Of a stretch of 64,000 nt of DNA, positions 1 to 64,000 are shown piece by piece (the first letter of the stretch is position 1; each line of letters opens with the position of its first letter). Under the pieces are notes generated by a model. It had not been told where the DNA came from. It ran no database searches and saw only the letters and a list, made by a program, of their open reading frames with translations. This stretch comes from Paracoccaceae bacterium (GTDB taxonomy: Bacteria; Pseudomonadota; Alphaproteobacteria; Rhodobacterales; Rhodobacteraceae): positions 1-64,000 of the forward strand of contig CANNIA010000012.1 in NCBI GenBank assembly GCA_947504705.1. Reading direction: 5' to 3'. Made by a program: the position numbers and the translations under genes.

Positions 1-35
1 ATGGGTCGGTCCGTGGCGGACCAGCCAGAAGCGGG

Positions 36-566
36 TCACTGCAACTGGCCCTTCAGCACCATCGGCAGGCCGGCGATCACGGTGACGACCAGCCCGGCTG
101 CTGCGGCGAGGCGCTGGTTCAAGCGGCCCTGTTCGTCGCGGAAGCGCCGCGCCAAGGCGTTTTCGGGAACGATGCCCCAGCCCACCTCGTTCGACACGAT
201 CACAACCGGGGCCGGACAGGCGGCAAGTGCGGTGATCAGCGCCCCGGTTTGCGCGGGAATGTCGTGGTCCGCCAAAAGGTGGTTCGTGAGCCACAGCGTC
301 GCGCAGTCGATCAGCACAGCCTCATCCCCGCGAGCGCCAGCCAGAGCGGCGGGCAGGTCCAGCGGCGCTTCGACGGTTTCCCATCCCTCGGCCCGGTCGG
401 CCTGATGTTGGGCGATCCGGGCGCGCATCTCGTCATCCCAAGCCTCGGCAGTTGCGATATAGCGACGGTGCCGACCTGTCGCGGCGACCAGACCTTCGGC
501 GAAGCGGGACTTCCCGGATCGCGCGCCTCCGACAACCAGCGTCAGGGGGGGAAGGGCTGCGGGCAC
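36..566 (-). CDS. cobP: Bifunctional adenosylcobinamide kinase / adenosylcobinamide-phosphate guanylyltransferase
   Basis: Predicted to phosphorylate adenosylcobinamide and transfer GMP to it in the nucleotide-loop assembly of cobalamin. The 176-residue product has a P-loop GGARSGKS near residues 13-20 and the family signature NEVGWGIVPEN in its C-terminal half; length is normal for CobU/CobP. The frame stays open upstream without homology, so I place the start at the GTG whose first base is 566, which has GGAG seven bases upstream. No other cobalamin gene is visible, and I see no cobalamin riboswitch in front of it. Confidence 0.9.
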   Translation of the reverse strand: MPAALPPLTLVVGGARSGKSRFAEGLVAATGRHRRYIATAEAWDDEMRARIAQHQADRAEGWETVEAPLDLPAALAGARGDEAVLIDCATLWLTNHLLADHDIPAQTGALITALAACPAPVVIVSNEVGWGIVPENALARRFRDEQGRLNQRLAAAAGLVVTVIAGLPMVLKGQLQ

Positions 567-610
567 GGGGCGTCTCCATCTGGGCTTGAAGCGGTTCAGG
601 TCTCGACTGA

Positions 611-645
611 ATCGGAATTCAAACCGAGAGTGTTCGAATTCCGAT
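611..645. repeat. Inverted repeat between cobP and the ChaC gene
   Basis: Two perfect 10-base arms, ATCGGAATTC (611-620) and GAATTCCGAT (636-645), are separated by 15 bases. The element lies 45-80 bases upstream of the cobP start and about 155 bases upstream of the ChaC gene. No T-run follows on either strand, so it is not an obvious terminator. It could be an operator or a decayed member of a dispersed hairpin family. Confidence 0.5.
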
Positions 646-798
646 CCTCGAAGTTTCCACGAAGACCTGATCCGATCTAAGACCCGTATAGCTGCGCGGG
701 GCGGGCAGGCCAAGCGGAACGGGTTTCCAACCGGGATGGTTGACCCTGCCCCGGGCCGGACTGATAGTCGCCGTCACCTGACCCTTCGCGGAAGCCCC

Positions 799-1527
799 AT
801 GGCAAGACACGCACTGTCCCTGACGCCTGCGCATGTGGCGCGCGTTCATCGCGACTTGGCCGATCCCGGACCGCTGCCGGGAATGATGCTGCTGGATGAT
901 GCCGACTATGCCGCCCTTGGCCGCGATCTTTTGGCCCAGCGTGAGGACCCGGATGCCCCGCTTCGGCTGTTCGCCTATGGCTCGCTGATCTGGAAACCCG
1001 AGATTGCCCATGAGAGGGAACGCCCGGCGCTGGCGCGGGGGTGGCACCGGTCCTTCTGCCTGAAGATGCGCCGCTTTCGCGGCTCGCCCGATCAACCGGG
1101 ACTGATGATGGCGCTGGACCTTGGTGGGCAATGCAAGGGGGTGTTGTTCGACCTGCCAAAGGACGACCCCGCGCTGCAACTGGGCCGCATCTTGCGCCGT
1201 GAATGCACGACAAAACCCACAGTCAACACGCCGCGCTGGCTGCGGGTGGAAACGGCAGGGGGGCCGGTTCAGGCGCTTGGCTTCGTGATGAACCGCGCCT
1301 CGCCACAATATACGGGTCGGTTGGATTTGCCCGAGGTGGCCAAGGTTCTGGCCCGGGCCTGCGGGCATTGGGGCAGCGGGGCGGAATACCTGTTGAACAC
1401 AGTGGCAGGCTTGCAGGCGCGCGGCATCCGCGACAGCCGGTTGTGGCAGTTGCAAGCGATGGTCGCGGCCGAGATCGAGCGGGATGCTTTGACTGGCGCA
1501 GGGGCTACGCCCCCCGACAGAGGTTGA
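799..1527 (+). CDS. ChaC-family gamma-glutamylcyclotransferase
   Basis: Cytosolic enzyme family that cleaves glutathione to 5-oxoproline and Cys-Gly. The 242-residue product carries the substrate-binding loop YGSLIW at residues 60-65 and the conserved catalytic-type glutamate in LRREC (Glu135). The chosen ATG at 799 follows a GGAAG ribosome site; the frame is open upstream but shows no family similarity there. It stands alone, transcribed away from cobP. Substrate specificity for glutathione over other gamma-glutamyl compounds is inferred from the family. Confidence 0.85.
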   Translation: MARHALSLTPAHVARVHRDLADPGPLPGMMLLDDADYAALGRDLLAQREDPDAPLRLFAYGSLIWKPEIAHERERPALARGWHRSFCLKMRRFRGSPDQPGLMMALDLGGQCKGVLFDLPKDDPALQLGRILRRECTTKPTVNTPRWLRVETAGGPVQALGFVMNRASPQYTGRLDLPEVAKVLARACGHWGSGAEYLLNTVAGLQARGIRDSRLWQLQAMVAAEIERDALTGAGATPPDRG

Positions 1528-1582
1528 GTTTGCCGCCCCCCGCCCCTACACCTGTTGTCAGTCCCAATAGGAGGGCCCGATC

Positions 1583-2776
1583 ATGCTGGCGGGCAAGCGC
1601 ATACTTCTGATCATCGGCGGCGGGATCGCGGCCTATAAGGCGTTGGAGCTGATCCGACTGATCCAGAAGGCCGGGGGCATGGTCACGCCGGTCCTGACGC
1701 GGGCGGGGTCGGAATTCGTGACGGCGCTTTCGGTGGGTGCCCTGGCGAAGTCCAAGGTGCATGAGGCGCTGTTCAATCTGACCTCCGAGGCCGAGATGGG
1801 GCATATCGAATTGTCGCGTTCGGCAGACTTGCTGGTCGTGGCTCCGGCGACGGCGGATTTGCTGGCCAAGATGGCCGGGGGGCGGGCGGATGATCTCGCC
1901 TCGACCCTGCTGCTGGCCACCGACAAGCGGGTCTTGGTGGCCCCGGCGATGAATGTGCGGATGTGGCAGCATCCGGCGACGCAGCGGAACCTAGGTGTGT
2001 TGCGCGGCGATGGCGTGCTGTTTGTCGGCCCGGATGAGGGCGAAATGGCCTGCGGCGAATATGGGCCGGGGCGGATGGCAGAACCTGCGACGATTGTTGC
2101 GGCAATCGGGGCGGCGCTTGGCGGCGGGCCTTTGGCGGGCAAGCATGTCATCGTGACCTCTGGCCCCACGCATGAACCGATTGATCCGGTGCGCTATATC
2201 GCGAACCGGTCTTCGGGGGCGCAAGGCACGGCGATTGCGGCAGCGCTGCGCGATCTGGGGGCAAGGGTGAGCTTTGTGACCGGGCCTGCTACGGTGCTAG
2301 CGCCTGCCGGTGTTGACGTGGTTCGGGTGGAAACTGCGACGCAGATGGCGGCGGCGGTTGCGGCTGCCTTGCCTGCCGATGCGGCGGTGATGGCGGCGGC
2401 GGTGGCGGATTGGCGGGTGGCCAATGCCAGCGGGGAGAAGCTGAAGAAAGACGGTTCCGGTAAGGCTCCGGCGCTGGAGTTTGCCGAGAACCCGGACATT
2501 CTGGCCAGCGTCTCGAATGGGGTGAAGCGGCCCCGGCTGGTGGTGGGCTTTGCCGCTGAGACCACGGATGTCGTGGCCCATGCCACCGCCAAGCGGGCAA
2601 GGAAGGGCTGCGACTGGATCGTGGCCAATGATGTGTCACCCGCGACCGGGATCATGGGCGGGACCGAGAACGCGGTGACCCTCATTTCCGAAGTGGGGGC
2701 GGAAAGCTGGCCCCGGATGGGCAAGGACGAGGTCGCGCGGCGGCTGGCAGCACGGATTGCCAAGGCCTTGGCCTGA
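1583..2776 (+). CDS. coaBC: Bifunctional phosphopantothenoylcysteine decarboxylase / phosphopantothenate-cysteine ligase
   Basis: Carries out two consecutive steps of coenzyme A synthesis. In the 397-residue product the N-terminal flavoprotein (CoaC) half has the active-site His74, the PAMN motif at 121-124 and the redox Cys157 in EGEMACGEYG. The C-terminal CoaB half has ANRSSG and a lysine-rich ligase loop (EKLKKDGSGK). GGAGGG precedes the ATG. It is followed within 45 bases by dut and then by a MoeB-like gene, a gene order usual in Rhodobacterales. Confidence 0.95.
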   Translation: MLAGKRILLIIGGGIAAYKALELIRLIQKAGGMVTPVLTRAGSEFVTALSVGALAKSKVHEALFNLTSEAEMGHIELSRSADLLVVAPATADLLAKMAGGRADDLASTLLLATDKRVLVAPAMNVRMWQHPATQRNLGVLRGDGVLFVGPDEGEMACGEYGPGRMAEPATIVAAIGAALGGGPLAGKHVIVTSGPTHEPIDPVRYIANRSSGAQGTAIAAALRDLGARVSFVTGPATVLAPAGVDVVRVETATQMAAAVAAALPADAAVMAAAVADWRVANASGEKLKKDGSGKAPALEFAENPDILASVSNGVKRPRLVVGFAAETTDVVAHATAKRARKGCDWIVANDVSPATGIMGGTENAVTLISEVGAESWPRMGKDEVARRLAARIAKALA

Positions 2777-2787
2777 GGCCGAGGTTG

Positions 2788-2822
2788 GAGCCTCCGGCGG
2801 GGATATTTGAGGACAGAAAATG
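2788..2822. repeat. Dispersed repeat R1, copy 1 (GGATATTTGAGGACAG core)
   Basis: The 35 bases between coaBC and dut read as a CCTCCGGCGG stretch followed by GGATATTTGAGGACAGAAAA. The same arrangement, diverged, recurs at 14119, 26602 and 38741. This copy provides the sequence immediately ahead of the dut start, including a possible GAGG ribosome site. Similar short elements are common between Rhodobacterales genes; I know of no established function. Confidence 0.6.
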
Positions 2823-3311
2823 GGGGAAGACATGCGCCCTGTTGTGCGCGTCATCTGGGAGGATTGGGCGGATCAGGCCCTGCCGCTGCCGGGCTATCAA
2901 ACCTTAGGCGCTGCGGGGGCGGATATCTGCGCGAACTTCCCCGAGGCGCAGCGCGCGGTGGGGCTGACTTTGGCCCCGATGCAGCGCGCGATCTGTCCGA
3001 CGGGCATCAGGGTGGCGATCCCGGTGGGGTATGAGATGCAGGTCAGGCCACGGTCGGGGCTGGCGACAAAGCACGGGATCACCGTGCCGAACACGCCGGG
3101 CACCATCGACAGCGACTATCGCGGGCCTTTGGGGGTGGCGCTGATCAACCTTGGGGTTGAGCCCTATACGATCCGCCACGGCGACCGGGTGGCGCAGGCG
3201 GCCGTTGCCCCGGTGGTGCAAGCCGGGTTTGCGGTAGTCGAGGCCTTGGATGAAACCGCGCGGGGGACGGGGGGCTTTGGGTCCACTGGGTTCGGGGCGG
3301 GGCGCAAGTGA
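2820..3311 (+). CDS. dut: Deoxyuridine 5'-triphosphate nucleotidohydrolase (dUTPase)
   Basis: Hydrolyses dUTP to dUMP and pyrophosphate, keeping uracil out of DNA and feeding dTMP synthesis. The 163-residue trimeric-type protein has the family motifs in order: [21 protein letters not shown] and the C-terminal glycine-rich [10 protein letters not shown]. Two starts are plausible: ATG 2820, with GAGG seven bases upstream inside repeat R1, or ATG 2832 (MRPVV), which begins right at the homologous region. Its stop overlaps the GTG start of the next gene by four bases, suggesting coupled translation. Confidence 0.95.
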
Positions 3312-4345
3312 TCGGGCTCTTCGGCTTTTTCGGACTTTGGGTGCTTGGCCAGCGGCGCGGTTGGGGCGAGCGTTGGCTTTGGGCGACGGTCGCATGGTGG
3401 GCCCTGCTGATCTCCGTTCATAGCCTTTTGCCGGTGGAAGGGCTGGCTCCACGGTTTCTGGGCGGTGACTTTGGGGCCTGGCTGGTGTTTGGCTTGCTTG
3501 CTGGCGCGATCCTAGCCTATCGCGCGGTTTTCCGCCTCGTGAAGCGGCGCACTGGTATTGAGGCCGTTGAGCCGGGAGTCCGCGAGGGGGCGTTCAGCGA
3601 GGCCGAGTTGGAACGCTATGCCCGGCATATCCTGCTGCGTGAGATCGGCGGGCCGGGGCAGAAGCGGCTGAAGGCGGCAAAGGTGCTGGTGGTGGGGGCT
3701 GGGGGCCTTGGCTCTCCGGTTCTTTTGTATCTCGCGGCGGCGGGGGCGGGGACGATCGGGGTGATCGACAACGATGTCGTCGAAAGCACGAACCTGCAGC
3801 GGCAGGTGATCCATACGGATACCCGGATCGGAATGGCGAAGGTCTTTTCTGCGGAAATCGCGATGAAGGCGTTGAACCCGTTCATTGAGGTGCGGCCCTA
3901 TAACCGGGCTTTCGATGCGGACAACGCGGCGGAACTGGTGGCGGAGTATGATCTGGTCTTGGACGGGACCGATGATTTTGCGACCCGCTATCTGGTCAAC
4001 CGGGCCTGCGTGGCGGCGGGAAAGCCGCTGATTTCGGGGGCGATCACCCAGTGGGAGGGGCAGGTTTCGCTGTTCGATCCGGCGAAGGGTGGGCCTTGCT
4101 ATGCCTGCGTCTTTCCGGTGCAGCCTGCGGAGGAATTGGTGCCGTCCTGTGCGGTCGCTGGGGTAGCCGCACCTTTGCCGGGAGTGATCGGGTCGGTCAT
4201 GGCGATGGAGGCGGTGAAGTGGATCACCGGGGCCGGCGAGACGCTGGCGGGGCGGTTGATGATCCACGACGCGCTTTATGCCGAGACCCGGGTGATCGGG
4301 GTCAAAAGGCGGGCGGATTGCGCGGTTTGTGGGGGGCGGCATTAG
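3308..4345 (+). CDS. MoeB/ThiF/HesA-family adenylyltransferase with N-terminal membrane segments
   Basis: An E1-like enzyme that would adenylate the C-terminus of a ubiquitin-fold sulfur carrier (MoaD or ThiS). The nucleotide-binding loop [10 protein letters not shown] and the zinc-binding cysteine pairs CYAC and CAVC are intact over residues about 95-345. Unlike E. coli MoeB, the first 80 or so residues hold two hydrophobic segments, so the catalytic domain is probably tethered to the inner membrane. The GTG start at 3308 overlaps the dut stop. No MoaD, ThiS or ThiG is nearby, so the carrier partner is unknown. Confidence 0.88.
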
Positions 4346-4347
4346 GG

Positions 4348-4410
4348 GTGTCCACGGTGGGCACAGTCACCGGCGTTTGGAATATCAAGGGGTTGACTGC
4401 GGACGTAAAG
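4348..4410. repeat. Dispersed repeat R3, copy A
   Basis: Begins GTGTCCACGGTGGGC and contains GGAATATCAAGGGGTTGAC, matching copies at 38636, 42518 and 57276. It fills the gap after the MoeB-like gene and is the most diverged of the four copies. The element has no open reading frame. Confidence 0.5.
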
Positions 4411-4475
4411 AATTTGTTCATTGATTTCCGACTTGTTTCACGGCGGCGTGTCGGTTGTTTTAGGAGCGCACAAGG

Positions 4476-4904
4476 ATGGTTTTGCGACTTATCAGTCTGG
4501 CTTTGCTGTTCCCGATCACGCTGGTTGATGCCTATTGGGCGGCCATGCTGGACGAGAATCTGCGCTATACCGCGTCGCAGAATGGCGGCCTGTGCAAAGG
4601 TCTCGGAGGACTTGGAGGACTGGGTAACATCCTACCTTGGGTCGTTCTTTTACTGGGGGCTGGCGCCGCCATTCAACTGATCTTCCGGGGTCGGTTTGGC
4701 CTTTCGGTCGCGCTGATCGTCTTCCATCTGGCGTTCACCAGTCTGATTCTGAGCCTGCTGATCCTCGGAAACGGCCCTTGTGCGGGTATGGGCCTGGCGA
4801 CAACCTTTGCAGTTCTATCCGGACCGATCCTGTTCGGCGTGATCTGCGCAATGCTGCCAGTGCCGATCCTTGTTTTGCAGGTCAGGCGGATGAGAGCGGG
4901 CTGA
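4476..4904 (+). CDS. Small polytopic membrane protein, unrecognised
   Basis: A 142-residue protein with about four hydrophobic segments (residues 1-20, 50-72, 74-98 and 105-135), a glycine/leucine stretch GLGGLGGLG, and paired cysteines either side of it. AGGAG precedes the ATG. I recognise no family. Base composition is visibly less GC-rich than its neighbours, as with other small membrane genes in this window. It converges on the amidase gene. Existence is supported by the ribosome site and coherent membrane pattern only. Confidence 0.6.
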   Translation: MVLRLISLALLFPITLVDAYWAAMLDENLRYTASQNGGLCKGLGGLGGLGNILPWVVLLLGAGAAIQLIFRGRFGLSVALIVFHLAFTSLILSLLILGNGPCAGMGLATTFAVLSGPILFGVICAMLPVPILVLQVRRMRAG

Positions 4905-4955
4905 CGGACTGGACTTCAGGCAACAGGGCGCGTGCTGTGCATCGTGAACCGCACC

Positions 4956-6329
4956 CTAAGCGGTGGCCGGAATTTCAAGGGCGAGGAGGTCGGCGAGGTC
5001 TAGGAGGATGTCCTCGCGGGTCCGGTCGGCGATGAGCTGGATGCCAAGGGGATGGGTGGCAGTTCGCCCAGTCGTCAGGGCTAGGCCCGGCAGGCCCATG
5101 AAGGGGGGCGCGATCTGGGGGAGTTGCGCTTCGACCACTTTGGCGAAAGCTTCGGGGGATGTGGTGTCGTAATGGTCGGCGAACGGGAGTTGGGCCGAGA
5201 CCGGCATTAGGACTACCGGCCATTCGGCGAAGAAGCCGCGCCAGAGGCGGGCGAGGCGGGCGCGGGACTGAAGCGCGCGCATGAAGCTTTCAAGCGTGGT
5301 CGGCGGGGCGAGGCGGGTCAGTTCGCGGTGGACGAAGATCGCGTCCGGGTCGGCTTCGCGGGCCAAAGCCTCGGTTCCGCCAAGGGTGAATTCGGCGAGC
5401 CAGAGGGTGAGTTGCAGCTCCATCGCTTCGCGCAGGGGCGGGAGCGCCGGGGTGTCGATTTCCCAGCCTTGGGATTCCAGCGTGCGTGCTGCGGCTGTGA
5501 GCGCGTCGCGGATTTCGGGGGCGGTTTGCAATCCGTCTGGCGCAAGGGCGAGGGCGGCGCGTTTGGGGTAGGGCGCGGGGGGTGGCGCGGGCGTCCACCA
5601 AGGGTCGCGCTTGTCGGGTTGCGAGAAGGCTTGCATCGCCAGCCGCAGGTCTTGGGCCGAGCGGGCGAGTGGGCCGGAGGTGGCCATCAGTTGCCCACCG
5701 ATCAGCCGGTCGCCTGCGGTGGCGTTGAAGGCGGGCACGCGGCCAAGGCCGGGGCGCAGGCCGTGGATGCCGCAGGCATATGCGGGATAGCGGATGGAGC
5801 CTGCGATGTCGGTGCCGTGCCCGATGGGGCCAAGGCCTGCGGCGACGGCTGCGGCGGCACCTCCCGATGAGCCGCCGGGGGTAAGGCCGGGGAAGGCGGG
5901 GTTCTGGGTGGCACCATGCAGAGAGTTGCGGGTGAACCAGCGCAAGCTGAAGGCGGGGGTGTTGGTGCGCCCGACGATCACGGCCCCTGCCCGGCGCAGG
6001 TTTGCGACGGGGGGGCTGTCCTCGGCTGCGATCAGGTCTGACTGGATGCGCAGGCCGTTGGTGGTGGCCTGCCCCGCCTGATCGATGTTGACCTTGACGG
6101 TGACCGGCACACCCGCCAGCGGGCCGGGGTCTTCGCCCTTGGCCAGCCGTTCGTCGATGGCGGCGGCATCGCGCAGGGCCTGATCGTCCATCCGTTGCAC
6201 GATGGCATTGAGGCCGGGGTTCAGCCGGTCGATGCGGGCGAGGGTGGCTTTGGTCGCCTCGACAGCGGAAAGCTCGCGGCTGCGGATCAGGGCGTTCAAC
6301 GCGCTGGCGGAAAGGGTGGCGGGGTCCAT
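4956..6329 (-). CDS. Amidase-signature family amidase
   Basis: Cytosolic amide hydrolase of 457 residues with the complete Ser-cisSer-Lys triad: Lys79 in PVTVKVNID, the cis-serine in PGGSSGGAA (154/155) and the nucleophile Ser178 in GTDIAGSIR. The amidase signature domain covers nearly the whole chain. The start ATG at 6329 matches the usual N-terminus of the family. The substrate cannot be told from sequence; the GatA subunit of the tRNA amidotransferase is unlikely because no gatB or gatC is adjacent. Confidence 0.9.
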   Translation of the reverse strand: MDPATLSASALNALIRSRELSAVEATKATLARIDRLNPGLNAIVQRMDDQALRDAAAIDERLAKGEDPGPLAGVPVTVKVNIDQAGQATTNGLRIQSDLIAAEDSPPVANLRRAGAVIVGRTNTPAFSLRWFTRNSLHGATQNPAFPGLTPGGSSGGAAAAVAAGLGPIGHGTDIAGSIRYPAYACGIHGLRPGLGRVPAFNATAGDRLIGGQLMATSGPLARSAQDLRLAMQAFSQPDKRDPWWTPAPPPAPYPKRAALALAPDGLQTAPEIRDALTAAARTLESQGWEIDTPALPPLREAMELQLTLWLAEFTLGGTEALAREADPDAIFVHRELTRLAPPTTLESFMRALQSRARLARLWRGFFAEWPVVLMPVSAQLPFADHYDTTSPEAFAKVVEAQLPQIAPPFMGLPGLALTTGRTATHPLGIQLIADRTREDILLDLADLLALEIPATA

Positions 6330-6406
6330 GGCGTCCTCATGAAGCTATCGTGCCCAGACTGAACCGGACGCCGCCAAAGGGAAAGAGCTCTGCGCCTGTC
6401 TATGCC

Positions 6407-7915
6407 CTATTCGGTGACAGTGAAGGGCGCCGTGGCCAGCGTGACGTAATGGTCATCCGCCATCAGCCGCAGCTCATAGTCGCCGGGGTCCAGAACTTGA
6501 TAGTAAAGGTCCGGGGTCAGTTCCATGCTGCCGTCCAGCGTCGCACCGGTATAGGCGAAGGCGAGGTAGTTGTAGAGGTTCGGGTCGCCCGCCGCATAGA
6601 CGCCGATCCAGTCGAATTTGAAGCCGGGTGCGCCGGTCCAAGTGACGCTGAGCGGTTCCCCGGCTTTCACGGCTGGGGTGGTGATCGTCAGGCTGGGCTT
6701 GCCGCCCTGTGCGAGGACGGAAAAGCGGGTTCGGGCCTGTTCGGTGCCAGCTTCATCAATCAGGACGGCATCCCAGGGGCCGGGGGCAAGGCCGAGGGTC
6801 GAGAAGCGGAAGGCGCGGTTGTAGGTCGGCTCCATGCCTTCGACCGAGGTGATGGTGTCCTTGGCAGGGTCCCCGCCGCGCGGCACGATGCGGACGCCCC
6901 AGATCGCATCGCCGGGCAGGAAGCCACGGGCGACGAAAGTGCCGCCTTCGGGGACGAGGCGGGGTTCGATTGCCACCATGGCGGGGGCGTCAACCGGGGT
7001 GACTGTCAGGTCGGTGATGACGGCGCGGTGGTCCGAGGGCCAGGGGGCGAAGCCCTTGTCAACGTCGGGATTGCCGGGCTCGCCCCAGATTTCAGAGGCG
7101 TCGACCGTGGCATTGGCGGTGTAGATGAAGTCGATCCGGTCAAGGCTTTCGCCGTCGCGGGTGACGGGCCACGGGAAACCGGCGGCATAGGTCAGGCCAG
7201 GGCGGGCGACGGGATCGGGATGGGCTGCGCGGAAGCTGTCGGTGAAGCCTGCGGCCAGCATGCGCAGGCTGACCGGCCAGGGAACCGCTGCGATCATCGC
7301 GGGGCGCAGGCCGATGGCGGCTTCGGTATAATCCAGATGCGAAGGGGAGTTGAAATCGCCGGTCACGATGACCGGGGTTCCGGCCTTGATCAGCGGTTCC
7401 ATCCCGGCGGCGTAGGGGGTGATCTCGGCCAGGCGGGTATCGGTTTCGCCTTGGAGGGCCTCTTCAACCGTCGCGCCGTCGCGCAGAAGGTCGGGGCCGT
7501 AGGGGTCGGAGGTGAGGTGGAGGTTGCCGACGGCCACGACCTTGCCGGGGGCGACCATGGCCCAGACCTGGGGCGCGTCGCTGTCAAGGCCTGCAAGGGG
7601 GTAGACGGTCTGGCCGGTCTCGATCCGCTCACCCAGTTTGGGGTCGAAGAGGGGGAAGCGGCTGATGATGTGGCGGCGGAGGTCGACATAGGGATAACCG
7701 GCTGCCGCGGCAAGGGCGGCGGTCTGGCCGTCGGGTTCCTGCAGGCCGATGATGTCGGCGTCTGAGGCTTTGAGGATTTCGATCACCTCGGCCTGGCTGA
7801 CCTGCACGCCGCCGTACCAGATGTTGAAGGTCATCACCCTGAGGTGGACGGTCTCTTCGGCCAAAGTGGGGGTGGCTGACAGGAAAAGGATAGCAAGCAG
7901 GGCGGACGCGCGCAT
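6407..7915 (-). CDS. Secreted endonuclease/exonuclease/phosphatase-family protein
   Basis: A 502-residue exported hydrolase with a signal peptide (MRASALLAILFLSATPTLA). It has the EEP catalytic motifs TFNIWYGG, GLQEPDG, TGDFNSPSH, the YTANAT region and the closing SDHRAV. Residues beyond about 290 form an extra beta-rich C-terminal part of unknown role. The ATG at 7915 is preferred because GGAG lies six bases upstream; an in-frame ATG at 7927 overlaps that ribosome site. It could act on nucleic acid, a sugar phosphate or a phospholipid; the family does not decide. Confidence 0.86.
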   Translation of the reverse strand: MRASALLAILFLSATPTLAEETVHLRVMTFNIWYGGVQVSQAEVIEILKASDADIIGLQEPDGQTAALAAAAGYPYVDLRRHIISRFPLFDPKLGERIETGQTVYPLAGLDSDAPQVWAMVAPGKVVAVGNLHLTSDPYGPDLLRDGATVEEALQGETDTRLAEITPYAAGMEPLIKAGTPVIVTGDFNSPSHLDYTEAAIGLRPAMIAAVPWPVSLRMLAAGFTDSFRAAHPDPVARPGLTYAAGFPWPVTRDGESLDRIDFIYTANATVDASEIWGEPGNPDVDKGFAPWPSDHRAVITDLTVTPVDAPAMVAIEPRLVPEGGTFVARGFLPGDAIWGVRIVPRGGDPAKDTITSVEGMEPTYNRAFRFSTLGLAPGPWDAVLIDEAGTEQARTRFSVLAQGGKPSLTITTPAVKAGEPLSVTWTGAPGFKFDWIGVYAAGDPNLYNYLAFAYTGATLDGSMELTPDLYYQVLDPGDYELRLMADDHYVTLATAPFTVTE

Positions 7916-7929
7916 GGGTCTCTCCATCG

Positions 7930-7947
7930 ACTGACTTCACAGTCAGT
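7930..7947. promoter_or_regulatory. Inverted repeat upstream of the secreted EEP gene
   Basis: Perfect six-base arms ACTGAC and GTCAGT flank TTCACA, immediately upstream of the ribosome site of the EEP hydrolase gene on the minus strand. Size and position fit a repressor operator or a small mRNA hairpin. No regulator is adjacent to assign it to. Confidence 0.4.
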
Positions 7948-8005
7948 GTGCGGGCGAATCATCACCGTGGGAAGACATTTCTGGTTTTGCGTTGATTTGC
8001 GGCGT

Positions 8006-8626
8006 CTATGCCCCGATATCCAGCACCATGCGCAGGTGGTTCGGCAACGTGACCCCGTCCGGCAAACTCATAGCCCGGCTTTCGACGACCGCACGAAACC
8101 CGACGCGTTGGTAGAAATGCACCGCAGGGTTGCCCACCGCTGTGTCCAGATGTACGGCGCGCAGCCCAAGCCGGCGCGCCTTTGCCACCGCCTCGGCGAT
8201 CAGCTGCCGCCCAAGATCCTGACCGCGCATGTCCGCAGCGATCACGATGTTCAGGATGTAAAGCGCGTGGTCAGGCACATGCGGATACAGCCATTCCATC
8301 GCGTCAAAGGCTGCGGTCAACTGCTGGCCGGCATCCGGGTCCAGCGCGGCAAGCTGCCGATCCATCGTGGTGGCAAAGCGGGCGGCAACCTCGGTCCCGG
8401 CAAAGCTGTTGACCAGCCCGACCACCCGGTTCCCATCCAGTGCGACCCGCGTCTCATCGGCCTGCTGAGTGCCAAAGGCGGCGGTCCATTCTTGCGGGAA
8501 CAACCGACGCCAGACCTGCAAGTCACGGAAGATGAACCGGAATATCTCGGGATCAGTCTCCCACAAAAGGTCGGCCAGGTGGTCGCCGCCCTGAACCTGC
8601 ACCCCGTCGGCGATCGAAATTGCCAT
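8006..8626 (-). CDS. GNAT-family N-acetyltransferase
   Basis: A 206-residue protein whose C-terminal half has the acetyl-CoA-binding motif A (NIVIAADMRGQDLGRQLI, around residues 125-142) followed by the HFYQRVGF segment typical of motif B. The N-terminal 100 residues are less conserved and probably set the acceptor. The reaction is acetyl transfer from acetyl-CoA to an amine; the acceptor is not predictable. It is monocistronic between the EEP and DODA genes. Confidence 0.85.
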   Translation of the reverse strand: MAISIADGVQVQGGDHLADLLWETDPEIFRFIFRDLQVWRRLFPQEWTAAFGTQQADETRVALDGNRVVGLVNSFAGTEVAARFATTMDRQLAALDPDAGQQLTAAFDAMEWLYPHVPDHALYILNIVIAADMRGQDLGRQLIAEAVAKARRLGLRAVHLDTAVGNPAVHFYQRVGFRAVVESRAMSLPDGVTLPNHLRMVLDIGA

Positions 8627-8723
8627 GGCTTGCCCACCCTTGATACCTCCACGCTGCTGCGCAGGTGCCAGTGTGTCAAGGCTCCATCAAGCGCCGCTTA
8701 ACCAGACGGACCGGCAAGGCGGC

Positions 8724-9518
8724 CTACCCCATCCGGTAGCTGGACGCCGTCACGCCGCCGAACAGACCGGTGTCGTGGTAGACCATGGTCGCCACCTCGC
8801 CTTCGGCCGCGCCAAGGGCTGCGAAGATCGGGACGAAGTGGTCCTCCTCCTTGTGGCAGGTGCGGGCGTAGGGGGCGCTTTCCCAGTCCAAAAGGCGCGC
8901 GGTGCGATCCTTGGGCGTCGCAGCCATCGTCTCATGCAGCCAGGCATCGAACGCCTCGGACGGGACCTTGGCACCCGGGCCGAAAAGCCGCAGGTTGTGG
9001 TAGGACAGGCCGGAGCCCAGGATCAGCACGCCTTCGTCCCGCAAGGGGGCCAGCGCGCGGCCTAGGGCGAAGTGTTCTGCCGGGCTGTAGCCCTTGCGCA
9101 GCGAGACCTGGAAGAGCGGCACGCTTGCATCGGGATACATGACATAGGCCGGGACAAAGGTGCCGTGGTCGTAGCCCTGGTTGGCATCAAGGCGGACCGG
9201 CAGGCCAGCAGCCTTGATCAGATCGGCAGCCTTTTGCGCCAGCGCGGGCGCGCCGGGGGCCTTGTACTGGATCTTGAACGTCTCGGGCGGGAAGCCCGAG
9301 TAGTCATAGACCATCGGCGGGTTGGCCGAGGACATGACGGCAAAGCTGTCATCCTCCCAATGGCCCGAGATCATCAGGATGGCCTTGGGGCGTTCGGGCA
9401 GGTCCTTGACCATTTGCACGAAGCTTGCCTCAAGGTTTTTTAACATCGCGCGCCAGTCGGGCATCCAGGGCCAGGGGCCGCCGCCGTGGCTGATGAAATA
9501 GGTGGGCATGCGGGTCAT
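8724..9518 (-). CDS. DODA-type extradiol aromatic ring-opening dioxygenase (YgiD-like)
   Basis: Non-haem iron or zinc enzyme of the LigB superfamily, related to 4,5-DOPA dioxygenase. The 264-residue product starts with the metal-binding FISHGGGPW, and includes the conserved SGHWE, YDYSGFPP, YDHGTFVP and the LGSGLSYHN segments. Start ATG at 9518 has GGAG six bases upstream; upstream ATGs at 9530 and 9572 are less likely. Length fits the family. The natural substrate is uncertain; many bacterial members are annotated only by similarity to the plant betalain enzyme. Confidence 0.86.
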   Translation of the reverse strand: MTRMPTYFISHGGGPWPWMPDWRAMLKNLEASFVQMVKDLPERPKAILMISGHWEDDSFAVMSSANPPMVYDYSGFPPETFKIQYKAPGAPALAQKAADLIKAAGLPVRLDANQGYDHGTFVPAYVMYPDASVPLFQVSLRKGYSPAEHFALGRALAPLRDEGVLILGSGLSYHNLRLFGPGAKVPSEAFDAWLHETMAATPKDRTARLLDWESAPYARTCHKEEDHFVPIFAALGAAEGEVATMVYHDTGLFGGVTASSYRMG

Positions 9519-9693
9519 GGTGGTCTCCATCGGTGTTTGAGGAAAGATGGGGGAGGACAGGGTCTTGCACAATCCTGTGTGAGATGCGGGCTTCGGTGCG
9601 CAGTTGCACAGAGCAACCGGGATGTACTTGTTGCAGAGTAAGGCCGTTGGTATCCTTGGTTCTGCACGAGCGCCCGCTTGAATTGGTCATGAC

Positions 9694-10320
9694 ATGAAAA
9701 CGCGTCCGCCCGATCCTCTCTCAGCGCAATCTGAAGTCTGGGCATTTTTTTTCGCCCTCTCGCTGTTAGTTGTGTTCCTCGTCTCAGCAGTTTGGCGTGG
9801 TTTCCCGATATCGGACCCCGCTATCGCACTTGATGCCTTTCCCAAGCTTGCCGCGAATGCCGGCTGTGTGGAAAGCCTGGGTGATGTTGCGCTCCGGGAC
9901 GCCTATTTCCTTCGTTACGCCAACACGGCAGTCTGGGCGGCTTTGGCCGGGGGTTTCTTTGGCCTGACATTTTGGCCCGCATGCGGGGTAGCCCGAAGAG
10001 GAGCACCGGAGCTTGTCGAGGGGATCCCGGATGAGCGTCAGATCGTTCCTGTTAACACTCTAAAACGCTTCGCCGCCGGTGTGTGGCTGGTGATCTTATT
10101 GGGCGGGCTGTTTATTGCCTTTCCCCTATGGTCTGTTTTCCATGGCTCGGCCTGTTTTGCGCTGGATCAAGGGCTGCCGGAGTACCGAGCCTTCCACAGT
10201 AGTGCGATTCCCGCAATGCTTGCTGGCTTGCCAGCAACTATGGCTGGCTTTGCAGTAGAACGGGCGTCGGCCGTTCTTCGGCATGTCTGGACGGTTGTAG
10301 GGAAACACGGACAACGTTGA
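9694..10320 (+). CDS. Polytopic membrane protein, unrecognised
   Basis: A 208-residue protein with about four hydrophobic segments (residues 15-35, 77-97, 127-150 and 168-190) joined by polar loops with scattered cysteines. No family is recognised. The coding sequence is more AT-rich than the genes on either side and uses rarer codons, which is compatible with transfer or a fast-evolving lineage gene. No strong ribosome site is seen ahead of the ATG. The opposite strand is also open in places but lacks family similarity. Confidence 0.5.
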   Translation: MKTRPPDPLSAQSEVWAFFFALSLLVVFLVSAVWRGFPISDPAIALDAFPKLAANAGCVESLGDVALRDAYFLRYANTAVWAALAGGFFGLTFWPACGVARRGAPELVEGIPDERQIVPVNTLKRFAAGVWLVILLGGLFIAFPLWSVFHGSACFALDQGLPEYRAFHSSAIPAMLAGLPATMAGFAVERASAVLRHVWTVVGKHGQR

Positions 10321-10470
10321 TCTTGCGGCAGCCTCTGCCGTCCCATCAGATACGCTTGGGACGGGATGCACTACATGCGATGGCCGGTTCACCGGAGTGC
10401 CGAAAGCCAGCGGGTTGCAAGCCGCCCTCTCCCCCGGCATAGTCGCGCAAAACCAGATGGAGCCTGACCC

Positions 10471-11256
10471 ATGAAACTGACTGCTGCCGCCCTTGCGGGC
10501 CTTGTTACGCTTGCCGCCCCTGCCTTTGCGCAGGACCTTCCTGACCTCGCGGGTCGGGAAGTCGTGATCGTGACCGAAAACGCCTATCCGCCGCTGCAGT
10601 TCCTGGACAAGGACGGGGCCGCCGTGGGTTGGGAATATGACGCGGTGGCAGAGATTGCCAAGCGGCTGAACATCGTGGTCAAGTATGAGAACACCAGTTG
10701 GGACGCGATGATCCCGGCTGTGTCGGAAGGCCAGTATGACCTGGGCATGACCGGGATCACCATCAAGGATGAACGCAAGGAGCAGGTCGATTTCTCCGAT
10801 CCCTACATGCGGTCGGAAATGCTGATGATCGTGCGCGGCGATGAGGCGCGGTTCACCGATGCGGCCAGCTTTGCGGCGATCCCTGAGCTTTTGGTTTCGG
10901 CCCAGCCCGGCACTTCGCCCTTCTATGCGGCGATCTACAACATCCTTGACGGCAACGAAGAAAACCCTCGCGTGATCAAGTTCGAAACCTTTGGGGCCGG
11001 GCTTGAGGCGCTGAAGGCGGGTGACGTGGACCTGACGCTGTCGGATTCGACCGCTGCCAATGGCTATGTGAATGCCTCGAACGGCGGGCTGAAGATCATT
11101 GGCGAACCGCTGGCGTCGGAAGACTTTGGGTTCATCTTCCCGAAAGGGTCGGATCTTGTTGCCCCGATCAATGCGGCGATTGCCAGCATGAAGGCGGATG
11201 GCACGATGGATGCGCTGAACCAGAAGTGGTTCGTCGACTACAAGATGGGCGAATGA
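10471..11256 (+). CDS. Amino-acid ABC transporter periplasmic substrate-binding protein
   Basis: A 261-residue exported protein of the family-3 solute-binding type with signal peptide ending APAFAQ, then two alpha/beta lobes containing [22 protein letters not shown] and [12 protein letters not shown], features of polar amino-acid binders. It is followed by a matching permease and an aconitase X gene, so a cyclic amino acid such as a hydroxyproline isomer is a reasonable ligand (inference). An intergenic mRNA hairpin separates it from the permease and may raise its relative expression. Confidence 0.9.
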
Positions 11257-11265
11257 CCTGAAGCG

Positions 11266-11289
11266 CCCCGGGAGGTTTACCTCTCGGGG
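11266..11289 (+). promoter_or_regulatory. Intergenic mRNA hairpin between binding-protein and permease genes
   Basis: CCCCGGGAGG (11266-11275) pairs with CCTCTCGGGG (11280-11289), allowing one G-U pair, around a four-base TTTA loop. It lies just after the binding-protein stop and just before the permease ribosome site. Such stems commonly stabilise the upstream message or reduce permease translation so the periplasmic subunit is made in excess. No U-run follows, so it is not a standard terminator. Confidence 0.6.
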
Positions 11290-11296
11290 ATTGCCC

Positions 11297-12085
11297 ATGG
11301 CACCCAATTCCCAACCGGATAAAGACTTTCCCTGGTGGCTGGTGATCCTTGCGGTCACCGGCGCTTGGCTTTTGTACGAAATCTGGTCGGATGAGGTCTA
11401 CAAGGCCTCTCTCAAGACCCTGTCCAAGGGGCTGTGGGTCACGCTGGGGGTCGCGGTGGTGGCCTATATCGGGGCCTGCGCCATGGGGCTGGGGCTGGCC
11501 TTGATGGGGATGTCGCGGCACATCGTCCTGCGGCAGGCGGCGCGGCTTTACGTCGAGGTGATGCGGGGGGTGCCGATCATCGTCCTCCTCCTTTATGTCG
11601 CCTTCGTGCTGGCCCCGGCGGTGGTGCATGGGGTGAACTGGCTGGCGGGGAACGAGCTGATCCGCACCCGCGACGTGCCCTTGCTGTGGCGGGCGGTCTT
11701 TGCGCTGATGCTGGCCTATTCCGCCTTTCTGGCCGAGATTTTCCGCGCGGGCCTGCAGGCCGTGGACAAGGGCCAGATCGAGGCGGCGCAGTCCTTGGGC
11801 CTGAACGGCTGGCAGCGGTTTCGCCATGTGCGCTTTCCACAAGCGTTCCGGCTGATCCTGCCGCCCTTGGGCAATGATTTTGTCGCCATGGTGAAAGACA
11901 GCAGCCTTGTCGCGGTGCTGGGCGTTTCGGATGTGGCGCAGCTGGCCAAGGTCACGGCGGCGGGGAACTTTCGCTATTTCGAGACCTATAACGTCGCGGC
12001 GTTCCTGTATCTGTTCATGACGATCAGCCTGTCGCTGATCCTGCGCCGGTTCGAGACCCGGATGCGATCACGCGGCAAGAATTGA
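11297..12085 (+). CDS. Amino-acid ABC transporter permease (HisM/GlnP type)
   Basis: Inner-membrane subunit of a polar amino-acid ABC importer. The 262-residue protein has five to six membrane segments and the ABC-contact EAA loop (EAAQSLGLNGWQRFRHVRFPQ trimmed, near residues 158-177). The start is taken at ATG 11297, six bases after GGGGA; a TTG two codons upstream is less likely. It would work with the binding protein at 10471, but no ATPase gene lies in the operon, so a shared or distant ATPase must supply energy. Confidence 0.9.
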   Translation: MAPNSQPDKDFPWWLVILAVTGAWLLYEIWSDEVYKASLKTLSKGLWVTLGVAVVAYIGACAMGLGLALMGMSRHIVLRQAARLYVEVMRGVPIIVLLLYVAFVLAPAVVHGVNWLAGNELIRTRDVPLLWRAVFALMLAYSAFLAEIFRAGLQAVDKGQIEAAQSLGLNGWQRFRHVRFPQAFRLILPPLGNDFVAMVKDSSLVAVLGVSDVAQLAKVTAAGNFRYFETYNVAAFLYLFMTISLSLILRRFETRMRSRGKN

Positions 12086-12107
12086 GCTTTGCAGGAGCGA
12101 TGAGACC

Positions 12108-13817
12108 GTGATCCCCCACTCTCTTTCCAGCACAGAAGGTCGCCAGATCGTAGCGGGTTCGGCCCAAGGCGATATTCTGGCCTTTGCCGAAGGGATCAGC
12201 TTCTGGGGCGGGATTGATCCTGATAGCGGGCGGATCATCGACATCCACCACCCCAACCATGGCCAGTCGGTCGCGGGGAAGGTCTTGCTGATGCCAACCT
12301 CACGCGGGTCGTGCAGTGGCAGCGGGGTGTTGTTGCAGCTGGCGCTGGACGGGAATGCCCCGGCGGCGCTGGTGTTCTGTGAGCGGGAAGAAATCCTGAC
12401 GCTGGGGGCGTTGGTCGCAAGCCGGATTTTCGGGCGTCCAATGCCAGTCGTTCAGTTGGGACGCGAAGCCTACGCGCGGCTTGCCGTGGCCTCGCATGCG
12501 ACCTTGGCCGAAGGCGGGATCAGTGCCGAGGGGGTGTCAATCCCCGTGGTGGCGGCACGGATTTCCGATTTGGAGCTGACGGAACGGGACCGTTTGGTCC
12601 TAGGTGGGGCGGAAGGGCCTGCGGCTCAGATGGCGATCGAGATTATCTGTGTGATGACCGCCTCGGACGGGACGCGCGCGCTGACGGATGTCACCCGCGG
12701 GCATATCGACGGCTGCATCCTGGCCCATTCCGCCAATCTGATCTTTGCCGAGAAACTGGCCGATCTGGGCGCGAAAGTGGTGGTCCCAACCACGATTAAT
12801 GCGATTTCGGTGGACCATGCGAATTGGCGGTCGCAGGGGATTGCTTCCGACTTCGGCCTGCGGGCCAGTCGGCTGGCGGATGCCTATGTCCGGATGGGCG
12901 CGAAGCCGACCTTCACCTGCGCGCCCTATCTGCTGGAGGATGCCCCGAAAGCGGGTGAGGTCATAGGCTGGTCGGAATCGAATGCGGTGATTTTTGCCAA
13001 CACCGTCCTTGGCGCGCGGACGCCAAAGCACCCGGACTATCTTGACCTGTTCATTGCAATGACCGGGCGGGCACCGGCCAATGGTGTCTATACCGACGCG
13101 GGCCGGATGGCGCGGCAGGTGATCCGGGTTGATGCGCCTGCGGGGGTGGATGATCTTTTCTGGCCGCTGCTGGGATGGCTGGTCGGACGGCATTCGCCGG
13201 ACCGGATTCCTCTCGTCACCGGGCTGGAAGGGGTTGCGGCCACGCGGGACGACCTGAAGGCGATGTGCGCGGCCTTTGGCACCACCTCGGGCGCGCCGAT
13301 GCTGCATGTCGCGGGGCATACGCAGGAAGCCGCGGCCTGCCGCGATCTGGAAGCGCCGGTGGTTACCCTTGGGCCGGAGGATTTTCGCGCGGCCTGGGAG
13401 GAGCTTAATCAGGGTGAGACCAAGGTCGATCTGGTTGCCGTTGGCAGCCCGCATTCCTCCTTGGCCGAGCTGCGGCGCATGGCCGATCTGTTCGAAGGAA
13501 GGCGCTGTGGCCCGGCAACCCAGATGATCGTGACCCTTGGCCGCGACGTGCTGCGCGCGGCAGGGACCGAGGGGGTGCTCGCACGGTTGCAGGCGGCAGG
13601 AGTGCGGTTGATCCCTGATTTGTGCTGGTGTTCGGTGACCGAACCGATCTTCCCAGCCCATGCCAAGGGCCTGCTGACCAATTCGGGCAAGTACGCCCAC
13701 TATGCGCACGGTCTTTCGGGCCGCCATGCGCGGCTGGCCAGTCTGAGCGATTGCGTCGAGGTGGCGGTCAGTGGGCAGGCCTCGGCTTTGCCACCGGAGT
13801 GGCTGGCGTGGGGCTGA
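12108..13817 (+). CDS. Fused aconitase X (probable cis-3-hydroxy-L-proline dehydratase)
   Basis: A 569-residue single-chain AcnX: an N-terminal swivel domain (about residues 1-135, with TSRGSCSGSGVLL) joined to the large catalytic domain (about 145-565, with ITASDGT-like and conserved cysteines such as LCWCSVTEP). Characterised bacterial AcnX enzymes dehydrate cis-3-hydroxy-L-proline to delta1-pyrroline-2-carboxylate, and the adjacent amino-acid transporter genes agree with this. The usual pyrroline-2-carboxylate reductase is absent here. The start is GTG 12108 with GGAG nine bases upstream; this gene is 22 bases after the permease, so probably one operon. Confidence 0.86.
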   Translation: MIPHSLSSTEGRQIVAGSAQGDILAFAEGISFWGGIDPDSGRIIDIHHPNHGQSVAGKVLLMPTSRGSCSGSGVLLQLALDGNAPAALVFCEREEILTLGALVASRIFGRPMPVVQLGREAYARLAVASHATLAEGGISAEGVSIPVVAARISDLELTERDRLVLGGAEGPAAQMAIEIICVMTASDGTRALTDVTRGHIDGCILAHSANLIFAEKLADLGAKVVVPTTINAISVDHANWRSQGIASDFGLRASRLADAYVRMGAKPTFTCAPYLLEDAPKAGEVIGWSESNAVIFANTVLGARTPKHPDYLDLFIAMTGRAPANGVYTDAGRMARQVIRVDAPAGVDDLFWPLLGWLVGRHSPDRIPLVTGLEGVAATRDDLKAMCAAFGTTSGAPMLHVAGHTQEAAACRDLEAPVVTLGPEDFRAAWEELNQGETKVDLVAVGSPHSSLAELRRMADLFEGRRCGPATQMIVTLGRDVLRAAGTEGVLARLQAAGVRLIPDLCWCSVTEPIFPAHAKGLLTNSGKYAHYAHGLSGRHARLASLSDCVEVAVSGQASALPPEWLAWG

Positions 13818-14011
13818 ACCAGTCCGACGCCAAAGTGCCGTCTGAGGCCGCGCATTCGCTTGGCCGAAGCCCTCATTGATCGGGTCGCGTTCGTCGTTGG
13901 CGGTCGTTCCGGAATGGCCCAGGCCGGTTACCAGCCTTTCCTCCCCGGAAGGACTGCCCTGGCCCCCTGACCTGTCAAGCCTTTGGAGGGTTGGGGCGGC
14001 TTTCACGCTGC

Positions 14012-14037
14012 GCGCCCTGCAGGGCGCAAGTCTTTTG
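14012..14037 (+). terminator. Possible terminator: 16-base palindrome followed by T-rich tract
   Basis: GCGCCCTGCAGGGCGC (14012-14027) is a perfect palindrome followed by AAGTCTTTTGTCT. The stem is strong but the T-tract is interrupted and the folded loop must open at CTGCAG, so termination is plausible, not certain. It would end the ABC/aconitase X transcript. Confidence 0.4.
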
Positions 14038-14069
14038 TCTCGTCGTCGGGCTTCGCCTCCTCCTCGGGT
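14028..14069. repeat. Dispersed repeat R2, copy 1
   Basis: About 42 bases with the core CGTCGTCGGGCTTCGCCTCC then TCCTCGGG, preceded by GTCTTTTGTCT. A copy with about five differences lies at 57387-57430. Both are intergenic and in the same orientation. Confidence 0.6.
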
Positions 14070-14118
14070 GATGGGGGCGCTTCGCCCCCCACGTCGATGG
14101 CTTCTTTGGAAACCATCT

Positions 14119-14152
14119 CCTTCCCCCAGAGGATATTTGGAGAACAGAAAGC
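14119..14152. repeat. Dispersed repeat R1, copy 2
   Basis: CCCCCAGAGGATATTTGG followed by AGAACAGAAAGC matches the R1 core at 2788. It lies about 57 bases upstream of the M3 peptidase start. Confidence 0.55.
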
Positions 14153-14209
14153 GCTGGGGTGGACCTTTGGTCGTTGGGTGCCTAGCTTTCCGGGCAAAGG
14201 AGATCCGCG

Positions 14210-16219
14210 ATGAATGTGCTTTTGGAAAACTGGGATACCGCGTTCGGGCTGCCGCCCTTTGCGCGCATCAAGGATGAGGATTTCGCGCCAGCCTTTGATG
14301 AGGCGCTGGCGCGGGCCAAAGCTGCAGTCGCGGCGATTGCCGGGGGACCGGGCGTTGGCTTTGCCGAGGTAATCGAGGCGCTGGAGCTGGCTGATGGCGA
14401 TTTGGATCGGGTTGCGGGGGTTTTTTACAACCTTGCCGGAGCCGACAGCACCGAAGCGCGCGAGGCTTTGATGCGGGAGCTGGCGCCGAAGATGAGCGCG
14501 CATTCCAGCGAAGTGACCAATAACAAGGCGCTTTGGGCCAAGATCGAAACCTTGTGGCAGGGGCGGGAAGGGTTGGGGCTGACGGCGGAACAGGCGCGGG
14601 TGCTGGAGCTTTACCGGCAGATGTTCGTGCGGTCCGGTGCGGCGCTGGAGGGGGCGGAGGCCGAGCGGCTGACAGCGGTAAAGTCGCGGCTGGCTGTGCT
14701 GGGCACGAGCTTTGGCCAAAATCTTTTGGCGGATGAGCGGGGCTGGTTCATAGACCTCTCAGTTGCCGATCTGGTGGCGCTGCCGGAGTTCGTGCAGGCC
14801 TCGGCCAAGGCGGCGGGCGAGGAGCGGGGGTCGGGGCCGGTGGTCACGCTGAACCGTTCGCTTGTCGTGCCGGTTTTGCAGTTTTCGCCGAACCGGGCCT
14901 TGCGGGAAAAGGCCTATGAGGCCTGGGTGGCGCGCGGGGCCAATGGGGGAGAGACGGACAACCGGGGAATTGCGGCGGAGATTCTGGCCTTGCGGGGGGA
15001 ACGGGCGAAGCTTTTGGGCTATGCCGATTTCGTGTCCTACAAGCTTGAACCGGAGATGGCGAAGACTGGCGCGGCGGTGCGCGATCTTCTGATGCGGGTC
15101 TGGGAACCAGCGCGGGCGAAGGCGCTTGAGGATGCGGGCGTGCTGGAAGCGATGCTGAAGGCGGACGGGTTCCCGGGGCCTTTGGAGGCTTGGGACTGGC
15201 GCTATTACAGCGAAAAGCGGCGCAAGGCGGAGCATGATCTGGATGAGGCGGCGTTGAAGCCCTATCTGGGCTTGGAGGCGATGCTGGGGGCGATGTTTGA
15301 ATGCTCGACCCGGCTTTTCGGGCTCGAGTTCCGCAAGATCGAGGGGCCGTTCTATCACCCGGATGTGCGGGGCTGGGAGGTGACGCGCAAGGGTGCGCAT
15401 GTGGCGGTGTTCCTGGGCGATTACTTCGCGCGGGGGTCCAAGCGGTCGGGTGCCTGGTGTTCGGCGATGCGGTCACAGCGCAAGCTTGGGGGCGATGTAC
15501 GGCCCGTGGTCGTGAACGTCTGCAACTTCGCCAAGGGGAACCCCTGCCTTTTGTCTTATGACGATGCGCGGACGTTGTTCCATGAATTCGGCCATGCCCT
15601 GCACCAGATGCTGTCGGATGTGACCTATGGCTTCATCTCGGGCACTTCGGTCGCGCGGGACTTTGTCGAACTGCCGAGCCAGCTTTACGAACATTGGCTG
15701 GAGGTGCCTTCGGTGCTGGAAGCCCATGCGCGACATTACCAGACGGGCGAGCCGATGCCTGCCGACATGCTGAGGCGGCTTTTGAATGCGGCGACCTATG
15801 ATCAGGGCTTTGCCACGGTGGAATTCGTCTCCAGCGCGATGGTCGATCTGGAGTTCCACACCGGCACGCCTCCGGCGGACCCGATGCAGCGGCAGGCGGA
15901 AGTGCTTGAAGGTCTGGGGATGCCGCGCGCGATAAGGATGCGACACGCGACCCCGCATTTCGCGCATGTCTTCAGTGGCGACGGATATTCGGCGGGCTAT
16001 TACAGCTATATGTGGTCGGAAGTGATGGACGCCGATGCTTTCGCGGCCTTCGAGGAGACAGGCGATCCCTTTGACCCTGTGACGGCGGCAAAGCTGGAAA
16101 AGTTCATCCTGTCGGCGGGTGGGTCCGAGGATGCCGAAGCGCTGTACCTGAAATTCCGGGGCAAGATGCCGGGGGTCGAGGCTTTGCTGAAGGGCCGGGG
16201 GCTTCTGGACGCAGTGTAA
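14210..16219 (+). CDS. M3-family oligopeptidase / peptidyl-dipeptidase
   Basis: Cytosolic zinc metallopeptidase of 669 residues that cleaves short peptides. The zinc site HEFGH is at about residues 457-461 and the third ligand glutamate in DFVELPSQ is about 25 residues later; the substrate-pocket segment FSGDGYSAGYYSYMWSE is also present. Full length for the M3A group that includes oligopeptidase A (PrlC) and peptidyl-dipeptidase Dcp; I cannot decide between these. AGGAG precedes the ATG. MgtC-like gene follows after ten bases. Confidence 0.92.
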   Translation: MNVLLENWDTAFGLPPFARIKDEDFAPAFDEALARAKAAVAAIAGGPGVGFAEVIEALELADGDLDRVAGVFYNLAGADSTEAREALMRELAPKMSAHSSEVTNNKALWAKIETLWQGREGLGLTAEQARVLELYRQMFVRSGAALEGAEAERLTAVKSRLAVLGTSFGQNLLADERGWFIDLSVADLVALPEFVQASAKAAGEERGSGPVVTLNRSLVVPVLQFSPNRALREKAYEAWVARGANGGETDNRGIAAEILALRGERAKLLGYADFVSYKLEPEMAKTGAAVRDLLMRVWEPARAKALEDAGVLEAMLKADGFPGPLEAWDWRYYSEKRRKAEHDLDEAALKPYLGLEAMLGAMFECSTRLFGLEFRKIEGPFYHPDVRGWEVTRKGAHVAVFLGDYFARGSKRSGAWCSAMRSQRKLGGDVRPVVVNVCNFAKGNPCLLSYDDARTLFHEFGHALHQMLSDVTYGFISGTSVARDFVELPSQLYEHWLEVPSVLEAHARHYQTGEPMPADMLRRLLNAATYDQGFATVEFVSSAMVDLEFHTGTPPADPMQRQAEVLEGLGMPRAIRMRHATPHFAHVFSGDGYSAGYYSYMWSEVMDADAFAAFEETGDPFDPVTAAKLEKFILSAGGSEDAEALYLKFRGKMPGVEALLKGRGLLDAV

Positions 16220-16229
16220 GGAGGGGCGA

Positions 16230-16697
16230 ATGGAGCTGTTTCAAGGCTGGAACACCGGGGCGGCGTTGTCGCATCTTGTGACGATGATGGTGGCCTATCT
16301 TCTGGCGCTGCCCATCGGCTGGAACCGCGAGCGGGAAGAGCGGAGCGCGGGGATCAGGACCTTTCCCCTGGTGGCCATGGCGGCCTGCGGATTTGTGCTG
16401 ATCGCAAGTGGTGTGCCGGGGGCGACCTCGGACGCGCAGTCGCGGATTCTGGCGGGCTTGATGACCGGGATCGGCTTTATCGGCGGCGGGGCGATCTTGA
16501 AACATGGCGACCGGGCAACGGGGACTGCTACGGCGGCAAGTCTTTGGGCGACCGGGGCGATTGGGGCGGCGGTGGGCTATGGCCAGCTGGATATCGCGGT
16601 GGTTTTAAGTCTGGTGATCCTGCTGACGCTGACCCTGCTGGCCCCCATACATAAGGCGGCCCAGATGCATAATGATCCGGACCAAGACCTGAGCTGA
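16230..16697 (+). CDS. MgtC/SapB-family membrane protein
   Basis: A 155-residue inner-membrane protein with four or five hydrophobic segments and the family signature LPIGWNREREERSAGIRTF near residues 28-46, then GLMTGIGFIGGGAIL. It lacks the C-terminal cytosolic domain of Salmonella MgtC. Members are linked to magnesium limitation and F-ATPase regulation in pathogens, but for short homologues like this one the role is open. GGAGGG precedes the ATG. It ends three bases from the convergent regulator gene. Confidence 0.86.
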   Translation: MELFQGWNTGAALSHLVTMMVAYLLALPIGWNREREERSAGIRTFPLVAMAACGFVLIASGVPGATSDAQSRILAGLMTGIGFIGGGAILKHGDRATGTATAASLWATGAIGAAVGYGQLDIAVVLSLVILLTLTLLAPIHKAAQMHNDPDQDLS

Positions 16698-16699
16698 GG

Positions 16700-17662
16700 T
16701 CAGCCGCGCAGCGCACCCGGCGGCTGGCCGAACCTTGTCCGGAACGCGCGGGACAGGGTTGAGGGGCTGGAAAACCCCGTCCGAAGCGCGACTTCAGCCA
16801 GGGGATGGCGAGTGTCGGTCAGCATTCGGCGTGCCACCTGCAGGCGCAGTCCCAGCGCATGAGCGGCGGGGGTGGTGCCAAGCGCCTCGCGGAACAGGGT
16901 TTCAAGGCGACGGGGGGAAAGGCCAATGGCGCGCGCGATCTCGGCTGCAGTTTCGGGGGTGTCGATCTGCGCCTCCATCCGGGCAAGGGCGCTGGCCACG
17001 CGGGGGTCAAGCGCGGGGTCGGGTTCGACTGCAGCGGTCTGCGGTTCGGCCCCGGGGCGGGCTTGGGTCAGAAAGCTCATCGCAACTTGGCGCGCGAGAC
17101 CGGCCCCATGGCGGGCGCGGATCAGGTGCAGCATGAAGTCGGCGGCGGGGGCGGCACCGGAGATCGTCACGCGGTTGCGGTCGATGACAAAGCGGTCGGG
17201 GACGACATCGACGTGAGGGTGGGCGGCGGCGAGGTCCTCAAGGTCCTCCCAATGCACCGTCGCACGGTGACCGTCCAGAAGGCCCGCGCGGGCAAGGACC
17301 CAGGGGGCGGCGTCGATGCCACCGACCAGTTGAAAACGGGGCGCGATGCGGCGGAGGTCGCGGATCAGGGGTCGCGTTGCCACCTCGGCCAGCCGGTAGC
17401 CTGCGACGACGATCAGGGCATCGGCCCCTGCGGCATGGGACAGGGGGCCGGTTGAAGGGAGCGAAATCCCGCAGGTCAGGGGAACCGGCGCGCCATCAGG
17501 GGAGACCACGCGCCAGCGGTAGGCCTCATGCCCCAGTTGCCGGTTGGCGTTGCGCAAGGGGTCCAATGCCGAAGCGACCTCAAGGATCGAGGCTTGTGGC
17601 AGGACCAGAAGGGCGATGGTCAGGGGCTGGTCGCTGGGTTGGAAGATGGCATTTTCCGTCAT
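16700..17662 (-). CDS. GlxA-family AraC-type regulator, probable carnitine operon regulator (CdhR-like)
   Basis: A 320-residue transcription factor with an N-terminal DJ-1/PfpI-like ligand domain (about residues 15-190) and a C-terminal AraC/XylS double helix-turn-helix (about 222-318, with ATLSRAFRTRFG-type second helix region STLSRAFRTRFGQPPGALRG). It is divergent from the carnitine operon. In Pseudomonas, CdhR of this same family activates carnitine dehydrogenase genes, so the same role is likely. Start ATG 17662 (MTENAIF) begins the homologous region; the open frame upstream runs antisense to the neighbouring gene and is ignored. Confidence 0.9.
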   Translation of the reverse strand: MTENAIFQPSDQPLTIALLVLPQASILEVASALDPLRNANRQLGHEAYRWRVVSPDGAPVPLTCGISLPSTGPLSHAAGADALIVVAGYRLAEVATRPLIRDLRRIAPRFQLVGGIDAAPWVLARAGLLDGHRATVHWEDLEDLAAAHPHVDVVPDRFVIDRNRVTISGAAPAADFMLHLIRARHGAGLARQVAMSFLTQARPGAEPQTAAVEPDPALDPRVASALARMEAQIDTPETAAEIARAIGLSPRRLETLFREALGTTPAAHALGLRLQVARRMLTDTRHPLAEVALRTGFSSPSTLSRAFRTRFGQPPGALRG

Positions 17663-17746
17663 CAGGATTTCGTAAACTGCCAAGACTGATTTGGGAAGCC
17701 CGCTATGGTGGGCCAGATGGCGCAATGCCGAACCGGAGGGGACCCA

Positions 17747-18661
17747 ATGCCGATGAACATGAACAAGGAAGTTTTCATCACTTGTGCCGTCACCGGTTCG
17801 GGCGGAACGCAGGACCGTTCGCCGCATGTGCCCCGGTCGCCGAAGCAGATTGCCGACAGCGCGATTGCGGCGGCCAAGGCGGGGGCGGCGGTGGTGCATT
17901 GCCATGTGCGTGACCCCGAAACCGGGAAACCCAGCCGCCGGCTGGACTATTACCGCGAGGTGACCGAGCGCATCCGTGACAGCGATACCGATGTCGTGTT
18001 GAACCTGACCGCCGGGATGGGCGGCGACATGCTGTTCGACGGCACCGAATCCATGGACCGGATGGCCGACCATTCCGACATGTGCGGTGCGGAGGAACGC
18101 GTGGCCCATATCGTCGAATGCCGCCCGGAAATCTGCACGCTGGACTGCGGCACGATGAACTTCAACGAGGCCGATTACGTCATGGTCAACACCCCCGGCA
18201 TGCTGCGCGACATGGCGCGGCGGATGACGGCGGCAGGCGTTCGGATCGAGATCGAGGCGTTTGATACCGGCCATCTGTGGCTGGCCAAGCAGCTGGCCTC
18301 CGAAGGCGTGATCCCCGAGCCGGTGCTGGTGCAGCTGTGCATGGGCGTTCCGTGGGGCGCGCCGGACGACCTCAACACCTTCATGGCGATGGTGAACAAC
18401 GTCCCCGCAGGCTGGCATTTCAGCGCCTTTGGTCTGGGCCGGAACGAAATGGCCTATGTCGCCGCCGCCACGCTGGCCGGTGGCAACGTCCGCGTCGGTC
18501 TGGAAGACAACCTCTGGCTGGAAAAGGGCGTGCTAGCCACCAACGCCCAACTGGTGGAACGTGCCGCGACCCTGATCGAGACCATGGGCGCGCGGGTGAT
18601 CACACCGGCCGAAGTGCGGGCGAAGCTGAAGCTGGAGAAGCGGGCACCGGTGGCGAAGTGA
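17747..18661 (+). CDS. Beta-keto acid cleavage enzyme (BKACE), probable 3-dehydrocarnitine cleavage
   Basis: A zinc-dependent TIM-barrel enzyme of the 3-keto-5-aminohexanoate cleavage family. With carnitine dehydrogenase next door the expected reaction is 3-dehydrocarnitine plus acetyl-CoA to betainyl-CoA plus acetoacetate. The 304-residue protein shows the metal-binding VVHCHVRDP motif with His51 and His53. Three ATGs lie within 13 bases; 17747 is preferred because GGAGGGG is five bases upstream. It is the first gene of the operon and lies opposite the GlxA-type regulator, with an 84-base shared promoter gap. Confidence 0.9.
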   Translation: MPMNMNKEVFITCAVTGSGGTQDRSPHVPRSPKQIADSAIAAAKAGAAVVHCHVRDPETGKPSRRLDYYREVTERIRDSDTDVVLNLTAGMGGDMLFDGTESMDRMADHSDMCGAEERVAHIVECRPEICTLDCGTMNFNEADYVMVNTPGMLRDMARRMTAAGVRIEIEAFDTGHLWLAKQLASEGVIPEPVLVQLCMGVPWGAPDDLNTFMAMVNNVPAGWHFSAFGLGRNEMAYVAAATLAGGNVRVGLEDNLWLEKGVLATNAQLVERAATLIETMGARVITPAEVRAKLKLEKRAPVAK

Positions 18662-18670
18662 TCGCTCAGG

Positions 18671-18970
18671 ATGCTCTTTGACGTGGCCATGTATGGCGGA
18701 ATGACGATTTGCTTCAGCTTGGGAGTTCTCATGGGGCTGAAAGACAGAATTGGAATGCTGTTCCTGGTTACAATTGGGCTTTTTGCCCTCTTGATGCTGG
18801 CGATGACGCTCAAGGGGCGAAACACGGAATACGGTGCAGGCGACACGATGACCGCAATCACATTCGTGTCGCTGCTAATTTGGCTTCCCGCCTACTGGGC
18901 GGGGTTTCTTATCAGCGCGGTAGCTCGATGGTTGTCGGCAGCGCTTCGCGACCAAAGGACTCGGAAATGA
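18671..18970 (+). CDS. Small membrane protein embedded in the carnitine operon, unrecognised
   Basis: A 99-residue protein with three hydrophobic segments (about residues 7-24, 28-47 and 60-88) and a basic tail ending RDQRTRK. Its TGA overlaps the ATG of carnitine dehydrogenase (ATGA at 18967-18970), so translation is coupled to the enzyme. The sequence is visibly AT-richer than both neighbours. I recognise no family. It might be a transport or anchoring subunit for the pathway or a selfish insertion that preserved operon translation. No strong ribosome site is seen upstream. Confidence 0.6.
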   Translation: MLFDVAMYGGMTICFSLGVLMGLKDRIGMLFLVTIGLFALLMLAMTLKGRNTEYGAGDTMTAITFVSLLIWLPAYWAGFLISAVARWLSAALRDQRTRK

Positions 18971-20451
18971 CGAAGAACAGAAAAGCAGCAATCATCGGTG
19001 GCGGGGTTATCGGCGGCGGGTGGGCCGCTCGGTTCCTTCTGAACGGCTGGGATGTGGCCGTGTTCGACCCCGATCCCGAAGCGCCCCGCAAGGTGGGCGA
19101 GGTGATCGGCAATGCCCGCAAGTCGCTGCCCGCGCTTTCGGATATTCCAATGGTGGCCGAGGGCAAGCTGACCTTCGCGCAGACCATCACCGAGGCCGTG
19201 CAAGGCGCACATTACATTCAGGAGTCGGTCAGCGAGCGGCTGGACCTGAAGCATCGGGTCTATGCCCAGATCCAGCAAGCGGCGGAACTTGGCACGCCCA
19301 TCGGGTCGTCAACCAGCGGGTTCAAGCCCAGCGAGTTGCAGGAAAACGCGGCGAACCCCAGCGTGATCTTTGTGGCCCACCCGTTCAACCCGGTCTATCT
19401 GCTGCCCTTGGCCGAAGTGGTGCCCTCGGCCAAGTCCGATGCATCGGTGATCGAAAATGCCAAGGACATCCTGCGCGAAATCGGGATGTTCCCCTTGCAC
19501 GTCCGCAAGGAAATCGACGCCCATATCGCCGACCGCTTCCTTGAGGCCGTCTGGCGTGAGGCGCTGTGGCTGGTCAAGGACGGCGTTGCCACCACCGAGG
19601 AAATCGACGAGGCGATCCGCATGGGCTTTGGCCTGCGTTGGGGGCAGATGGGCCTCTTTGAGACCTATCGCGTTGCCGGTGGTGAAGCCGGGATGAAGCA
19701 TTTCATGGCGCAGTTCGGGCCCTGCCTGACCTGGCCCTGGACCAAGCTGATGGATGTGCCCGAGTTCAACGACGAGCTTGTCGATCTGATCGCAGGCCAG
19801 TCCGATGCACAATCGGGCCACCATACCATCCGCGAGCTGGAGCGTATTCGCGACGGCAACCTGATCGGGTTCCTGCGCAGCCTGAAGGAACGCAACTGGG
19901 GCGCGGGCAAGGTTTTGCGCGAACATGACGAACGCCGTGCAGTCGCCCTGCACGCCGAACTGGCCAAGGGCATCGACACCGGGGCCAAGGCCGCGCCGTT
20001 GGTCATGTATCACGGTCAGGTCCTGCCGGGCTGGATCGACTATAACGGCCACATGACGGAAAGCCGGTATCTCTTCGTCTGTTCGGAAGCCTGCGACAAC
20101 TTCCTGCGGATGATCGGCGCGGGGATGGATTACGTTGCGGCGGGGCATTCCTTCTATACCGCCGAAACCCATATCCGGCACCTCGGTGAGGCCAGGCTGG
20201 GCGATGCGGTCCGGGGCGAGATGCAGATCCTGACGGCGGATGAAAAGCGGTTCCGCAGCTTTGTGCGGATCATGATCGGTGACACCTGCGTGGCTACGGT
20301 CGAACAGCTTTGCCTGCATGTCGACATGAAGGCTGGCAAGACCATGCCAGCGTCGCCAGAGGTCTGGGCCAAGCTGGAGGGCGTCGCCAAGGCCCATGCC
20401 GGGCTGCCGATGCCGGAAGGTGCAGGCCGCGCCGTGGGGCAGAAGAAGTGA
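18967..20451 (+). CDS. L-carnitine 3-dehydrogenase fused to betainyl-CoA thioesterase
   Basis: A 494-residue fusion. Residues 1-315 form a 3-hydroxyacyl-CoA dehydrogenase-like NAD enzyme (IIGGGVIGGGWAARFL dinucleotide loop; SSTSGF and HPFNPVYLLPLAE substrate motifs) that oxidises L-carnitine to 3-dehydrocarnitine. Residues about 340-480 are a hotdog thioesterase with WIDYNGHM. Such fusions are known in rhizobia, where the thioesterase hydrolyses the betainyl-CoA made by the cleavage enzyme. The ATG overlaps the preceding stop, and its own stop overlaps the next start. Confidence 0.92.
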   Translation: MTKNRKAAIIGGGVIGGGWAARFLLNGWDVAVFDPDPEAPRKVGEVIGNARKSLPALSDIPMVAEGKLTFAQTITEAVQGAHYIQESVSERLDLKHRVYAQIQQAAELGTPIGSSTSGFKPSELQENAANPSVIFVAHPFNPVYLLPLAEVVPSAKSDASVIENAKDILREIGMFPLHVRKEIDAHIADRFLEAVWREALWLVKDGVATTEEIDEAIRMGFGLRWGQMGLFETYRVAGGEAGMKHFMAQFGPCLTWPWTKLMDVPEFNDELVDLIAGQSDAQSGHHTIRELERIRDGNLIGFLRSLKERNWGAGKVLREHDERRAVALHAELAKGIDTGAKAAPLVMYHGQVLPGWIDYNGHMTESRYLFVCSEACDNFLRMIGAGMDYVAAGHSFYTAETHIRHLGEARLGDAVRGEMQILTADEKRFRSFVRIMIGDTCVATVEQLCLHVDMKAGKTMPASPEVWAKLEGVAKAHAGLPMPEGAGRAVGQKK

Positions 20452-21200
20452 AGCGCTGCCTGATCACGGCGGGGGCGAACGGGATCGGGCTGGTCATGGC
20501 CCGGGCCTTCGCCGATGCAGGCTACCTGGTCTGGGTCACCGATGTGGACCACGGCGCAGTGGCCGCTTTGCCCGCCGGGATCAGGGGCACGGTCTGCGAT
20601 GCCTCGAACGAGGCGGCGATGGAACTGCTGTTTGCCGAGGTCGCCAAAGACTGGGGCGGACTGGATGTCCTCTGCGCCAATGCCGGGATCAAGGGCCCGA
20701 CAGCGGCGATCGAGGATATGCCGCTGGAAGGCTGGCACCAGTGCATCGGCGTGAACCTTGACGGGGCGATGCTTGCGGCAAAATACGGCGCGCGGCTGAT
20801 GAAGCCTGCAGGGCGCGGCTGCATGATCTTTACCTCGTCCACCGCCGGGATCTATGGCGTCCCCTACCGCGCGCCCTATGCGGCGGCGAAATGGGCGGTC
20901 ATCGGGCTGATGAAGACCGTGGCGATGGAACTTGGCCCCTTCGGCATCCGCGCCAATGCGATCTGCCCCGGTTCGGTGAACGGCCCCCGCATCGACCGCG
21001 TGATCGAGGCGGAAGCCGCCGCCAAGGGCACAACCCCGGACGTGATCCGGCAAGGCTATGCCTCTGGCACCGCGCTGAAGCGGCTGACCGATCCTGAAGA
21101 CGTGGCGCATATGGCGCTTTTCCTCGCCTCAGACGGCGCACGCATGGTCTCGGGCCAAGCGATGACCGTCGACGGCTTTACCATCAATCCCGATCCGTGA
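20448..21200 (+). CDS. Short-chain dehydrogenase/reductase of the carnitine operon
   Basis: A 250-residue classical SDR with TAGANGIG cofactor loop, NAG motif in CANAGIKG, and catalytic Ser-Tyr-Lys in STAGIYGVPYRAPYAAAK. It starts at GTG 20448, which overlaps the dehydrogenase stop by four bases. Its step is unclear: reduction of acetoacetate to 3-hydroxybutyrate, oxidation of a carnitine isomer, or a side reaction are all compatible. Operon position argues for a role in quaternary amine breakdown. Confidence 0.86.
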   Translation: MKRCLITAGANGIGLVMARAFADAGYLVWVTDVDHGAVAALPAGIRGTVCDASNEAAMELLFAEVAKDWGGLDVLCANAGIKGPTAAIEDMPLEGWHQCIGVNLDGAMLAAKYGARLMKPAGRGCMIFTSSTAGIYGVPYRAPYAAAKWAVIGLMKTVAMELGPFGIRANAICPGSVNGPRIDRVIEAEAAAKGTTPDVIRQGYASGTALKRLTDPEDVAHMALFLASDGARMVSGQAMTVDGFTINPDP

Positions 21201-21207
21201 GGGCATA

Positions 21208-22371
21208 ATGGATTTCGGTCTGAACGAAGAACAGCAGATGATCGTCGACACGACGCGGGCCTTTGTCGAGGCGGAGCTTTATCCGCACGAGCTTGAGGTC
21301 GAACGCACCGGCCATCTGCCGCTGGAACTGATCAAAGAGATCCAGAAAAAGGCCATCGCTGCAGGACTTTATGCCGCCAACATGCCGGCGGAAGTCGGTG
21401 GCGCTGGCCTCGATACCCTGTCTTGGCTTCTCTACGAAAAGGAACTCGGCCGCGCAAATTATGCGCTGCACTGGACGACTGTAGCACGGCCGTCGAACAT
21501 CCTTTTGGCCGGGAATGTCGAACAGCGCGAGCAGTATCTGATGCCCTGTATTCGCGGCGAGACATGGGATTGCCTTGCGATGACCGAACCGGGCGCGGGG
21601 TCGGACCTGCGGGGAATGAAGGCCAGCGCGCGGCAGGATGGCGATGACTGGATCCTGAACGGCACCAAGCATTTCATTTCCCATGCCGACCTTGCAGGCT
21701 TTGCGATCTGCTTCATGGCCACGGGCGAAGAACAGACCCCGCGCGGCCCGAAAAAGCTGATCACCGCCTTCTTTGTCGACAAAGGCACGCCGGGTTTTGC
21801 CGTGCGCGACGGCTATCGCAACGTCTCGCACCGGGGCTATACCAACGCGGTCCTCGAATTCGACGACTGCCGCATCAACAAGCGCCAGATTTTGGGCGAG
21901 GTTCACAAGGGCTTTGAAGTCGCCAACTCCTGGCTGGGTGCGACGCGCCTGCAAGTCGCCTCGACCTGCCTTGGCCGCGCCGAACGCGCGCTTGGCCATG
22001 CGATCCAGTATTCTGCCGAGCGCAAGCAGTTTGGCCAGCAGATCAGCAAGTTTCAGGGGATCAGCTTCAAGCTGGCCGACATGGCGATGGAGCTGAAGGC
22101 GGCGGAACTGCTGACCCGCGAGGCCGCGTGGAAATACGACCAAGGCACGGTGACCGAAGCCGACATGTCGATGGCCAAGCTGAAGGCGACCGAAGTGCTG
22201 GCGATGGTGGCGGATGAGGCGATCCAGATCCACGGCGGCATGGGGCTGATGGACGAGCTGCCGCTGGAACGCATCTGGCGCGACAGCCGGGTGGAACGGA
22301 TCTGGGAGGGCACCTCCGAAATCCAGCGCCACATCATCAGCCGCGAACTTCTGCGCGCGGTCGGTGGCTGA
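21208..22371 (+). CDS. Acyl-CoA dehydrogenase, probable gamma-butyrobetainyl-CoA dehydrogenase / CaiA-like
   Basis: FAD enzyme of 387 residues with the signatures AMTEPGAGSDL and QIHGGMG and a catalytic glutamate in RIWEGTSEIQ near the C-terminus. Beside a CaiD-type hydratase and a CoA ligase, the likely reaction is gamma-butyrobetainyl-CoA to crotonobetainyl-CoA. In E. coli CaiA works in the opposite, reducing direction; which way this one runs depends on its electron acceptor, which is not encoded here. Starts seven bases after the SDR stop. Confidence 0.9.
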   Translation: MDFGLNEEQQMIVDTTRAFVEAELYPHELEVERTGHLPLELIKEIQKKAIAAGLYAANMPAEVGGAGLDTLSWLLYEKELGRANYALHWTTVARPSNILLAGNVEQREQYLMPCIRGETWDCLAMTEPGAGSDLRGMKASARQDGDDWILNGTKHFISHADLAGFAICFMATGEEQTPRGPKKLITAFFVDKGTPGFAVRDGYRNVSHRGYTNAVLEFDDCRINKRQILGEVHKGFEVANSWLGATRLQVASTCLGRAERALGHAIQYSAERKQFGQQISKFQGISFKLADMAMELKAAELLTREAAWKYDQGTVTEADMSMAKLKATEVLAMVADEAIQIHGGMGLMDELPLERIWRDSRVERIWEGTSEIQRHIISRELLRAVGG

Positions 22372-22377
22372 CCGACC

Positions 22378-22788
22378 ATGGACAACAATTTGTACGCCTT
22401 CCTGCAATCGAGCGCGGGTGCCCTCACGGTTCGGGGGCTAAGTCTGCTGCTTGCGCTTGCGGCGGTTGGAATTGCGATCTTCGCGCTACGATCATACATT
22501 CGTGGTCAAAAAGACGAAGGCACGGAACTGGGTGCAGCACCTTGGGGGCTGCTTCTCGGCACCTTTAGAGACACGTTCACCATAACCGTCCTCTACTCTG
22601 CCTACTACGTTCTTGATCTTTCGTCGTCTTTGAAAATTTTCCTTCCCGATAGTGCAAGTGACGCCGCTATGTCGACGCGGATCGGAATGACGCTGGTCCA
22701 TATAATCCTTGAACTTGCCGTCCTCTTCATCGCCGCCCGTCGCATCGCTTCGATTGGACGGTGGCTCAGCGCGCGAGCCAAACAATGA
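22378..22788 (+). CDS. Second small membrane protein embedded in the carnitine operon, unrecognised
   Basis: A 136-residue protein with three hydrophobic segments (about residues 15-37, 52-75 and 105-122) and a basic C-terminus RIASIGRWLSARAKQ. Its stop overlaps the start of the CoA ligase gene (ATGA at 22785-22788), so it is coupled to it. The C-terminal RWLSA resembles the RWLSAALRDQ tail of the other embedded protein at 18671, but the two are otherwise not clearly related. Base composition is again lower in GC than the enzymes. No family is recognised. Confidence 0.6.
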   Translation: MDNNLYAFLQSSAGALTVRGLSLLLALAAVGIAIFALRSYIRGQKDEGTELGAAPWGLLLGTFRDTFTITVLYSAYYVLDLSSSLKIFLPDSASDAAMSTRIGMTLVHIILELAVLFIAARRIASIGRWLSARAKQ

Positions 22789-24773
22789 CCCACGTACTTG
22801 ACCGTCTGCTTCGCCCCAAGACCATCGCCGTTCTGGGGGCTGGCTGGGCCCGGAACGTGATCGAGCAATGCCAGAAGATGGGCTTCAAGGGCCCCGTCTG
22901 GCCCGTGCATCCGACCAAGACCGAGATCGGGGGCCTCAAGGCCTATCCCTCGCTTGCCGACCTGCCCGAACCGCCCGACGCGACCTTCATTGGCGTGAAC
23001 CGCATGGCTACGGTTGAGGTGGTCGAGGAGTTGCGCCGGATGGGTGCGGGGGGCGCGATCTGTTTCGCCTCTGGCTGGACCGAAGCGGGCGAGCCGGGGC
23101 TGCAGGCCAAGCTGGTCGCAGCAGCGGGCGAGATGCCGATCCTCGGGCCGAACTGCTACGGCGTGATCAACAATTTGGACGGGGCACTTCTCTGGCCCGA
23201 CCAGCACGGTGGCGTGCCGGTGCAAAAGGGCGTGGCCTTGGTCAGCCAGTCATCGAACATCGTCATCAACATGGGGATGCAGCAGCGCGGGCTGCCGGTC
23301 GCCTATGTCGCCTGTCTGGGCAATGCTGCCGTTGTGGGGCTGGCGGAACTGACTGGGGCGCTTCTGGATGATCCACGCGTGACAGCGGTCGGGCTTTACA
23401 TCGAAGGCATCGACGATGCCCCGGCCTTTGCCGCCCTGGCCGAGAAGGCCCGCGCGATGGGCAAGGGGGTGGTGGCGATCAAGTCGGGCAAGACCGAACT
23501 TTCGCGGACCGCTGCCGCGTCACACACCGCCTCGCTGGCCGGTGGCGGGGCCGCCTCCAGCGCCTTTCTGCGGCAGATCGGGGTGGCGGAGGTCAATACG
23601 CCTTCGGAACTGATCGAGACGCTGAAAATCTTCCACATGCACGGGCCGCAGATTGGCACGCGCATCTGTTCGCTGTCGTGCTCAGGTGGCGAAGCGGGGT
23701 TGGTCGCCGACTTGGCAGCGCCCTACGGGATCGACTTCCCTCCCGTGCCGCAAGTCACGCATGAACGGCTGTTTGCCGTGCTGGGCGAGATCCCCACAAT
23801 CTCCAACCCATTGGATTATCACACCTTCATCTGGGGCGACGGGCCGAAGACCACCGAGGTCTTCAGCGCAATGCTGGATGCCTATGACGCGGGCATCTAC
23901 ATCATCGACAGCCCGCGTCCGGATCGGTGCGACCCGTCCGGCTATCAACCCGCCTTCGACGCGATCACCACCGCGCAGAAGGTGACGGGGAAAATCGCTT
24001 TCCCGGTCGCCTCCATGGCCGAGAACCTTGGCGAGGCCCGGGTTCAGGCGATGATGGAAGACGGCATCTGCGCGCTGCTGGGGCTGGAGACTGCGCTCGC
24101 GGCAATCAAGGCGGCGCAGACCCCGGCAGGGGTTGTGGGCTGGCGACCAGTGGCGGCGCTCCCCCCGCGCGAGACGCGGATGCTGACGGAGGCTGAGGGC
24201 AAGGCGCTTTTGGCCAAGGCGGGCGTTGCGGTGCCGAAGGCGGTGACTGGGCCGACGCTGGCGTCCTTGGATGTGGCGGGCCTGACGCCACCCTTCGCGC
24301 TGAAGGGGCTGGGCTTTGCCCACAAGACCGAAGCCGGGGCGGTGCGTCTGGGGCTTTCGACGCTGGACGGTCAGGCCGAAATGAAGGGCGCGACCGGCTA
24401 TCTGGTTGAAGAGATGGTGACCGGGACTGTCGGGGAAATCCTGCTCGGCCTGCGGCGTGACCCGGTCTATGGCGTGACGCTGACGCTTGGCATGGGCGGA
24501 GTCACCGCCGAAGTTCTGGCCGATACGGTGACGCTGGTCCTGCCCTGTACGCAAGCGCAGGTGCTGGAGGCTGCACAGCGTCTGCGGTTGTGGCCGTTGT
24601 TGGACGGTTACCGCGGCAGGCCGAAGGCTGACATGGCAGCGGTGGCCGAAATCGCGGTCAGGCTGGGTCAGTTGATGCTGGCCGACGAAAGCCTTGAGGA
24701 AATCGAAATCAACCCCGTCCTCGTGCGCCAACAGGGTGCCGTAGCGGTGGATGCATTGATCAGGAGAGTGTGA
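22785..24773 (+). CDS. NDP-forming acyl-CoA ligase (acetate-CoA ligase family), probable betaine-CoA ligase
   Basis: A 662-residue enzyme with CoA-binding domain (1-130), two ligase-CoA domains (about 140-430) and a C-terminal ATP-grasp domain (about 465-655). The active-site histidine lies in AASHTASLAG, matching the SHTG(S/A)LAG family motif. It would activate gamma-butyrobetaine, crotonobetaine or carnitine with CoA, the task done in E. coli by the unrelated AMP-forming CaiC and CoA transferase CaiB. Starts at ATG 22785 overlapping the small membrane gene; stop overlaps the caiD-like start. Confidence 0.9.
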   Translation: MTHVLDRLLRPKTIAVLGAGWARNVIEQCQKMGFKGPVWPVHPTKTEIGGLKAYPSLADLPEPPDATFIGVNRMATVEVVEELRRMGAGGAICFASGWTEAGEPGLQAKLVAAAGEMPILGPNCYGVINNLDGALLWPDQHGGVPVQKGVALVSQSSNIVINMGMQQRGLPVAYVACLGNAAVVGLAELTGALLDDPRVTAVGLYIEGIDDAPAFAALAEKARAMGKGVVAIKSGKTELSRTAAASHTASLAGGGAASSAFLRQIGVAEVNTPSELIETLKIFHMHGPQIGTRICSLSCSGGEAGLVADLAAPYGIDFPPVPQVTHERLFAVLGEIPTISNPLDYHTFIWGDGPKTTEVFSAMLDAYDAGIYIIDSPRPDRCDPSGYQPAFDAITTAQKVTGKIAFPVASMAENLGEARVQAMMEDGICALLGLETALAAIKAAQTPAGVVGWRPVAALPPRETRMLTEAEGKALLAKAGVAVPKAVTGPTLASLDVAGLTPPFALKGLGFAHKTEAGAVRLGLSTLDGQAEMKGATGYLVEEMVTGTVGEILLGLRRDPVYGVTLTLGMGGVTAEVLADTVTLVLPCTQAQVLEAAQRLRLWPLLDGYRGRPKADMAAVAEIAVRLGQLMLADESLEEIEINPVLVRQQGAVAVDALIRRV

Positions 24774-25576
24774 TGCCCGCGATGGAAATGCGAACCGAAG
24801 GCCCGATCAAGACCCGCCGCGAAGGCGCGATCTTGGAGGTGACGCTGGACGCCCCCAAGGCCAATGCGATCAGCCTGAAGACCAGCCGGGTGATGGGGCT
24901 GACCTTCCGCGACTTCCGCGATGATGACAGCCTTCGGGTCTGCATCATCCGCGCGGCGGGTGAGAAATTCTTCTGCCCCGGCTGGGACCTGAAGGCCGCC
25001 GCTGAGGGCGATGCGGTCGATGGCGACTATGGCGTCGGCGGGTTTGCAGGCCTGCAGGAACTCCCGAACCTCAACAAGCCGGTCATCGCCGCCGTGCAGG
25101 GCATCTGCTGCGGCGGCGGGTTGGAGTTTGCTTTGTCGGCGGACCTGATCCTGTGCTCCACCAACGCGACCTTTGCCCTGCCCGAAATCCGCTCGGGCAC
25201 GGTGGCCGATGCTGCGTCAATCAAGCTTCCCAAACGTATCCCCTATCACGTCGCGATGGACCTGCTGCTGACCGGCCGGTGGTTCGACGCGGAAGAGGCG
25301 CATCGCTGGGGCATCGTCAAGGAAATCTGCGCGCCAGAGGATCTGTTGGCCAAGGCTTGGGACCTTGCCCGCCTGCTGGAATCCGGCCCGCCGCTGGTCT
25401 ATGCCGCGATCAAGGAAGTGGTGCGCGAGGCTGAAAACATGCGCTTCCAAGACGCGCTGAACAAGGTCTCGAAGCGGCAGATGCCGACGGTGGACAAGCT
25501 TTACTCCAGCGAGGATCAGCTGGAGGGCGCGAAGGCCTTTGCCGAAAAGCGCGATCCGGTCTGGAAGGGGCGGTAG
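24773..25576 (+). CDS. caiD: Carnitinyl-CoA dehydratase / crotonobetainyl-CoA hydratase
   Basis: Crotonase-fold enzyme of 267 residues interconverting crotonobetainyl-CoA and L-carnitinyl-CoA. Similarity to E. coli CaiD is strong at recognisable points: GWDLKAAAEG, the oxyanion-hole GGGLEFALSAD, FALPEIRSGTV with the catalytic-type glutamate, and the C-terminal FAEKRDPVWKGR. The ATG at 24773 shares bases with the ligase TGA and has AGGAG upstream, better than the GTG one codon earlier. It is the last gene of the operon. Confidence 0.92.
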   Translation: MPAMEMRTEGPIKTRREGAILEVTLDAPKANAISLKTSRVMGLTFRDFRDDDSLRVCIIRAAGEKFFCPGWDLKAAAEGDAVDGDYGVGGFAGLQELPNLNKPVIAAVQGICCGGGLEFALSADLILCSTNATFALPEIRSGTVADAASIKLPKRIPYHVAMDLLLTGRWFDAEEAHRWGIVKEICAPEDLLAKAWDLARLLESGPPLVYAAIKEVVREAENMRFQDALNKVSKRQMPTVDKLYSSEDQLEGAKAFAEKRDPVWKGR

Positions 25577-25594
25577 GGCCCTGGTCGGGTCACA

Positions 25595-25957
25595 TCAGCT
25601 GACGTGGAAGGTCTTGGACACAATCTTCCAGCCGTCGCTGCCTTTAGACAGTAGCAGATGGTCGACCAACCAAGCTTGCGCATATTGACCGCCGACGGCG
25701 ACAAAGCCGATGTCGCCGTCGATCCGATGGGTTTCAACTTGGCAGCGTTCCGGGCCGTGCTGGCCGACAAGACTGATCGCCTCGTCGATGAAGTCCTGCA
25801 GCGACAGCCACAAAAGCTGCCCCTGATAATAGCCGATGATCGGGGCGCGGGCGTCAAATAGGGCGCGCAACGCGGCTTCATCACCGGCAACCATCGCCTG
25901 ATAGTATCTTTCGCCGATCTCGACGATTGCTTGGGCACCCGCAGTTTCAGTCATCAT
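25595..25957 (-). CDS. NTF2-like (SnoaL/DUF4440) fold protein
   Basis: A 120-residue protein with the cone-shaped NTF2-like pattern: a first helix (IVEIGERYYQAMVAGDEAAL), FDARAPIIGY, and the closing WKIVSKTFHVS strand. The family covers ketosteroid-isomerase-like enzymes and ligand-binding proteins, so no reaction is assigned. Start at one of two consecutive ATGs (25957 or 25954). It converges on the carnitine operon with an 18-base gap and is probably unrelated to it. Confidence 0.72.
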   Translation of the reverse strand: MMTETAGAQAIVEIGERYYQAMVAGDEAALRALFDARAPIIGYYQGQLLWLSLQDFIDEAISLVGQHGPERCQVETHRIDGDIGFVAVGGQYAQAWLVDHLLLSKGSDGWKIVSKTFHVS

Positions 25958-26129
25958 GTTACCCCGTTGCAGCGATTCCCGCTGACGGTGGAGCATCCCG
26001 GAGGATTCGGCGAGGGCTTTCCCTCTGGTCGAGCCTTGCCCGGTATGCATAGCTGACCCACGTTAGGTGCGCTTTCCCAAGGCAGGATTATCGGGTTAGC
26101 CTGACCCTGAACAACAGCGCGAGTGACCC

Positions 26130-26600
26130 ATGCCCAACCACGACTACACCACGCGTATCCTCTGGACCGGGAACCGGGGTGAGGGGACGGCGCATTACAA
26201 GGCTTATGACCGGACCTGGGACATCGCGGTACCGGGGAAGGCGGTGGTCCATTGCTCCAACGATCCGCTTCTGGGGGGCGATCCCGCGAAGATGAACCCG
26301 GAGGATCTGCTGCTGTCCGCCCTCTCCTCCTGCCACATGCTGTGGTATCTGCATTATGCCAGCGATGCGGGGATCGTGGTGACCTCCTATTCCGACAGCA
26401 CTCTTGGAGTGGGTGAAGTCGGGCGCGGAGGCGCGGGGCGGTTCGTCAGGGCGACCCTGCAGCCGCATGTGGGGGTGAAGGCCGGGACCGATCTTGCAGC
26501 GGCAGAGGCGATCCACCACCGCATTCACGAAGTCTGCTTCATCGCCCGTTCGGTAAATTTCCCGGTGGATTACGCGCCGAGTTTCGTGGTCGAGGGCTGA
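26130..26600 (+). CDS. OsmC-family peroxiredoxin-like protein
   Basis: A 156-residue protein with the two redox cysteines of the OsmC/Ohr superfamily: Cys68 in SSCHM and Cys136 in EVCFIARS. The motif MNPEDLLLSALSSCH is typical. Members reduce organic hydroperoxides, but the cluster to which this one belongs (OsmC proper, Ohr or a YhfA-like group) is not certain. Transcribed alone, with repeat R1 just after its stop. Confidence 0.86.
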   Translation: MPNHDYTTRILWTGNRGEGTAHYKAYDRTWDIAVPGKAVVHCSNDPLLGGDPAKMNPEDLLLSALSSCHMLWYLHYASDAGIVVTSYSDSTLGVGEVGRGGAGRFVRATLQPHVGVKAGTDLAAAEAIHHRIHEVCFIARSVNFPVDYAPSFVVEG

Positions 26601-26601
26601 A

Positions 26602-26640
26602 AGGCGCGCCGCGCGGGAGTATCTGTGCCAAGAGGAAGCT
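26602..26640. repeat. Dispersed repeat R1, copy 3
   Basis: GGGAGTATCTGTGCCAAGAG follows a GCGCGCCGCGC stretch directly after the OsmC stop. It aligns with copy 4 at 38741 (GAGTATTTGGGCCAAGAGGA). Confidence 0.55.
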
Positions 26641-26734
26641 GCAGGCCCAGGCTTGGCGGCGACATCCTTTGTCGCTAAACGGACGGTTCGGCGCGATGCG
26701 GCCCATTAGGGTGGCGCCGATCCTGGGGGGCGAC

Positions 26735-28348
26735 ATGGACGAGACCGATTATATCATCGTGGGATCTGGCAGCGCGGGCTGTGTTCTGGCCGACCGGCTT
26801 TCGGCCAGCGGCAAGTACAGGGTGACGGTGCTTGAGGCTGGCGGAACCGACCGGCGGTTTTATGTTCAACTGCCGCTTGGCTATGGCAAGCTGTTCTATG
26901 ACCCCGCCGTCAACTGGATGTATCAGACCGAGCCCGATCCGGGGCTGAATGGAAACCGCGATCACTGGCCGCGCGGTAAGATCCTTGGCGGGTCCTCAAG
27001 CATCAACGCGATGGTCTATATCCGAGGGCATCGGCAGGATTACGAAGACTGGGGCCGCGACAATCCCGGCTGGGGCTGGGAAGATTGCCTGCAGGCCTAC
27101 AAGGCGATGGAAGACACCGAAGCCGGGGCCGACGACTATCGCGGCAAGGGCGGGCCTTTGTTCGTGTCAGCCAATACCTCGGGCCTGCATCCGCTGGTGA
27201 ACACCTATCTGGCCGCCTGCAATGAGGCGGGGCTTGCGACGACCCCGGACTTCAACGGCGCTTCGCAGGAGGGTGCCGGCATCTATCAGATGACGATCAA
27301 GAGCGCGCGGCGAAACTCGGCGGCCCGGGCCTTCCTGCGGCCAGCGATGAAGCGGGCCAATCTGCGGGTCGAGACGCGGGCACTGGTCACGCGGGTTCTG
27401 ATCGAAGCTGGCCGCGCGGTTGGTGTCGAATACCGGCAGGGTGGCGTGACCAAGGTCCTGCGCGCCAAGGGAGAGGTGATTCTTGCGGGCGGCTCGATCA
27501 ACTCACCGCAGCTTTTGCAGCTGTCGGGGATCGGGCCGGGGGCTGATTTGCAGGGGCTGGGGATTCCGGTACTGCAGGACAACGGCAATGTCGGCCAGAA
27601 CCTGAGCGACCATCAGGGCGTCAACTACACCTGGTCGATGACCGTGCCGACCTACAACGACGAGCTGCGCCCATGGTGGGGCAAGCTGCGCGCCGGGATG
27701 CAGTATTTTCTGGGCGGCAACGGGCCGCTGGCCAAGTCGATCAACCATGCGGGCGGGTTTTTCCGCACCCGGCCCGGGCTGGATCGGCCCAATATGCAGC
27801 TGTATTTCCAGGCTTTTTCGACCCTGATCCCGCGCAATGGCGAACGGCCCTTGCTGACACCAGATCCCTGGTCAGGCCTCTCAATTGGCCTTTCGAACTG
27901 CCGCCCGACCAGCAAGGGAAACATCCGGCTGAAGACGGCCAACCCGGAGGATCATCCGATCATCACGCCGAATGCCTACTCAACCGACCATGACGTGCAA
28001 GAGATGCTGGAAGCAGTGAAATTCCTGCGCCAGATCGCCGCACAACCCGCCATGGCGCGGCTGGTCAAGGAAGAACTGCGGCCGGGGCCGGGTGTGGTGA
28101 CGGACGCGGCGCTGATTGACGATTTCCGGTCACGCTCGGGCACGGTTTATCACCCAAGCTGCACGTGCCGGATGGGACCGGATGCGGCGTCCTCGGTCGT
28201 TGATGCGCGGTTGCGGGTGCATGGCGTGGCGGGGCTGCGGGTCGTCGATGCCTCGGCTTTCCCAAGCATCATCGCGGGCAACACCAATGCGCCGGCCATG
28301 CTGATGGGCTGGAAAGGCGCCGAGGTGATCCTGGCCGACGCGCGTTAA
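26735..28348 (+). CDS. GMC-family flavin oxidoreductase (choline dehydrogenase-like)
   Basis: FAD enzyme of 537 residues that oxidises an alcohol group. The Rossmann loop [13 protein letters not shown] is near residues 10-22, the GMC signatures [18 protein letters not shown] and [16 protein letters not shown] follow, and the active-site region is HPSCTCRMG (about 473) with the conserved GNTNAP (about 516). ATG 26735 is the homologous start. Choline oxidation toward glycine betaine would fit the preceding operon, but other alcohols are equally possible since no betB or betT is adjacent. Confidence 0.88.
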
Positions 28349-28354
28349 GCGCGT
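28338..28354. terminator. Short symmetric stem over the convergent stop codons
   Basis: ACGCGC (28338-28343) and GCGCGT (28349-28354) flank GTTAA, which contains both TAA stops of the convergent GMC oxidoreductase and gshB genes. The stem is only six pairs and the T-tract is short, so it is at most a weak bidirectional terminator. Confidence 0.3.
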
Positions 28355-29286
28355 TTCGCCTCGATCACTTCCCAGATGCGTTTGGCGGCATTGGTGCCGT
28401 CGAACCGCTCCAGCTCCTGAAGGCCGGTGGGCGAGGTCACGTTGATCTCGGTCAGCCAGTCGCCGATCACGTCAATGCCGACAAAGACCTGACCCTTTTC
28501 GCGCAAGAGCGGGCCGATGGTGCGGCAAATCTCAAGGTCGCGCTCGGTCAGGCCGACCTTTTCCGGTCGACCGCCCGCATGCATGTTTGAACGGGTTTCT
28601 CCGGCCTGCGGCACGCGGTTGATGGCACCCACGGGCTCGCCATCGATCAGAATCACCCGCTTGTCGCCCTTTTCCACCGCCGGAAGGAACTTCTGCACGA
28701 TCAGGGGTTCGCGGTTGATGCCCATAAACAACTCATGCAGCGAGGAAAGGTTGCGGTCGTTCGGGTCCAGCCTGAACACCCCGGCACCGCCGTTACCGTA
28801 GAGGGGCTTCAGGATGATATCCCCATGCCGGGCCTTGAAAGCCCGGATCGTCGCAAGGTCGCGGGCAATTGCTGTGGGGGGCGTCAGCGTCGGGAAGCGC
28901 AGGACCAGTAGTTTTTCGGGCGAGTTCCTGACCCAGAACGGATCGTTCACGACCAGAGTCTTCGGGTGGATCATCTCCAGCAAGTGCGTCGTGGTGATAT
29001 AACCCATGTCGAAGGGCGGGTCCTGCCGCAGCCAGACGACGTCATACTCACCAAGGTCGACCTCGGTCTCTTCGCCATAACTCACGTGATTGCCGAGCTC
29101 GCGCCGAACTTCGATCGGCCAGCCGCGCGCCGTGACGCGGCCTTCAACAAAGGCCAGCCGGTCGGGGGTGTAGAAGAAAAGCTTGTGCCCCCGCGCCTGC
29201 GCCTCCAGCGCGATGCGAAAGGTCGAATCGCCGTTGATGTTGACCGACCCGATCGGGTCCATCTGCAGGGCAACTTTGAGGGACAT
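28345..29286 (-). CDS. gshB: Glutathione synthase
   Basis: ATP-grasp ligase joining gamma-glutamylcysteine and glycine. The 313-residue protein shows the family segments [46 protein letters not shown] and [17 protein letters not shown]. Of two consecutive ATGs (29289 and 29286), 29286 has GGAG at better spacing. It is the last gene of the rsmI-yraN-gshB run, an arrangement shared by many alphaproteobacteria. Its stop is interleaved with that of the convergent GMC gene. Confidence 0.95.
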
Positions 29287-29342
29287 CATTCTCTCCAGCC
29301 GGGGTCGCGTCCTTGATGGCCCAAGCGGCGGGAAGATGCAAT

Positions 29343-29741
29343 TCAGCCCGCGAAGGCGTTTTCGATGACTTCGATCCGGCCCATCCCATCGACCAGCGCA
29401 AGATCGATCCTGACATCGGTCAAAAGCCCCTTGGGTTCCCCGGCAAGGAATTCATCGACTGTTGCGAAAATGCGTCCGATCTGCGCCTGCGACAGGTGTG
29501 AGGCGGCAAGGTCATGCGTACGGCTTTGCTTGACTTCGACGAAGACCACCACATCCCCATTCCGACCGATCAGATCGATTTCACCCGTGATCCCGCGCCA
29601 GTTCTGCGCGCATATTGCGATACCGCGGTCTTCATAATGCCGCGCGACCGAGCTTTCGGCGGCATGCCCGGCGTGATAGTTCACCAGCCCCCGCGCAGAG
29701 TTGCGGCTACGAACGGATGACGGGGCGAAATCGAAGGGCAT
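29343..29741 (-). CDS. YraN family (UPF0102) nuclease-fold protein
   Basis: A 132-residue protein with the restriction-endonuclease-like core: Glu54 and Asp56 in GEIDLIGR followed by VFVEVK with Glu69 and Lys71. The biological role of YraN is not settled; some homologues are proposed to act on branched DNA. It lies six bases after rsmI and ahead of gshB, the same order as rsmI/yraM/yraN neighbourhoods elsewhere. Confidence 0.9.
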
Positions 29742-29747
29742 GCGGGC

Positions 29748-30638
29748 CTAGTCCTTGGGGCGGGAAAGCGCGATCTGGTAGGCAATCTTGCGCGACACGC
29801 CCAGAGTTTGCGACACAAAAGTTGCGGCATCCTTAACGCGCATCGTCAGGAGCGCCTGATCAAGCGCCACGGCAATCGCCTCTTCCGTAACTTCTTCGGG
29901 CACTGCGCGGTCAACAAGCACCACGACTTCGCCCTTCACGTCCCGCTCCGAAAATTCCTCGGTCAGCTCGGCCAGCGTTCCCCGCGCCACTTCTTCAAAG
30001 CGTTTGGTCAGTTCGCGACACACCACGGCCTGACGTCCAGTGCCAAGTGTCGCGGTCATGTCGGTCAGCAAGGCCGACAGCCGTTTCGGACTTTCATAGA
30101 AGATCAGCGTTGCCTGCACCTGAGCAATCTCGGCCAGTGCAGTGCGGCGGGCGGATTGTGACGAGGGGATAAAGCCGGCGAAAAGGAACCGGTCCGACGG
30201 CAGGCCCGACAGGGTGAGCGCGCAGATCGCAGCGCAGGGGCCGGGGGCTGCTGTCATTGGCAGGCCCGCCGCCGCGACCGCACGGACCAGCTCGAACCCG
30301 GGGTCCGAGATCAGGGGGGTTCCGGCCTCGGAGGCATAGGCGACACTTTTCCCCTCACGCAGGACCCCCAAGAGCCGCTCGATCACACCGTCGCCGGAAT
30401 GGTCGTGATAGGCGATCATCGCCCGCCCGCCGACCGGGATGCCATGAATCTCCATCAGGTGCTTCAGCGTCCGCGTATCCTCGGCCACCAGCACATCGGC
30501 ACCGGCCAGCACATCCAGCGCCCGCAGCGTGATGTCACGGGCTGCGCCAATCGGCGTGGCAATCAAGTGCAAGCCCGGCGGAATCGCGCGCGGATCAAGT
30601 TTCAAAGGGGATGCCGAAGGCCCAGAGAGCGGCTGCAC
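29748..30638 (-). CDS. rsmI: 16S rRNA (cytidine(1402)-2'-O)-methyltransferase
   Basis: Methylates the 2'-O of C1402 in the ribosomal P site using S-adenosylmethionine. The 296-residue tetrapyrrole-methylase-fold protein carries LHLIATPIGAARDITLRALD, EDTRTLKHLM, the signature SEAGTPLISDPG and RELTKRFEE. I start it at GTG 30638, with AGGGA about nine bases upstream; a TTG eleven codons later is possible. It is divergent from the PBP-activator gene, sharing a 72-base gap. Confidence 0.92.
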   Translation of the reverse strand: MQPLSGPSASPLKLDPRAIPPGLHLIATPIGAARDITLRALDVLAGADVLVAEDTRTLKHLMEIHGIPVGGRAMIAYHDHSGDGVIERLLGVLREGKSVAYASEAGTPLISDPGFELVRAVAAAGLPMTAAPGPCAAICALTLSGLPSDRFLFAGFIPSSQSARRTALAEIAQVQATLIFYESPKRLSALLTDMTATLGTGRQAVVCRELTKRFEEVARGTLAELTEEFSERDVKGEVVVLVDRAVPEEVTEEAIAVALDQALLTMRVKDAATFVSQTLGVSRKIAYQIALSRPKD

Positions 30639-30710
30639 AAGTTTACATCCCTTTGCGAACCCATTACCCTTATCTGCAACAGTCACGAACCTGCAGAGTG
30701 AGGAAGTTCC

Positions 30711-31877
30711 ATGTTGTCCGTTATTCGCCGGGCCCGCAAGTCGCTGGCCCAGATCTTCCTTGTTCTGACGGCAACCTTCCTTGCGGCTTGCGTCGCCACT
30801 GGACCCGGCCCGACCACCGGATCGGGCGGCACGGTGCAAGTGGCGCTTCTGATCCCATCAGGCTCGGGCAAAGAGCAGGATGAAGTGTTCGGTCTGAACC
30901 TTGAAAACGCGGCCCGGCTGGCGATCAAGGACATGGCCAATGTCTCCATCGAGTTGAAGGTCTACCGCACCGGCGGCGACGCGGCCACGGCAGCCGCCAT
31001 GGCCAAGCAGGCGGTGGATGAAGGTGCGCAGGTGATCCTGGGCCCGTTCTATTCGGAAGAGGCGAATGCTGCCGGGGCTGCGGTGGCGGCTTCGGGGGTC
31101 AACGTGCTTGCCTTCTCGAACAATGCCGCCATCGCTGGCGGCAACGTCTTTGTCCTTGGTCAGACTTTTGAGAACACCGCCAAGCGTCTTGCCGGCTATG
31201 CCGTGCGCAGCGGCAAGGGCAAGATCATGATCGTGCATGACAAGAACGTCGCCGGCGAGCTGGGCAAAGCCGCCATCTCGAACGGCATTTTCGCTGCCGG
31301 TGGTTCGGTCGCCGGGGTCAGCTCGTATGAATATTCGCAGAACGGAATTGTCGATGCGACGCGCGGCATTGTCGAGGCGGCAAAAGCGACCGGGGCGAAT
31401 GCGCTGTTCCTGACCGCCGACACGGCCGGCGCGCTGCCGCTGCTCAGCCAGCTTCTGGTGGAAAATGGCATCGACCGGGCCACCGTGCAGTTCATCGGCC
31501 TGACCCGCTGGGACATCCCTGCCGGGACGCTTGCGCTGCCGGGCGTTCAGGGCGGCTGGTTTGCCCTGCCCGACCCCGGCCTGCAGGCCCAATTCCAGAC
31601 CCGCTATATCGGCGCCTATAGCTCGGCACCGGTCGCTGTGGCTGGCCTTGCCTATGACGGGATCGCCGCCATTGGCGCACTGGCCTCGACCAGCAATGGC
31701 GGGCCGATCACCCGCGAGGCTTTGATCCAGCCCAATGGCTTCGTCGGCGTCTCCGGCATCTTCCGCTTCCTGCCGAACGGAACCAACGAGCGTGGTCTGG
31801 CCGTTGCAGCGATCCAGAACAGCCAGGTCGTCATAATCGATTCAGCCCCGCGCAGTTTCGGTGGTGTCGGGCACTGA
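30711..31877 (+). CDS. Penicillin-binding protein activator (LpoA/LppC-like lipoprotein)
   Basis: A 388-residue lipoprotein with lipobox LAAC (lipidated Cys27) and a periplasmic-binding-protein type I fold from about residue 40. In gammaproteobacteria LpoA (YraM) activates PBP1A from the outer membrane and sits beside rsmI and yraN, exactly as here. Length is shorter than E. coli LpoA because the N-terminal TPR domain is absent, as in other alphaproteobacteria. The stop overlaps the likely glnD start region. Confidence 0.87.
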   Translation: MLSVIRRARKSLAQIFLVLTATFLAACVATGPGPTTGSGGTVQVALLIPSGSGKEQDEVFGLNLENAARLAIKDMANVSIELKVYRTGGDAATAAAMAKQAVDEGAQVILGPFYSEEANAAGAAVAASGVNVLAFSNNAAIAGGNVFVLGQTFENTAKRLAGYAVRSGKGKIMIVHDKNVAGELGKAAISNGIFAAGGSVAGVSSYEYSQNGIVDATRGIVEAAKATGANALFLTADTAGALPLLSQLLVENGIDRATVQFIGLTRWDIPAGTLALPGVQGGWFALPDPGLQAQFQTRYIGAYSSAPVAVAGLAYDGIAAIGALASTSNGGPITREALIQPNGFVGVSGIFRFLPNGTNERGLAVAAIQNSQVVIIDSAPRSFGGVGH

Positions 31878-34665
31878 GGCCGTGACTGAGACGGCTCCGG
31901 CCCCGGGTGAAGCGCTAGATGAGGCGCTGCTTGCCATAGGATCGGGCTTTGTCACCCCCGACCGGGACGCCCTGAAGCGTCGGGTCCTTGTTGCCTTGTC
32001 GGGTGCGTCCGAGGCAAAGCTGGCCCGAGCCGCAGTGGTGCGCGCACTGCAGGCGGCGCGCGTGGAGGTTGTCGCCGCCAACGAAGCCGCCTTTGCCGAA
32101 GAGCCCCGGCGCGCCCGGGCGCTCATCTCAGCTCAGGCGCTGTTGACCGATGCGCTGGTCGAGGCCGCCTTTACCGCCGCCGTTGCCCTTCATCCCCTGC
32201 CCAACCCGACCGAGGCGGAGCGGATCGCCGTCCTTGGCGTCGGCGGCTATGGCCGGGCGGAAATGGCACCGCAATCCGATGTGGACCTGCTGTTCCTGAC
32301 CCCGTGGAAGATTACCCCCTGGGCCGAAAGCGTCATCGAGACGATGCTTTACATGCTGTGGGACCTGAAACTGAAGGTCGGCCATTCCAGCCGCACGGTG
32401 CCCGATTGCCTGCGCCTTGGCCGCGAAGACATCACGATCCGCACCGCCCTTTTGGAGCATCGCTTCATTTGCGGCCATGCCCCTCTGGCCGGGGAGCTGA
32501 GCGAAAAGCTTTGGGAAGAGCTGTTCAGGACCACTGGCCCCGAATTCATCGAAGCCAAACTGCAAGAACGGGCTGACCGGCACAAGCGGCAGGGCGGCCA
32601 GCGCTATGTGCTGGAACCCAATGTCAAGGAAGGCAAGGGGGGCCTCCGCGACCTGCAGACGCTGTACTGGATCGGCAAATACCTGCACCGCGTCCCCAGT
32701 GCCGAAGGTCTGGTCAGCGCGGGGCTGCTGTCGCGCGAGGAGTTCGACAGCTTTGCCCAGGCCGAAGATTTCCTTTGGGCCGTGCGCTGCCATCTGCATT
32801 ACATCACCAAACGCCCCAGCGACGTGCTGACTTTCGACCTGCAGGTCGAGGTGGCCGCCCGCATGGACTACCGCGACCTTGGCGGCAGGCGGGCGGTGGA
32901 AATCTTCATGCAGGACTACTTCCGCCTTGCCACCCGCGTGGGGGAGCTGACCCGCATCTTCCTGACCGAACTTGAGGCCCGCCACGCCAAACGCGAAGCC
33001 AGCCTTTTCGGCCTCTTCAAATTCACCAAGCCGGTCGCCAAGGGCTATAAACTGGTGCAGGGCCGGATCGATGTGTCCGACCCGAAGGCCTTCCTCAAGG
33101 ACAAGCTGAACCTGCTGCGTGTCTTTGAAGAGGGCCTGCGCACCAAATACCTAATTCACCCGAACGTCATGCGGATCGTGACGTCAAACCTGCATCTGAT
33201 CGATGACGAGATGCGCGACGACCCAGAGGCGCAGCGCATTTTCCTCGACCTCCTTCTGAAACACGGCAACCCCGAACGCAGCCTGCGACGCATGAATGAG
33301 CTTGGGGTGCTGGGCGCTTTCATCCCCGACTTCGAAGCCATCGTCGCGATGATGCAGTTCAACGTCTACCACCACTATACGGTCGACGAACACATCATCC
33401 AGACGATCTCCTGCCTTGCCCAGATCGAACGCGAGGAACTGGTCGAGGAACTGCCCGTCGCCTCTGGCATCCTAAAGGGCGGCGTCAACCGCAAGATCAT
33501 TTATGTGGCGCTCCTCCTCCACGATATCGGCAAGGGCCGGCCCGAGGATCACTCAATCATCGGCGCGCAGATGGCCCGGCGCATAGCGCCGCGGCTGGGG
33601 CTGGACGGGGAAGAATGTGAAACGGTCGAATGGCTGGTGCGCTATCACCTCCTCATGTCCGACATGGCGCAGAAACGCGATATCGGCGACCCGCGCACAG
33701 TCAGGGACTTCGCCAAGCTGGTGAAGACGCGCAAGCGGCTGGACCTGCTGACCATGCTGACCGTCTGCGACATTCGGGGCGTGGGGCCGGGGACGTGGAA
33801 CAACTGGAAAGCCATGCTTCTGCGCCAGCTTTACAAGCTGACCACCGATGCGCTGGAAGGCGGGCTGGAAACGCTGAACCGTGAAAACCGGATGGGCGAC
33901 GCCACCCGCGCCCTGCGGGAACGGCTGTCAGACTGGGACAAAGCTGCGCTAGAGCATGAGACGACACGCCACTACCCGCCCTATTGGCAGGGCTTGCCCA
34001 CCGACACACATCTGGTCTTTGCCCGCCTGTTGCAGGACCTTGGCGACAACGAGATTCGCATCGACCTGCACCCCGATGCCGACCGCGACGCCACCCGCGC
34101 CTGCTTTGCCCTGCACGACCACCCCGGCATCTTCAGCCGCCTTGCGGGCGCTTTGGCGCTGGTCGGTGCGAACGTGGTCGATGCCCGCACCTATACCTCG
34201 AAAGACGGCTACGCGACCGCCGTCTTCTGGGTGCAGGACATCGAGGGCCACCCCTATGAGGTCGCCCGCCTCCCCCGCCTGCGGCAGATGATCGACAAGA
34301 CGCTGAAAGGCGAGGTTGTCGCGCGCGAGGCCCTGAAGGACCGCGACAAGATCAAGAAGCGCGAACGTGAGTTCCGCTTTCCGACCCATATCACCTTCGA
34401 TAACGACGGATCCGACATCTACACCATCATCGAGGTCGATACCCGAGACCGCCCCGGCCTGCTGTTCGACCTGACCCGGACGCTTGCGGTGAACAACATC
34501 TACATCGCATCCGCGGTGATCGCGACCTTCGGCGCGCAGGTGGTTGATGCCTTCTATGTCAAGGACATGTTCGGGCTAAAGCTCCACCAAAAACACCGGC
34601 AAGAGGCGCTGGAAAAGAAGCTCCGCGCCGCCATTATCGAAGGCGCGGAACGGGCGCAGCAATAA
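31861..34665 (+). CDS. glnD: [Protein-PII] uridylyltransferase / uridylyl-removing enzyme
   Basis: Glutamine sensor that uridylylates and deuridylylates PII proteins, setting nitrogen control. The 934-residue chain has the nucleotidyltransferase motif VGGYGRAEMAPQSDVDLLF (about 127-145), an HD hydrolase domain with HDIGKGRPEDHS (about 553), and two C-terminal ACT domains (about 745-815 and 850-925). No ATG is available; GTG 31861 overlaps the upstream gene by 17 bases, GTG 31882 is the alternative. The true start therefore remains uncertain by seven codons. Confidence 0.95.
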   Translation: MVSGTEAVTETAPAPGEALDEALLAIGSGFVTPDRDALKRRVLVALSGASEAKLARAAVVRALQAARVEVVAANEAAFAEEPRRARALISAQALLTDALVEAAFTAAVALHPLPNPTEAERIAVLGVGGYGRAEMAPQSDVDLLFLTPWKITPWAESVIETMLYMLWDLKLKVGHSSRTVPDCLRLGREDITIRTALLEHRFICGHAPLAGELSEKLWEELFRTTGPEFIEAKLQERADRHKRQGGQRYVLEPNVKEGKGGLRDLQTLYWIGKYLHRVPSAEGLVSAGLLSREEFDSFAQAEDFLWAVRCHLHYITKRPSDVLTFDLQVEVAARMDYRDLGGRRAVEIFMQDYFRLATRVGELTRIFLTELEARHAKREASLFGLFKFTKPVAKGYKLVQGRIDVSDPKAFLKDKLNLLRVFEEGLRTKYLIHPNVMRIVTSNLHLIDDEMRDDPEAQRIFLDLLLKHGNPERSLRRMNELGVLGAFIPDFEAIVAMMQFNVYHHYTVDEHIIQTISCLAQIEREELVEELPVASGILKGGVNRKIIYVALLLHDIGKGRPEDHSIIGAQMARRIAPRLGLDGEECETVEWLVRYHLLMSDMAQKRDIGDPRTVRDFAKLVKTRKRLDLLTMLTVCDIRGVGPGTWNNWKAMLLRQLYKLTTDALEGGLETLNRENRMGDATRALRERLSDWDKAALEHETTRHYPPYWQGLPTDTHLVFARLLQDLGDNEIRIDLHPDADRDATRACFALHDHPGIFSRLAGALALVGANVVDARTYTSKDGYATAVFWVQDIEGHPYEVARLPRLRQMIDKTLKGEVVAREALKDRDKIKKREREFRFPTHITFDNDGSDIYTIIEVDTRDRPGLLFDLTRTLAVNNIYIASAVIATFGAQVVDAFYVKDMFGLKLHQKHRQEALEKKLRAAIIEGAERAQQ

Positions 34666-34712
34666 CGGCCACCTTTGACCGGCAGCGAACCACGTCCGCT
34701 GCCGTCGGGCCA

Positions 34713-34871
34713 TCAGGGACGGCGGGTCGAGGAATAGCAGGTCTGTATCCATGGGAAAGCGGGGTTCACCGCGTAGCAATACCATTTCACCGATTTGGCT
34801 TCGGCAATGCTGGGGGCCAAGTTGGCGGCGATGGACAGCAGGGCGACAGCGGCCAGGGTAGCGAATTTCAT
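34713..34871 (-). CDS. Secreted 52-residue microprotein with two cysteines
   Basis: Begins ATG 34871 with AGGAG at ideal spacing upstream. The N-terminus MKFATLAAVALLSIAA is a signal peptide with likely cleavage near SIAEA, leaving roughly 27 residues: an aromatic-rich KWYCYAV, then WIQTCYSSTRRP at the C-terminus. The two cysteines could form one disulfide. It converges on glnD and is divergent from murJ. No family is recognised. It is small enough to be missed by usual size cut-offs; its reality rests on ribosome site plus signal peptide. Confidence 0.6.
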   Translation of the reverse strand: MKFATLAAVALLSIAANLAPSIAEAKSVKWYCYAVNPAFPWIQTCYSSTRRP

Positions 34872-35099
34872 GTTAGTCTCCTTCAGGGATGGGCAATCAG
34901 TTGCTCCAGACAGGACTTATGTTGACCATTTTGCGGTGCTTGAAGACAATCGACCAAGGTCCAGCGATCGATCAGACCTTGGTCGGAAGCGAAGACGGTC
35001 AGGCGGGCCTTGCGTCGCGCGTCGCTTGCGCGCAAAGACAGCGCGAAACGCCGCAAGGCTTGCCAAGCCGCCCGACCAGCCGGGCAGGAGCAGAAGACA

Positions 35100-36644
35100 A
35101 TGAAACCGATCCGCCTGGTCCGCGGCTTTCTGACTGTAGGTCTCTGGACGCTGCTCTCGCGCGCCGTGGGCTTTATCCGCGACGTGATGATCGCCAACTA
35201 CCTTGGCTCGGGTCCGGTGGCCGAGGCCTTCCTGATCGCCCAATCACTGCCCAACATGTTTCGCCGCTTTTTCGCCGAAGGGGCCCTGAACATGGCCTTC
35301 GTGCCAATGTTCGCGAAAAAGCTGGAGGGCCATGAGGACGCCGAGGTCTTCGCCCGTGATGCTTATTGGGGGATGGCGGGGCTGCTGACCGTCTTTTCGA
35401 TCATCGGCCATTTTGCGATGCCACTGCTGGTTCTGGCCATGGCTTCGGGCTTTGCCGGGGACGAACGCTTTGCCCTGACGGTCGTCTTGGGCCAGATCGC
35501 CTTTCCCTATATCCTGTTCATCTCGCTGACAGCGCTTCTGTCAGGCGTGTTGAACGCGATGGGGCGGTTCCTGGCAACGGCAGTTGTGCCGGTCGTGATG
35601 AACGTCTTTCTGGTCCTATCGATGTTCGGCGCGGTCTGGTTCGATTGGGACATAGGCCAGACGCTGGCATGGTCGGTCACCGCTTCGGGCGTGCTGCAGC
35701 TTTTGTTCATCTGGGCCGTCCTGCGCCACACCGGCTTTCGCATTCCCTTCCGCTGGCCAACCCTGACCCCAGACCTGCGCCGCCTTGCCTTCATCGCGGC
35801 CCCTGCCGTGCTGGCCGGGGGGGTCGTGCAAATCAACCTGATCGTCGGCCGCCAGGTCGCAAGCTTCACCGAAGGTGCCGTCGCCTGGCTGAGCTATGCC
35901 GACCGGCTGTACCAGCTTCCCCTTGGCGTCGTCGGCATCGCCATCGGCGTCGTGCTTCTGCCCGACCTCTCCCGTCGCCTGCGTGCCAAGGATGAGGCAG
36001 GCGGGCGCGAAAGCTTTAACCGGGGGGCCGAGTTCGCCCTGTTCCTGACCCTTCCCGCTGCTGTGGCCCTTGCGGTGATCGCGCTGCCGATCATCACCGT
36101 GCTTTTCGAACGCGGCGCTTTCACCGCAGCCGACAGCCAGAACACCGCCTGGGCCCTTGCCTTCTATGCCCTTGGCCTGCCTGCCTTCGTGCTGCACAAG
36201 GTTCTGCAACCGCTTTACTACGCCCGCGAAGACACCCGCCGCCCCTTTGTCTTTGCCGCGTTTTCGATGCTGGTCAACATCGCCGCCGCCATCGGCCTTG
36301 TACCCGTGATCGGTTTCCTCGCCGCCGCTGCGGGCACGACGATTTCCTCTTGGGTCATGGTCGGGCAGTTGTGGCGTGGGACCAAAGCCATGGGCGAGGC
36401 GGCACGGCTGGATGCGCGCTTCCGTCACCGCGTGCCCCGGATCATCGCTGCGTCTCTGATCATGGGTCTGGCGCTTTGGGGCCTGATGTGGGGGTTTGGC
36501 GACGCAATGTTGCTTCCGGGCCATCGCACCGCCGTTCTGGGCGTGACGGTGCTGATCGGCATGATGGTCTATTTCGGCTCGATCATCCTGACCGGCGGGA
36601 TGAGCCTGACCGAACTTCGCGCTGCCGTCCGCCGTCAGCGGTGA
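35100..36644 (+). CDS. murJ: Lipid II flippase
   Basis: MOP-superfamily transporter that flips peptidoglycan lipid II across the inner membrane. The 514-residue protein has about 14 membrane segments and recognisable stretches: TLLSRAVGFIRDVMIAN, FRRFFAEGALNMAFVP and LLPDLSRRLRA. The ATG at 35100 follows AGGAG. The 228 bases upstream, up to the divergent microprotein gene, show no convincing gene. Its 3' end overlaps the convergent rhomboid-like gene by ten bases. Confidence 0.95.
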   Translation: MKPIRLVRGFLTVGLWTLLSRAVGFIRDVMIANYLGSGPVAEAFLIAQSLPNMFRRFFAEGALNMAFVPMFAKKLEGHEDAEVFARDAYWGMAGLLTVFSIIGHFAMPLLVLAMASGFAGDERFALTVVLGQIAFPYILFISLTALLSGVLNAMGRFLATAVVPVVMNVFLVLSMFGAVWFDWDIGQTLAWSVTASGVLQLLFIWAVLRHTGFRIPFRWPTLTPDLRRLAFIAAPAVLAGGVVQINLIVGRQVASFTEGAVAWLSYADRLYQLPLGVVGIAIGVVLLPDLSRRLRAKDEAGGRESFNRGAEFALFLTLPAAVALAVIALPIITVLFERGAFTAADSQNTAWALAFYALGLPAFVLHKVLQPLYYAREDTRRPFVFAAFSMLVNIAAAIGLVPVIGFLAAAAGTTISSWVMVGQLWRGTKAMGEAARLDARFRHRVPRIIAASLIMGLALWGLMWGFGDAMLLPGHRTAVLGVTVLIGMMVYFGSIILTGGMSLTELRAAVRRQR

Positions 36645-37324
36645 CGCAGCCAGTTGCGCAGCTGCCGAAACCCAACCGGGCTGACCGCGAAGCTGAAGCC
36701 AAAGCCGGTGACACAGCCGGCAAGCTCGGCGATCCAGGTCCAATTGGTGCCGAAGATCGCCGCATAGATCAACTGCGCCCCGAGCATGAAGCCGATCATC
36801 CGGAACGCCCAAAGCCGGTTGTCACCTTCGCGATCAAGGTCGGCGTACAGCAGATAGGTCAGCGCGCCGATCAGCCCGTAGACCGTGGGATAGGCCCCGA
36901 TCAATGACGACTTCAGTTCAGGCACCAGAAATCCATAGGCCAGCGCCCCGGCGATGGTCGAGGCCAGCACGATGACGGCAAAGCCAAGCGGAGAAAACGC
37001 TTCGCCAACCTTCTTGCCCAACGCTAGGAACAGGACGGCCGCAAAAAGCGTGTCGGAAAACCCCGCGTGCACCAGCGGATAGCTGAGGACTCGGTAAAGC
37101 TCCTCAACCGGATGCCCGCCGGTTTCCCATTCACGGCGCAGGACCTCGGGGATCAGGGCCAGCTTCTGGAACATCGCCTGCCGCAGGCCCATGTCGCCAC
37201 CGGCATGCATAAGGCCCACGGATTGCAGTTGAACGGCAAGCTCCACCCCCACGATCGGCAGAAAGAACACCCAGACGATCCAGGGCACCGGGTTCAGCGG
37301 GGGGGCGTTGTGGTCGGTGTCCAT
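36635..37324 (-). CDS. Rhomboid-fold membrane protein lacking catalytic residues
   Basis: A 229-residue protein with six or seven membrane segments and rhomboid-like order: VHAGFSDTLF (loop 1 / segment 2 region), IGAYPTVYGLIGA where active rhomboids have GASG, and WIAELAGCVTGF where they have an AHLGG-type histidine helix. Tyr145 replaces the nucleophile serine and Glu200 the catalytic histidine, so it should not be a protease. It may act like eukaryotic iRhoms or derlins as a binding protein. It overlaps murJ tail-to-tail. Confidence 0.8.
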   Translation of the reverse strand: MDTDHNAPPLNPVPWIVWVFFLPIVGVELAVQLQSVGLMHAGGDMGLRQAMFQKLALIPEVLRREWETGGHPVEELYRVLSYPLVHAGFSDTLFAAVLFLALGKKVGEAFSPLGFAVIVLASTIAGALAYGFLVPELKSSLIGAYPTVYGLIGALTYLLYADLDREGDNRLWAFRMIGFMLGAQLIYAAIFGTNWTWIAELAGCVTGFGFSFAVSPVGFRQLRNWLRHR

Positions 37325-37398
37325 GTCTTACCCTGATTGACGCGTGTTGACCCTTGGATTACGCGGGTCGCAACGCTTTATCCAGACGGAGCCTTCCC

Positions 37399-38466
37399 AT
37401 GTCTTCCGCAGCCTCGCCCGATCAAGTTGGGGGTCAAACGCCGACACCATTCAAACCCCGCATCTTCTCGGGCATCCAGCCCTCGGGCGGGTTGACGCTT
37501 GGCAACTATCTTGGCGCCCTGAAACGCTTTGTCGAAAAGCAGGACGAGGGGATCGAGACGATCTACTGCATGGTCGACATGCATGCGATCACCACGTGGC
37601 AGGACCCGGTGAAACTGCGCCAGCAAACCCGCGAAGGTGCTGCCGCCTTCATCGCCGCCGGGATCGACCCCAAACGCTCCATCCTCTTCAACCAGTCCCA
37701 GGTCGGCGCGCATGCCGAGCTTGGCTGGATCTTCAACTGCGTCGCGCGCATGGGGTGGATGAGCCGCATGACCCAGTGGAAGGACAAGACCGCTGGCAAG
37801 AACGCCGAGGCCGAAAGCCTTGGCCTCTTCGCCTATCCCAGCCTGATGGCGGCTGACATCCTCCTCTACCACGCGACGATGGTCCCGGTGGGCGAGGATC
37901 AAAAGCAGCATCTGGAGCTTTGCCGCGACATCGCGATCAAGTTCAACCACGACTACAAGGTCGATTTCTTCCCGGTGGTGGAACCCCTGATCGAGGGCGT
38001 GGCGACCCGCGTCATGTCCCTGCGCGATGGCACCAAGAAGATGTCGAAATCCGACCCCTCGGATCAGTCCAGGATCAACCTGACCGACGACGCCGACACC
38101 ATCGCTGCGAAGATCCGCAAGGCCAAGACGGACTCGCTGCCTCTGCCGGAAACGGCTGCCGAGTTGAAGGACCGGCCGGAGGCCCGCAATCTGGTGAATA
38201 TCTACGCCGCCCTTGCCGGCCATTCGCTGGATCAGGTGATCCGCGATTTCGCAGGCGCGCAGTTCGGGACCTTCAAGCCCGCGCTGGCCGATCTGGCCGT
38301 CGCCAAGCTGTCGCCGATCACGCATGAGATGAACCGGTTGATGGCCGACCCGGGCGAGATCGACCGCATTCTGGGCGACGGGGCTGACCGGGCCGATGCG
38401 ATTGCCCGGCCGATCCTGGATCAGGTCTATGACATCACCGGGATGATCCGCTCGCGCCCGGGGTGA
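37399..38466 (+). CDS. trpS: Tryptophan-tRNA ligase
   Basis: Class I aminoacyl-tRNA synthetase of 355 residues. The HIGH-equivalent lies in [17 protein letters not shown] and the KMSKS loop in [14 protein letters not shown]. It starts at ATG 37399 with GGAG upstream; the frame is open a further 15 codons without similarity. The end is followed by a strong terminator 128 bases downstream. Divergent from the rhomboid-like gene. Confidence 0.95.
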
Positions 38467-38593
38467 CCCCGGCCTGTCACACGGGTGATTCATCGCCGGG
38501 CTAGCAAAGGCCTGTCCGGAGTTGCGATCAGTCCCCCAAAAGTCGCCCCGGCGCGGCCTGCCTGTCCCCTGAATGGCCCCGCCGACCCGAGAT

Positions 38594-38627
38594 GCCCCCG
38601 TGTTCCTGCACGGGGGCTTTTTCTTTT
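38594..38627 (+). terminator. Intrinsic terminator downstream of trpS
   Basis: GCCCCCGTG (38594-38602) pairs perfectly with CACGGGGGC (38609-38617) around a six-base loop, followed by TTTTTCTTTT. A classic rho-independent terminator for trpS on the plus strand. Confidence 0.87.
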
Positions 38628-38635
38628 GCCGGGGG

Positions 38636-38710
38636 CTTTGTCCACGCAGGACCGGATTTGGGTGGCAGTGATTTCCAAGGGTTGGCTGTGGGCGTTAGGG
38701 TGGGGTTAAC
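38636..38710. repeat. Dispersed repeat R3, copy B
   Basis: Contains TTTGTCCACGCAGGAC and, 30 bases on, CAAGGGTTGGCTGTGGGCGT. The two blocks match copy C at 42518 at the same order and nearly the same spacing. It begins nine bases after the trpS terminator. Confidence 0.7.
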
Positions 38711-38740
38711 CGTTTTTACCGCGCCGACCTGTAAGAAGGC

Positions 38741-38778
38741 GGCAGCGGCGCAGGTGAGTATTTGGGCCAAGAGGAAGC
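38741..38778. repeat. Dispersed repeat R1, copy 4
   Basis: GGCAGCGGCGCAGGT followed by GAGTATTTGGGCCAAGAGGA, the clearest R1 copy in the window. It is about 130 bases upstream of mnmH. Confidence 0.6.
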
Positions 38779-38908
38779 GCAATTTGAATTAATCTTTAGC
38801 GATTGCGGTCGAGGGAAGAGCCGGGAGGGGCCGGGGTGGGGATTTCCTGTCGATGGATAGAAGATGCTGCGGGCTGGCACCCTGCCGCCCTTGGCCCTAA
38901 GAGGGGAC

Positions 38909-39961
38909 ATGGCGATTACCCTGACCTCTCTGGCTGACCTTTCCTCCCACGGGTTCGATGACATCATCGACGTGCGGGCCCCGGCGGAGTTTGCCGAGGA
39001 TCATCTGCCCGGTGCGGTCTCACTTCCCGTACTGGATGATGAGGAGCGGGCGCGGGTGGGGACGATCTACAAGCAGGTTTCGCCCTTCATGGCGCGCAAG
39101 CTGGGGGCGGCGCTGGTGGCGCGGAATGCGGCGGCGCATCTGCAGGGGCCTTTGGCCGAGAAGTCCGGCGGCTGGCGGCCCTTGGTTTACTGCTGGCGGG
39201 GCGGGCAGCGGTCGGGGTCGTTTGCGATTATCCTGTCGCAGGTCGGCTGGCGGGTGGAGACGCTGGTCGGCGGCTACAAGACCTGGCGCGGGTTGGTGGT
39301 GCGCGAGGTTTACGACACCCCGGTGCGCGCGCCGGTCGTGGTGCTGGACGGCAATACCGGCTCGGCCAAGACCGAAGTGCTGAACCTGTTGCCCGGCTTT
39401 GGGGTGCAGGTGATCGACCTTGAGGGGCTGGCGCGGCATCGCGGGTCACTGTTTGGGTCGGTCGGCGCCCAGCCGTCGCAGAAGGCCTTCGAAGGGGCCT
39501 TGGCGATGGCGCTGGCGGGGATTGATCCAAATCGCCCGGTGGTGGTGGAGGCGGAAAGTTCCAAGATCGGCAATTGCGGTCTGCCGTCCGAGTTGTGGAA
39601 AGCGATGGTCGCGGCCCCAAGGGTGACAATCGCAGCCCCTCGGGCGGCGCGGGCGGAATATCTGGCGCGGGCCTATGCCGATCTGACCGTGGATTCAGAT
39701 CGGCTGGCCGTGACGGTCGGTTCCCTACAGCGCATGCATCCGCGTGAGGTGATTGACGCGTGGCAGGCGCAGGCTGGGGCGGGGGATTTTGCATCACTGG
39801 CCGACAGCCTGATGGAACAGCATTACGACCCGCGCTATGGCAAGCATCGCGAGCGGATGGCCGTACCCTTGGCCGAGATTGCGGCGGAACGGCTGCTGCC
39901 CGAGGACTTGTTTGGGATTGCCGAGCGTGTGGCCGGGGCGGTCAAGCGGTTGGGCAGCTGA
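38909..39961 (+). CDS. mnmH: tRNA 2-selenouridine synthase
   Basis: Converts 2-thiouridine at tRNA wobble position 34 to 2-selenouridine through a geranylated intermediate, using selenophosphate. The 350-residue protein has an N-terminal rhodanese domain with active Cys95 in VYCWRGGQRSG and a P-loop domain with DGNTGSAKTE (about 147-156). AGAGGGG precedes ATG 38909. It converges on the SelD fusion that makes its selenium donor. No selA, selB or selC is visible, so selenium here may serve tRNA only. Confidence 0.93.
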   Translation: MAITLTSLADLSSHGFDDIIDVRAPAEFAEDHLPGAVSLPVLDDEERARVGTIYKQVSPFMARKLGAALVARNAAAHLQGPLAEKSGGWRPLVYCWRGGQRSGSFAIILSQVGWRVETLVGGYKTWRGLVVREVYDTPVRAPVVVLDGNTGSAKTEVLNLLPGFGVQVIDLEGLARHRGSLFGSVGAQPSQKAFEGALAMALAGIDPNRPVVVEAESSKIGNCGLPSELWKAMVAAPRVTIAAPRAARAEYLARAYADLTVDSDRLAVTVGSLQRMHPREVIDAWQAQAGAGDFASLADSLMEQHYDPRYGKHRERMAVPLAEIAAERLLPEDLFGIAERVAGAVKRLGS

Positions 39962-40012
39962 GCGGAAATCGTAGCTTGGGCGCTTGTCGCAGCCGATTTC
40001 CTAGAAGAAATC

Positions 40013-40060
40013 GTATCGGAGCCTTTGAAGGCTCCGGACCGGAGTTTTCGAAAACTCCGT
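40013..40060. repeat. Double TTCGAA-type hairpin R4, copy 1
   Basis: Two adjacent hairpins: GGAGCC/GGCTCC around TTTGAA, then a perfect 20-base palindrome at 40040-40059 with half-site CGGAGTTTTC. It sits between convergent mnmH and selD. A similar tandem pair with different stem sequence lies at 54911. It may act as a bidirectional transcription end, though no long T-tract follows. Confidence 0.6.
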
Positions 40061-40079
40061 TCTGAAGGGTCTATTGCGT

Positions 40080-42278
40080 TCAGGGCAGGACGGTCAGGTG
40101 GGGCGCGCCCTTGGTAACCTCGCCGATGATCGCGGCCTGATGACCTTTCAGATGCAGCGCGGCGAGCAGGCTTTTCGCCAGCTCTCCGGGCACGGCGGCC
40201 AGAAGGCCCCCTGCAGTTTGCGGATCGTTCAGGAGTGCCACGCGGGTGTCCGGCGGCGCAGTCATGCGCCAGCTGGTCGCGGCCTGATTGGCGGGGAGGA
40301 GAGAGGAGCCGTGGCCTGCCTCGGACAGCTCCAGCGCGCCGGGCATCAGGGGGATATGGGAAAGCTGGATCGTGGCGGCGGTGTCGGAGGCGTCGAGCAT
40401 CTCTAGCAGGTGCCCGGCAAGGCCGAAGCCGGTGACGTCGGTCATGGCGTGAGCATGCGGGGCCAGAAGGCTGGCGGCTGAGCCTTGGGCACGGGACATC
40501 AGGTTGATGCAACTGGCCCAGGCTTCGCCGAGCATCAGGCCGGGGATTTCGGCCATGGCCATTTCGGCGGCGAGGATCGTGCCCGACCCGATGGGTTTGG
40601 TCAGGATCAGCGCGTCGCCGGGTTTCGCGCCGCCCTTCTGGATCGCCTTGGTCGCGGTGCCGGTGACGGTGAAACCGATGGTCAGTTCCGCGCCTTCGGT
40701 CGAATGGCCGCCGACGATATCGGCCCCGGCTTTGGCGAAAACCTTGGCGGCTTCGTCCATGACCTCGGCCAGCATCCTTGCCTGAAGGTCGGGGCCAAGG
40801 CGGGGCAATGTGATCTGGGCAAGTGCCACCTGAGGGGCCGCACCCATCGCCCAGATGTCGCCCAAGGCGTGCAGAGCAGCCAAGCGGGACATCAGGCGGG
40901 GGTCGTGGCTGAAGGCGCGCAGGTGATCGGTGGTCAGGACCTGCACGCCCGAAGGCGTGATCAGGATGGCAGCATCGTCGCCGGGGCCGGAGCGGACCTC
41001 GGGGCGTGTCGGTTCAGGGAGATGGATCAGGGCTGCGGTCAGCACCCCCGGCCCCAGTTTCGCGCCACAGCCGCCGCAGAGGGGGCGTTGGTCGAGATAG
41101 GCTTGCAGGCCTTGGGTCATTTGCGCAGGTGGGGGGATGGTGGCCATGGCGGGGAAGGTCGCGAACTTCTGCATGAAGCGGCGGTCGATGCGGTCTTTCA
41201 AGCGCCAGAAGCGAGGGCCAGCGAGGGCGAGGCCCCATTTTTCCGCCAGCGCCGAGGTGCGGCCCAGCGAGACGAGCTTGAGATAGTCCTTCTGCGGGCG
41301 GAAGGGCCGCAAGGCGGTGCCGGTCAGCGTGGCGCGAAGGTTGTGGAACAGGATCGGCGCGGCTCGAACCGCAAAGACGCCAGCCTTTGGACGCGGGTCT
41401 GCTTGCCGCGTGGCGCAGTCGCCGGTGGCGAAGATCAGCGGGTCCTGGGTGCGCAAGGTGGCGTCGGTCGTGAGGAAGCCGTTCCTGTCCGCAAGCCCGG
41501 TTGCGGCCAGCCAAGGATGCGGGCGGGCGCCGGTCGCGGTCAGGGTGAAGTCGGAGCCGATCTCCTCGCCCGTCGTCAAGGTGACACTTACGGGGCCGAT
41601 CCGGACTGCCGTGGCGCCAAGCTTGAGGGTGACGCCCTGCCCTGCGAGCTCACGCAAAAGGCGGCGGCGGGTGTTGGTGGAGAGCGTTGGCAGGAAGTCC
41701 GGCGATTGGTCGATCAGGGTGACCGCGACCCGTGCGCCGGTGGATCGCAACCGGTGGGCCGAGGCGAGGGCAAGCTCGACCCCGGCAAGGCCTGCGCCGA
41801 GGATGGTGACGCGGGGGAAGGCGAGATTGCGGGCAAGGAATGTCGCCCAGCGTTCGGCGTAATCCCCGAGGGGTTTGGCGGCGATGGCATGGTCGGCGGC
41901 TCCGGGCAGGCTGGGCAGGTCCGAGGTGATGCCGACGTCGATGGCGGCGAGGTCATAGGCGAGAGCGGGGCGGTTCGACAGGTGGATCAGGCGGTTCTCA
42001 CGGTCGATGCCGGTCACCCGGTCCAGGATCAGCCGCGCCCCGGCGAAGCGGGCGAGGCGGACGAGGTCGATCATCAACTCCTCCCGCCGGTAATGCCCGG
42101 CGATCAGGCCGGGGAGCATGCCGGTATAGGGGGTGACCGGGTCGGGGGTGATCAGGGTCACCCGCGTGCCGGGCAAGGGGTCCATCGCCCACATCCGCAG
42201 GGCCAGCGCGTGGGCATGCCCGCCGCCGATCAGCACGAGGTCCTTGATCTGGGGGATGGGGGTCATGGGGGAAGGCAT
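40080..42278 (-). CDS. selD: NADH dehydrogenase-like / selenide, water dikinase fusion
   Basis: A 732-residue fusion. Residues 1-380 form an FAD/NAD oxidoreductase of the NDH-2 type (LIGGGHAHALAL; ILGAGLAGVELALAS; FATGDCATR). Residues about 385-732 are SelD, which makes selenophosphate from selenide and ATP, with catalytic Cys401/Cys404 and Lys407 in CGGCGAKLG, and GPGDDAAIL, TTDHLR and GDIWAMGAAP. The redox half may supply reduced selenium. Cysteine, not selenocysteine, is at the active site. Start 42278 or the ATG at 42266. Pairs functionally with mnmH. Confidence 0.92.
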   Translation of the reverse strand: MPSPMTPIPQIKDLVLIGGGHAHALALRMWAMDPLPGTRVTLITPDPVTPYTGMLPGLIAGHYRREELMIDLVRLARFAGARLILDRVTGIDRENRLIHLSNRPALAYDLAAIDVGITSDLPSLPGAADHAIAAKPLGDYAERWATFLARNLAFPRVTILGAGLAGVELALASAHRLRSTGARVAVTLIDQSPDFLPTLSTNTRRRLLRELAGQGVTLKLGATAVRIGPVSVTLTTGEEIGSDFTLTATGARPHPWLAATGLADRNGFLTTDATLRTQDPLIFATGDCATRQADPRPKAGVFAVRAAPILFHNLRATLTGTALRPFRPQKDYLKLVSLGRTSALAEKWGLALAGPRFWRLKDRIDRRFMQKFATFPAMATIPPPAQMTQGLQAYLDQRPLCGGCGAKLGPGVLTAALIHLPEPTRPEVRSGPGDDAAILITPSGVQVLTTDHLRAFSHDPRLMSRLAALHALGDIWAMGAAPQVALAQITLPRLGPDLQARMLAEVMDEAAKVFAKAGADIVGGHSTEGAELTIGFTVTGTATKAIQKGGAKPGDALILTKPIGSGTILAAEMAMAEIPGLMLGEAWASCINLMSRAQGSAASLLAPHAHAMTDVTGFGLAGHLLEMLDASDTAATIQLSHIPLMPGALELSEAGHGSSLLPANQAATSWRMTAPPDTRVALLNDPQTAGGLLAAVPGELAKSLLAALHLKGHQAAIIGEVTKGAPHLTVLP

Positions 42279-42517
42279 TGGGGGGGGCGTCCTTGGCTTG
42301 GCCCTGATGTAGCCGAGGGAGATGGGAATGGCGAGCCGTCTGCTCGGTGGAGCGGGTTTTCGCTGGGGTGGCGGGAGGGGGAGCCGTTCAGGGGTTTGAC
42401 GGCCGGGTGGGGGGTGGTCAGGACACGCTCGGCCCCGGTGATCTTTCCCGCCCGCGCCTCGACCGGGCCGGGGGCTGGCGGGGGTGGTGCCGGGGCGGGT
42501 TCAGGGGCTGGCCGGTC

Positions 42518-42590
42518 TTTTGTCCACGCAGGACAGGCGGGGCAGAGTGTGGGGAATCAAGGGCTTGGCTGTGGGCGTTAGGGGACTGTT
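42518..42590. repeat. Dispersed repeat R3, copy C
   Basis: CTTTTGTCCACGCAGGACAG and AATCAAGGGCTTGGCTGTGG, matching copy B at 38636 and, more weakly, copies A and D. In all cases the element is intergenic and near the 3' or 5' end of a gene. Confidence 0.7.
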
Positions 42591-42648
42591 AGGGGTTTGG
42601 GGTGGGGTGGTTCGGGTTGGGAGGGGTGGGTTGGTTTGCGGAAGGAGC

Positions 42649-42670
42649 GGTGGGTTGGCACCCACCCTAC
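42649..42670. repeat. GGTGGGT hairpin with CTAC tail
   Basis: GGTGGGT (42649-42655) and ACCCACC (42660-42666) enclose TGGC and are followed by CTAC. Repeats of this GTAGGGTGGGT type are widespread in bacterial intergenic DNA. Only one copy was seen in this window. Confidence 0.5.
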
Positions 42671-42737
42671 AGCTCGCTAAGCTCGCTCTATGCGAAACAG
42701 TGCCGCTAGTGGTATCAACAGAAATTATTGCATAGGA

Positions 42738-43661
42738 ATGCCGATGATTAGACTAATCCGTTGTGTTGCTCTTGCGCTAACATTGATGCCCGCTACTGGG
42801 GGGGCGCAAGACTATGACGTCGGGTTGGCCGCTGCCGAAGCGGGTGATTTTGCCACGGCTTTGCGCGAATGGATGCCCCTTGCCGAGCAGGGCAATGCGC
42901 TGGCGCAAGGCAACCTCGGCGTCATGTACTCCAACGGCCAAGGCGTGCCGCAGGACTATGCCGTCGCGGTCAAGTGGTACCGGATGGCAGCAGATCAGGG
43001 CAACGCGCTGGCGCAAGGCGACCTCGGCTACATGTACGACAAGGGCCAAGGTGTGCAGCAAGACGACGTCGAGGCGGTCAAGTGGTACCGGATGGCGGCA
43101 GATCAGGGCAACGCGCGAGCGCAATCCAACCTCGGCTACATGTACGGCACCGGCCAAGGTGTGCCGCAAGACGACGTCGAGGCGATCAAGTGGTACCGTT
43201 TGTCAGCCGAGCAGGGCTTCGCTTTGTCGCAAGAAAACCTCGGCATCATGTACAACTTCGGCCATGGCGTGCCGCAGGACTATGCCGAGGCAGTCAAGTG
43301 GTACCGTTTGTCAGCCGAGCAGGGCTATGCGCAGGCGCAATTCTCCCTCGGCAACATGTACGACTTCGGCCAAGGCGTGCCGCAGGACTACGCCGAGGCG
43401 ATCAAGTGGTACCGACTGGCGGCAGATCAGGGCGACGCGGACGCGCAATACAACCTCGGCCAGATGTACAGCAACGGCCGGGGCGTGCCGCAGGACTTCA
43501 TTTCAGCGCATATGTGGTTCAACATTGCGGCTGCGAATGGCGCAGAGCGCGGCCCAGGCAGTAGGGCTGACGTTGCCGCGAAGATGTCGCCAGCCGACAT
43601 TTCCGAAGCACAGCGACGTGCCAATGTCTGCATTTTGTCCAACTATCTGGACTGCGGTTGA
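42738..43661 (+). CDS. Exported Sel1-like repeat protein
   Basis: A 307-residue protein with a signal peptide (MIRLIRCVALALTLMPATGG, cleavage near GGAQ) and then six to seven 36-residue Sel1 repeats of the form A-x-Y-x-LG-x-MY-x-x-G-x-GVPQDY-x-x-A-x-KWYR-x-AA-x-QG. Sel1/TPR solenoids bind other proteins; in this group they are often linked to envelope or host interactions. The start is ATG 42738 or 42744. Its repeat DNA is so uniform that all three plus-strand frames remain open for long stretches. Partner unknown. Confidence 0.87.
   Translation: MPMIRLIRCVALALTLMPATGGAQDYDVGLAAAEAGDFATALREWMPLAEQGNALAQGNLGVMYSNGQGVPQDYAVAVKWYRMAADQGNALAQGDLGYMYDKGQGVQQDDVEAVKWYRMAADQGNARAQSNLGYMYGTGQGVPQDDVEAIKWYRLSAEQGFALSQENLGIMYNFGHGVPQDYAEAVKWYRLSAEQGYAQAQFSLGNMYDFGQGVPQDYAEAIKWYRLAADQGDADAQYNLGQMYSNGRGVPQDFISAHMWFNIAAANGAERGPGSRADVAAKMSPADISEAQRRANVCILSNYLDCG
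42894..43541 (+). repeat. Tandem 108-bp coding repeats in the Sel1 gene
   Basis: Five full 108-base units start at 42894, 43002, 43110, 43218 and 43326, with a sixth partial unit from 43434. Identity between units is high at the nucleotide level, for instance GACGACGTCGAGGCG and AAGTGGTACCG recurring at fixed phase. Recent duplication or gene conversion is likely, and unit number may vary between strains. Confidence 0.8.
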
Positions 43662-44015
43662 GGCGCGCGGCCAGCGGACTCCGCGCCGACAATGATGATA
43701 GCGAACTCGGCCTGCATCGGGGCCCTTCTGCCGTCAGTCGGTCCAGCCCGCTGCAGCGAGCTGCAGGGTGAGTGATTTCATGCACCAACCACCCTCACCC
43801 GTATGCGCAACGTCGGATCTTCCTATCACACCCGGAAAGCGCCTGCCGTTTCACCCATTGGCGCGTGAAATCATGCGTCCTACGGGCGATAACTTAGCCC
43901 AAGGTGGCGGGAATCGCGAGATGTCCGGTCCCGAATCGCCGCTCCACGCTTGCTTGCGGGCGCTTGTCGCTTGGGACGAAGCGAAGAGCGCCCGCAAGGG
44001 AGCGATGAGCGGGCC
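43662..44015. other. Non-coding gap between Sel1 and DUF1523 genes
   Basis: A 354-base gap between convergent genes. A GTG-initiated 83-codon frame at 43768-44019 lacks a ribosome site and similarity and is not called. The notable structure is a 46-base stem-loop at 43953-43998 next to the DUF1523 stop. Confidence 0.55.
43953..43998. terminator. Long two-tier hairpin after the DUF1523 gene
   Basis: CTTGCGGGCGCT (43953-43964) pairs perfectly with AGCGCCCGCAAG (43987-43998); inside, TCGCTT (43967-43972) pairs with AAGCGA (43979-43984). It lies 18 bases downstream of the DUF1523 stop on the minus strand. There is no T-tract, so it may be a 3'-end stabiliser or rho-associated stem, or a repeat-family member. 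Confidence 0.5.
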
Positions 44016-44687
44016 TTAGCCCGGTTTGCGCCAGCTGCGGAACCATGCGCCGATGCGGCCGAAGAAGCCTCGGGCTTCCTTCTTTGCCGTCACAGCGCTG
44101 TCGCCCACGGCATCCAGCGCCTGACCGGCCTTGCCGAAGACCGGGTCGATCATCCGTTCGCGGAATTGCAGCCACATCTTGCGGGCCATGAAGGCCGCGA
44201 AGGCGAGGAAGCTCAGGATCACCACGTTGACCCAAGGGAAGACCGAGGCGTCGGGGCCATCGACCGGGGTGATCTTTACCGCATTCGGGAAGACCGAGAT
44301 GATCGGTAGACGCCAGCCGTAATGGGTGACGACGACCCACTGGTCAGGACTGCGCGAGGCATTCGTCGCCTCGGCCTGCAGGTTGGAGCTGTCCCATTTG
44401 AAATAGGGCGGCCAGACCCAGCCGGTATCTTCGTTGCGATAGACCATGACGCTGCCATCGGAATAGACCGCCTCGATATAGCGAATGTCGCGGCTGGTGG
44501 AGGTGGTTCCAACGCCGGTCCCGGTGTCCTCCATACTGTAGAACATCCAGTTCGCGCCGATGGTGGTGAGCCTGGTGTCAGTGTTGATGATCTTGACCAC
44601 GTCATGCTGCGGCAGGGTGTAGTGCAGGAAGAGGCCAAGGATCAGGACCACAAGGATCCGGATACCCCATTTGATCTTGGTCCACAT
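44016..44687 (-). CDS. DUF1523 family membrane protein
   Basis: A 223-residue protein with an N-terminal membrane segment (residues 10-26), the DUF1523 hallmark LPQHDVVKI, a periplasmic domain with many tryptophans, and a second membrane segment (about 155-172) followed by a basic C-terminal tail. The family is common in Rhodobacterales and has no assigned function. It is followed on the same strand, upstream, by a 92-residue membrane protein ending 12 bases before its start, suggesting co-transcription. Confidence 0.86.
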   Translation of the reverse strand: MWTKIKWGIRILVVLILGLFLHYTLPQHDVVKIINTDTRLTTIGANWMFYSMEDTGTGVGTTSTSRDIRYIEAVYSDGSVMVYRNEDTGWVWPPYFKWDSSNLQAEATNASRSPDQWVVVTHYGWRLPIISVFPNAVKITPVDGPDASVFPWVNVVILSFLAFAAFMARKMWLQFRERMIDPVFGKAGQALDAVGDSAVTAKKEARGFFGRIGAWFRSWRKPG

Positions 44688-44699
44688 GGATCAGCCCTT

Positions 44700-44978
44700 T
44701 CAACCCCAGTTGATGACGTAAATGACCGCCATGAAACCGATGGTCGGCAGGATGTAGATAAGCCACAGAAGCCGCTTTTTCAGCCCCCGGTCGTAATGTT
44801 TCATGCCGTCCTCGATATAGGCGGTGCGTTCTGTGGCCGAGAGGCCTTCAGTTTCGGGGTCGGCGTCCCAGTGCTTCTCCAGCTTTTCGCGCCGGACGGA
44901 TCGGGAATAGATCCCTGCGATAAAGTAGATGATCGTCAGGCCGATATAGAGGATGAAGGCAAGTCTTAGCCAACCCAT
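44700..44978 (-). CDS. Small membrane protein upstream of the DUF1523 gene
   Basis: A 92-residue protein with two hydrophobic segments (residues 3-23 and 68-90) separated by a charged loop with KLEKHWDADPETEGLSATER. The ATG at 44978 has a perfect AGGAGG seven bases upstream, which decides against longer upstream starts. Function unknown; probably transcribed with the DUF1523 gene. Confidence 0.7.
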   Translation of the reverse strand: MGWLRLAFILYIGLTIIYFIAGIYSRSVRREKLEKHWDADPETEGLSATERTAYIEDGMKHYDRGLKKRLLWLIYILPTIGFMAVIYVINWG

Positions 44979-45108
44979 CGGGGGGCCTCCTGTGTGGTCG
45001 GGGGGAAGGGGAGTGCCTTGGTCGTTTCGGTGGAGCGGGTTGGAGGGGCCGGGCTGGTGGAGAGCTTGGTCAGGCTTCGGACCATGTGGCGGTGGGTGAT
45101 GGGTCGTT

Positions 45109-45444
45109 TCATGCGTTGGAGTCCGTCTTATTCCAAAATGCGACGGCCACGAGGAGCGCGAAAGCAAGAACTGCGGTAACTATCCAATGTGCGAAAAATG
45201 TCTCATGGACGGAGTTGCTGGCATAGGTGCAGTTTCTTGATGGATCAGCCAACATTTCTGCCAGAGCAAGTCCACATATATCGTAGGTTTGCGCCGCCGA
45301 GTTCACCACGAGGCAAAACATGGCCGCAGCAAGAACGCCCAACCTAGCAAGCGCGCTCAATGGTCGAACGAACGTTCTCGATGCGACTATCCCGATCCCG
45401 ATAGGGATGACCAGCCACCAAACGATGAATAGGAAGCCACTCAC
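45109..45444 (-). CDS. Small membrane protein, unrecognised
   Basis: A 111-residue protein with three hydrophobic segments (about residues 3-22, 32-52 and 88-105) and cysteines at the second-third loop (YDICG, RNCTY) that would face the periplasm. GTG start at 45444 with AGGGTAGGG upstream. The DNA is clearly more AT-rich than surroundings. No family recognised. It begins eight bases after the stop of the neighbouring 115-residue membrane protein, so the two may be co-transcribed. Confidence 0.55.
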   Translation of the reverse strand: MSGFLFIVWWLVIPIGIGIVASRTFVRPLSALARLGVLAAAMFCLVVNSAAQTYDICGLALAEMLADPSRNCTYASNSVHETFFAHWIVTAVLAFALLVAVAFWNKTDSNA

Positions 45445-45452
45445 CCCTACCC

Positions 45453-45800
45453 CTACCCTTCCACCATCTTCAACCCCACCCGCCGGTTCATCTCTTGTGC
45501 CCGGATCAACCAGACCAGCGCCAATAGCGACCCCCAGAGCATCGCGAACAGGGTTGAGCGGGCAAGGTACTGCAGGGCAAGGTCAAGAGGGGCTGACGCG
45601 CCCAAGCCGCCGTTCAACGAGGCGTGCAGAAGGGCGAGGATCAGCGCCCCGCTGCTCCAGGTGGTAAGGGCTGTAGCCAGGATCACCCCTGCCAGTCGGC
45701 GGTGTGACGTGCTGCTGCGGGGGAGGAGAAGCCAAGGCAGCAGGATGACCACCCCGCACAGGGTGGCAATCGGCAGGATCAAGGTCGAGAAGCTTGCCAT
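45453..45800 (-). CDS. Small membrane protein, unrecognised
   Basis: A 115-residue protein with three hydrophobic segments (about residues 5-27, 40-60 and 78-98). The ATG at 45800 (MASFSTLILP) is preferred to one nine codons upstream because the membrane segment begins there. It is divergent from the TPP riboswitch/thiBPQ operon. No family recognised. Confidence 0.55.
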   Translation of the reverse strand: MASFSTLILPIATLCGVVILLPWLLLPRSSTSHRRLAGVILATALTTWSSGALILALLHASLNGGLGASAPLDLALQYLARSTLFAMLWGSLLALVWLIRAQEMNRRVGLKMVEG

Positions 45801-45965
45801 CTGACCTTTGCCCAACCCCCTGCCCAACCGGGGCCATACCTGTCAGATCATGCGACCTGCCGCTGGTTTCAAGCCCCGTCCCGGTGAAACCTAGACCCAT
45901 CATCCCGGCCCGCCAAGGGGAAAGCCCCCTCCCCTTGCGTCTGCGCTGCGTTGGCCTATGCTTGG

Positions 45966-46051
45966 TGTCACCTCGGGGAGCCCTGACCGGCTGAGATGCG
46001 CAAGCGAACCCGTCGAACCTGAACCGGATCATACCGGCGGAGGGAAGGTGC
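45966..46051 (+). promoter_or_regulatory. TPP (thiamine pyrophosphate) riboswitch
   Basis: Contains the conserved THI-element blocks in order: closing P1 strand CACCT (45969), CTGAGA (45991), ACCTGAACCGG (46017), the ATACCGGCGGAGGGA block (46031-46045), and the 3' P1 strand AGGTG (46046-46050). It lies directly ahead of thiBPQ. The GGAGGG in the 3' core could be the ribosome site of the ATG at 46052, so ligand binding would hide it; expression should fall when thiamine pyrophosphate is plentiful. Confidence 0.94.
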
Positions 46052-46099
46052 ATGGGTTTCTCCATCCCCGACCAATCCGTCGCATCATGGAGAGACCTT

Positions 46100-47083
46100 A
46101 TGAAGACCAGACTCCTTGCTGCGGGACTTGCCACCATTGCCACCCAAGGCATGGCGGACACGCCCGTTTTGACAGTGCTGACCTATGACAGCTTCGCCTC
46201 GGAATGGGGTCCCGGCCCCGGCGTCGAGGCGACGTTCGAGGCGACGTGCGGCTGCGATCTGCAGTTCGTGCCGGCGGGGGATGGGGCGGCGCTGCTGGCG
46301 CGGGTCCAGTTGGAGGGGGCGGGGTCGCAGGCGGATGTGGTGTTGGGGCTGGATACCAGCCTGACCGATGCGGCGGCGGCAACCGGGCTGTTCGCGCCGC
46401 ACGGGGTTGCGGCCCCGACGGGCCTGCCAGTGCCCTATGACGACCCGCTGTTCCTGCCCTTTGACTGGGGCTGGTTCGCCTTTGTCTATGACAAGACCAA
46501 GCTTTCGTCCCCGCCCACGTCGTTCGAGGCGCTGGCGGCGTCCGATCTGAAGGTGGTGATCGAAGACCCCCGGTCGTCGACTCCCGGCCTTGGGCTTTTG
46601 CTGTGGGTCAAGGCGGCTTATGGCGACCGGGCTGACGAAATCTGGGCGGGGCTGGCCGACAATATCGTGACGGTGACCCCCGGCTGGTCGGAGGCCTATG
46701 GCCTGTTTCTGGAGGGGGAGGCGGATATGGTTTTGTCCTACACCACCTCGCCCGCCTATCACCTGATCGCGGAAGCCGATGACACAAAGGCGGCGGCGCT
46801 GTTTGACGAAGGGCATTATTTGCAGGTCGAAGTGGCGGGGAAACTGGCCGCAACCGATCAGCCCGAACTGGCGGATGCTTTCCTGCAGTTCACGCAAAGC
46901 GAGGCGTTTCAGTCGCTGATCCCGACAACGAACTGGATGTATCCGGCAGTGCCCTTGGCGGGCGGGCTGCCAGAGGGGTTCGATGCCTTCCATCCGGTGA
47001 AGTCCCTGCTGATGTCGCCCGCCGATGCGGCGGCGGCGCGGGGTCCGGCGCTGGACGAATGGCGCGCGGCGCTGGCGCAGTGA
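46100..47083 (+). CDS. thiB: Thiamine ABC transporter substrate-binding protein
   Basis: Exported binding protein of 327 residues (signal peptide MKTRLLAAGLATIATQGMA) with ThiB segments VLTVLTYDSFASEWGPG, YDDPLFLPFDWGWFAFVYD and VTPGWSEAYGLFLEGEADMV, which include aromatic residues that stack on thiamine. ATG 46100 has GGAGAG upstream; an in-frame ATG at 46052 touches the riboswitch and would add 16 residues. First gene of the riboswitch-controlled thiBPQ operon. Confidence 0.93.
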   Translation: MKTRLLAAGLATIATQGMADTPVLTVLTYDSFASEWGPGPGVEATFEATCGCDLQFVPAGDGAALLARVQLEGAGSQADVVLGLDTSLTDAAAATGLFAPHGVAAPTGLPVPYDDPLFLPFDWGWFAFVYDKTKLSSPPTSFEALAASDLKVVIEDPRSSTPGLGLLLWVKAAYGDRADEIWAGLADNIVTVTPGWSEAYGLFLEGEADMVLSYTTSPAYHLIAEADDTKAAALFDEGHYLQVEVAGKLAATDQPELADAFLQFTQSEAFQSLIPTTNWMYPAVPLAGGLPEGFDAFHPVKSLLMSPADAAAARGPALDEWRAALAQ

Positions 47084-47099
47084 AGCGGGGTCTGGGCCA

Positions 47100-48635
47100 G
47101 TGAGCCGTCAGGGCGGGCACATGGCCCTTGGCCTGGCGCTGGCACTCTTGGCGCTGGTTCTGGCGTTGGTACTTGCCGTGGCGTGGCGCGGCACGGGGTT
47201 GGCGCTTGGCCCGGCAGACTGGGCGGCGGTGCGGTTTTCGCTGGTTCAGGCGGGGCTGTCGGCGCTGGTCTCGACCGTTCTGGCGATCCCGGTGGCGCGT
47301 GCCTTGGCGCGGCGCCGCTTTCCGGGGCGCGGGGCGCTGATCACGCTGATGGGCGCGCCGTTTCTGTTGCCTGCGGTGGTGGCGGTCCTGGGGCTGCTGG
47401 CGATTTTCGGGCGGTCGGGGCTTTTGAACCGGGGGCTGGAGGCGCTGGGGCTGCCCACGGTGTCGATCTATGGGCTGCACGGGGTGGTGCTGGCGCATGT
47501 GTTCCTGAACCTGCCCCTTGCGGTGCGGATGATCCTGCAGGGCTGGCTGGCGATCCCTTCGGAACGGCTGCGGCTGGCAGGGTCGCTGGGGTTCGGGCCG
47601 AGTGAGGTCTTTCGGCATCTGGAGGCGCCCATGCTGCGTGAGGTGCTGCCGGGGGCTTTGGTGGTGATCATGGTCGTCTGCCTGACCAGTTTTGCCGTGG
47701 TGCTGACCCTTGGCGGCGGGCCTGCGGCGACGACGATCGAACTCGCGATCTATCAGGCGGTGCGGTTCGACTTTGACCTTGGCCGCGCCGCAGGGCTGGC
47801 CGGGGTGCAACTGGCGATTGGCGGGGTTGCGGCACTGGCGGCTTGGGGACTGTATCGCCCGACCGGCTTTGGCGCGGGGCTGGACCGGCGGTTAGAGGTT
47901 GCAGCACCCGCCGGGTGGCGGCTTTGGGGGGATGGGTTGGTGCTGGGAGCGGTGACGCTGTTTCTGACCTTGCCGCTGCTGGCGGTGCTGCTGCGGGGGC
48001 TGCCGGGGTTGGCCGAGCTTCCCGCGCAGGTCCTGCCTGCGGCACTGCGGTCGGTGCTGGTGGCACTGGTCTCTACCGTGATCGCGACGGCGCTGGCCCT
48101 GACGCTGGCGCTGGAAAGCGCCCGTCGGCCGCGCGGGTTGATCGAGGCGGCGGTGACGCTGCCGCTGGCGACTTCGGGGCTGGTGTTGGGGACTGGGCTG
48201 TTCCTGCTGGTCCAGCCCTTGGCGACACCGATGGTGCTGGCTCTGCCGGTGACGGTGCTGGTCAATACCGCGCTGTCGCTGCCCTATCTGTACCGGGTGC
48301 TTCTGCCCGAAACCCGCGCCTTGCAGGCCGATTATGGGCGCTTGGCCGAGAGCCTGTCGTTGAGCGGCTGGTCCCGACTGCGTTGGCTGGTGCTGCCGCG
48401 CCTTGCCCGACCCTTGGGATTTGGCGCGGGGCTGGCGGCGGCGTTGTCGATGGGCGACCTTGGGGTGATCGCGCTGTTCGCGGGTGAGGGTCAGGCGACC
48501 CTGCCCTTGGTCGTAGGCCAGTTGGCCGGGGCTTACCGGATGGAGGCTGCTGCTGCCGCCGCCCTGCTTTTGGTCACGCTTTCCTTCGCCCTCTTCTGGG
48601 CTTTTGATGCAGGGGGCCGCCGTGCTGCAGCTTGA
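47100..48635 (+). CDS. thiP: Thiamine ABC transporter permease
   Basis: A 511-residue inner-membrane protein with 12 or so membrane segments and two binding-protein-dependent permease domains, each with an EAA-like loop (SERLRLAGSLGFGPSEVFRH and DYGRLAESLSLSGWSRLRW). The double-domain chain is typical of ThiP. Start at GTG 47100 or ATG 47121. It lies 16 bases after thiB and overlaps thiQ by 29 bases. Confidence 0.93.
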   Translation: MSRQGGHMALGLALALLALVLALVLAVAWRGTGLALGPADWAAVRFSLVQAGLSALVSTVLAIPVARALARRRFPGRGALITLMGAPFLLPAVVAVLGLLAIFGRSGLLNRGLEALGLPTVSIYGLHGVVLAHVFLNLPLAVRMILQGWLAIPSERLRLAGSLGFGPSEVFRHLEAPMLREVLPGALVVIMVVCLTSFAVVLTLGGGPAATTIELAIYQAVRFDFDLGRAAGLAGVQLAIGGVAALAAWGLYRPTGFGAGLDRRLEVAAPAGWRLWGDGLVLGAVTLFLTLPLLAVLLRGLPGLAELPAQVLPAALRSVLVALVSTVIATALALTLALESARRPRGLIEAAVTLPLATSGLVLGTGLFLLVQPLATPMVLALPVTVLVNTALSLPYLYRVLLPETRALQADYGRLAESLSLSGWSRLRWLVLPRLARPLGFGAGLAAALSMGDLGVIALFAGEGQATLPLVVGQLAGAYRMEAAAAAALLLVTLSFALFWAFDAGGRRAAA

Positions 48636-49320
48636 TCATCTGACGCATGCCCAAGGAGATTTCCGCCTGACCGCCGACTGGTCGGCCAATCCCGGAGACC
48701 GGATCGCCGTCATCGGGCCATCGGGGGCGGGGAAATCCACCTTGCTGGCGGTGATTGCCGGGTTCCTTGCCCCCACGGGCGGGGCGGTGCGCTGGAAGGG
48801 GCACGACCTTGGCCCGGTGGCGCCGGGGCAAAGGCCGGTGACGATCCTGTTTCAGGATCAGAACCTGTTTCCGCATTTGACGGTCGCGCAGAACCTTGGG
48901 CTTGGCCTGCGCCCGGATTTGCGGTTGTCGCCTGCCGAACAGGCGCGGGTTGAAGAGGCTTTGGCCCGCGTCGGTCTCGCCGGTCTTGGACAGCGTAAGC
49001 CCGCTCAACTGTCTGGCGGGCAGGCGGGACGGGCAGCACTGGCGCGGGCGCTGCTGCGGGCGCGGCCGGTCCTGTTGCTGGATGAGCCCTTCGCCGCGCT
49101 TGGCCCCGCGTTGCGGGCCGAGATGCTGGCCTTGGTCCGTGAGGTCGCCGATCAGACCGGCGCGCTGGTGCTGATGGTGACGCATGACCCTGAAGACGCG
49201 CGGGCTTTGGGGGGGGAGACGGTTTTTGTCGGGGATGGCCGGGCCAATCCGCCGGTCGAGACGGGGACCCTGCTGGCCAATCCGCCGCAGGCATTGCAGG
49301 ACTACCTTGGTCGCAAATGA
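48607..49320 (+). CDS. thiQ: Thiamine ABC transporter ATP-binding protein
   Basis: A 237-residue ABC ATPase: Walker A GPSGAGKST, Q-loop FQDQNLF, signature LSGGQAGRAALARAL, Walker B VLLLDEPFAAL and switch histidine in THDPEDA. It energises thiamine or thiamine-phosphate import with ThiB and ThiP. The ATG at 48607 lies within thiP, so translation is coupled. A strong terminator starts at the next base after its stop. Confidence 0.93.
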   Translation: MQGAAVLQLDHLTHAQGDFRLTADWSANPGDRIAVIGPSGAGKSTLLAVIAGFLAPTGGAVRWKGHDLGPVAPGQRPVTILFQDQNLFPHLTVAQNLGLGLRPDLRLSPAEQARVEEALARVGLAGLGQRKPAQLSGGQAGRAALARALLRARPVLLLDEPFAALGPALRAEMLALVREVADQTGALVLMVTHDPEDARALGGETVFVGDGRANPPVETGTLLANPPQALQDYLGRK

Positions 49321-49350
49321 AAAGCCCCGCCGGATCGGGCGGGGCTTTTG
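49321..49350. terminator. Bidirectional intrinsic terminator between thiQ and petC
   Basis: AAAAGCCCCGCC (49321-49332) and GGCGGGGCTTTT (49339-49350) form a perfect stem with six-base loop, A-run on one side and T-run on the other. It can end both thiBPQ and the convergent petABC transcript. Confidence 0.92.
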
Positions 49351-49383
49351 GTCGTTTGGGCTTTTAGCGTTCAGGCAGACGGA

Positions 49384-50322
49384 TCAGGCGGTCTTCTTGC
49401 CCTTGATCCCGGCCCACAGACGCTTGTTGGTCAGGTACAGAAGCGTCGTCAGCAGGCCAAGCAAACCCACACCGACAAAGCCCGACCATTTGCGCGCCAT
49501 CATCTGCGGTTCCGCCGCCCACATCAGGAACGAGGCGACATCTTCGGACATGTGGTGGGCCGAGGTGTCGTGGCCATCGGCATATTCGACCTGACCATCG
49601 GACAGCGGTGGGGACATCCTGATCCAAGAGCCCGGAACAATGCGCCCGACCTCCTTCTTTTCGATCTTTTCAACGGTTGTCCCATCGTCCTGCGTCACGA
49701 CCGTCTTGGTCTCTTCAAAGATCTTGCAGCTGTCTGGATAGCCACCCGGACCAAAGGCTGTGTTGTAATAGAGCCCGTCCATCCCCTCAGGGGCGCATTC
49801 CGGGTTGTCGGCGTAGCCGTTGAGGATCGAAACGATGTATTCCGGTCCGCCCATGCCGTTGAAAAGCTGGCTGATCCCGGTGCCATAGGGCCCGTGGAAG
49901 CCGGCGCGGGCCTTGGCCATCAGCGACAGGTCCGGTGCGCCCATCGTGTTGTTGATCGGGAAGTTGTCGGAATCTTTGAGGGGGCGCATTTCGCTTTTGA
50001 CGCTATCCCACAGGACAGCCCGGTTTGACTCTTCGTCATACACCGTAAAGGCTTTTGCATAGGCGCGAACCTGATCTTCCGGCAGGCCCGGTCCACCGGC
50101 ATCCGACAGGCTGCGGATCGGAACGAACTTCAGACCGTGGCAGGCGGCGCAGACCTCGGTATAGACCTGCAACCCGCGCTGAAGCTGGAACTGGTCGAAG
50201 GTGCCGAACGGGCCTTCATGGGCGAAGGACACGTCCTCGATTTCCTGATGCGCGGTTTCGGCCAGAACGGGCGAGCCGAGAACCAGTGCCGATGCGGCAA
50301 TGAGTGCGATTGTGCGGAACAT
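49384..50322 (-). CDS. petC: Cytochrome c1 of the bc1 complex
   Basis: Haem-c subunit that passes electrons from the Rieske protein to cytochrome c. The 312-residue protein has a signal peptide (cleaved near VLAET), CAACH haem site with Cys58/Cys61/His62, the axial Met236 in WIRMSPPL, and a C-terminal membrane anchor. Cys176 and Cys199 resemble the extra disulfide found in Rhodobacter cytochrome c1. ATG 50322 follows GAGAGGAAAGC. Last gene of petABC, 13 bases after petB. Confidence 0.95.
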
Positions 50323-50335
50323 GCTTGCTTTCCTC

Positions 50336-51667
50336 TCACTCGGCCGGATGGCTGTTGGGGCCGTAGTGGGCATTGAAGTCTTCCTCGATGGTCGCGGGCT
50401 GGGTCAGCGGCTTTTCGATCACACCCAGAAGCGGCAGGATGATCAGGAAGTAGGCGAACCAGTAGGCCGTGGCGATCAGCGAAATCGCCGGCATCCAGCC
50501 CATCAGAGCGTCGGGCGCCATGGACCCGGCCCACATCAGAACCACGAAGTCGATGCAAAGCAGCGCGAACCACCACTTGAACATCGGACGATAACGGCCA
50601 GAGCGCACCGACGAGGTGTCAAGCCACGGTGTCAGGGCAAGCACGGCAATGGCGCCGAACATGGCCAGAACACCGAAGAACTTGGCGTCGATGATCCCGA
50701 AGGAGAGCTTGTTGGCCGCGATCACGATCCAGACGTCGCTCGTGAAGGCGCGCAGGATGGCGTAGAACGGCAGCAAGTACCATTCCGGCACGATATGCGC
50801 AGGCGTCGCGAGGGCGTTCGCTTCGATGTAGTTGTCGGGGTGGCCAAGGTAGTTCGGCATGAAGCCGACGACCGCGAAGAACACCGTCAGAATCAGGGCA
50901 AGCGCGAAGAGGTCCTTGATCACGTAATAGGGCCAGAACGGGATGGTGTCGCGTTCGGCCTCTTCCTTGCTGCCACGGCGAACCTCAACCCCGGTCGGGT
51001 TGTTGTTGCCGCTAGTGTGGAAGGCCCAGATGTGGACGGCAACCAGCGCCGCGATCACGAAGGGCAGCAGGTAGTGCAGGCTGAAGAAGCGGTTCAACGT
51101 GGCGTTGTCGACGGCCGGGCCGCCCAGAAGCCAGGTCTGGATCGGCTCACCGATGCCGGGGATCGCGCCGATGATGCCGGTGATCACGGTGGCACCCCAG
51201 AACGACATCTGGCCCCAGGGCAGCACATAGCCCATGAAGGCAGTCACGATCATCAGGAAGTAGATGATCATGCCAATGATCCAGGTGACCTCACGCGGGG
51301 CTTTGTAGCTGCCGTAGTAAAGGCCGCGGAAGATGTGCAGGTAGACGGCGAAGAAGAACAGCGAGGCACCGTTCGCATGCAGATAGCGCAGCATGTGGCC
51401 GCCGTTCACGTCGCGCATGATATGTTCAACGGATGCGAAGGCCATGTCGATATGCGGGGTGTAATGCATCGCAAGGACGATGCCGGTGACAATCTGCAGC
51501 ACAAGGCAGAACGTAAGGACAATGCCCCAGATCCACATCCAGTTCAGGTTCTTGGGCGTGGGGATCATCAAGGTGTCATAGAGCAGCCCGACGATCGGCA
51601 GGCGCTTGTACAGCCAGCGCGCAGCGTTGGACTTGGGTTCGTAATGATCGTGCGGGATTCCGGCCAT
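50336..51667 (-). CDS. petB: Cytochrome b of the bc1 complex
   Basis: Eight-helix quinol-oxidising subunit of 443 residues. It carries the Qo-site motif PEWY, the haem-ligand histidines in [32 protein letters not shown] and VAVHIWAFH, and [14 protein letters not shown]. Size matches the alphaproteobacterial single-chain cytochrome b. It lies between petA and petC in the standard order with 11- and 13-base gaps. Confidence 0.97.
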
Positions 51668-51678
51668 GATGCTGATCC

Positions 51679-52248
51679 TTACCCAAGCTTGATGGTTTTA
51701 TCGTCGGTGAAGACGGAGATCGGAACTTCCAGGTTCCGCGGTGCGGGCCCTTTGCGGATACGGCCAGCCGTGTCGTAGTGCGAGCCATGGCAGGGGCAGA
51801 ACCAGCCACCGAAATCGCCCTGATTGCCCAGCGGCACACAACCAAGGTGGGTGCAAACCCCCATCGTCACCAGCCACTCACCGGCTTCGTCGAGGGTGCG
51901 GTTGGCGTCCGACGCGTCGGCGTCCGGCTTGTTCTTGTTCTCGCCATTCACGTCGACCAGCTCTTCCAGCTTGGTGTCGCGCGCGGCCTTGATCTCTTCG
52001 GCCGTGCGGCGGCGGATGAAAACCGGCTTGCCGCGCCATTTGACCGTGAGCTGGGTCCCGACTTCCACCGTCGAGATATCGACCATGATCGAGGCCAGCG
52101 ACCGGACATCAGCTGACGGGTTCATCTGGTTGACCAGCGGCCAGACGGCAGCGCCGGTAGCCACCACCCCGGCACCTGCCGTCGCGTAATACAGGAAATC
52201 CCGCCGGGAGCCTTCCCCGGAGCCTGCGTGATTGTCTGCGTGGGACAC
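51679..52248 (-). CDS. petA: Rieske iron-sulfur subunit of the bc1 complex
   Basis: A 189-residue protein with a Tat-type twin-arginine N-terminus ([12 protein letters not shown]) that stays as the membrane anchor, and the 2Fe-2S ligands Cys132/His134 in CTHLGC and Cys151/His154 in CPCHGSH; Cys137 and Cys153 form the supporting disulfide. First gene of petABC. An insertion of about 40 residues rich in Asp/Lys/Asn (95-120) is usual in Rhodobacter homologues. Confidence 0.97.
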
Positions 52249-52587
52249 GAGAACTTCTCCCCTTTCAGGCCAGCACCTGCCAACCCATGTGCCTTCAGGG
52301 GCATGGAAAACCCACCCCCGTTCGCCGCGTGTTTAGCCAAGCGATCACGCCTCGTCCAGCGGACAAAGGCGCACAGGGACGCAAATATTTGGAATGGGTG
52401 TGGGCGACACCGATTATCCGGGCCGGAAACCGTTACAAAGTCACCCGAACTGAAAGGGGCGGGAGCGAGATCGCCACGAATCTGTAGCAAAAACCCGATA
52501 GCCGGAAGCGCGTGGCGCGACACTTATCGGCGACCCGGGCGCATGGCTCCGTTTCGACCGGTTGTGTACTGGCAAAGGATTTACGGC
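52249..52587. other. Divergent promoter region between petABC and the PAP2 gene
   Basis: The 339-base gap contains no supported gene; the open plus-strand frame running through it lacks similarity. It must hold the petABC promoter (minus strand) and the promoter of the PAP2 gene. I do not see a convincing FnrL, RegA or sigma-70 box by eye, nor strong secondary structure. Confidence 0.5.
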
Positions 52588-53214
52588 ATGCTTTTGGCAC
52601 GGATGATCCGCATCTTTGGGCTGGCGCATTTGGTGCTTGGCGCTTTGGCTGCGACCCTGCTTTTGACCGAGCCATCTACGCGGCGCTACGGCGACAATCT
52701 GCAGATCATCCTTCCGGTGCTGGCCTGGGGCTGCGCTGCCACCAGCGGCAATGGTCGCGACTTTGCCTTGCGCTTTGCTTCGATGTTCACGGTTGCGCAT
52801 GCTTCAAAATCCCTGCTTGGCGACATGGAGCTGAACCAACGTCCTTCGGGTGGAGGGCATGGCTTTCCTTCAGCCCATACCGGGGCAGCCGCGCTTGGGG
52901 CCAGCAGTCTGGTGCATGACTGCCTAAAGGGCAGCGCCGGGGCGCAGGCGGTGGTGGTCCTGGCGGCCGGTTTCGTGGGGGCATCGCGGATCGAGGTCGG
53001 GGCGCATGACATCTGGCAGGTCACGGCAGGAGCAATCCTTGGCTGGGCTGCGGACCGCGCCCTGCGCCGGGACAGCCGGGCTCGCCGTGGCGTTGTCGCA
53101 TTACTTGGCTGGGCAGGGACACTGCTTTGGCGTGTCAGGTGCAGCGCGGCTCAGGTCGCCGTCCTGTTCGTCGCAGGCTTGGCCAAATTGCGCTCTGCCC
53201 GCATCGTTCCCTAA
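52588..53214 (+). CDS. PAP2-family (phosphatidic acid phosphatase type 2) membrane protein
   Basis: A 208-residue membrane protein with the three acid-phosphatase motifs: Lys74 with Arg85-Pro86 in ELNQRPSGG, PSAH at 94-97, and Ser133-Arg134 with His140 in SRIEVGAHD. Reaction is removal of phosphate from a lipid phosphate such as phosphatidate or undecaprenyl pyrophosphate. ATG 52588 follows AAGGA. It is shorter at the N-terminus than many homologues, with two clear hydrophobic segments before the first motif. Confidence 0.8.
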   Translation: MLLARMIRIFGLAHLVLGALAATLLLTEPSTRRYGDNLQIILPVLAWGCAATSGNGRDFALRFASMFTVAHASKSLLGDMELNQRPSGGGHGFPSAHTGAAALGASSLVHDCLKGSAGAQAVVVLAAGFVGASRIEVGAHDIWQVTAGAILGWAADRALRRDSRARRGVVALLGWAGTLLWRVRCSAAQVAVLFVAGLAKLRSARIVP

Positions 53215-53253
53215 CACTGGCAGCCTCGGGGTTTCCGGCGTTTCAGTTGGCTT

Positions 53254-53865
53254 TCATGCCGCGACGGGGTTCGTCGCACGCATAGCGGGGCGGTCCATGA
53301 AGCCCACGGCCCAAGCGGCCAACGCCGGGCGAACCTTGCGCCAGTCCCGCTCGGGGTGGCGGAAGTCCAGATAACCCAGAGCGCAGGCCAAGGCTATCTG
53401 GCCCATGTCCAAGGGGCCGGACAGGTGACCCATCCGGCGATCTTCCACCGCCGTCAGCGCGCGGTCGATCTTGTGCCACTGCCCCTCGGCCCAGTCGTGG
53501 GACCGTGAGCCCTCAGGCCGGATGTGAAATTCATAGCGGATCAGCACGGCGGCCTCGGTCATGCCGTCGGCAGTGGCTTCCAGTGTCAGCGTGTCCCAAA
53601 GCCGGGGCGCGGCAGGGTAGAGGCCCGCTTTCAGGGTTTCGTCCAGATAGCGGGTGATGACCCGGCTGTCATAGATGGCGGTGCCGTCATCGGTCTCCAA
53701 GGCCGGAATCTTGCCTAAGGGGTTGTGGTCAATCGGCATGGCATCGGGTTTGAGCGGGCTTACAGCCGCCGGGATCAGGGTGACCCGGTCCATGGCCCCA
53801 GCCTCGTGCAAAAGCACCATCACCTTGCGGACAAAGGGTGACGCTGCCGAGTGATAAAGCTTCAT
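53254..53865 (-). CDS. Glutathione S-transferase family protein
   Basis: A 203-residue GST-fold protein with thioredoxin-like N-terminal domain (MKLYHSAASPFVRKVMVLL with the Ser active-site region, cis-proline in GKIPALETDDG, and DSRVITRYLDE) and an all-helical C-terminal domain. Substrate unknown. Its ATG overlaps the stop of an upstream 105-residue gene by four bases, so the two are an operon. Confidence 0.86.
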   Translation of the reverse strand: MKLYHSAASPFVRKVMVLLHEAGAMDRVTLIPAAVSPLKPDAMPIDHNPLGKIPALETDDGTAIYDSRVITRYLDETLKAGLYPAAPRLWDTLTLEATADGMTEAAVLIRYEFHIRPEGSRSHDWAEGQWHKIDRALTAVEDRRMGHLSGPLDMGQIALACALGYLDFRHPERDWRKVRPALAAWAVGFMDRPAMRATNPVAA

Positions 53866-54179
53866 TCCTGCCCCCGCCGCAGCCGGAACCGGGCCATGAA
53901 CCCGGCGTCGATTTCCAAAGTCTTGCCGCCAAAGCGGATCACCCGGCGCATCCGGGCGGTGGCGTTGGTCTGCTTATCCGCAAATCCGTCGGCGGCCCGG
54001 TCAGCGGGACGGTGCAGCGAGATGCCTTCGCCCAATTCGTCAAAGGCATCCTCGGCCCGCTGGTCGGTACGGCCGGGAAAGCTGTTGCGTCTGACAAAGC
54101 GCACCAGTGCAAGGCCGGTGGTCGCGACCATGCCAAGGCGCAGGGCCACGGGCAAAAGCGGGGCAAGCGGTAATGGCAT
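53862..54179 (-). CDS. Small protein with N-terminal membrane segment, coupled to the GST gene
   Basis: A 105-residue protein: hydrophobic residues 1-27, then a polar, acidic region (RTDQRAEDAFDELGEGI) and a basic C-terminal end (MARFRLRRGQE). No family recognised. ATG 54179 has GGAGG five bases upstream, deciding against the ATG four codons earlier. Translation-coupled with the GST through a four-base overlap. Confidence 0.58.
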   Translation of the reverse strand: MPLPLAPLLPVALRLGMVATTGLALVRFVRRNSFPGRTDQRAEDAFDELGEGISLHRPADRAADGFADKQTNATARMRRVIRFGGKTLEIDAGFMARFRLRRGQE

Positions 54180-54246
54180 GGGCGCCTCCATTGGTCGGGA
54201 GCCGAAGGATAGGACCGGGGTCAGGGCCTGTAAACGAAAACCGGGC

Positions 54247-54873
54247 CTAGTCGGACGGCAGCCCCCGGATCAGCGCGGCAATCCGCCGAGACGCCTCATC
54301 CCCCTGCGACAGCGCTGCTGCTGACCGGGCCCGGATTTCCGGGGTCTTGTTCTGATTCAGCTTCCATGTCCCCTCGACCGAGGTGACGTGGAACCGGAAG
54401 GGTAGAATCATCCGCATCATCCGGGGCATCGCCCCTTCGGTCATCTTGGCGCTGGTCCAAGGGGTCTTGCCGATGAATCGCCCCTCATGCTCGGCCGACA
54501 GCGCATCGACATGGTCGCGCAGTGCATCGTCCGGCAGGGGTTCAAGGGTGCCGCGCAGGTGGACCGCGACATAGTTCCAGGTCGGGACCTGATCGGGAAC
54601 CTCCGAATGCGGGCCGTAGTAATCGGGCGAGACATAGGCATCCGGGCCGGAGACAGCGATCAGCGCAGGCAAGGGCAACCCGGCACGGGCGATGGGGTTC
54701 GACCGGGCAAGGTGAAGCTCGGCAAAGCTGGCGTCATCGTTCAGCAGGAAAGGCACATGCGCGGCCAAGGGGCCTTCCGGGCCGTTGACCGACAGGATGC
54801 CAAAGCCACGGGCACGGGCGAAGGCAAGGTTGCGGCCACGGGGGTCCTGACGGAAGGCGGGGTTCGGGTGCAT
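54247..54873 (-). CDS. FMN-binding negative transcriptional regulator (PaiB family)
   Basis: A 208-residue flavin-binding split-barrel protein with MHPNPAFRQDPR start, HVPFLLNDD, the conserved SPDYYGPHSEVPDQVPTWNY and the C-terminal WKLNQNKTPEIR. Related to Bacillus PaiB, implicated in sporulation and protease control; in Gram-negative bacteria the role is unclear, and oxidoreductase-like function is possible. The frame extends 35 codons upstream through a hairpin repeat and is not used. Confidence 0.87.
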   Translation of the reverse strand: MHPNPAFRQDPRGRNLAFARARGFGILSVNGPEGPLAAHVPFLLNDDASFAELHLARSNPIARAGLPLPALIAVSGPDAYVSPDYYGPHSEVPDQVPTWNYVAVHLRGTLEPLPDDALRDHVDALSAEHEGRFIGKTPWTSAKMTEGAMPRMMRMILPFRFHVTSVEGTWKLNQNKTPEIRARSAAALSQGDEASRRIAALIRGLPSD

Positions 54874-54910
54874 GGGTGATTCTGCCTGCTGCGGGTTGGG
54901 AGGGCGAGAA

Positions 54911-54953
54911 CAAAACCCTTCGAAGGGTTTTGCAAATCCTTTCGAAAAGATTT
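54911..54953. repeat. Double TTCGAA-type hairpin R4, copy 2
   Basis: A perfect 22-base palindrome at 54911-54932 with half-site CAAAACCCTTC, then an imperfect one (AAATCCTTTC / GAAAAGATTT) at 54934-54953. Architecture equals the pair at 40013: two adjacent stems each centred on TTCGAA or TTTGAA. It lies between rpmJ and the PaiB-like gene. Confidence 0.6.
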
Positions 54954-54981
54954 GGTCGGTCGCAAAGGTCACGATCAAACG

Positions 54982-55018
54982 AAAAAGGCCGCCCGGGTTT
55001 CCCCTGGGCGGCCCTTTG
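54982..55018 (-). terminator. Intrinsic terminator of rpmJ
   Basis: On the minus strand GGCCGCCC pairs with GGGCGGCC (54987-54994 with 55006-55013) and is followed by TTTTT (54982-54986). It sits about 20 bases after the rpmJ stop. Confidence 0.85.
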
Positions 55019-55038
55019 TCCGGTAAGCCGGAAGTGCC

Positions 55039-55164
55039 TCAGCCCTGACGGGCCTTGTAGCGCTTCTGCGTCTTGTTGATCACATAGACGCGGCCTTTAC
55101 GGCGCACGACTTGGCAATCGCGGTGACGCGTCTTCAGCGAGCGGAGCGAGTTGGCGACTTTCAT
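55039..55164 (-). CDS. rpmJ: 50S ribosomal protein L36
   Basis: A 41-residue ribosomal protein, [18 protein letters not shown] at the N-terminus and [14 protein letters not shown] at the C-terminus. It is the form lacking the complete Cys-Cys-Cys-His zinc site (only one Cys, at position 17), as found in most alphaproteobacteria. AAGGAAGG precedes the ATG. Transcribed alone with a strong terminator. Too small for many automatic size cut-offs. Confidence 0.96.
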
Positions 55165-55233
55165 GTCGACCTTCCTTCTACGCGGCGCAAGTCGCGCCAG
55201 ATGAAACCCATGCCTCCCGAAGGAAGCGGCGAA

Positions 55234-55308
55234 TGGTGGGCGGTACTGGGATCGAACCAGTGGCCACTACGATGTCAACGTAGTGCTCTACCGCTGAGCT
55301 AACCGCCC
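55234..55308 (-). tRNA. tRNA-Val (anticodon GAC)
   Basis: 75 bases including encoded CCA. Acceptor stem GGGCGGT pairs with ACCGCCC; D-arm TTAGCTCAGCGGTAGAGC; anticodon stem CTACG/CGTAG around TTGACAT gives anticodon GAC; T-arm CTGGTTCGATCCCAG. All four stems pair well. It lies 69 bases upstream of rpmJ on the same strand. Confidence 0.97.
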
Positions 55309-55387
55309 ACTTGTCCTGCACGATCCCGCTTGGCCCTTTCCGGTGAAACGAAAAGGACGCGGGCGATACCGCGTCGGTCAGGGCGGG

Positions 55388-55416
55388 TCTATAATGAACA
55401 GTGGCAGGGGCTGCAA
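55388..55416 (-). promoter_or_regulatory. Probable sigma-70 promoter for tRNA-Val
   Basis: On the minus strand TTGCAG (55416-55411) and TATAGA (55393-55388) are separated by 17 bases. The start of transcription would be near 55381, giving a leader of about 70 bases before the tRNA. Good spacing and position, moderate match in the -35 box. Confidence 0.55.
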
Positions 55417-55421
55417 GGGGT

Positions 55422-56342
55422 ATGGCAACCGGAATTTCAGCGCTATACCAATTGCTGCAGGGGGTATCACTTTTGTTGAAGCTTGAGACCGAAGCCTTTG
55501 TCCTGACCCGGCCCGCAAGCCGGTCTGGCCCGGTCATCTTTGCCTCGCCCCATTCCGGGCGCGACTATTCGGCCAGTTTTCTGGCCCAGATTCTGCCAGA
55601 TCAGCTGCTGATTCGATCCTCGGAAGATGCCTTTGTCGATCAGCTTTTCGACATGGCGCCCGGTCTTGGCGCGCCGCTTCTGGCGGCAAAGGTGCCGCGC
55701 GCCTTTGTCGATCTGAACCGCGCGGCGGATGAGCTTGACCCAAGTGTCATCGAAGGCATCACCCGCGCGCCGCACAACCCGCGTGTGGCCTCGGGTCTGG
55801 GGGTGATTCCCCGTGTCGTGGCGGGGAGTCGGGCAATCTATCGCGGCAAGCTGCCGCTGGCCGAGGTCGAGGCGCGGATCAAGCGCTTCTGGCATCCCTA
55901 TCACCAAGCCCTCTCCGGGCTGATCGAGGAAACGCTTGCAGCGTTCGGTCAGGTCGTGCTGATCGATTGCCACTCCATGCCGCACGAGGCCATCGAGGCG
56001 CATTCCCGCCTTGGCCAGCCCCGGCCCGAGGTTGTGCTGGGCGACCGCTTTGGCGCGGCGGCAGGGCGCGATGTGGTGGAGCGGATCGAAGCCGCCTTTG
56101 CCGGAGCCGGTCTGCGGGTAGCGCGCAACACGCCTTTCGCCGGGGCACATGTGACGCAGGCCTATGGCCGCCCCTCACGCGGGGTGAATGTCGTGCAAGT
56201 GGAAATCGACCGGGCGCTTTACATGGATGAGGCGCGGGTTGAACCCCATGCCGGTTTCGCAGAGTTCCGGGCGCAAATCGCCGGGGTTGTGGCAGAGCTG
56301 ATTGCCGGTGCACGCGAGCAGCAGCAGCTGGCGGCCGAATAG
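55422..56342 (+). CDS. N-formylglutamate amidohydrolase family protein
   Basis: Zinc-type amidohydrolase, about 306 residues if ATG 55422 is used. Family motifs: SPHSGRDYS, RAFVDLNRAADELDP, IDCHSMPH and RNTPFAGAHVTQAYGRP. Known members (HutG type) hydrolyse N-formylglutamate in histidine breakdown, but no hut gene is adjacent. Start is uncertain: homology begins near LETEAFVL, and TTG 55473/55476 with GGGGG upstream is an alternative; ATG 55422 overlaps an AAGGGG. Confidence 0.86.
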   Translation: MATGISALYQLLQGVSLLLKLETEAFVLTRPASRSGPVIFASPHSGRDYSASFLAQILPDQLLIRSSEDAFVDQLFDMAPGLGAPLLAAKVPRAFVDLNRAADELDPSVIEGITRAPHNPRVASGLGVIPRVVAGSRAIYRGKLPLAEVEARIKRFWHPYHQALSGLIEETLAAFGQVVLIDCHSMPHEAIEAHSRLGQPRPEVVLGDRFGAAAGRDVVERIEAAFAGAGLRVARNTPFAGAHVTQAYGRPSRGVNVVQVEIDRALYMDEARVEPHAGFAEFRAQIAGVVAELIAGAREQQQLAAE

Positions 56343-56408
56343 CAAATCGATTGACAGGTTTGGCCAAAGTGTCAGGTTCGAGCCGGAACACTGCTTTTGG
56401 AGATGACC

Positions 56409-57263
56409 ATGCGCCAGACCATCGCTGCCCTTGCCTTCGCCGTTACCGGACTTGCCGGCTTGACCGCTGCCGCGCAGGCGGAAGATCGCTGGATGACGAT
56501 CCCCAAGCCCCCTGCGATGCCCGAAGCTGCCTCGACTGGCATGGCCCCGGTCAACGGGATCCAGATGTATTACGCCACCTATGGCGCGGGTGACCCGGTC
56601 CTCTTGATTCACGGCGGGCTTGGCAACGCCGATATCTGGGCCAATCAGGTGATAGACCTGATGCAGGATCACCTTGTCATCGTCGCTGACAGCCGGGGCC
56701 ATGGCCGGTCCACCCGGACCGAGGACCCCTATGGCTATGGGTTGATGGCGGCGGATTATCTTGCGCTTCTCGACTATCTGAAGGTCGACAAGGTCGATCT
56801 GGTCGGATGGTCGGATGGCGGGATCATCGGGCTGGAAATCGCAATGAACCACCCCGAGCGGCTGGATCACCTTTTCGCCCATGCCGCCAACATCACGACG
56901 GATGGGGTTGACCCGACGGTGGCCGACGACCCGGTCTTCATGGGCACCTATGTCAGCTGGATGGCCGAGGATTATGCCCGCCTGTCCCCGACACCGGACC
57001 AGTTCGACGCCTTTGTCACGCAGATTTCCGGCATGTGGGCCAGCGAGCCAAACTGGGCGGATGGGCAGGTCGCGGCGATCTTGGTGCCGACGGCCGTGGT
57101 GGTGGGCGACCATGACGAGGCGATCCTGCCCGCGCATACCGACAAGATCGCTGCGCTGATTCCGGGTGCAACGCGTGTCATCCTGCCCAAAGCGAGCCAT
57201 TTCGCGATGCTGCAGGCACCCGAGGAGTATACGGCGGCGATCCGGGCGCTGATTGACGGGTGA
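56409..57263 (+). CDS. Exported alpha/beta hydrolase
   Basis: A 284-residue hydrolase with signal peptide ending TAAAQAE, oxyanion region LLIHGGLGNADIW, nucleophile Ser135 in GWSDGG, the acid in VVGDHDEAI and a histidine in ASHFAML. It resembles esterases and epoxide-hydrolase-like proteins; substrate unknown. ATG 56409 has GGAG six bases upstream, favoured over an ATG two codons earlier that overlaps the ribosome site. Confidence 0.87.
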   Translation: MRQTIAALAFAVTGLAGLTAAAQAEDRWMTIPKPPAMPEAASTGMAPVNGIQMYYATYGAGDPVLLIHGGLGNADIWANQVIDLMQDHLVIVADSRGHGRSTRTEDPYGYGLMAADYLALLDYLKVDKVDLVGWSDGGIIGLEIAMNHPERLDHLFAHAANITTDGVDPTVADDPVFMGTYVSWMAEDYARLSPTPDQFDAFVTQISGMWASEPNWADGQVAAILVPTAVVVGDHDEAILPAHTDKIAALIPGATRVILPKASHFAMLQAPEEYTAAIRALIDG

Positions 57264-57275
57264 GGGGTGTAACCC

Positions 57276-57345
57276 TGTGGGCAGAAAGCTCGGTCGTTTG
57301 AAATCAAGGACTTGGCTGCGGGCATTTACCGGGCGTTCACCACGC
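57276..57345. repeat. Dispersed repeat R3, copy D
   Basis: TTTGAAATCAAGGACTTGGC followed by TGCGGGCATTTACCGGG, matching the core of copies B and C with several changes. Directly after the alpha/beta hydrolase stop. Confidence 0.55.
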
Positions 57346-57386
57346 ACGGGTTGCGACGGGAGCGAAATTGAGCGGCTTGCGCCGCG

Positions 57387-57430
57387 CGTCTTTGGTCTTG
57401 TCGTCGGGACTTCGCCCTCCTCCTCGGGGG
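57387..57430. repeat. Dispersed repeat R2, copy 2
   Basis: GCGTCTTTGGTCTTGTCGTC followed by GGGACTTCGCCCTCCTCC and TCGGGGG; matches copy 1 at 14028. It lies between R3 copy D and the 3' end of dinB. Confidence 0.6.
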
Positions 57431-57543
57431 GAGAGAAAGTTCTTGTAGCGGTGGGGGTGGTGAGGGAGCGCAACCTAGGATGACGGACACCGCGCGCGCC
57501 TGATCAGTGTGGAGCGATGCAGAACGTGAGCGAGGAGCGGGCC

Positions 57544-58809
57544 CTAGCGCAGGGCGCGGCCTTTGATGATCGCGTCCTTGCCGAACTTGGCGCGGATGGC
57601 GTCGGTGGCCCGTTCCGCTGCCGCACGGCGGCGGGCTTCGGGGTCGAGGAGGTCTTGGGAAAGGTCCGCCTGATCCTCGGGCGCAAGGTCCGAGATGCCG
57701 ACGCCGATCAGGCGGAACGGGCCGGCGGTGCCTGCGTGGTCAAAGAGGTCGCGTGCGGCGCGGTAGATGCGGTCGGTCATTTGCGTCGGGTCGGTCAGGG
57801 CATGTCGGCGGCTGACCAGTTGGAAGTCGCCCTTCTTCAGCTTCAAGGTCACCGTGCGCCCGGCCAGCCCCTTGGCCTTGGCCCGATCCGCCACCTGTTC
57901 GGAAAGCCGCCAGAGATGGCCGTCCAGAAGATCGGGATCGGAGGTATCCTCAAAAAACGTTGTCTCTTTGGAAATTGACTTCAGTTTTTCATCCCGGTTC
58001 ACCCGGCGGGTATCCAAGCCCCGCGCCAGATGCCAAAGCCGGTCGCCCATCGAGCCGAACCGCGCACCCAAGTCGGCGCGGTCCCAGCGCAACAGATCGG
58101 CGATCGTGCGGATGCCCGCCTTTTCAAGCGCGGTCTGGGTGGCCACCCCCACGCCCCAGATGATGCGGACGGGTTTCGGTTTCAGGAACGCCTCCGTCTC
58201 CCCTCTCCCGATCACCGAAAACCCGCGCGGTTTATCAAGGTCCGATGCGATCTTGGCGAGGAACTTGTTGTGGGAAAGGCCCATGGAGCCGCTCAAGCCA
58301 AGCTCCTCCTCCATCCGCTTGGCCAACCGGGCCAGCAAGACCGCAGGCGGCGCGCCATGCAGCCGTTCGGTGCCGGTCAGGTCAAGGAAGGCCTCATCCA
58401 AGGAGAGGGGTTCGATGGCGGGGGTCAGCCCCTCCATCATCGCCCGGATGGCGCGGGACACTTCGACATAGACAGACATGCGGGGCTTCACCACCACCGC
58501 GTCGGGGCACAGCTTCAAGGCCTGGAACATCGGCATGGCCGACCGCACGCCCTTGATCCGCGCGATGTAGCAGCAGGTCGAGACCACGCCGCGATGTCCG
58601 CCGCCCACGATCAGCGGCTGGTCCCGCAAGTCAGGATTGTCCCGCTTTTCCACCGAGGCATAAAAGGCGTCGCAGTCCATATGCGCGATGGAAAGCTGCG
58701 CCAATTCGGGGTGGGTCAGCACGCGCGGCGACCGGCAAACCGGGCAGCGCGCCGGGGAGGAATGATCCTCGGCATCGAAGGTCAGGCAATCGCGGCACAA
58801 GCGGGGCAT
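57544..58809 (-). CDS. dinB: DNA polymerase IV with N-terminal zinc-ribbon extension
   Basis: Y-family translesion polymerase of 421 residues. Catalytic acids are in HMDCDAFYASVE (Asp45) and SLDEAFLD (Asp138, Glu139); fingers, thumb and little-finger regions follow. Unlike E. coli DinB, about 38 residues precede the palm and contain Cys5, Cys8, Cys22 and Cys25, a likely zinc ribbon. The usual beta-clamp motif at the C-terminus is not obvious in DAIIKGRALR. No SOS box was recognised upstream by eye. Confidence 0.93.
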   Translation of the reverse strand: MPRLCRDCLTFDAEDHSSPARCPVCRSPRVLTHPELAQLSIAHMDCDAFYASVEKRDNPDLRDQPLIVGGGHRGVVSTCCYIARIKGVRSAMPMFQALKLCPDAVVVKPRMSVYVEVSRAIRAMMEGLTPAIEPLSLDEAFLDLTGTERLHGAPPAVLLARLAKRMEEELGLSGSMGLSHNKFLAKIASDLDKPRGFSVIGRGETEAFLKPKPVRIIWGVGVATQTALEKAGIRTIADLLRWDRADLGARFGSMGDRLWHLARGLDTRRVNRDEKLKSISKETTFFEDTSDPDLLDGHLWRLSEQVADRAKAKGLAGRTVTLKLKKGDFQLVSRRHALTDPTQMTDRIYRAARDLFDHAGTAGPFRLIGVGISDLAPEDQADLSQDLLDPEARRRAAAERATDAIRAKFGKDAIIKGRALR

Positions 58810-58945
58810 GCCACATGCTAGTCGGCTTCCGGCACAAGGCCAAGAAATCCCGTATCCCGCGCAACCTGCGGTTTCATGTCACACTGGCAATCCGGTCCTG
58901 CCGGGCAGAAGCTTCCTTTCAGCGATCTCGTGTTAGGGGGCACCG

Positions 58946-60493
58946 ATGCTGGCAGAAAACGACGCCTGGATCGAGTTCGAGGGTCAAACTTATCACCTTG
59001 CCAACGGAGAGCGTGCACTGGACGCAATGCTGCGCCGGGGCGCACCGGTCACCTTTTCTTGCCGCAAGGGCACCTGCCAGTCCTGCTTGATGCAGGTTGT
59101 CTCGGGCGAGCCGGGTGCCGATGCCGTTGCCAGACTTTCCGAAGATCAACGCCGGTTCGGTTTTTTCCTGCCCTGCTGCACGACGGCTCCGCACAGGCTG
59201 GTGGCGAAACGACCGGACTGGTCACTGATCACCTACGAAGCGCTGGTCATCGACAAGACCGAGCTTGCCCCCGGCATCTTTCGGCTGCGGCTGGAACCAG
59301 GCACCAGCTTTCCCTGGCGGGCAGGTCAGACGGTCGGGTTGATCGGGCCAGACGGAACCCTGCGCAACTATTCCATCGCCAGCCTTGGGGATGAGGATTA
59401 CTACCTTGACCTTCACATCCGCCATTACCCCGGCGGCAAGATCAGCGACTGGGTGGCGAAGACCTTGGCCAAGGGGAATATCGTCCGTCTGCAGGGGTCT
59501 CGCGGAACCTTTCACTATGATCCCGACCTTGCCGAGATGCCGCTTACGCTGGTCGGCACCGGCAGCGGTCAGGGCGCCGTGCTAGCCGTGGCGCGGGATG
59601 CCTTGGCGCAGGGCCACCGCGCGGGCATCCATCTTGTCCTTGGTTCGCAAAAGGCCAGCGGGGTCTATATGGCGGACGAAGCCCAGGCGCTGGCCCTGCG
59701 GCACCCGTCGCTCCGTGTCTGCATGGCCGCGTCGCGTGAAGACGCCTTTGGCCTGCCGCCCACCCGCGCCACAGCGCTCGCCTTTCAGGGCGACATGACG
59801 GGTCAGGCCGCCTTCCTGTGCGGTTCGCCCGACATGGTGGAAACGGGACGTGTTGCTGCGCTTGCCCATGGTGTCGCGCTGAAGGCGATCTTCGCCGATC
59901 CCTTCGACCCGCCCGAACCCTATCAGACCACCGAGGCGGCCAAGTTCAACGCACTTGCCCCCCAGCCGGAGCTTTGGGCGGAACTTGGCAATGGCGAACG
60001 GCTGATGGTCATCCTTGCTGACTTCTATACCCAAGTTTACGCCGACCCCCGGCTTGCGCCGTTCTTCTATCGCACGACCAAACAGCGATCGATCGAAAAG
60101 CAGTTCAGCTTTCTGCGGGATGTGTTTTCCGGCACCAAGGATTTCTTTGGCGAGATGCCGTTCAATTCGCACCACTGGATGGTGATCTCGGAGGAGCTTT
60201 TCAACTATCGGGAAGAGCTGTTCTTTGCCACCGTCCGCCGCTACGGCATTCCCGAGCGGTTCCTGCGCCCTTGGGCCGCGCTGCACGAGCTTTTCCGGCG
60301 CGAGATCGTCAAATCCGAACCGCGCGGTCTGATCCTGTTCGGGGTCGAACGGTCACTTGAGGGCTATGTGACCGAAATTCTGGGCGTGGCCTCGGTCTGC
60401 GATGGTTGCGGCGGCGAAATCAATGAGGGCGAGACGGTGCAGATGCAAAAGCGCACCGGCGAAATTTTCTGCCAAAGCTGCGCGACGCGTTAA
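58946..60493 (+). CDS. Four-domain fusion: 2Fe-2S ferredoxin, FNR reductase, truncated globin and zinc ribbon
   Basis: A 515-residue cytosolic protein. Residues 5-85 are a plant-type ferredoxin (Cys39, Cys44, Cys47, Cys77). Residues 95-315 are an FAD/NAD reductase (RNYS at 140-143, GTGSGQGA at 204-211, CGSPDMV at 292-298). Residues about 345-460 resemble a 2/2 globin (YADPRLAPFF, proximal His409 or His410 in NSHHWMVIS). A zinc ribbon closes the chain (Cys485, Cys488, Cys509, Cys512). The order suggests NADH to haem electron flow, perhaps NO or O2 chemistry (inference). Divergent from dinB. Confidence 0.88.
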   Translation: MLAENDAWIEFEGQTYHLANGERALDAMLRRGAPVTFSCRKGTCQSCLMQVVSGEPGADAVARLSEDQRRFGFFLPCCTTAPHRLVAKRPDWSLITYEALVIDKTELAPGIFRLRLEPGTSFPWRAGQTVGLIGPDGTLRNYSIASLGDEDYYLDLHIRHYPGGKISDWVAKTLAKGNIVRLQGSRGTFHYDPDLAEMPLTLVGTGSGQGAVLAVARDALAQGHRAGIHLVLGSQKASGVYMADEAQALALRHPSLRVCMAASREDAFGLPPTRATALAFQGDMTGQAAFLCGSPDMVETGRVAALAHGVALKAIFADPFDPPEPYQTTEAAKFNALAPQPELWAELGNGERLMVILADFYTQVYADPRLAPFFYRTTKQRSIEKQFSFLRDVFSGTKDFFGEMPFNSHHWMVISEELFNYREELFFATVRRYGIPERFLRPWAALHELFRREIVKSEPRGLILFGVERSLEGYVTEILGVASVCDGCGGEINEGETVQMQKRTGEIFCQSCATR

Positions 60494-61194
60494 TCCTGAC
60501 GCGCCTTGGTGCCTTCCTCGCGCAACCGCTCCAGATAAGCGCGCAACAGGGGCACGCGGCTGGGACGAAAGCTTTCGTTTGCCAAACAGACATCCTGCAT
60601 CTGGGCCAACTTGAAGCGGCGGAAATCCTGACGCAGGCAGCAGAAGGCAAGGCAGATGACTTCACGGTCCAGAAACACCGTGCCCAAGGGCCATATCCGC
60701 CGCTTGGTCTGCCGCCCCAACAAGTCGCGATAGCTAAGGTCAACTGCCTGCTCCTCCCATGCCGCTTCGCGCAGCAAATGCAGATGCGGCGGCGCAGGTT
60801 TGCGCGGCTCATAGCGATAAGATCGGCTGACCGCATGGATCGCTTGCCGCTGCACCCGGTCAGGCAGGGTGGCGATGATCTTCGCCTGCGCTGCTGTGGC
60901 GGCCTTGGCCAGCATCGGATCGCCCGACAGGGTCACCTCGGCCAGACCAAGCACCAGCGCCTCGACCTCCAGCCTTGTGAACATCTGCGGCGGCAGGGCC
61001 GGGTCTTCGGTCAGGGTATAGCCCAGACCGGCCTCACCATCGATCAGCGCACCACCCGCCCGCAGGGCCGCGATGTCGCGGTACATCGTGCGCGGCGAAA
61101 CCTCGGTCTCTTCGGCCAGCCGTTCGGCAGTCACCGGCTGCGGCAGGGCGCGCAGGGCGGCAAGCAGGCGAAACAGGCGGTCGGCGCGGGGCAT
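60490..61194 (-). CDS. YafY-type HTH/WYL-domain transcriptional regulator
   Basis: A 234-residue regulator with an N-terminal winged HTH (RLFRLLAALRALPQPVTAE, then TMYRDIAALRAGG) and a WYL ligand-sensing domain (about 130-215, with QAVDLSYRDLLG and WPLGTVFLDREVICLAFC). It is divergent from a GST-like gene, and a near-palindromic site lies between them, so it probably controls that gene and itself. Its stop codon interleaves with that of the convergent globin fusion. Confidence 0.87.
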   Translation of the reverse strand: MPRADRLFRLLAALRALPQPVTAERLAEETEVSPRTMYRDIAALRAGGALIDGEAGLGYTLTEDPALPPQMFTRLEVEALVLGLAEVTLSGDPMLAKAATAAQAKIIATLPDRVQRQAIHAVSRSYRYEPRKPAPPHLHLLREAAWEEQAVDLSYRDLLGRQTKRRIWPLGTVFLDREVICLAFCCLRQDFRRFKLAQMQDVCLANESFRPSRVPLLRAYLERLREEGTKARQD

Positions 61195-61240
61195 GTGTCG
61201 GGGTCCTTTGGGCCGTGGGCAGGGACACTATGGCAGCATC

Positions 61241-61263
61241 CTCCTGACAGGAACTGACAGGAG
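61241..61263. promoter_or_regulatory. Probable operator of the WYL regulator
   Basis: CTCCTGACAG and CTGACAGGAG, ten-base half-sites with one internal mismatch, flank GAA; the direct repeat CTGACAGGA is also contained twice. It is midway between the divergent regulator (start 61194) and GST-like gene (start 61309). Similar TGTCAG/CTGACA sites are associated with other YafY-type regulators. Confidence 0.6.
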
Positions 61264-61308
61264 ACCACCAGCATAAGCACCCCATCCGGCACAGCAAAGG
61301 AGAGAATG

Positions 61309-61932
61309 ATGCTGAAACTGGTCCACGCCCCGATGTCGCGGTCTTCGCGGATCCTGTGGCTGATCGAAGAGATGGGGATCGCCGACAAGGTCGATCTTCA
61401 ATGGGTGAACATCCGCCGTTTCGACGGCTCGGGCGCACGGGATGCGGCGAACCCGCACCCGGAAGGCAAAGTGCCGATGTTGTTTCACGAGGCCGCGGAT
61501 GGAGCCTCGACTGTGATGGAAAGCGGGGCGGTGATGCTGTACCTGACCGCGCTTTTCCCCGACAGCGGCATGGCCCCCAAACCCGGTACGGCAAAGCGTG
61601 GCGAATTCCTGACTTGGCTTTTCTGGTATGGCTCGGTGATGGAACCGGTCCTGACGCTGGCCGCAGCGGGGATCGACCATCCCTACCTGACCGCAGGCAT
61701 TCGCGGCGTCCCAGAAGTGAACGCGCGGCTGCATGCGGCCTTGGAAAAGGGCCCGTGGCTGCTGGGCGACCAGTTCAGCGCGGCGGATCTTTTGTGCTTT
61801 TCGCCCTACAATTGGTTCAAGGACGCCACGCCCGATGACCCCCTGATCCGCGACTGGGTGGCCCGCTGCCTTGCACGACCATCGGTGGCCAAGGTCACGC
61901 TGCAGGATCAGGCGATGCAGGCGGCGGCCTAA
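61309..61932 (+). CDS. Glutathione S-transferase family protein, WYL-regulated
   Basis: A 207-residue GST: thioredoxin-like domain (KLVHAPMSRSSRILWLIEE with serine active-site region, GKVPMLF with cis-proline, ESGAVMLYLT) and helical domain with WLLGDQFSAADLLCF. Of two consecutive ATGs, 61309 has AAGGAG at proper spacing. Divergent from the WYL regulator. The C-terminal 38 bases overlap the convergent EamA transporter gene. Confidence 0.87.
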   Translation: MLKLVHAPMSRSSRILWLIEEMGIADKVDLQWVNIRRFDGSGARDAANPHPEGKVPMLFHEAADGASTVMESGAVMLYLTALFPDSGMAPKPGTAKRGEFLTWLFWYGSVMEPVLTLAAAGIDHPYLTAGIRGVPEVNARLHAALEKGPWLLGDQFSAADLLCFSPYNWFKDATPDDPLIRDWVARCLARPSVAKVTLQDQAMQAAA

Positions 61933-62812
61933 GCCGCGACATCTGCACGGCAAGGATACCTGCCATCGCGATCAGCACTCCGGCAATGTCGGTCTTGCTG
62001 ATCGCTTCGCCCAGCAGCATCGCCGAGATTGTGACGCCAAAGAACGGGTTCATGAAGTGAAAGGTCGAGGCACGGACGGCCCCCACCCGTTTCACCAGCG
62101 CGAACCACAGGATCGTGGCGGTCAGGCCGGGGATGAAGATCTGATAGACGAACGCCAACAGCAGCGGCAGACTGGGCGTAACATGCCAAGGCTCGGTCAC
62201 CAGCGCCGCCACGGCAAGCGCAGCTGAGCCGACCCACATCTGCAACCCCACGACCATCAGCAGGTTCCCTCCGGCGGAAACCGAGCGCACCGTTAGCGTG
62301 GCAACCGCCAGCGCAGTCGCGCCAATGACGCAAAGTGCGATCCCCATCGGATCAGCCCCCCCAGTCACCCGTGTTCCCATCACCAGCGCCACCCCAGCAA
62401 AGCCAAGGGCAAGGCCAAGCTGGCCCAAGGGCGGCACCCGGTCGCGCCCCAGAGCCCAGCCAAGTGCTGCGACGATCAGCGGCATCGACGAGGCGATGAT
62501 CGAGGCGACTGAGGCTTCGACCCACTGCAGCGCGACGAAGTTCAGGCCCAGATACAGCGCGTTCTGGCAGAGGCCAAAGACCATGACCGACAGTGCGATG
62601 GGACGCGTCAGCCGCCAGCTTTGACCCAAAGCGCGCGCGACGATTACCGCGATCAGGCCGGAAATCGCAAAGCGGATCGTCAGTGCCCACAGGGGCGGCG
62701 CATAGGTCACGATCACCCGCGCCGTGGCGAAGGCCGAGGACCACATGACGGAAAAAGCCATCCCCATGCCAAGGGCTGCAAGATCAAGGCGTGGGGCGGA
62801 TTGGCTGGACAT
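61895..62812 (-). CDS. EamA/DMT-family transporter
   Basis: A 305-residue inner-membrane protein with ten hydrophobic segments in two EamA repeats (about residues 12-145 and 155-290; FSVMWSSAFATARV and the second-half MNPFFGVTISAMLLGE). Most members export metabolites or amino acids; substrate unknown. Downstream of the VOC gene on the same strand with a 42-base gap. Confidence 0.9.
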   Translation of the reverse strand: MSSQSAPRLDLAALGMGMAFSVMWSSAFATARVIVTYAPPLWALTIRFAISGLIAVIVARALGQSWRLTRPIALSVMVFGLCQNALYLGLNFVALQWVEASVASIIASSMPLIVAALGWALGRDRVPPLGQLGLALGFAGVALVMGTRVTGGADPMGIALCVIGATALAVATLTVRSVSAGGNLLMVVGLQMWVGSAALAVAALVTEPWHVTPSLPLLLAFVYQIFIPGLTATILWFALVKRVGAVRASTFHFMNPFFGVTISAMLLGEAISKTDIAGVLIAMAGILAVQMSRLRPPPASPDPAA

Positions 62813-62854
62813 GGCCCCTGTGTCGCAGGTCGCCCAGATCGGAGCAAGAGGGCG

Positions 62855-63214
62855 TCAGGCCGGCGGCTGCCACAACTCGATCGGCGTGCCTTCCGGGTCG
62901 TGGATGCGGGCGAAGACGCCATAGGACCCATCTCCGTCCCACTCCGCCCGCGTCTCGACCGCGATGCCAGCGGCCTGCAAGGCGGCGATCAAGCCGGGCA
63001 GATCATCGACCCGCAGGTTCAGCATCCAGTGCTTCTCTGCCGGAAAGTAATCGGTGTCGGCAGCGAACGGGGAAAACACTGTTGGCCCGGCTTCTTGCAT
63101 CCAGACCGCGACATCCGGCTGGGTGATGCCAAGATGCCGCTGATACCAGTCAGCAGTCGCCGCCGGATCCCGCACCCGAAAAAAGATGCCGCCTATCCCC
63201 GTAACCTTGGCCAT
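62855..63214 (-). CDS. VOC-family (glyoxalase-like) protein
   Basis: A 119-residue protein with two beta-alpha-beta-beta-beta modules: VTGIGGIFFRVRDPAATADWY and the second with RVDDLPGLIAALQAAGI and DPEGTPIELWQP, whose glutamate is a typical metal ligand. Reaction unknown: glyoxalase, fosfomycin-resistance and dioxygenase members share the fold. ATG 63214 has GGAGG seven bases upstream. Confidence 0.83.
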   Translation of the reverse strand: MAKVTGIGGIFFRVRDPAATADWYQRHLGITQPDVAVWMQEAGPTVFSPFAADTDYFPAEKHWMLNLRVDDLPGLIAALQAAGIAVETRAEWDGDGSYGVFARIHDPEGTPIELWQPPA

Positions 63215-63230
63215 CCCAAACCTCCAATGC

Positions 63231-63258
63231 AAAAGGGCCGCCCCACGGGCGACCCTTT
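63231..63258 (-). terminator. Intrinsic terminator of the HU gene
   Basis: AAAAGGG(C)CGCC and GGCG(A)CCCTTT arms around a short loop (63231-63258), with a T-run at the 3' side on the minus strand. It is about 26 bases downstream of the HU stop and just upstream of the VOC ribosome site, separating the two. Confidence 0.7.
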
Positions 63259-63283
63259 CACAAATTCAGGTCGTCGCGAAGGC

Positions 63284-63571
63284 TTAGCCGTTCACGACAT
63301 CCTTCAGCGCCTTTGCGATGGCGAACTTGACTTGGCGGTCAGCGGGCTTTTTCATCTGCTCGCCCGTTGCCGGGTTGCGCACCATCCGCTCGGGGCGGGC
63401 CTTGCAGGCCACCTTGCCGAGGCCGGGCAGCGTGATCGAGCCACCGGCAGCCACTTCCTTTGCCACAACCGCAGCGATGCCATCCAAAGCGGCATTGGCG
63501 GTCTTCTTGTCAGAGCCCATGGCTTCGGCCAGAGCAGCGACGAGCTGGGTCTTGGTCATCGGTTTGGACAT
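63284..63571 (-). CDS. HU-family nucleoid DNA-binding protein
   Basis: A 95-residue histone-like protein: MTKTQLVAALAEAMGSDKK helix pair, GSITLPGLGKVACK beta region, the DNA-binding arm RPERMVRNPATGEQMK and the closing KFAIAKALKDVV helix. The arm proline is present in RNPATGE. ATG 63571 has AGGGA upstream. The 30 codons open before it lack similarity. Confidence 0.93.
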   Translation of the reverse strand: MSKPMTKTQLVAALAEAMGSDKKTANAALDGIAAVVAKEVAAGGSITLPGLGKVACKARPERMVRNPATGEQMKKPADRQVKFAIAKALKDVVNG

Positions 63572-63829
63572 TGGTTCATCCCTTATGTTGTTCTTAGCAA
63601 GTAAACTGCCCACGAAAATCGGGCCAACTGTTTCGTAGAAACGAGTCCTCTCCCCAGACACACAGTTTTCTGCCGAAGATCAAGCACAGAACGGCGAAAA
63701 GGCCAAGAAACGGGCAGTTTTCGCCGATTCAAAGCGTGTCAGGCTTCGATGGAATCGAAAATCGCTGCCTCTCGCCTTCGCTCGACCGCGTTTTCCGATA
63801 GGTGCGTTTCAATCAAAACCGGACAGTCT

Positions 63830-64000
63830 CTAAAGGAACGCCGTCTCTTCAAAGCTGCGCAGTTTCCGGCTGTGAAGGCGCGATATCGGCGTCTCGCGCA
63901 GCCGTTCCATCGCGCGGATACCGATCTGAAGATGACGGCTGACCTGCGTCTTGTAAAAGTCGCTGGCCATGCCGGGCAGCTTCAACTCGCCATGCAAGGG
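63830..64000 (-). CDS. amn: AMP nucleosidase, C-terminal fragment (gene runs off the window)
   Basis: The last 56 codons of a gene whose 5' part lies beyond 64000. The tail LHGELKLPGMASDFYK, HLQIGIRAMERLRE and RLHSRKLRSFEETAFL closely parallels the C-terminus of E. coli Amn as I recall it (HGEIKLPGQA, SEHLQIG, RLHSRKLRTF). Amn splits AMP into adenine and ribose 5-phosphate. No terminator is obvious downstream; the 258 bases to HU contain only the HU promoter region. Confidence 0.72.
   Translation of the reverse strand, partial: PLHGELKLPGMASDFYKTQVSRHLQIGIRAMERLRETPISRLHSRKLRSFEETAFL

Follow-up and report, generated by a model that had tools for sequence, protein, structure and literature searches.

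A predicted catabolic operon for gamma-butyrobetaine and carnitine in a Paracoccaceae bacterium, with a candidate gene for D-carnitine oxidation

A locus at positions 16700-25576 of the window (the whole stretch of 64,000 nucleotides of Paracoccaceae bacterium DNA that was analysed) most probably encodes, at a probability of about 85%, a catabolic route for trimethylammonium acids in which gamma-butyrobetaine and carnitine are converted to glycine betaine. One regulator gene on the - strand faces eight closely packed genes on the + strand (17747-25576). A GlxA-type regulator divergent from eight tightly spaced genes had been predicted here, and the full set was found in the expected place and order (Table 1).

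Table 1. Features of the locus, in window coordinates
Feature	Position	Strand	Basis
GlxA/GbdR-type regulator	16700..17662	-	DJ-1/PfpI + AraC-type HTH; PF01965 and PF12833 above cut-off
Promoter/operator-like motif TTTCGTAAA..GCNAAG..GGNAAGC..TATGGT	17668..17709	+	Divergent intergenic region; putative function
BKACE	17747..18661	+	PF05853; HxH pair
tm1, small membrane protein, two hydrophobic segments	18671 or 18689..18970	+	
Carnitine 3-dehydrogenase/4HBT_2 thioesterase fusion (CDH)	18967..20451	+	NF005716; His138/Glu150
SDR, predicted NAD-dependent dehydrogenase	20448..21200	+	Invariant residues; linkage to CDH
Acyl-CoA dehydrogenase (ACAD), predicted butyrobetainyl-CoA dehydrogenase	21208..22371	+	Pfam ACAD domains; conserved position
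tm2, small membrane protein, two hydrophobic segments	22378..22788	+	
Predicted gamma-butyrobetaine:CoA ligase, BcoAB-like (fused NDP-forming acyl-CoA ligase)	22785..24773	+	PF13380, PF13607 and PF13549 above cut-off
CaiD-like crotonobetainyl-CoA hydratase	24770 (GTG) or 24773 (ATG)..25576	+	Best NCBIfam NF002936

Gene order, regulator and intergenic elements

Read from the sequence, neighbouring genes overlap by 4 bp at four + strand junctions, provided that the hydratase starts at its GTG codon, and these overlaps would fit a single transcript. BKACE, CDH, ACAD, ligase and CaiD were all present in 29/34 mapped relative loci, which were drawn from ligase matches, mostly the best-scoring ones, and the gene order is therefore beyond chance. 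The window operon shares its core gene order with S. meliloti Ak57, R. acidisoli and Sulfitobacter W027, and the same five genes stand in it jointly behind a divergent GlxA-type regulator, the S. meliloti type of gene content.

Position 16700 is the end of the regulator's stop codon. Its best NCBIfam model was GbdR (NF052371), which has the same two-domain layout, at 182 bits, under the equivalog cut-off of 480. The intergenic motif is conserved across 40 distinct sequences, counting that of the window. Scanning the window with it returned a single match (0.00 expected in shuffles), which, because the motif was partly derived from the window site, shows only that there is no repeat elsewhere in the window. 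Induction would run through the regulator, which would sense the substrate and act at this conserved motif.

The small membrane proteins tm1 and tm2 are not conserved in sequence. Neither matched a PHROG or had a significant relative in the related loci L035-L073; for tm2, no Pfam or NCBIfam family was found, and 2 weak relatives were detected among 99 other genomes. At the place of tm1, an ORF of at least 60 amino acids was present in 82/130 relatives, with a hydrophobic segment in 36 of the 82, so a membrane protein may often sit there without sequence likeness. The place of tm2 held such an ORF in 51/78 relatives, none with a hydrophobic segment.

The gap between ACAD and ligase, which holds tm2 in the window, contains a strongly covarying structured repeat in relatives, for which no Rfam match was obtained at gathering score. 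Its model matched in 92/120 genomes, beside varied genes, and for 26/37 examined copies the next gene downstream lay on the other strand, with genes chosen by a simple ORF rule; in three of the 26 (L215, L219 and L226) that gene is an acyl-CoA dehydrogenase, and these may be the same gap reversed. Given this spread, the varied neighbours and the opposite-strand copies, a butyrobetaine riboswitch was rejected, and the element was read as a dispersed REP-like repeat. Among the best ten of 1,227 literature matches, none was relevant to repeats of this kind in Rhodobacter or Roseobacter.

The predicted route from gamma-butyrobetaine to glycine betaine

Butyrobetaine would be converted by the fused NDP-forming ligase to gamma-butyrobetainyl-CoA, oxidised by ACAD to crotonobetainyl-CoA and hydrated by the CaiD-like hydratase to L-carnitinyl-CoA, from which a thioesterase, perhaps the CDH-fused domain, would release L-carnitine. 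CDH would oxidise L-carnitine to 3-dehydrocarnitine, BKACE would convert this and acetyl-CoA to betainyl-CoA and acetoacetate, and the thioesterase would yield glycine betaine from betainyl-CoA. The SDR would most likely provide a second input, from D-(S)-carnitine to 3-dehydrocarnitine.

For the carnitine-to-betaine half, BKACE matched PF05853 at 335 bits against a gathering score of 24.8, and its HxH pair, which we take to be the metal pair, was intact in 67/67 aligned sequences. CDH scored 766 bits with NF005716 (carnitine 3-dehydrogenase/thioesterase), above the equivalog cut-off of 592, and its His138 and Glu150 were invariant (70/70). CDH of this route was present in 217/295 sampled genomes of the family Rhodobacteraceae, which makes it probable that the S. 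meliloti route is widespread there. In the available text of PMC12482172, the CDH of S. meliloti is described, with a citation, as a bifunctional enzyme.

The ligase carries the CoA-binding, ligase and ATP-grasp domains and the phospho-His of an NDP-forming acyl-CoA ligase, with His247 and Trp350 each present in 44/44 sequences and an aromatic residue at position 387 in all 44. The position of Glu432, the catalytic base of DddX, held Glu in 0/44 and Asp in 2/44, in a loop that aligns with some uncertainty (the window residue is Gln by HMMER and Pro by MAFFT). With the catalytic Glu missing in 44/44, the ligase should stop at the CoA ester, and a DMSP lyase was rejected. S. meliloti BcoAB has been used as a gamma-butyrobetaine:CoA ligase (PMC8364193, available text), and we infer that it is the NDP-forming ligase gene of the Ak57 cluster. 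For ACAD, the top-scoring model was acryloyl-CoA reductase (290 bits, cut-off 640), and the CaiA model NF002885 gave 185 bits, under its equivalog cut-off of 540. The hydratase scored best in NCBIfam with CaiD at 303 bits, under the equivalog cut-off of 500, and two catalytic-type Glu residues were found in 44/45 sequences, the remaining one having a gap.

Four CaiB-type CoA-transferases elsewhere in the organism's own genome could likewise activate the substrate, and neither a transporter gene within the operon nor a BCCT gene in the genome was found; these points count against the main pathway. In its favour, no TauD-family dioxygenase was found in this genome, so a hydroxylase route was not seen. 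In a Rhizobium-like strain, butyrobetaine is described as being oxidised via a fatty-acid-like route (PMC2131755, available text).

The ligase's kinship with the DMSP enzyme DddX, the acryloyl-CoA reductase score of ACAD and the participation of E. coli CaiD in carnitine racemase activity (PMC2131755, available text) could also be read as CoA-ester genes serving substrates other than gamma-butyrobetaine, such as D-carnitine racemised via crotonobetainyl-CoA or other onium acids. This is very unlikely: ACAD would be superfluous for racemisation, the ligase is without the DddX catalytic Glu, and the S. meliloti cluster has the same gene order and a BcoAB ligase that acts on butyrobetaine (PMC8364193, available text).

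That the operon serves chiefly to produce carnitine or glycine betaine for osmoprotection, not as food, is quite improbable, since carnitine would be destroyed by CDH and BKACE of the same operon and ten MttB-family genes in the own genome could demethylate betaine. In its favour, glycine betaine is an osmoprotectant, and S. meliloti cells make butyrobetaine themselves, as Bazire et al. 2019 are said to have found. Against it, R. pomeroyi grows with carnitine as sole carbon source (PMC12478193, available text).

Synteny with Sinorhizobium, together with catalytic residues and family assignments, lends good support to the predicted catabolic route and its NDP-forming ligase. The joining of the butyrobetaine and carnitine halves is already known from S. 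meliloti, in which the butyrobetaine-to-betaine route was reportedly worked out by Bazire et al. in 2019.

The SDR and D-carnitine

The SDR had been named in the predicted gene list and given no role; the comparative data link it to CDH. It was immediately 3' of CDH in 72/80 named loci and adjoined CDH in 62/78 close cases. In 33/80 named loci, CDH and BKACE were present and no ACAD, ligase or CaiD of at least 45% identity was found in the available DNA, which reached up to 6 kb per side. On this ground a CoA-ester step was rejected for the SDR, and the comparisons tie it to CDH, not to the CoA-ester steps. A homologue without CDH occurred in 8/80 named loci, and likewise in Mesorhizobium, Ensifer and Shinella; no SDR was seen in the clusters of S. 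meliloti and Rhizobium that were examined.

Ser131, Tyr144, Lys148, Asp32, Arg141 and Arg181, among them the catalytic residues and two arginines, were invariant (52/52). The closest solved structure was 5unl (47% identity), which has Arg141 and Arg181 too. The model built from the alignment was good (pLDDT 88.7) and the single-sequence model poor (40.4); likeness of the predicted fold says nothing on substrate.

(R)-3-Hydroxybutyrate dehydrogenases were placed high in the structural comparison, 5unl is titled D-beta-hydroxybutyrate dehydrogenase by its depositors, and BKACE would release the acetoacetate that such an enzyme handles. The SDR is nonetheless unlikely to be an (R)-3-hydroxybutyrate dehydrogenase unrelated to D-carnitine. 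It scored 175 bits with TIGR01963 (3-hydroxybutyrate dehydrogenase), under the cut-off of 307, and the residues that we take to contact the substrate of that enzyme (Gln94, His144, Lys152 and Gln196) are replaced in the SDR set (n = 52, aligned to 3v2h) by Ala/Lys/Gly, Ala/Ser/Gly, Arg and Val/Met, respectively, with Val at the Gln196-equivalent position in 51/52. The title of 5unl has the look of a label from structural genomics, and a housekeeping acetoacetate enzyme would presumably not need to track CDH so closely.

Context, residues and stereochemistry point tentatively, at somewhat under even odds, to D-(S)-carnitine 3-dehydrogenase, presumably EC 1.1.1.254, as the product of the SDR gene and its CDH-linked relatives. 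If so, both carnitine enantiomers and butyrobetaine would be funnelled by one operon into 3-dehydrocarnitine, and that operon would employ two dehydrogenases of unrelated fold and opposite stereospecificity. The D-carnitine oxidation activity is named in reviews, no gene for it was found in the literature searched, and the SDR is a directly testable candidate. D-Carnitine is waste from carnitine manufacture (PMC2131755, available text), so an enzyme that oxidises it would be of practical use.

Comparison with known systems

Like the window, the E. coli cai operon (CaiABCD) encodes an acyl-CoA dehydrogenase and a CaiD-type hydratase, which in E. coli work on betaine CoA esters (functions from the available text of PMC2131755 and general knowledge). 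The window differs in that an NDP-forming ligase replaces CaiB/CaiC, the carnitine-to-betaine genes are joined on, and the scores of its ACAD and hydratase stay below the CaiA and CaiD equivalog cut-offs. The P. aeruginosa cdh operon has a divergent AraC/GATase-type regulator, CdhR, which binds direct repeats, and carnitine-to-betaine genes, but its half-site GGTCGC is unlike the window motif, and the available text makes no mention of butyrobetaine-CoA genes (PMC5806209).

A close parallel in gene order is S. meliloti Ak57, where a divergent GlxA-type regulator is followed by BKACE, CDH, ACAD, NDP-forming ligase and CaiD, as in the window, which has the SDR, tm1 and tm2 in addition. Identities were 40% for the regulator, 73% for BKACE, 52% for CDH, 65% for ACAD, 78% for CaiD and 50% and 44% for the two pieces in which the ligase, unannotated there, was aligned; the record is labelled pSymB yet is 3.7 Mb long.

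The Burkholderia multivorans SDR 5unl has Ser/Tyr/Lys, Arg141, Arg181 and Trp149 in common with the window SDR. The 3-quinuclidinone reductase of Agrobacterium (3ak4/3wds; 35-36% identity), whose substrate we take to be a ketone beside CH2-N, has Leu and Met in place of the two invariant arginines. DddX (7cm9, ATP-dependent DMSP lyase) shares the fused NDP-forming architecture of the window ligase; its phospho-His and the onium-binding aromatics, Trp391 and an aromatic at Phe435, are kept in 44/44 ligases, whereas catalytic Glu432 is Glu in none of them, a contrast that suggests how one fold can be an onium-acid ligase or a lyase.

Gene content, residues and distribution of the operon

The gene content and order of the original prediction for 16700-25576 were confirmed: a regulator lies opposite eight genes, the enzyme genes among them assigned to families by Pfam and NCBIfam. 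The genome comprises 3.72 Mb in 87 contigs, with the window on contig CANNIA010000012.1. CDH, a fusion of carnitine 3-dehydrogenase with a 4HBT_2 thioesterase, scored 766 bits against an NCBIfam cut-off of 592; BKACE, the short-chain dehydrogenase (SDR) and the acyl-CoA dehydrogenase (ACAD) were likewise assigned, and the NDP-forming CoA ligase contains CoA-binding, ligase and ATP-grasp domains. The crotonase (CaiD) best matched crotonobetainyl-CoA hydratase at 303 bits, below the cut-off of 500. In alignments of the window proteins with relatives, residues that we take to be catalytic were intact in CDH (His138 and Glu150, 70/70), BKACE (HxH, 67/67), the ligase (phospho-His, 44/44) and CaiD (Glu pair, 44/45, the remaining one gapped); the presumed base position of ACAD held Glu in 25/45 and Asp in 20/45.

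Coordinates of features in the window and in two example relative loci (L040, L119)
Feature	Position	Strand	Remark
ABC binding protein to cis-3-hydroxy-L-proline dehydratase	10471-13817	+	
Weak match to repeat model	14116-14275	-	start of M3-type peptidase gene
Regulator	16700-17662	-	opposite eight + strand genes, last ending 25576
Small protein	18671-18970		two hydrophobic segments
CDH	18967-20451	+	
SDR	20448-21200	+	
ACAD	21208-22371	+	
Small protein	22378-22788		two hydrophobic segments
Ligase	22785-24773	+	
GMC oxidoreductase	26738-28345	+	shortly downstream of operon
TPP riboswitch	45964-46062	+	67 bits
Structured element	L040:9037-9164	+	example relative
Structured element	L119:8031-8158	+	example relative

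Of 295 family genomes, own genome included, 217 had a CDH match at the thresholds used, 182 a ligase match and 102 an SDR match. Across 34 mapped ligase loci, drawn mostly from best matches, BKACE, CDH, ACAD, ligase and CaiD occurred together in 29 and the SDR in 10. The core order is common to the window, Sinorhizobium meliloti Ak57 (record labeled pSymB though 3.7 Mb; ligase unannotated and aligned as two pieces), Rhizobium acidisoli and Sulfitobacter W027. At the corresponding place, the R. pomeroyi DSS-3 megaplasmid carries regulator, ACAD, ligase, a DJ-1 protein and CaiD. Phaeobacter sp. G2 has regulator, BKACE, a small ORF, CDH and SDR. Together with the full clusters, these layouts indicate that the carnitine-to-betaine and butyrobetaine-to-carnitine modules occur both separately and joined.

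A search of the genome found no TauD-family dioxygenase and thus no sign of a hydroxylase route starting at butyrobetaine; nor did it find a BCCT transporter. Four CaiB-type CoA-transferases are encoded, none on this contig. Ten MttB-superfamily methyltransferase genes over several contigs suggest broad quaternary amine use. Elsewhere in the window, an amino-acid-type ABC binding protein and permease precede a cis-3-hydroxy-L-proline dehydratase, which scored 846 bits against a cut-off of 700; the set suggests hydroxyproline use. The GMC oxidoreductase scored near but below two choline dehydrogenase cut-offs (558/605 and 476/732 bits).

The short-chain dehydrogenase

The SDR is a testable candidate for a D-carnitine 3-dehydrogenase, a reading to which we assign a probability of roughly 45%. 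SDR matches were present in 101 other genomes, 78 at ≥57% identity and 23 weaker. CDH adjoined 62 of the 78 close SDRs on the same strand, 61 lying directly after CDH at a median gap of 6.5 bp between aligned ends; 5 were on a different contig from CDH, and 11 had no CDH among the matches listed and were left unjudged. The weaker SDRs were adjacent to CDH (10), on a different contig (3), distant (1) or not judged (9). Named loci were the best 80 of 566 confirmed, the best-matching relatives being titled as Rhodobacteraceae and Rhodobacterales. CDH was directly upstream in 72 of these 80; in 33, CDH and BKACE were present but the stretches examined around the SDR showed no ACAD, ligase or CaiD gene. 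Eight lacked CDH, one at a contig edge; in the three scanned, the neighbors were unrelated (L159) or a peptide-type binding protein adjoined the SDR (L170, L191). Among more distant homologues, that in Ensifer has a lone GlxA regulator as neighbor, and neither CDH nor BKACE accompanies those in Mesorhizobium and Shinella. In Caballeronia sp. NK8 and Sagittula stellata, distant SDR relatives adjoin further HAD-type dehydrogenase/BKACE pairs, an arrangement that may reflect a recurring design of two opposite-hand dehydrogenases supplying a single BKACE.

Ser131, Tyr144, Lys148 and Asp32 were kept in 52/52 sequences and Asn103 in 48/52, so the SDR should be active and NAD-dependent. Many SDRs matched the predicted structure (pLDDT 88.7), including quinuclidinone reductase and aminoacetone dehydrogenase. 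Arg141 and Arg181 were invariant (52/52). Both arginines occur in the nearest solved chain, 5unl (47% identity), titled D-beta-hydroxybutyrate dehydrogenase, which counts against the D-carnitine reading. The residues that we take to bind substrate in 3-hydroxybutyrate dehydrogenases are not kept in the alignment of 52, and that the SDR is such an enzyme rather than one for D-carnitine seems unlikely. 3-Hydroxybutyrate-type SDRs accept the (R)-3-hydroxybutyrate geometry. Because CH2-N+ ranks above CH2-COO-, the corresponding geometry in carnitine is named (S), D-carnitine; the HAD-type CDH accepts the opposite hand, L-carnitine. A D-carnitine-specific SDR and CDH would both converge on 3-dehydrocarnitine. 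D-carnitine dehydrogenase is named as an activity in passages of a review (PMC2131755), and passages of a paper that uses the term gave no gene for it.

A structured repeat between ACAD and ligase

A structured element of 128 positions occupies the ACAD-ligase gap of 46 relative loci; in the window it was not found at this gap, where the second small protein gene lies instead. One regex match (L083), inside a gene, was dropped. Aligning 45 distinct copies, of which L067 and L068 run antisense to the operon, gave 28 pairs, 22 changed on both sides, with 96.1% of cells paired versus 43-51% in slid versions; on each of five measures, 0/500 shuffles reached the observed value. A second alignment, fitted to the model and built from 37 additional matches that lie mainly at other genes, agreed: it was 96.4% paired with 21 pairs changed on both sides, a number reached by 6/500 shuffles (0/500 on other measures). 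Rfam gave no match at gathering score; sub-threshold matches were naRNA4 (23.1 bits, 59.5 needed) and PhotoRC-I (17, 45 needed). Copies were present beside varied genes in 92/120 Rhodobacteraceae genomes, and the element looks like a dispersed REP-like repeat, not an operon switch. The peptidase-gene match in the window scored 15.8 bits (E 0.0057).

Comparison with known systems

The route is known in outline. Bazire (2019) reportedly traced the conversion of butyrobetaine to glycine betaine through seven steps by five enzymes, and the route is said to be widely conserved in Alphaproteobacteria. The butyrobetaine-to-betaine interpretation was largely right, but the joining of both halves had already been shown in a relative. 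Passages of the respective papers state that butyrobetainyl-CoA was made using S. meliloti BcoAB, ATP and CoA (PMC8364193); that S. meliloti CDH is dual-function, also converting betainyl-CoA to betaine (PMC12482172, crediting Bazire 2019); that a Rhizobium-like strain converts butyrobetaine to carnitine by a route akin to fatty acid degradation (PMC2131755); and that R. pomeroyi CdhABC are raised on methylated amines, carnitine included (PMC12478193). From the content of the S. meliloti cluster, we infer that its NDP-forming gene encodes BcoAB.

DddX was the nearest solved chain to the ligase by sequence (E 3.4e-66). In an alignment of 44 ligases, window included, DddX His292 and Trp391 were kept in 44/44 and the Phe435 position was aromatic (Tyr, Phe or Trp) in 44/44. 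The position of Glu432, the probable lyase base according to part of PMC8163506, held Glu in 0/44 and Asp in 2/44, within the least certain part of the alignment, where HMMER and MAFFT placed different window residues. The His, Trp and aromatic residue are common to both, whereas the lyase Glu of DddX is absent from the window ligase family, which fits a ligase that would act on a trimethylammonium acid and stop at the CoA ester. A motif in the divergent intergenic region was kept in 40 distinct sequences, the window's among them. As described in passages of PMC5806209, P. aeruginosa CdhR binds direct repeats; the window motif is alike in its direct repeats but differs from the CdhR half-site given there.
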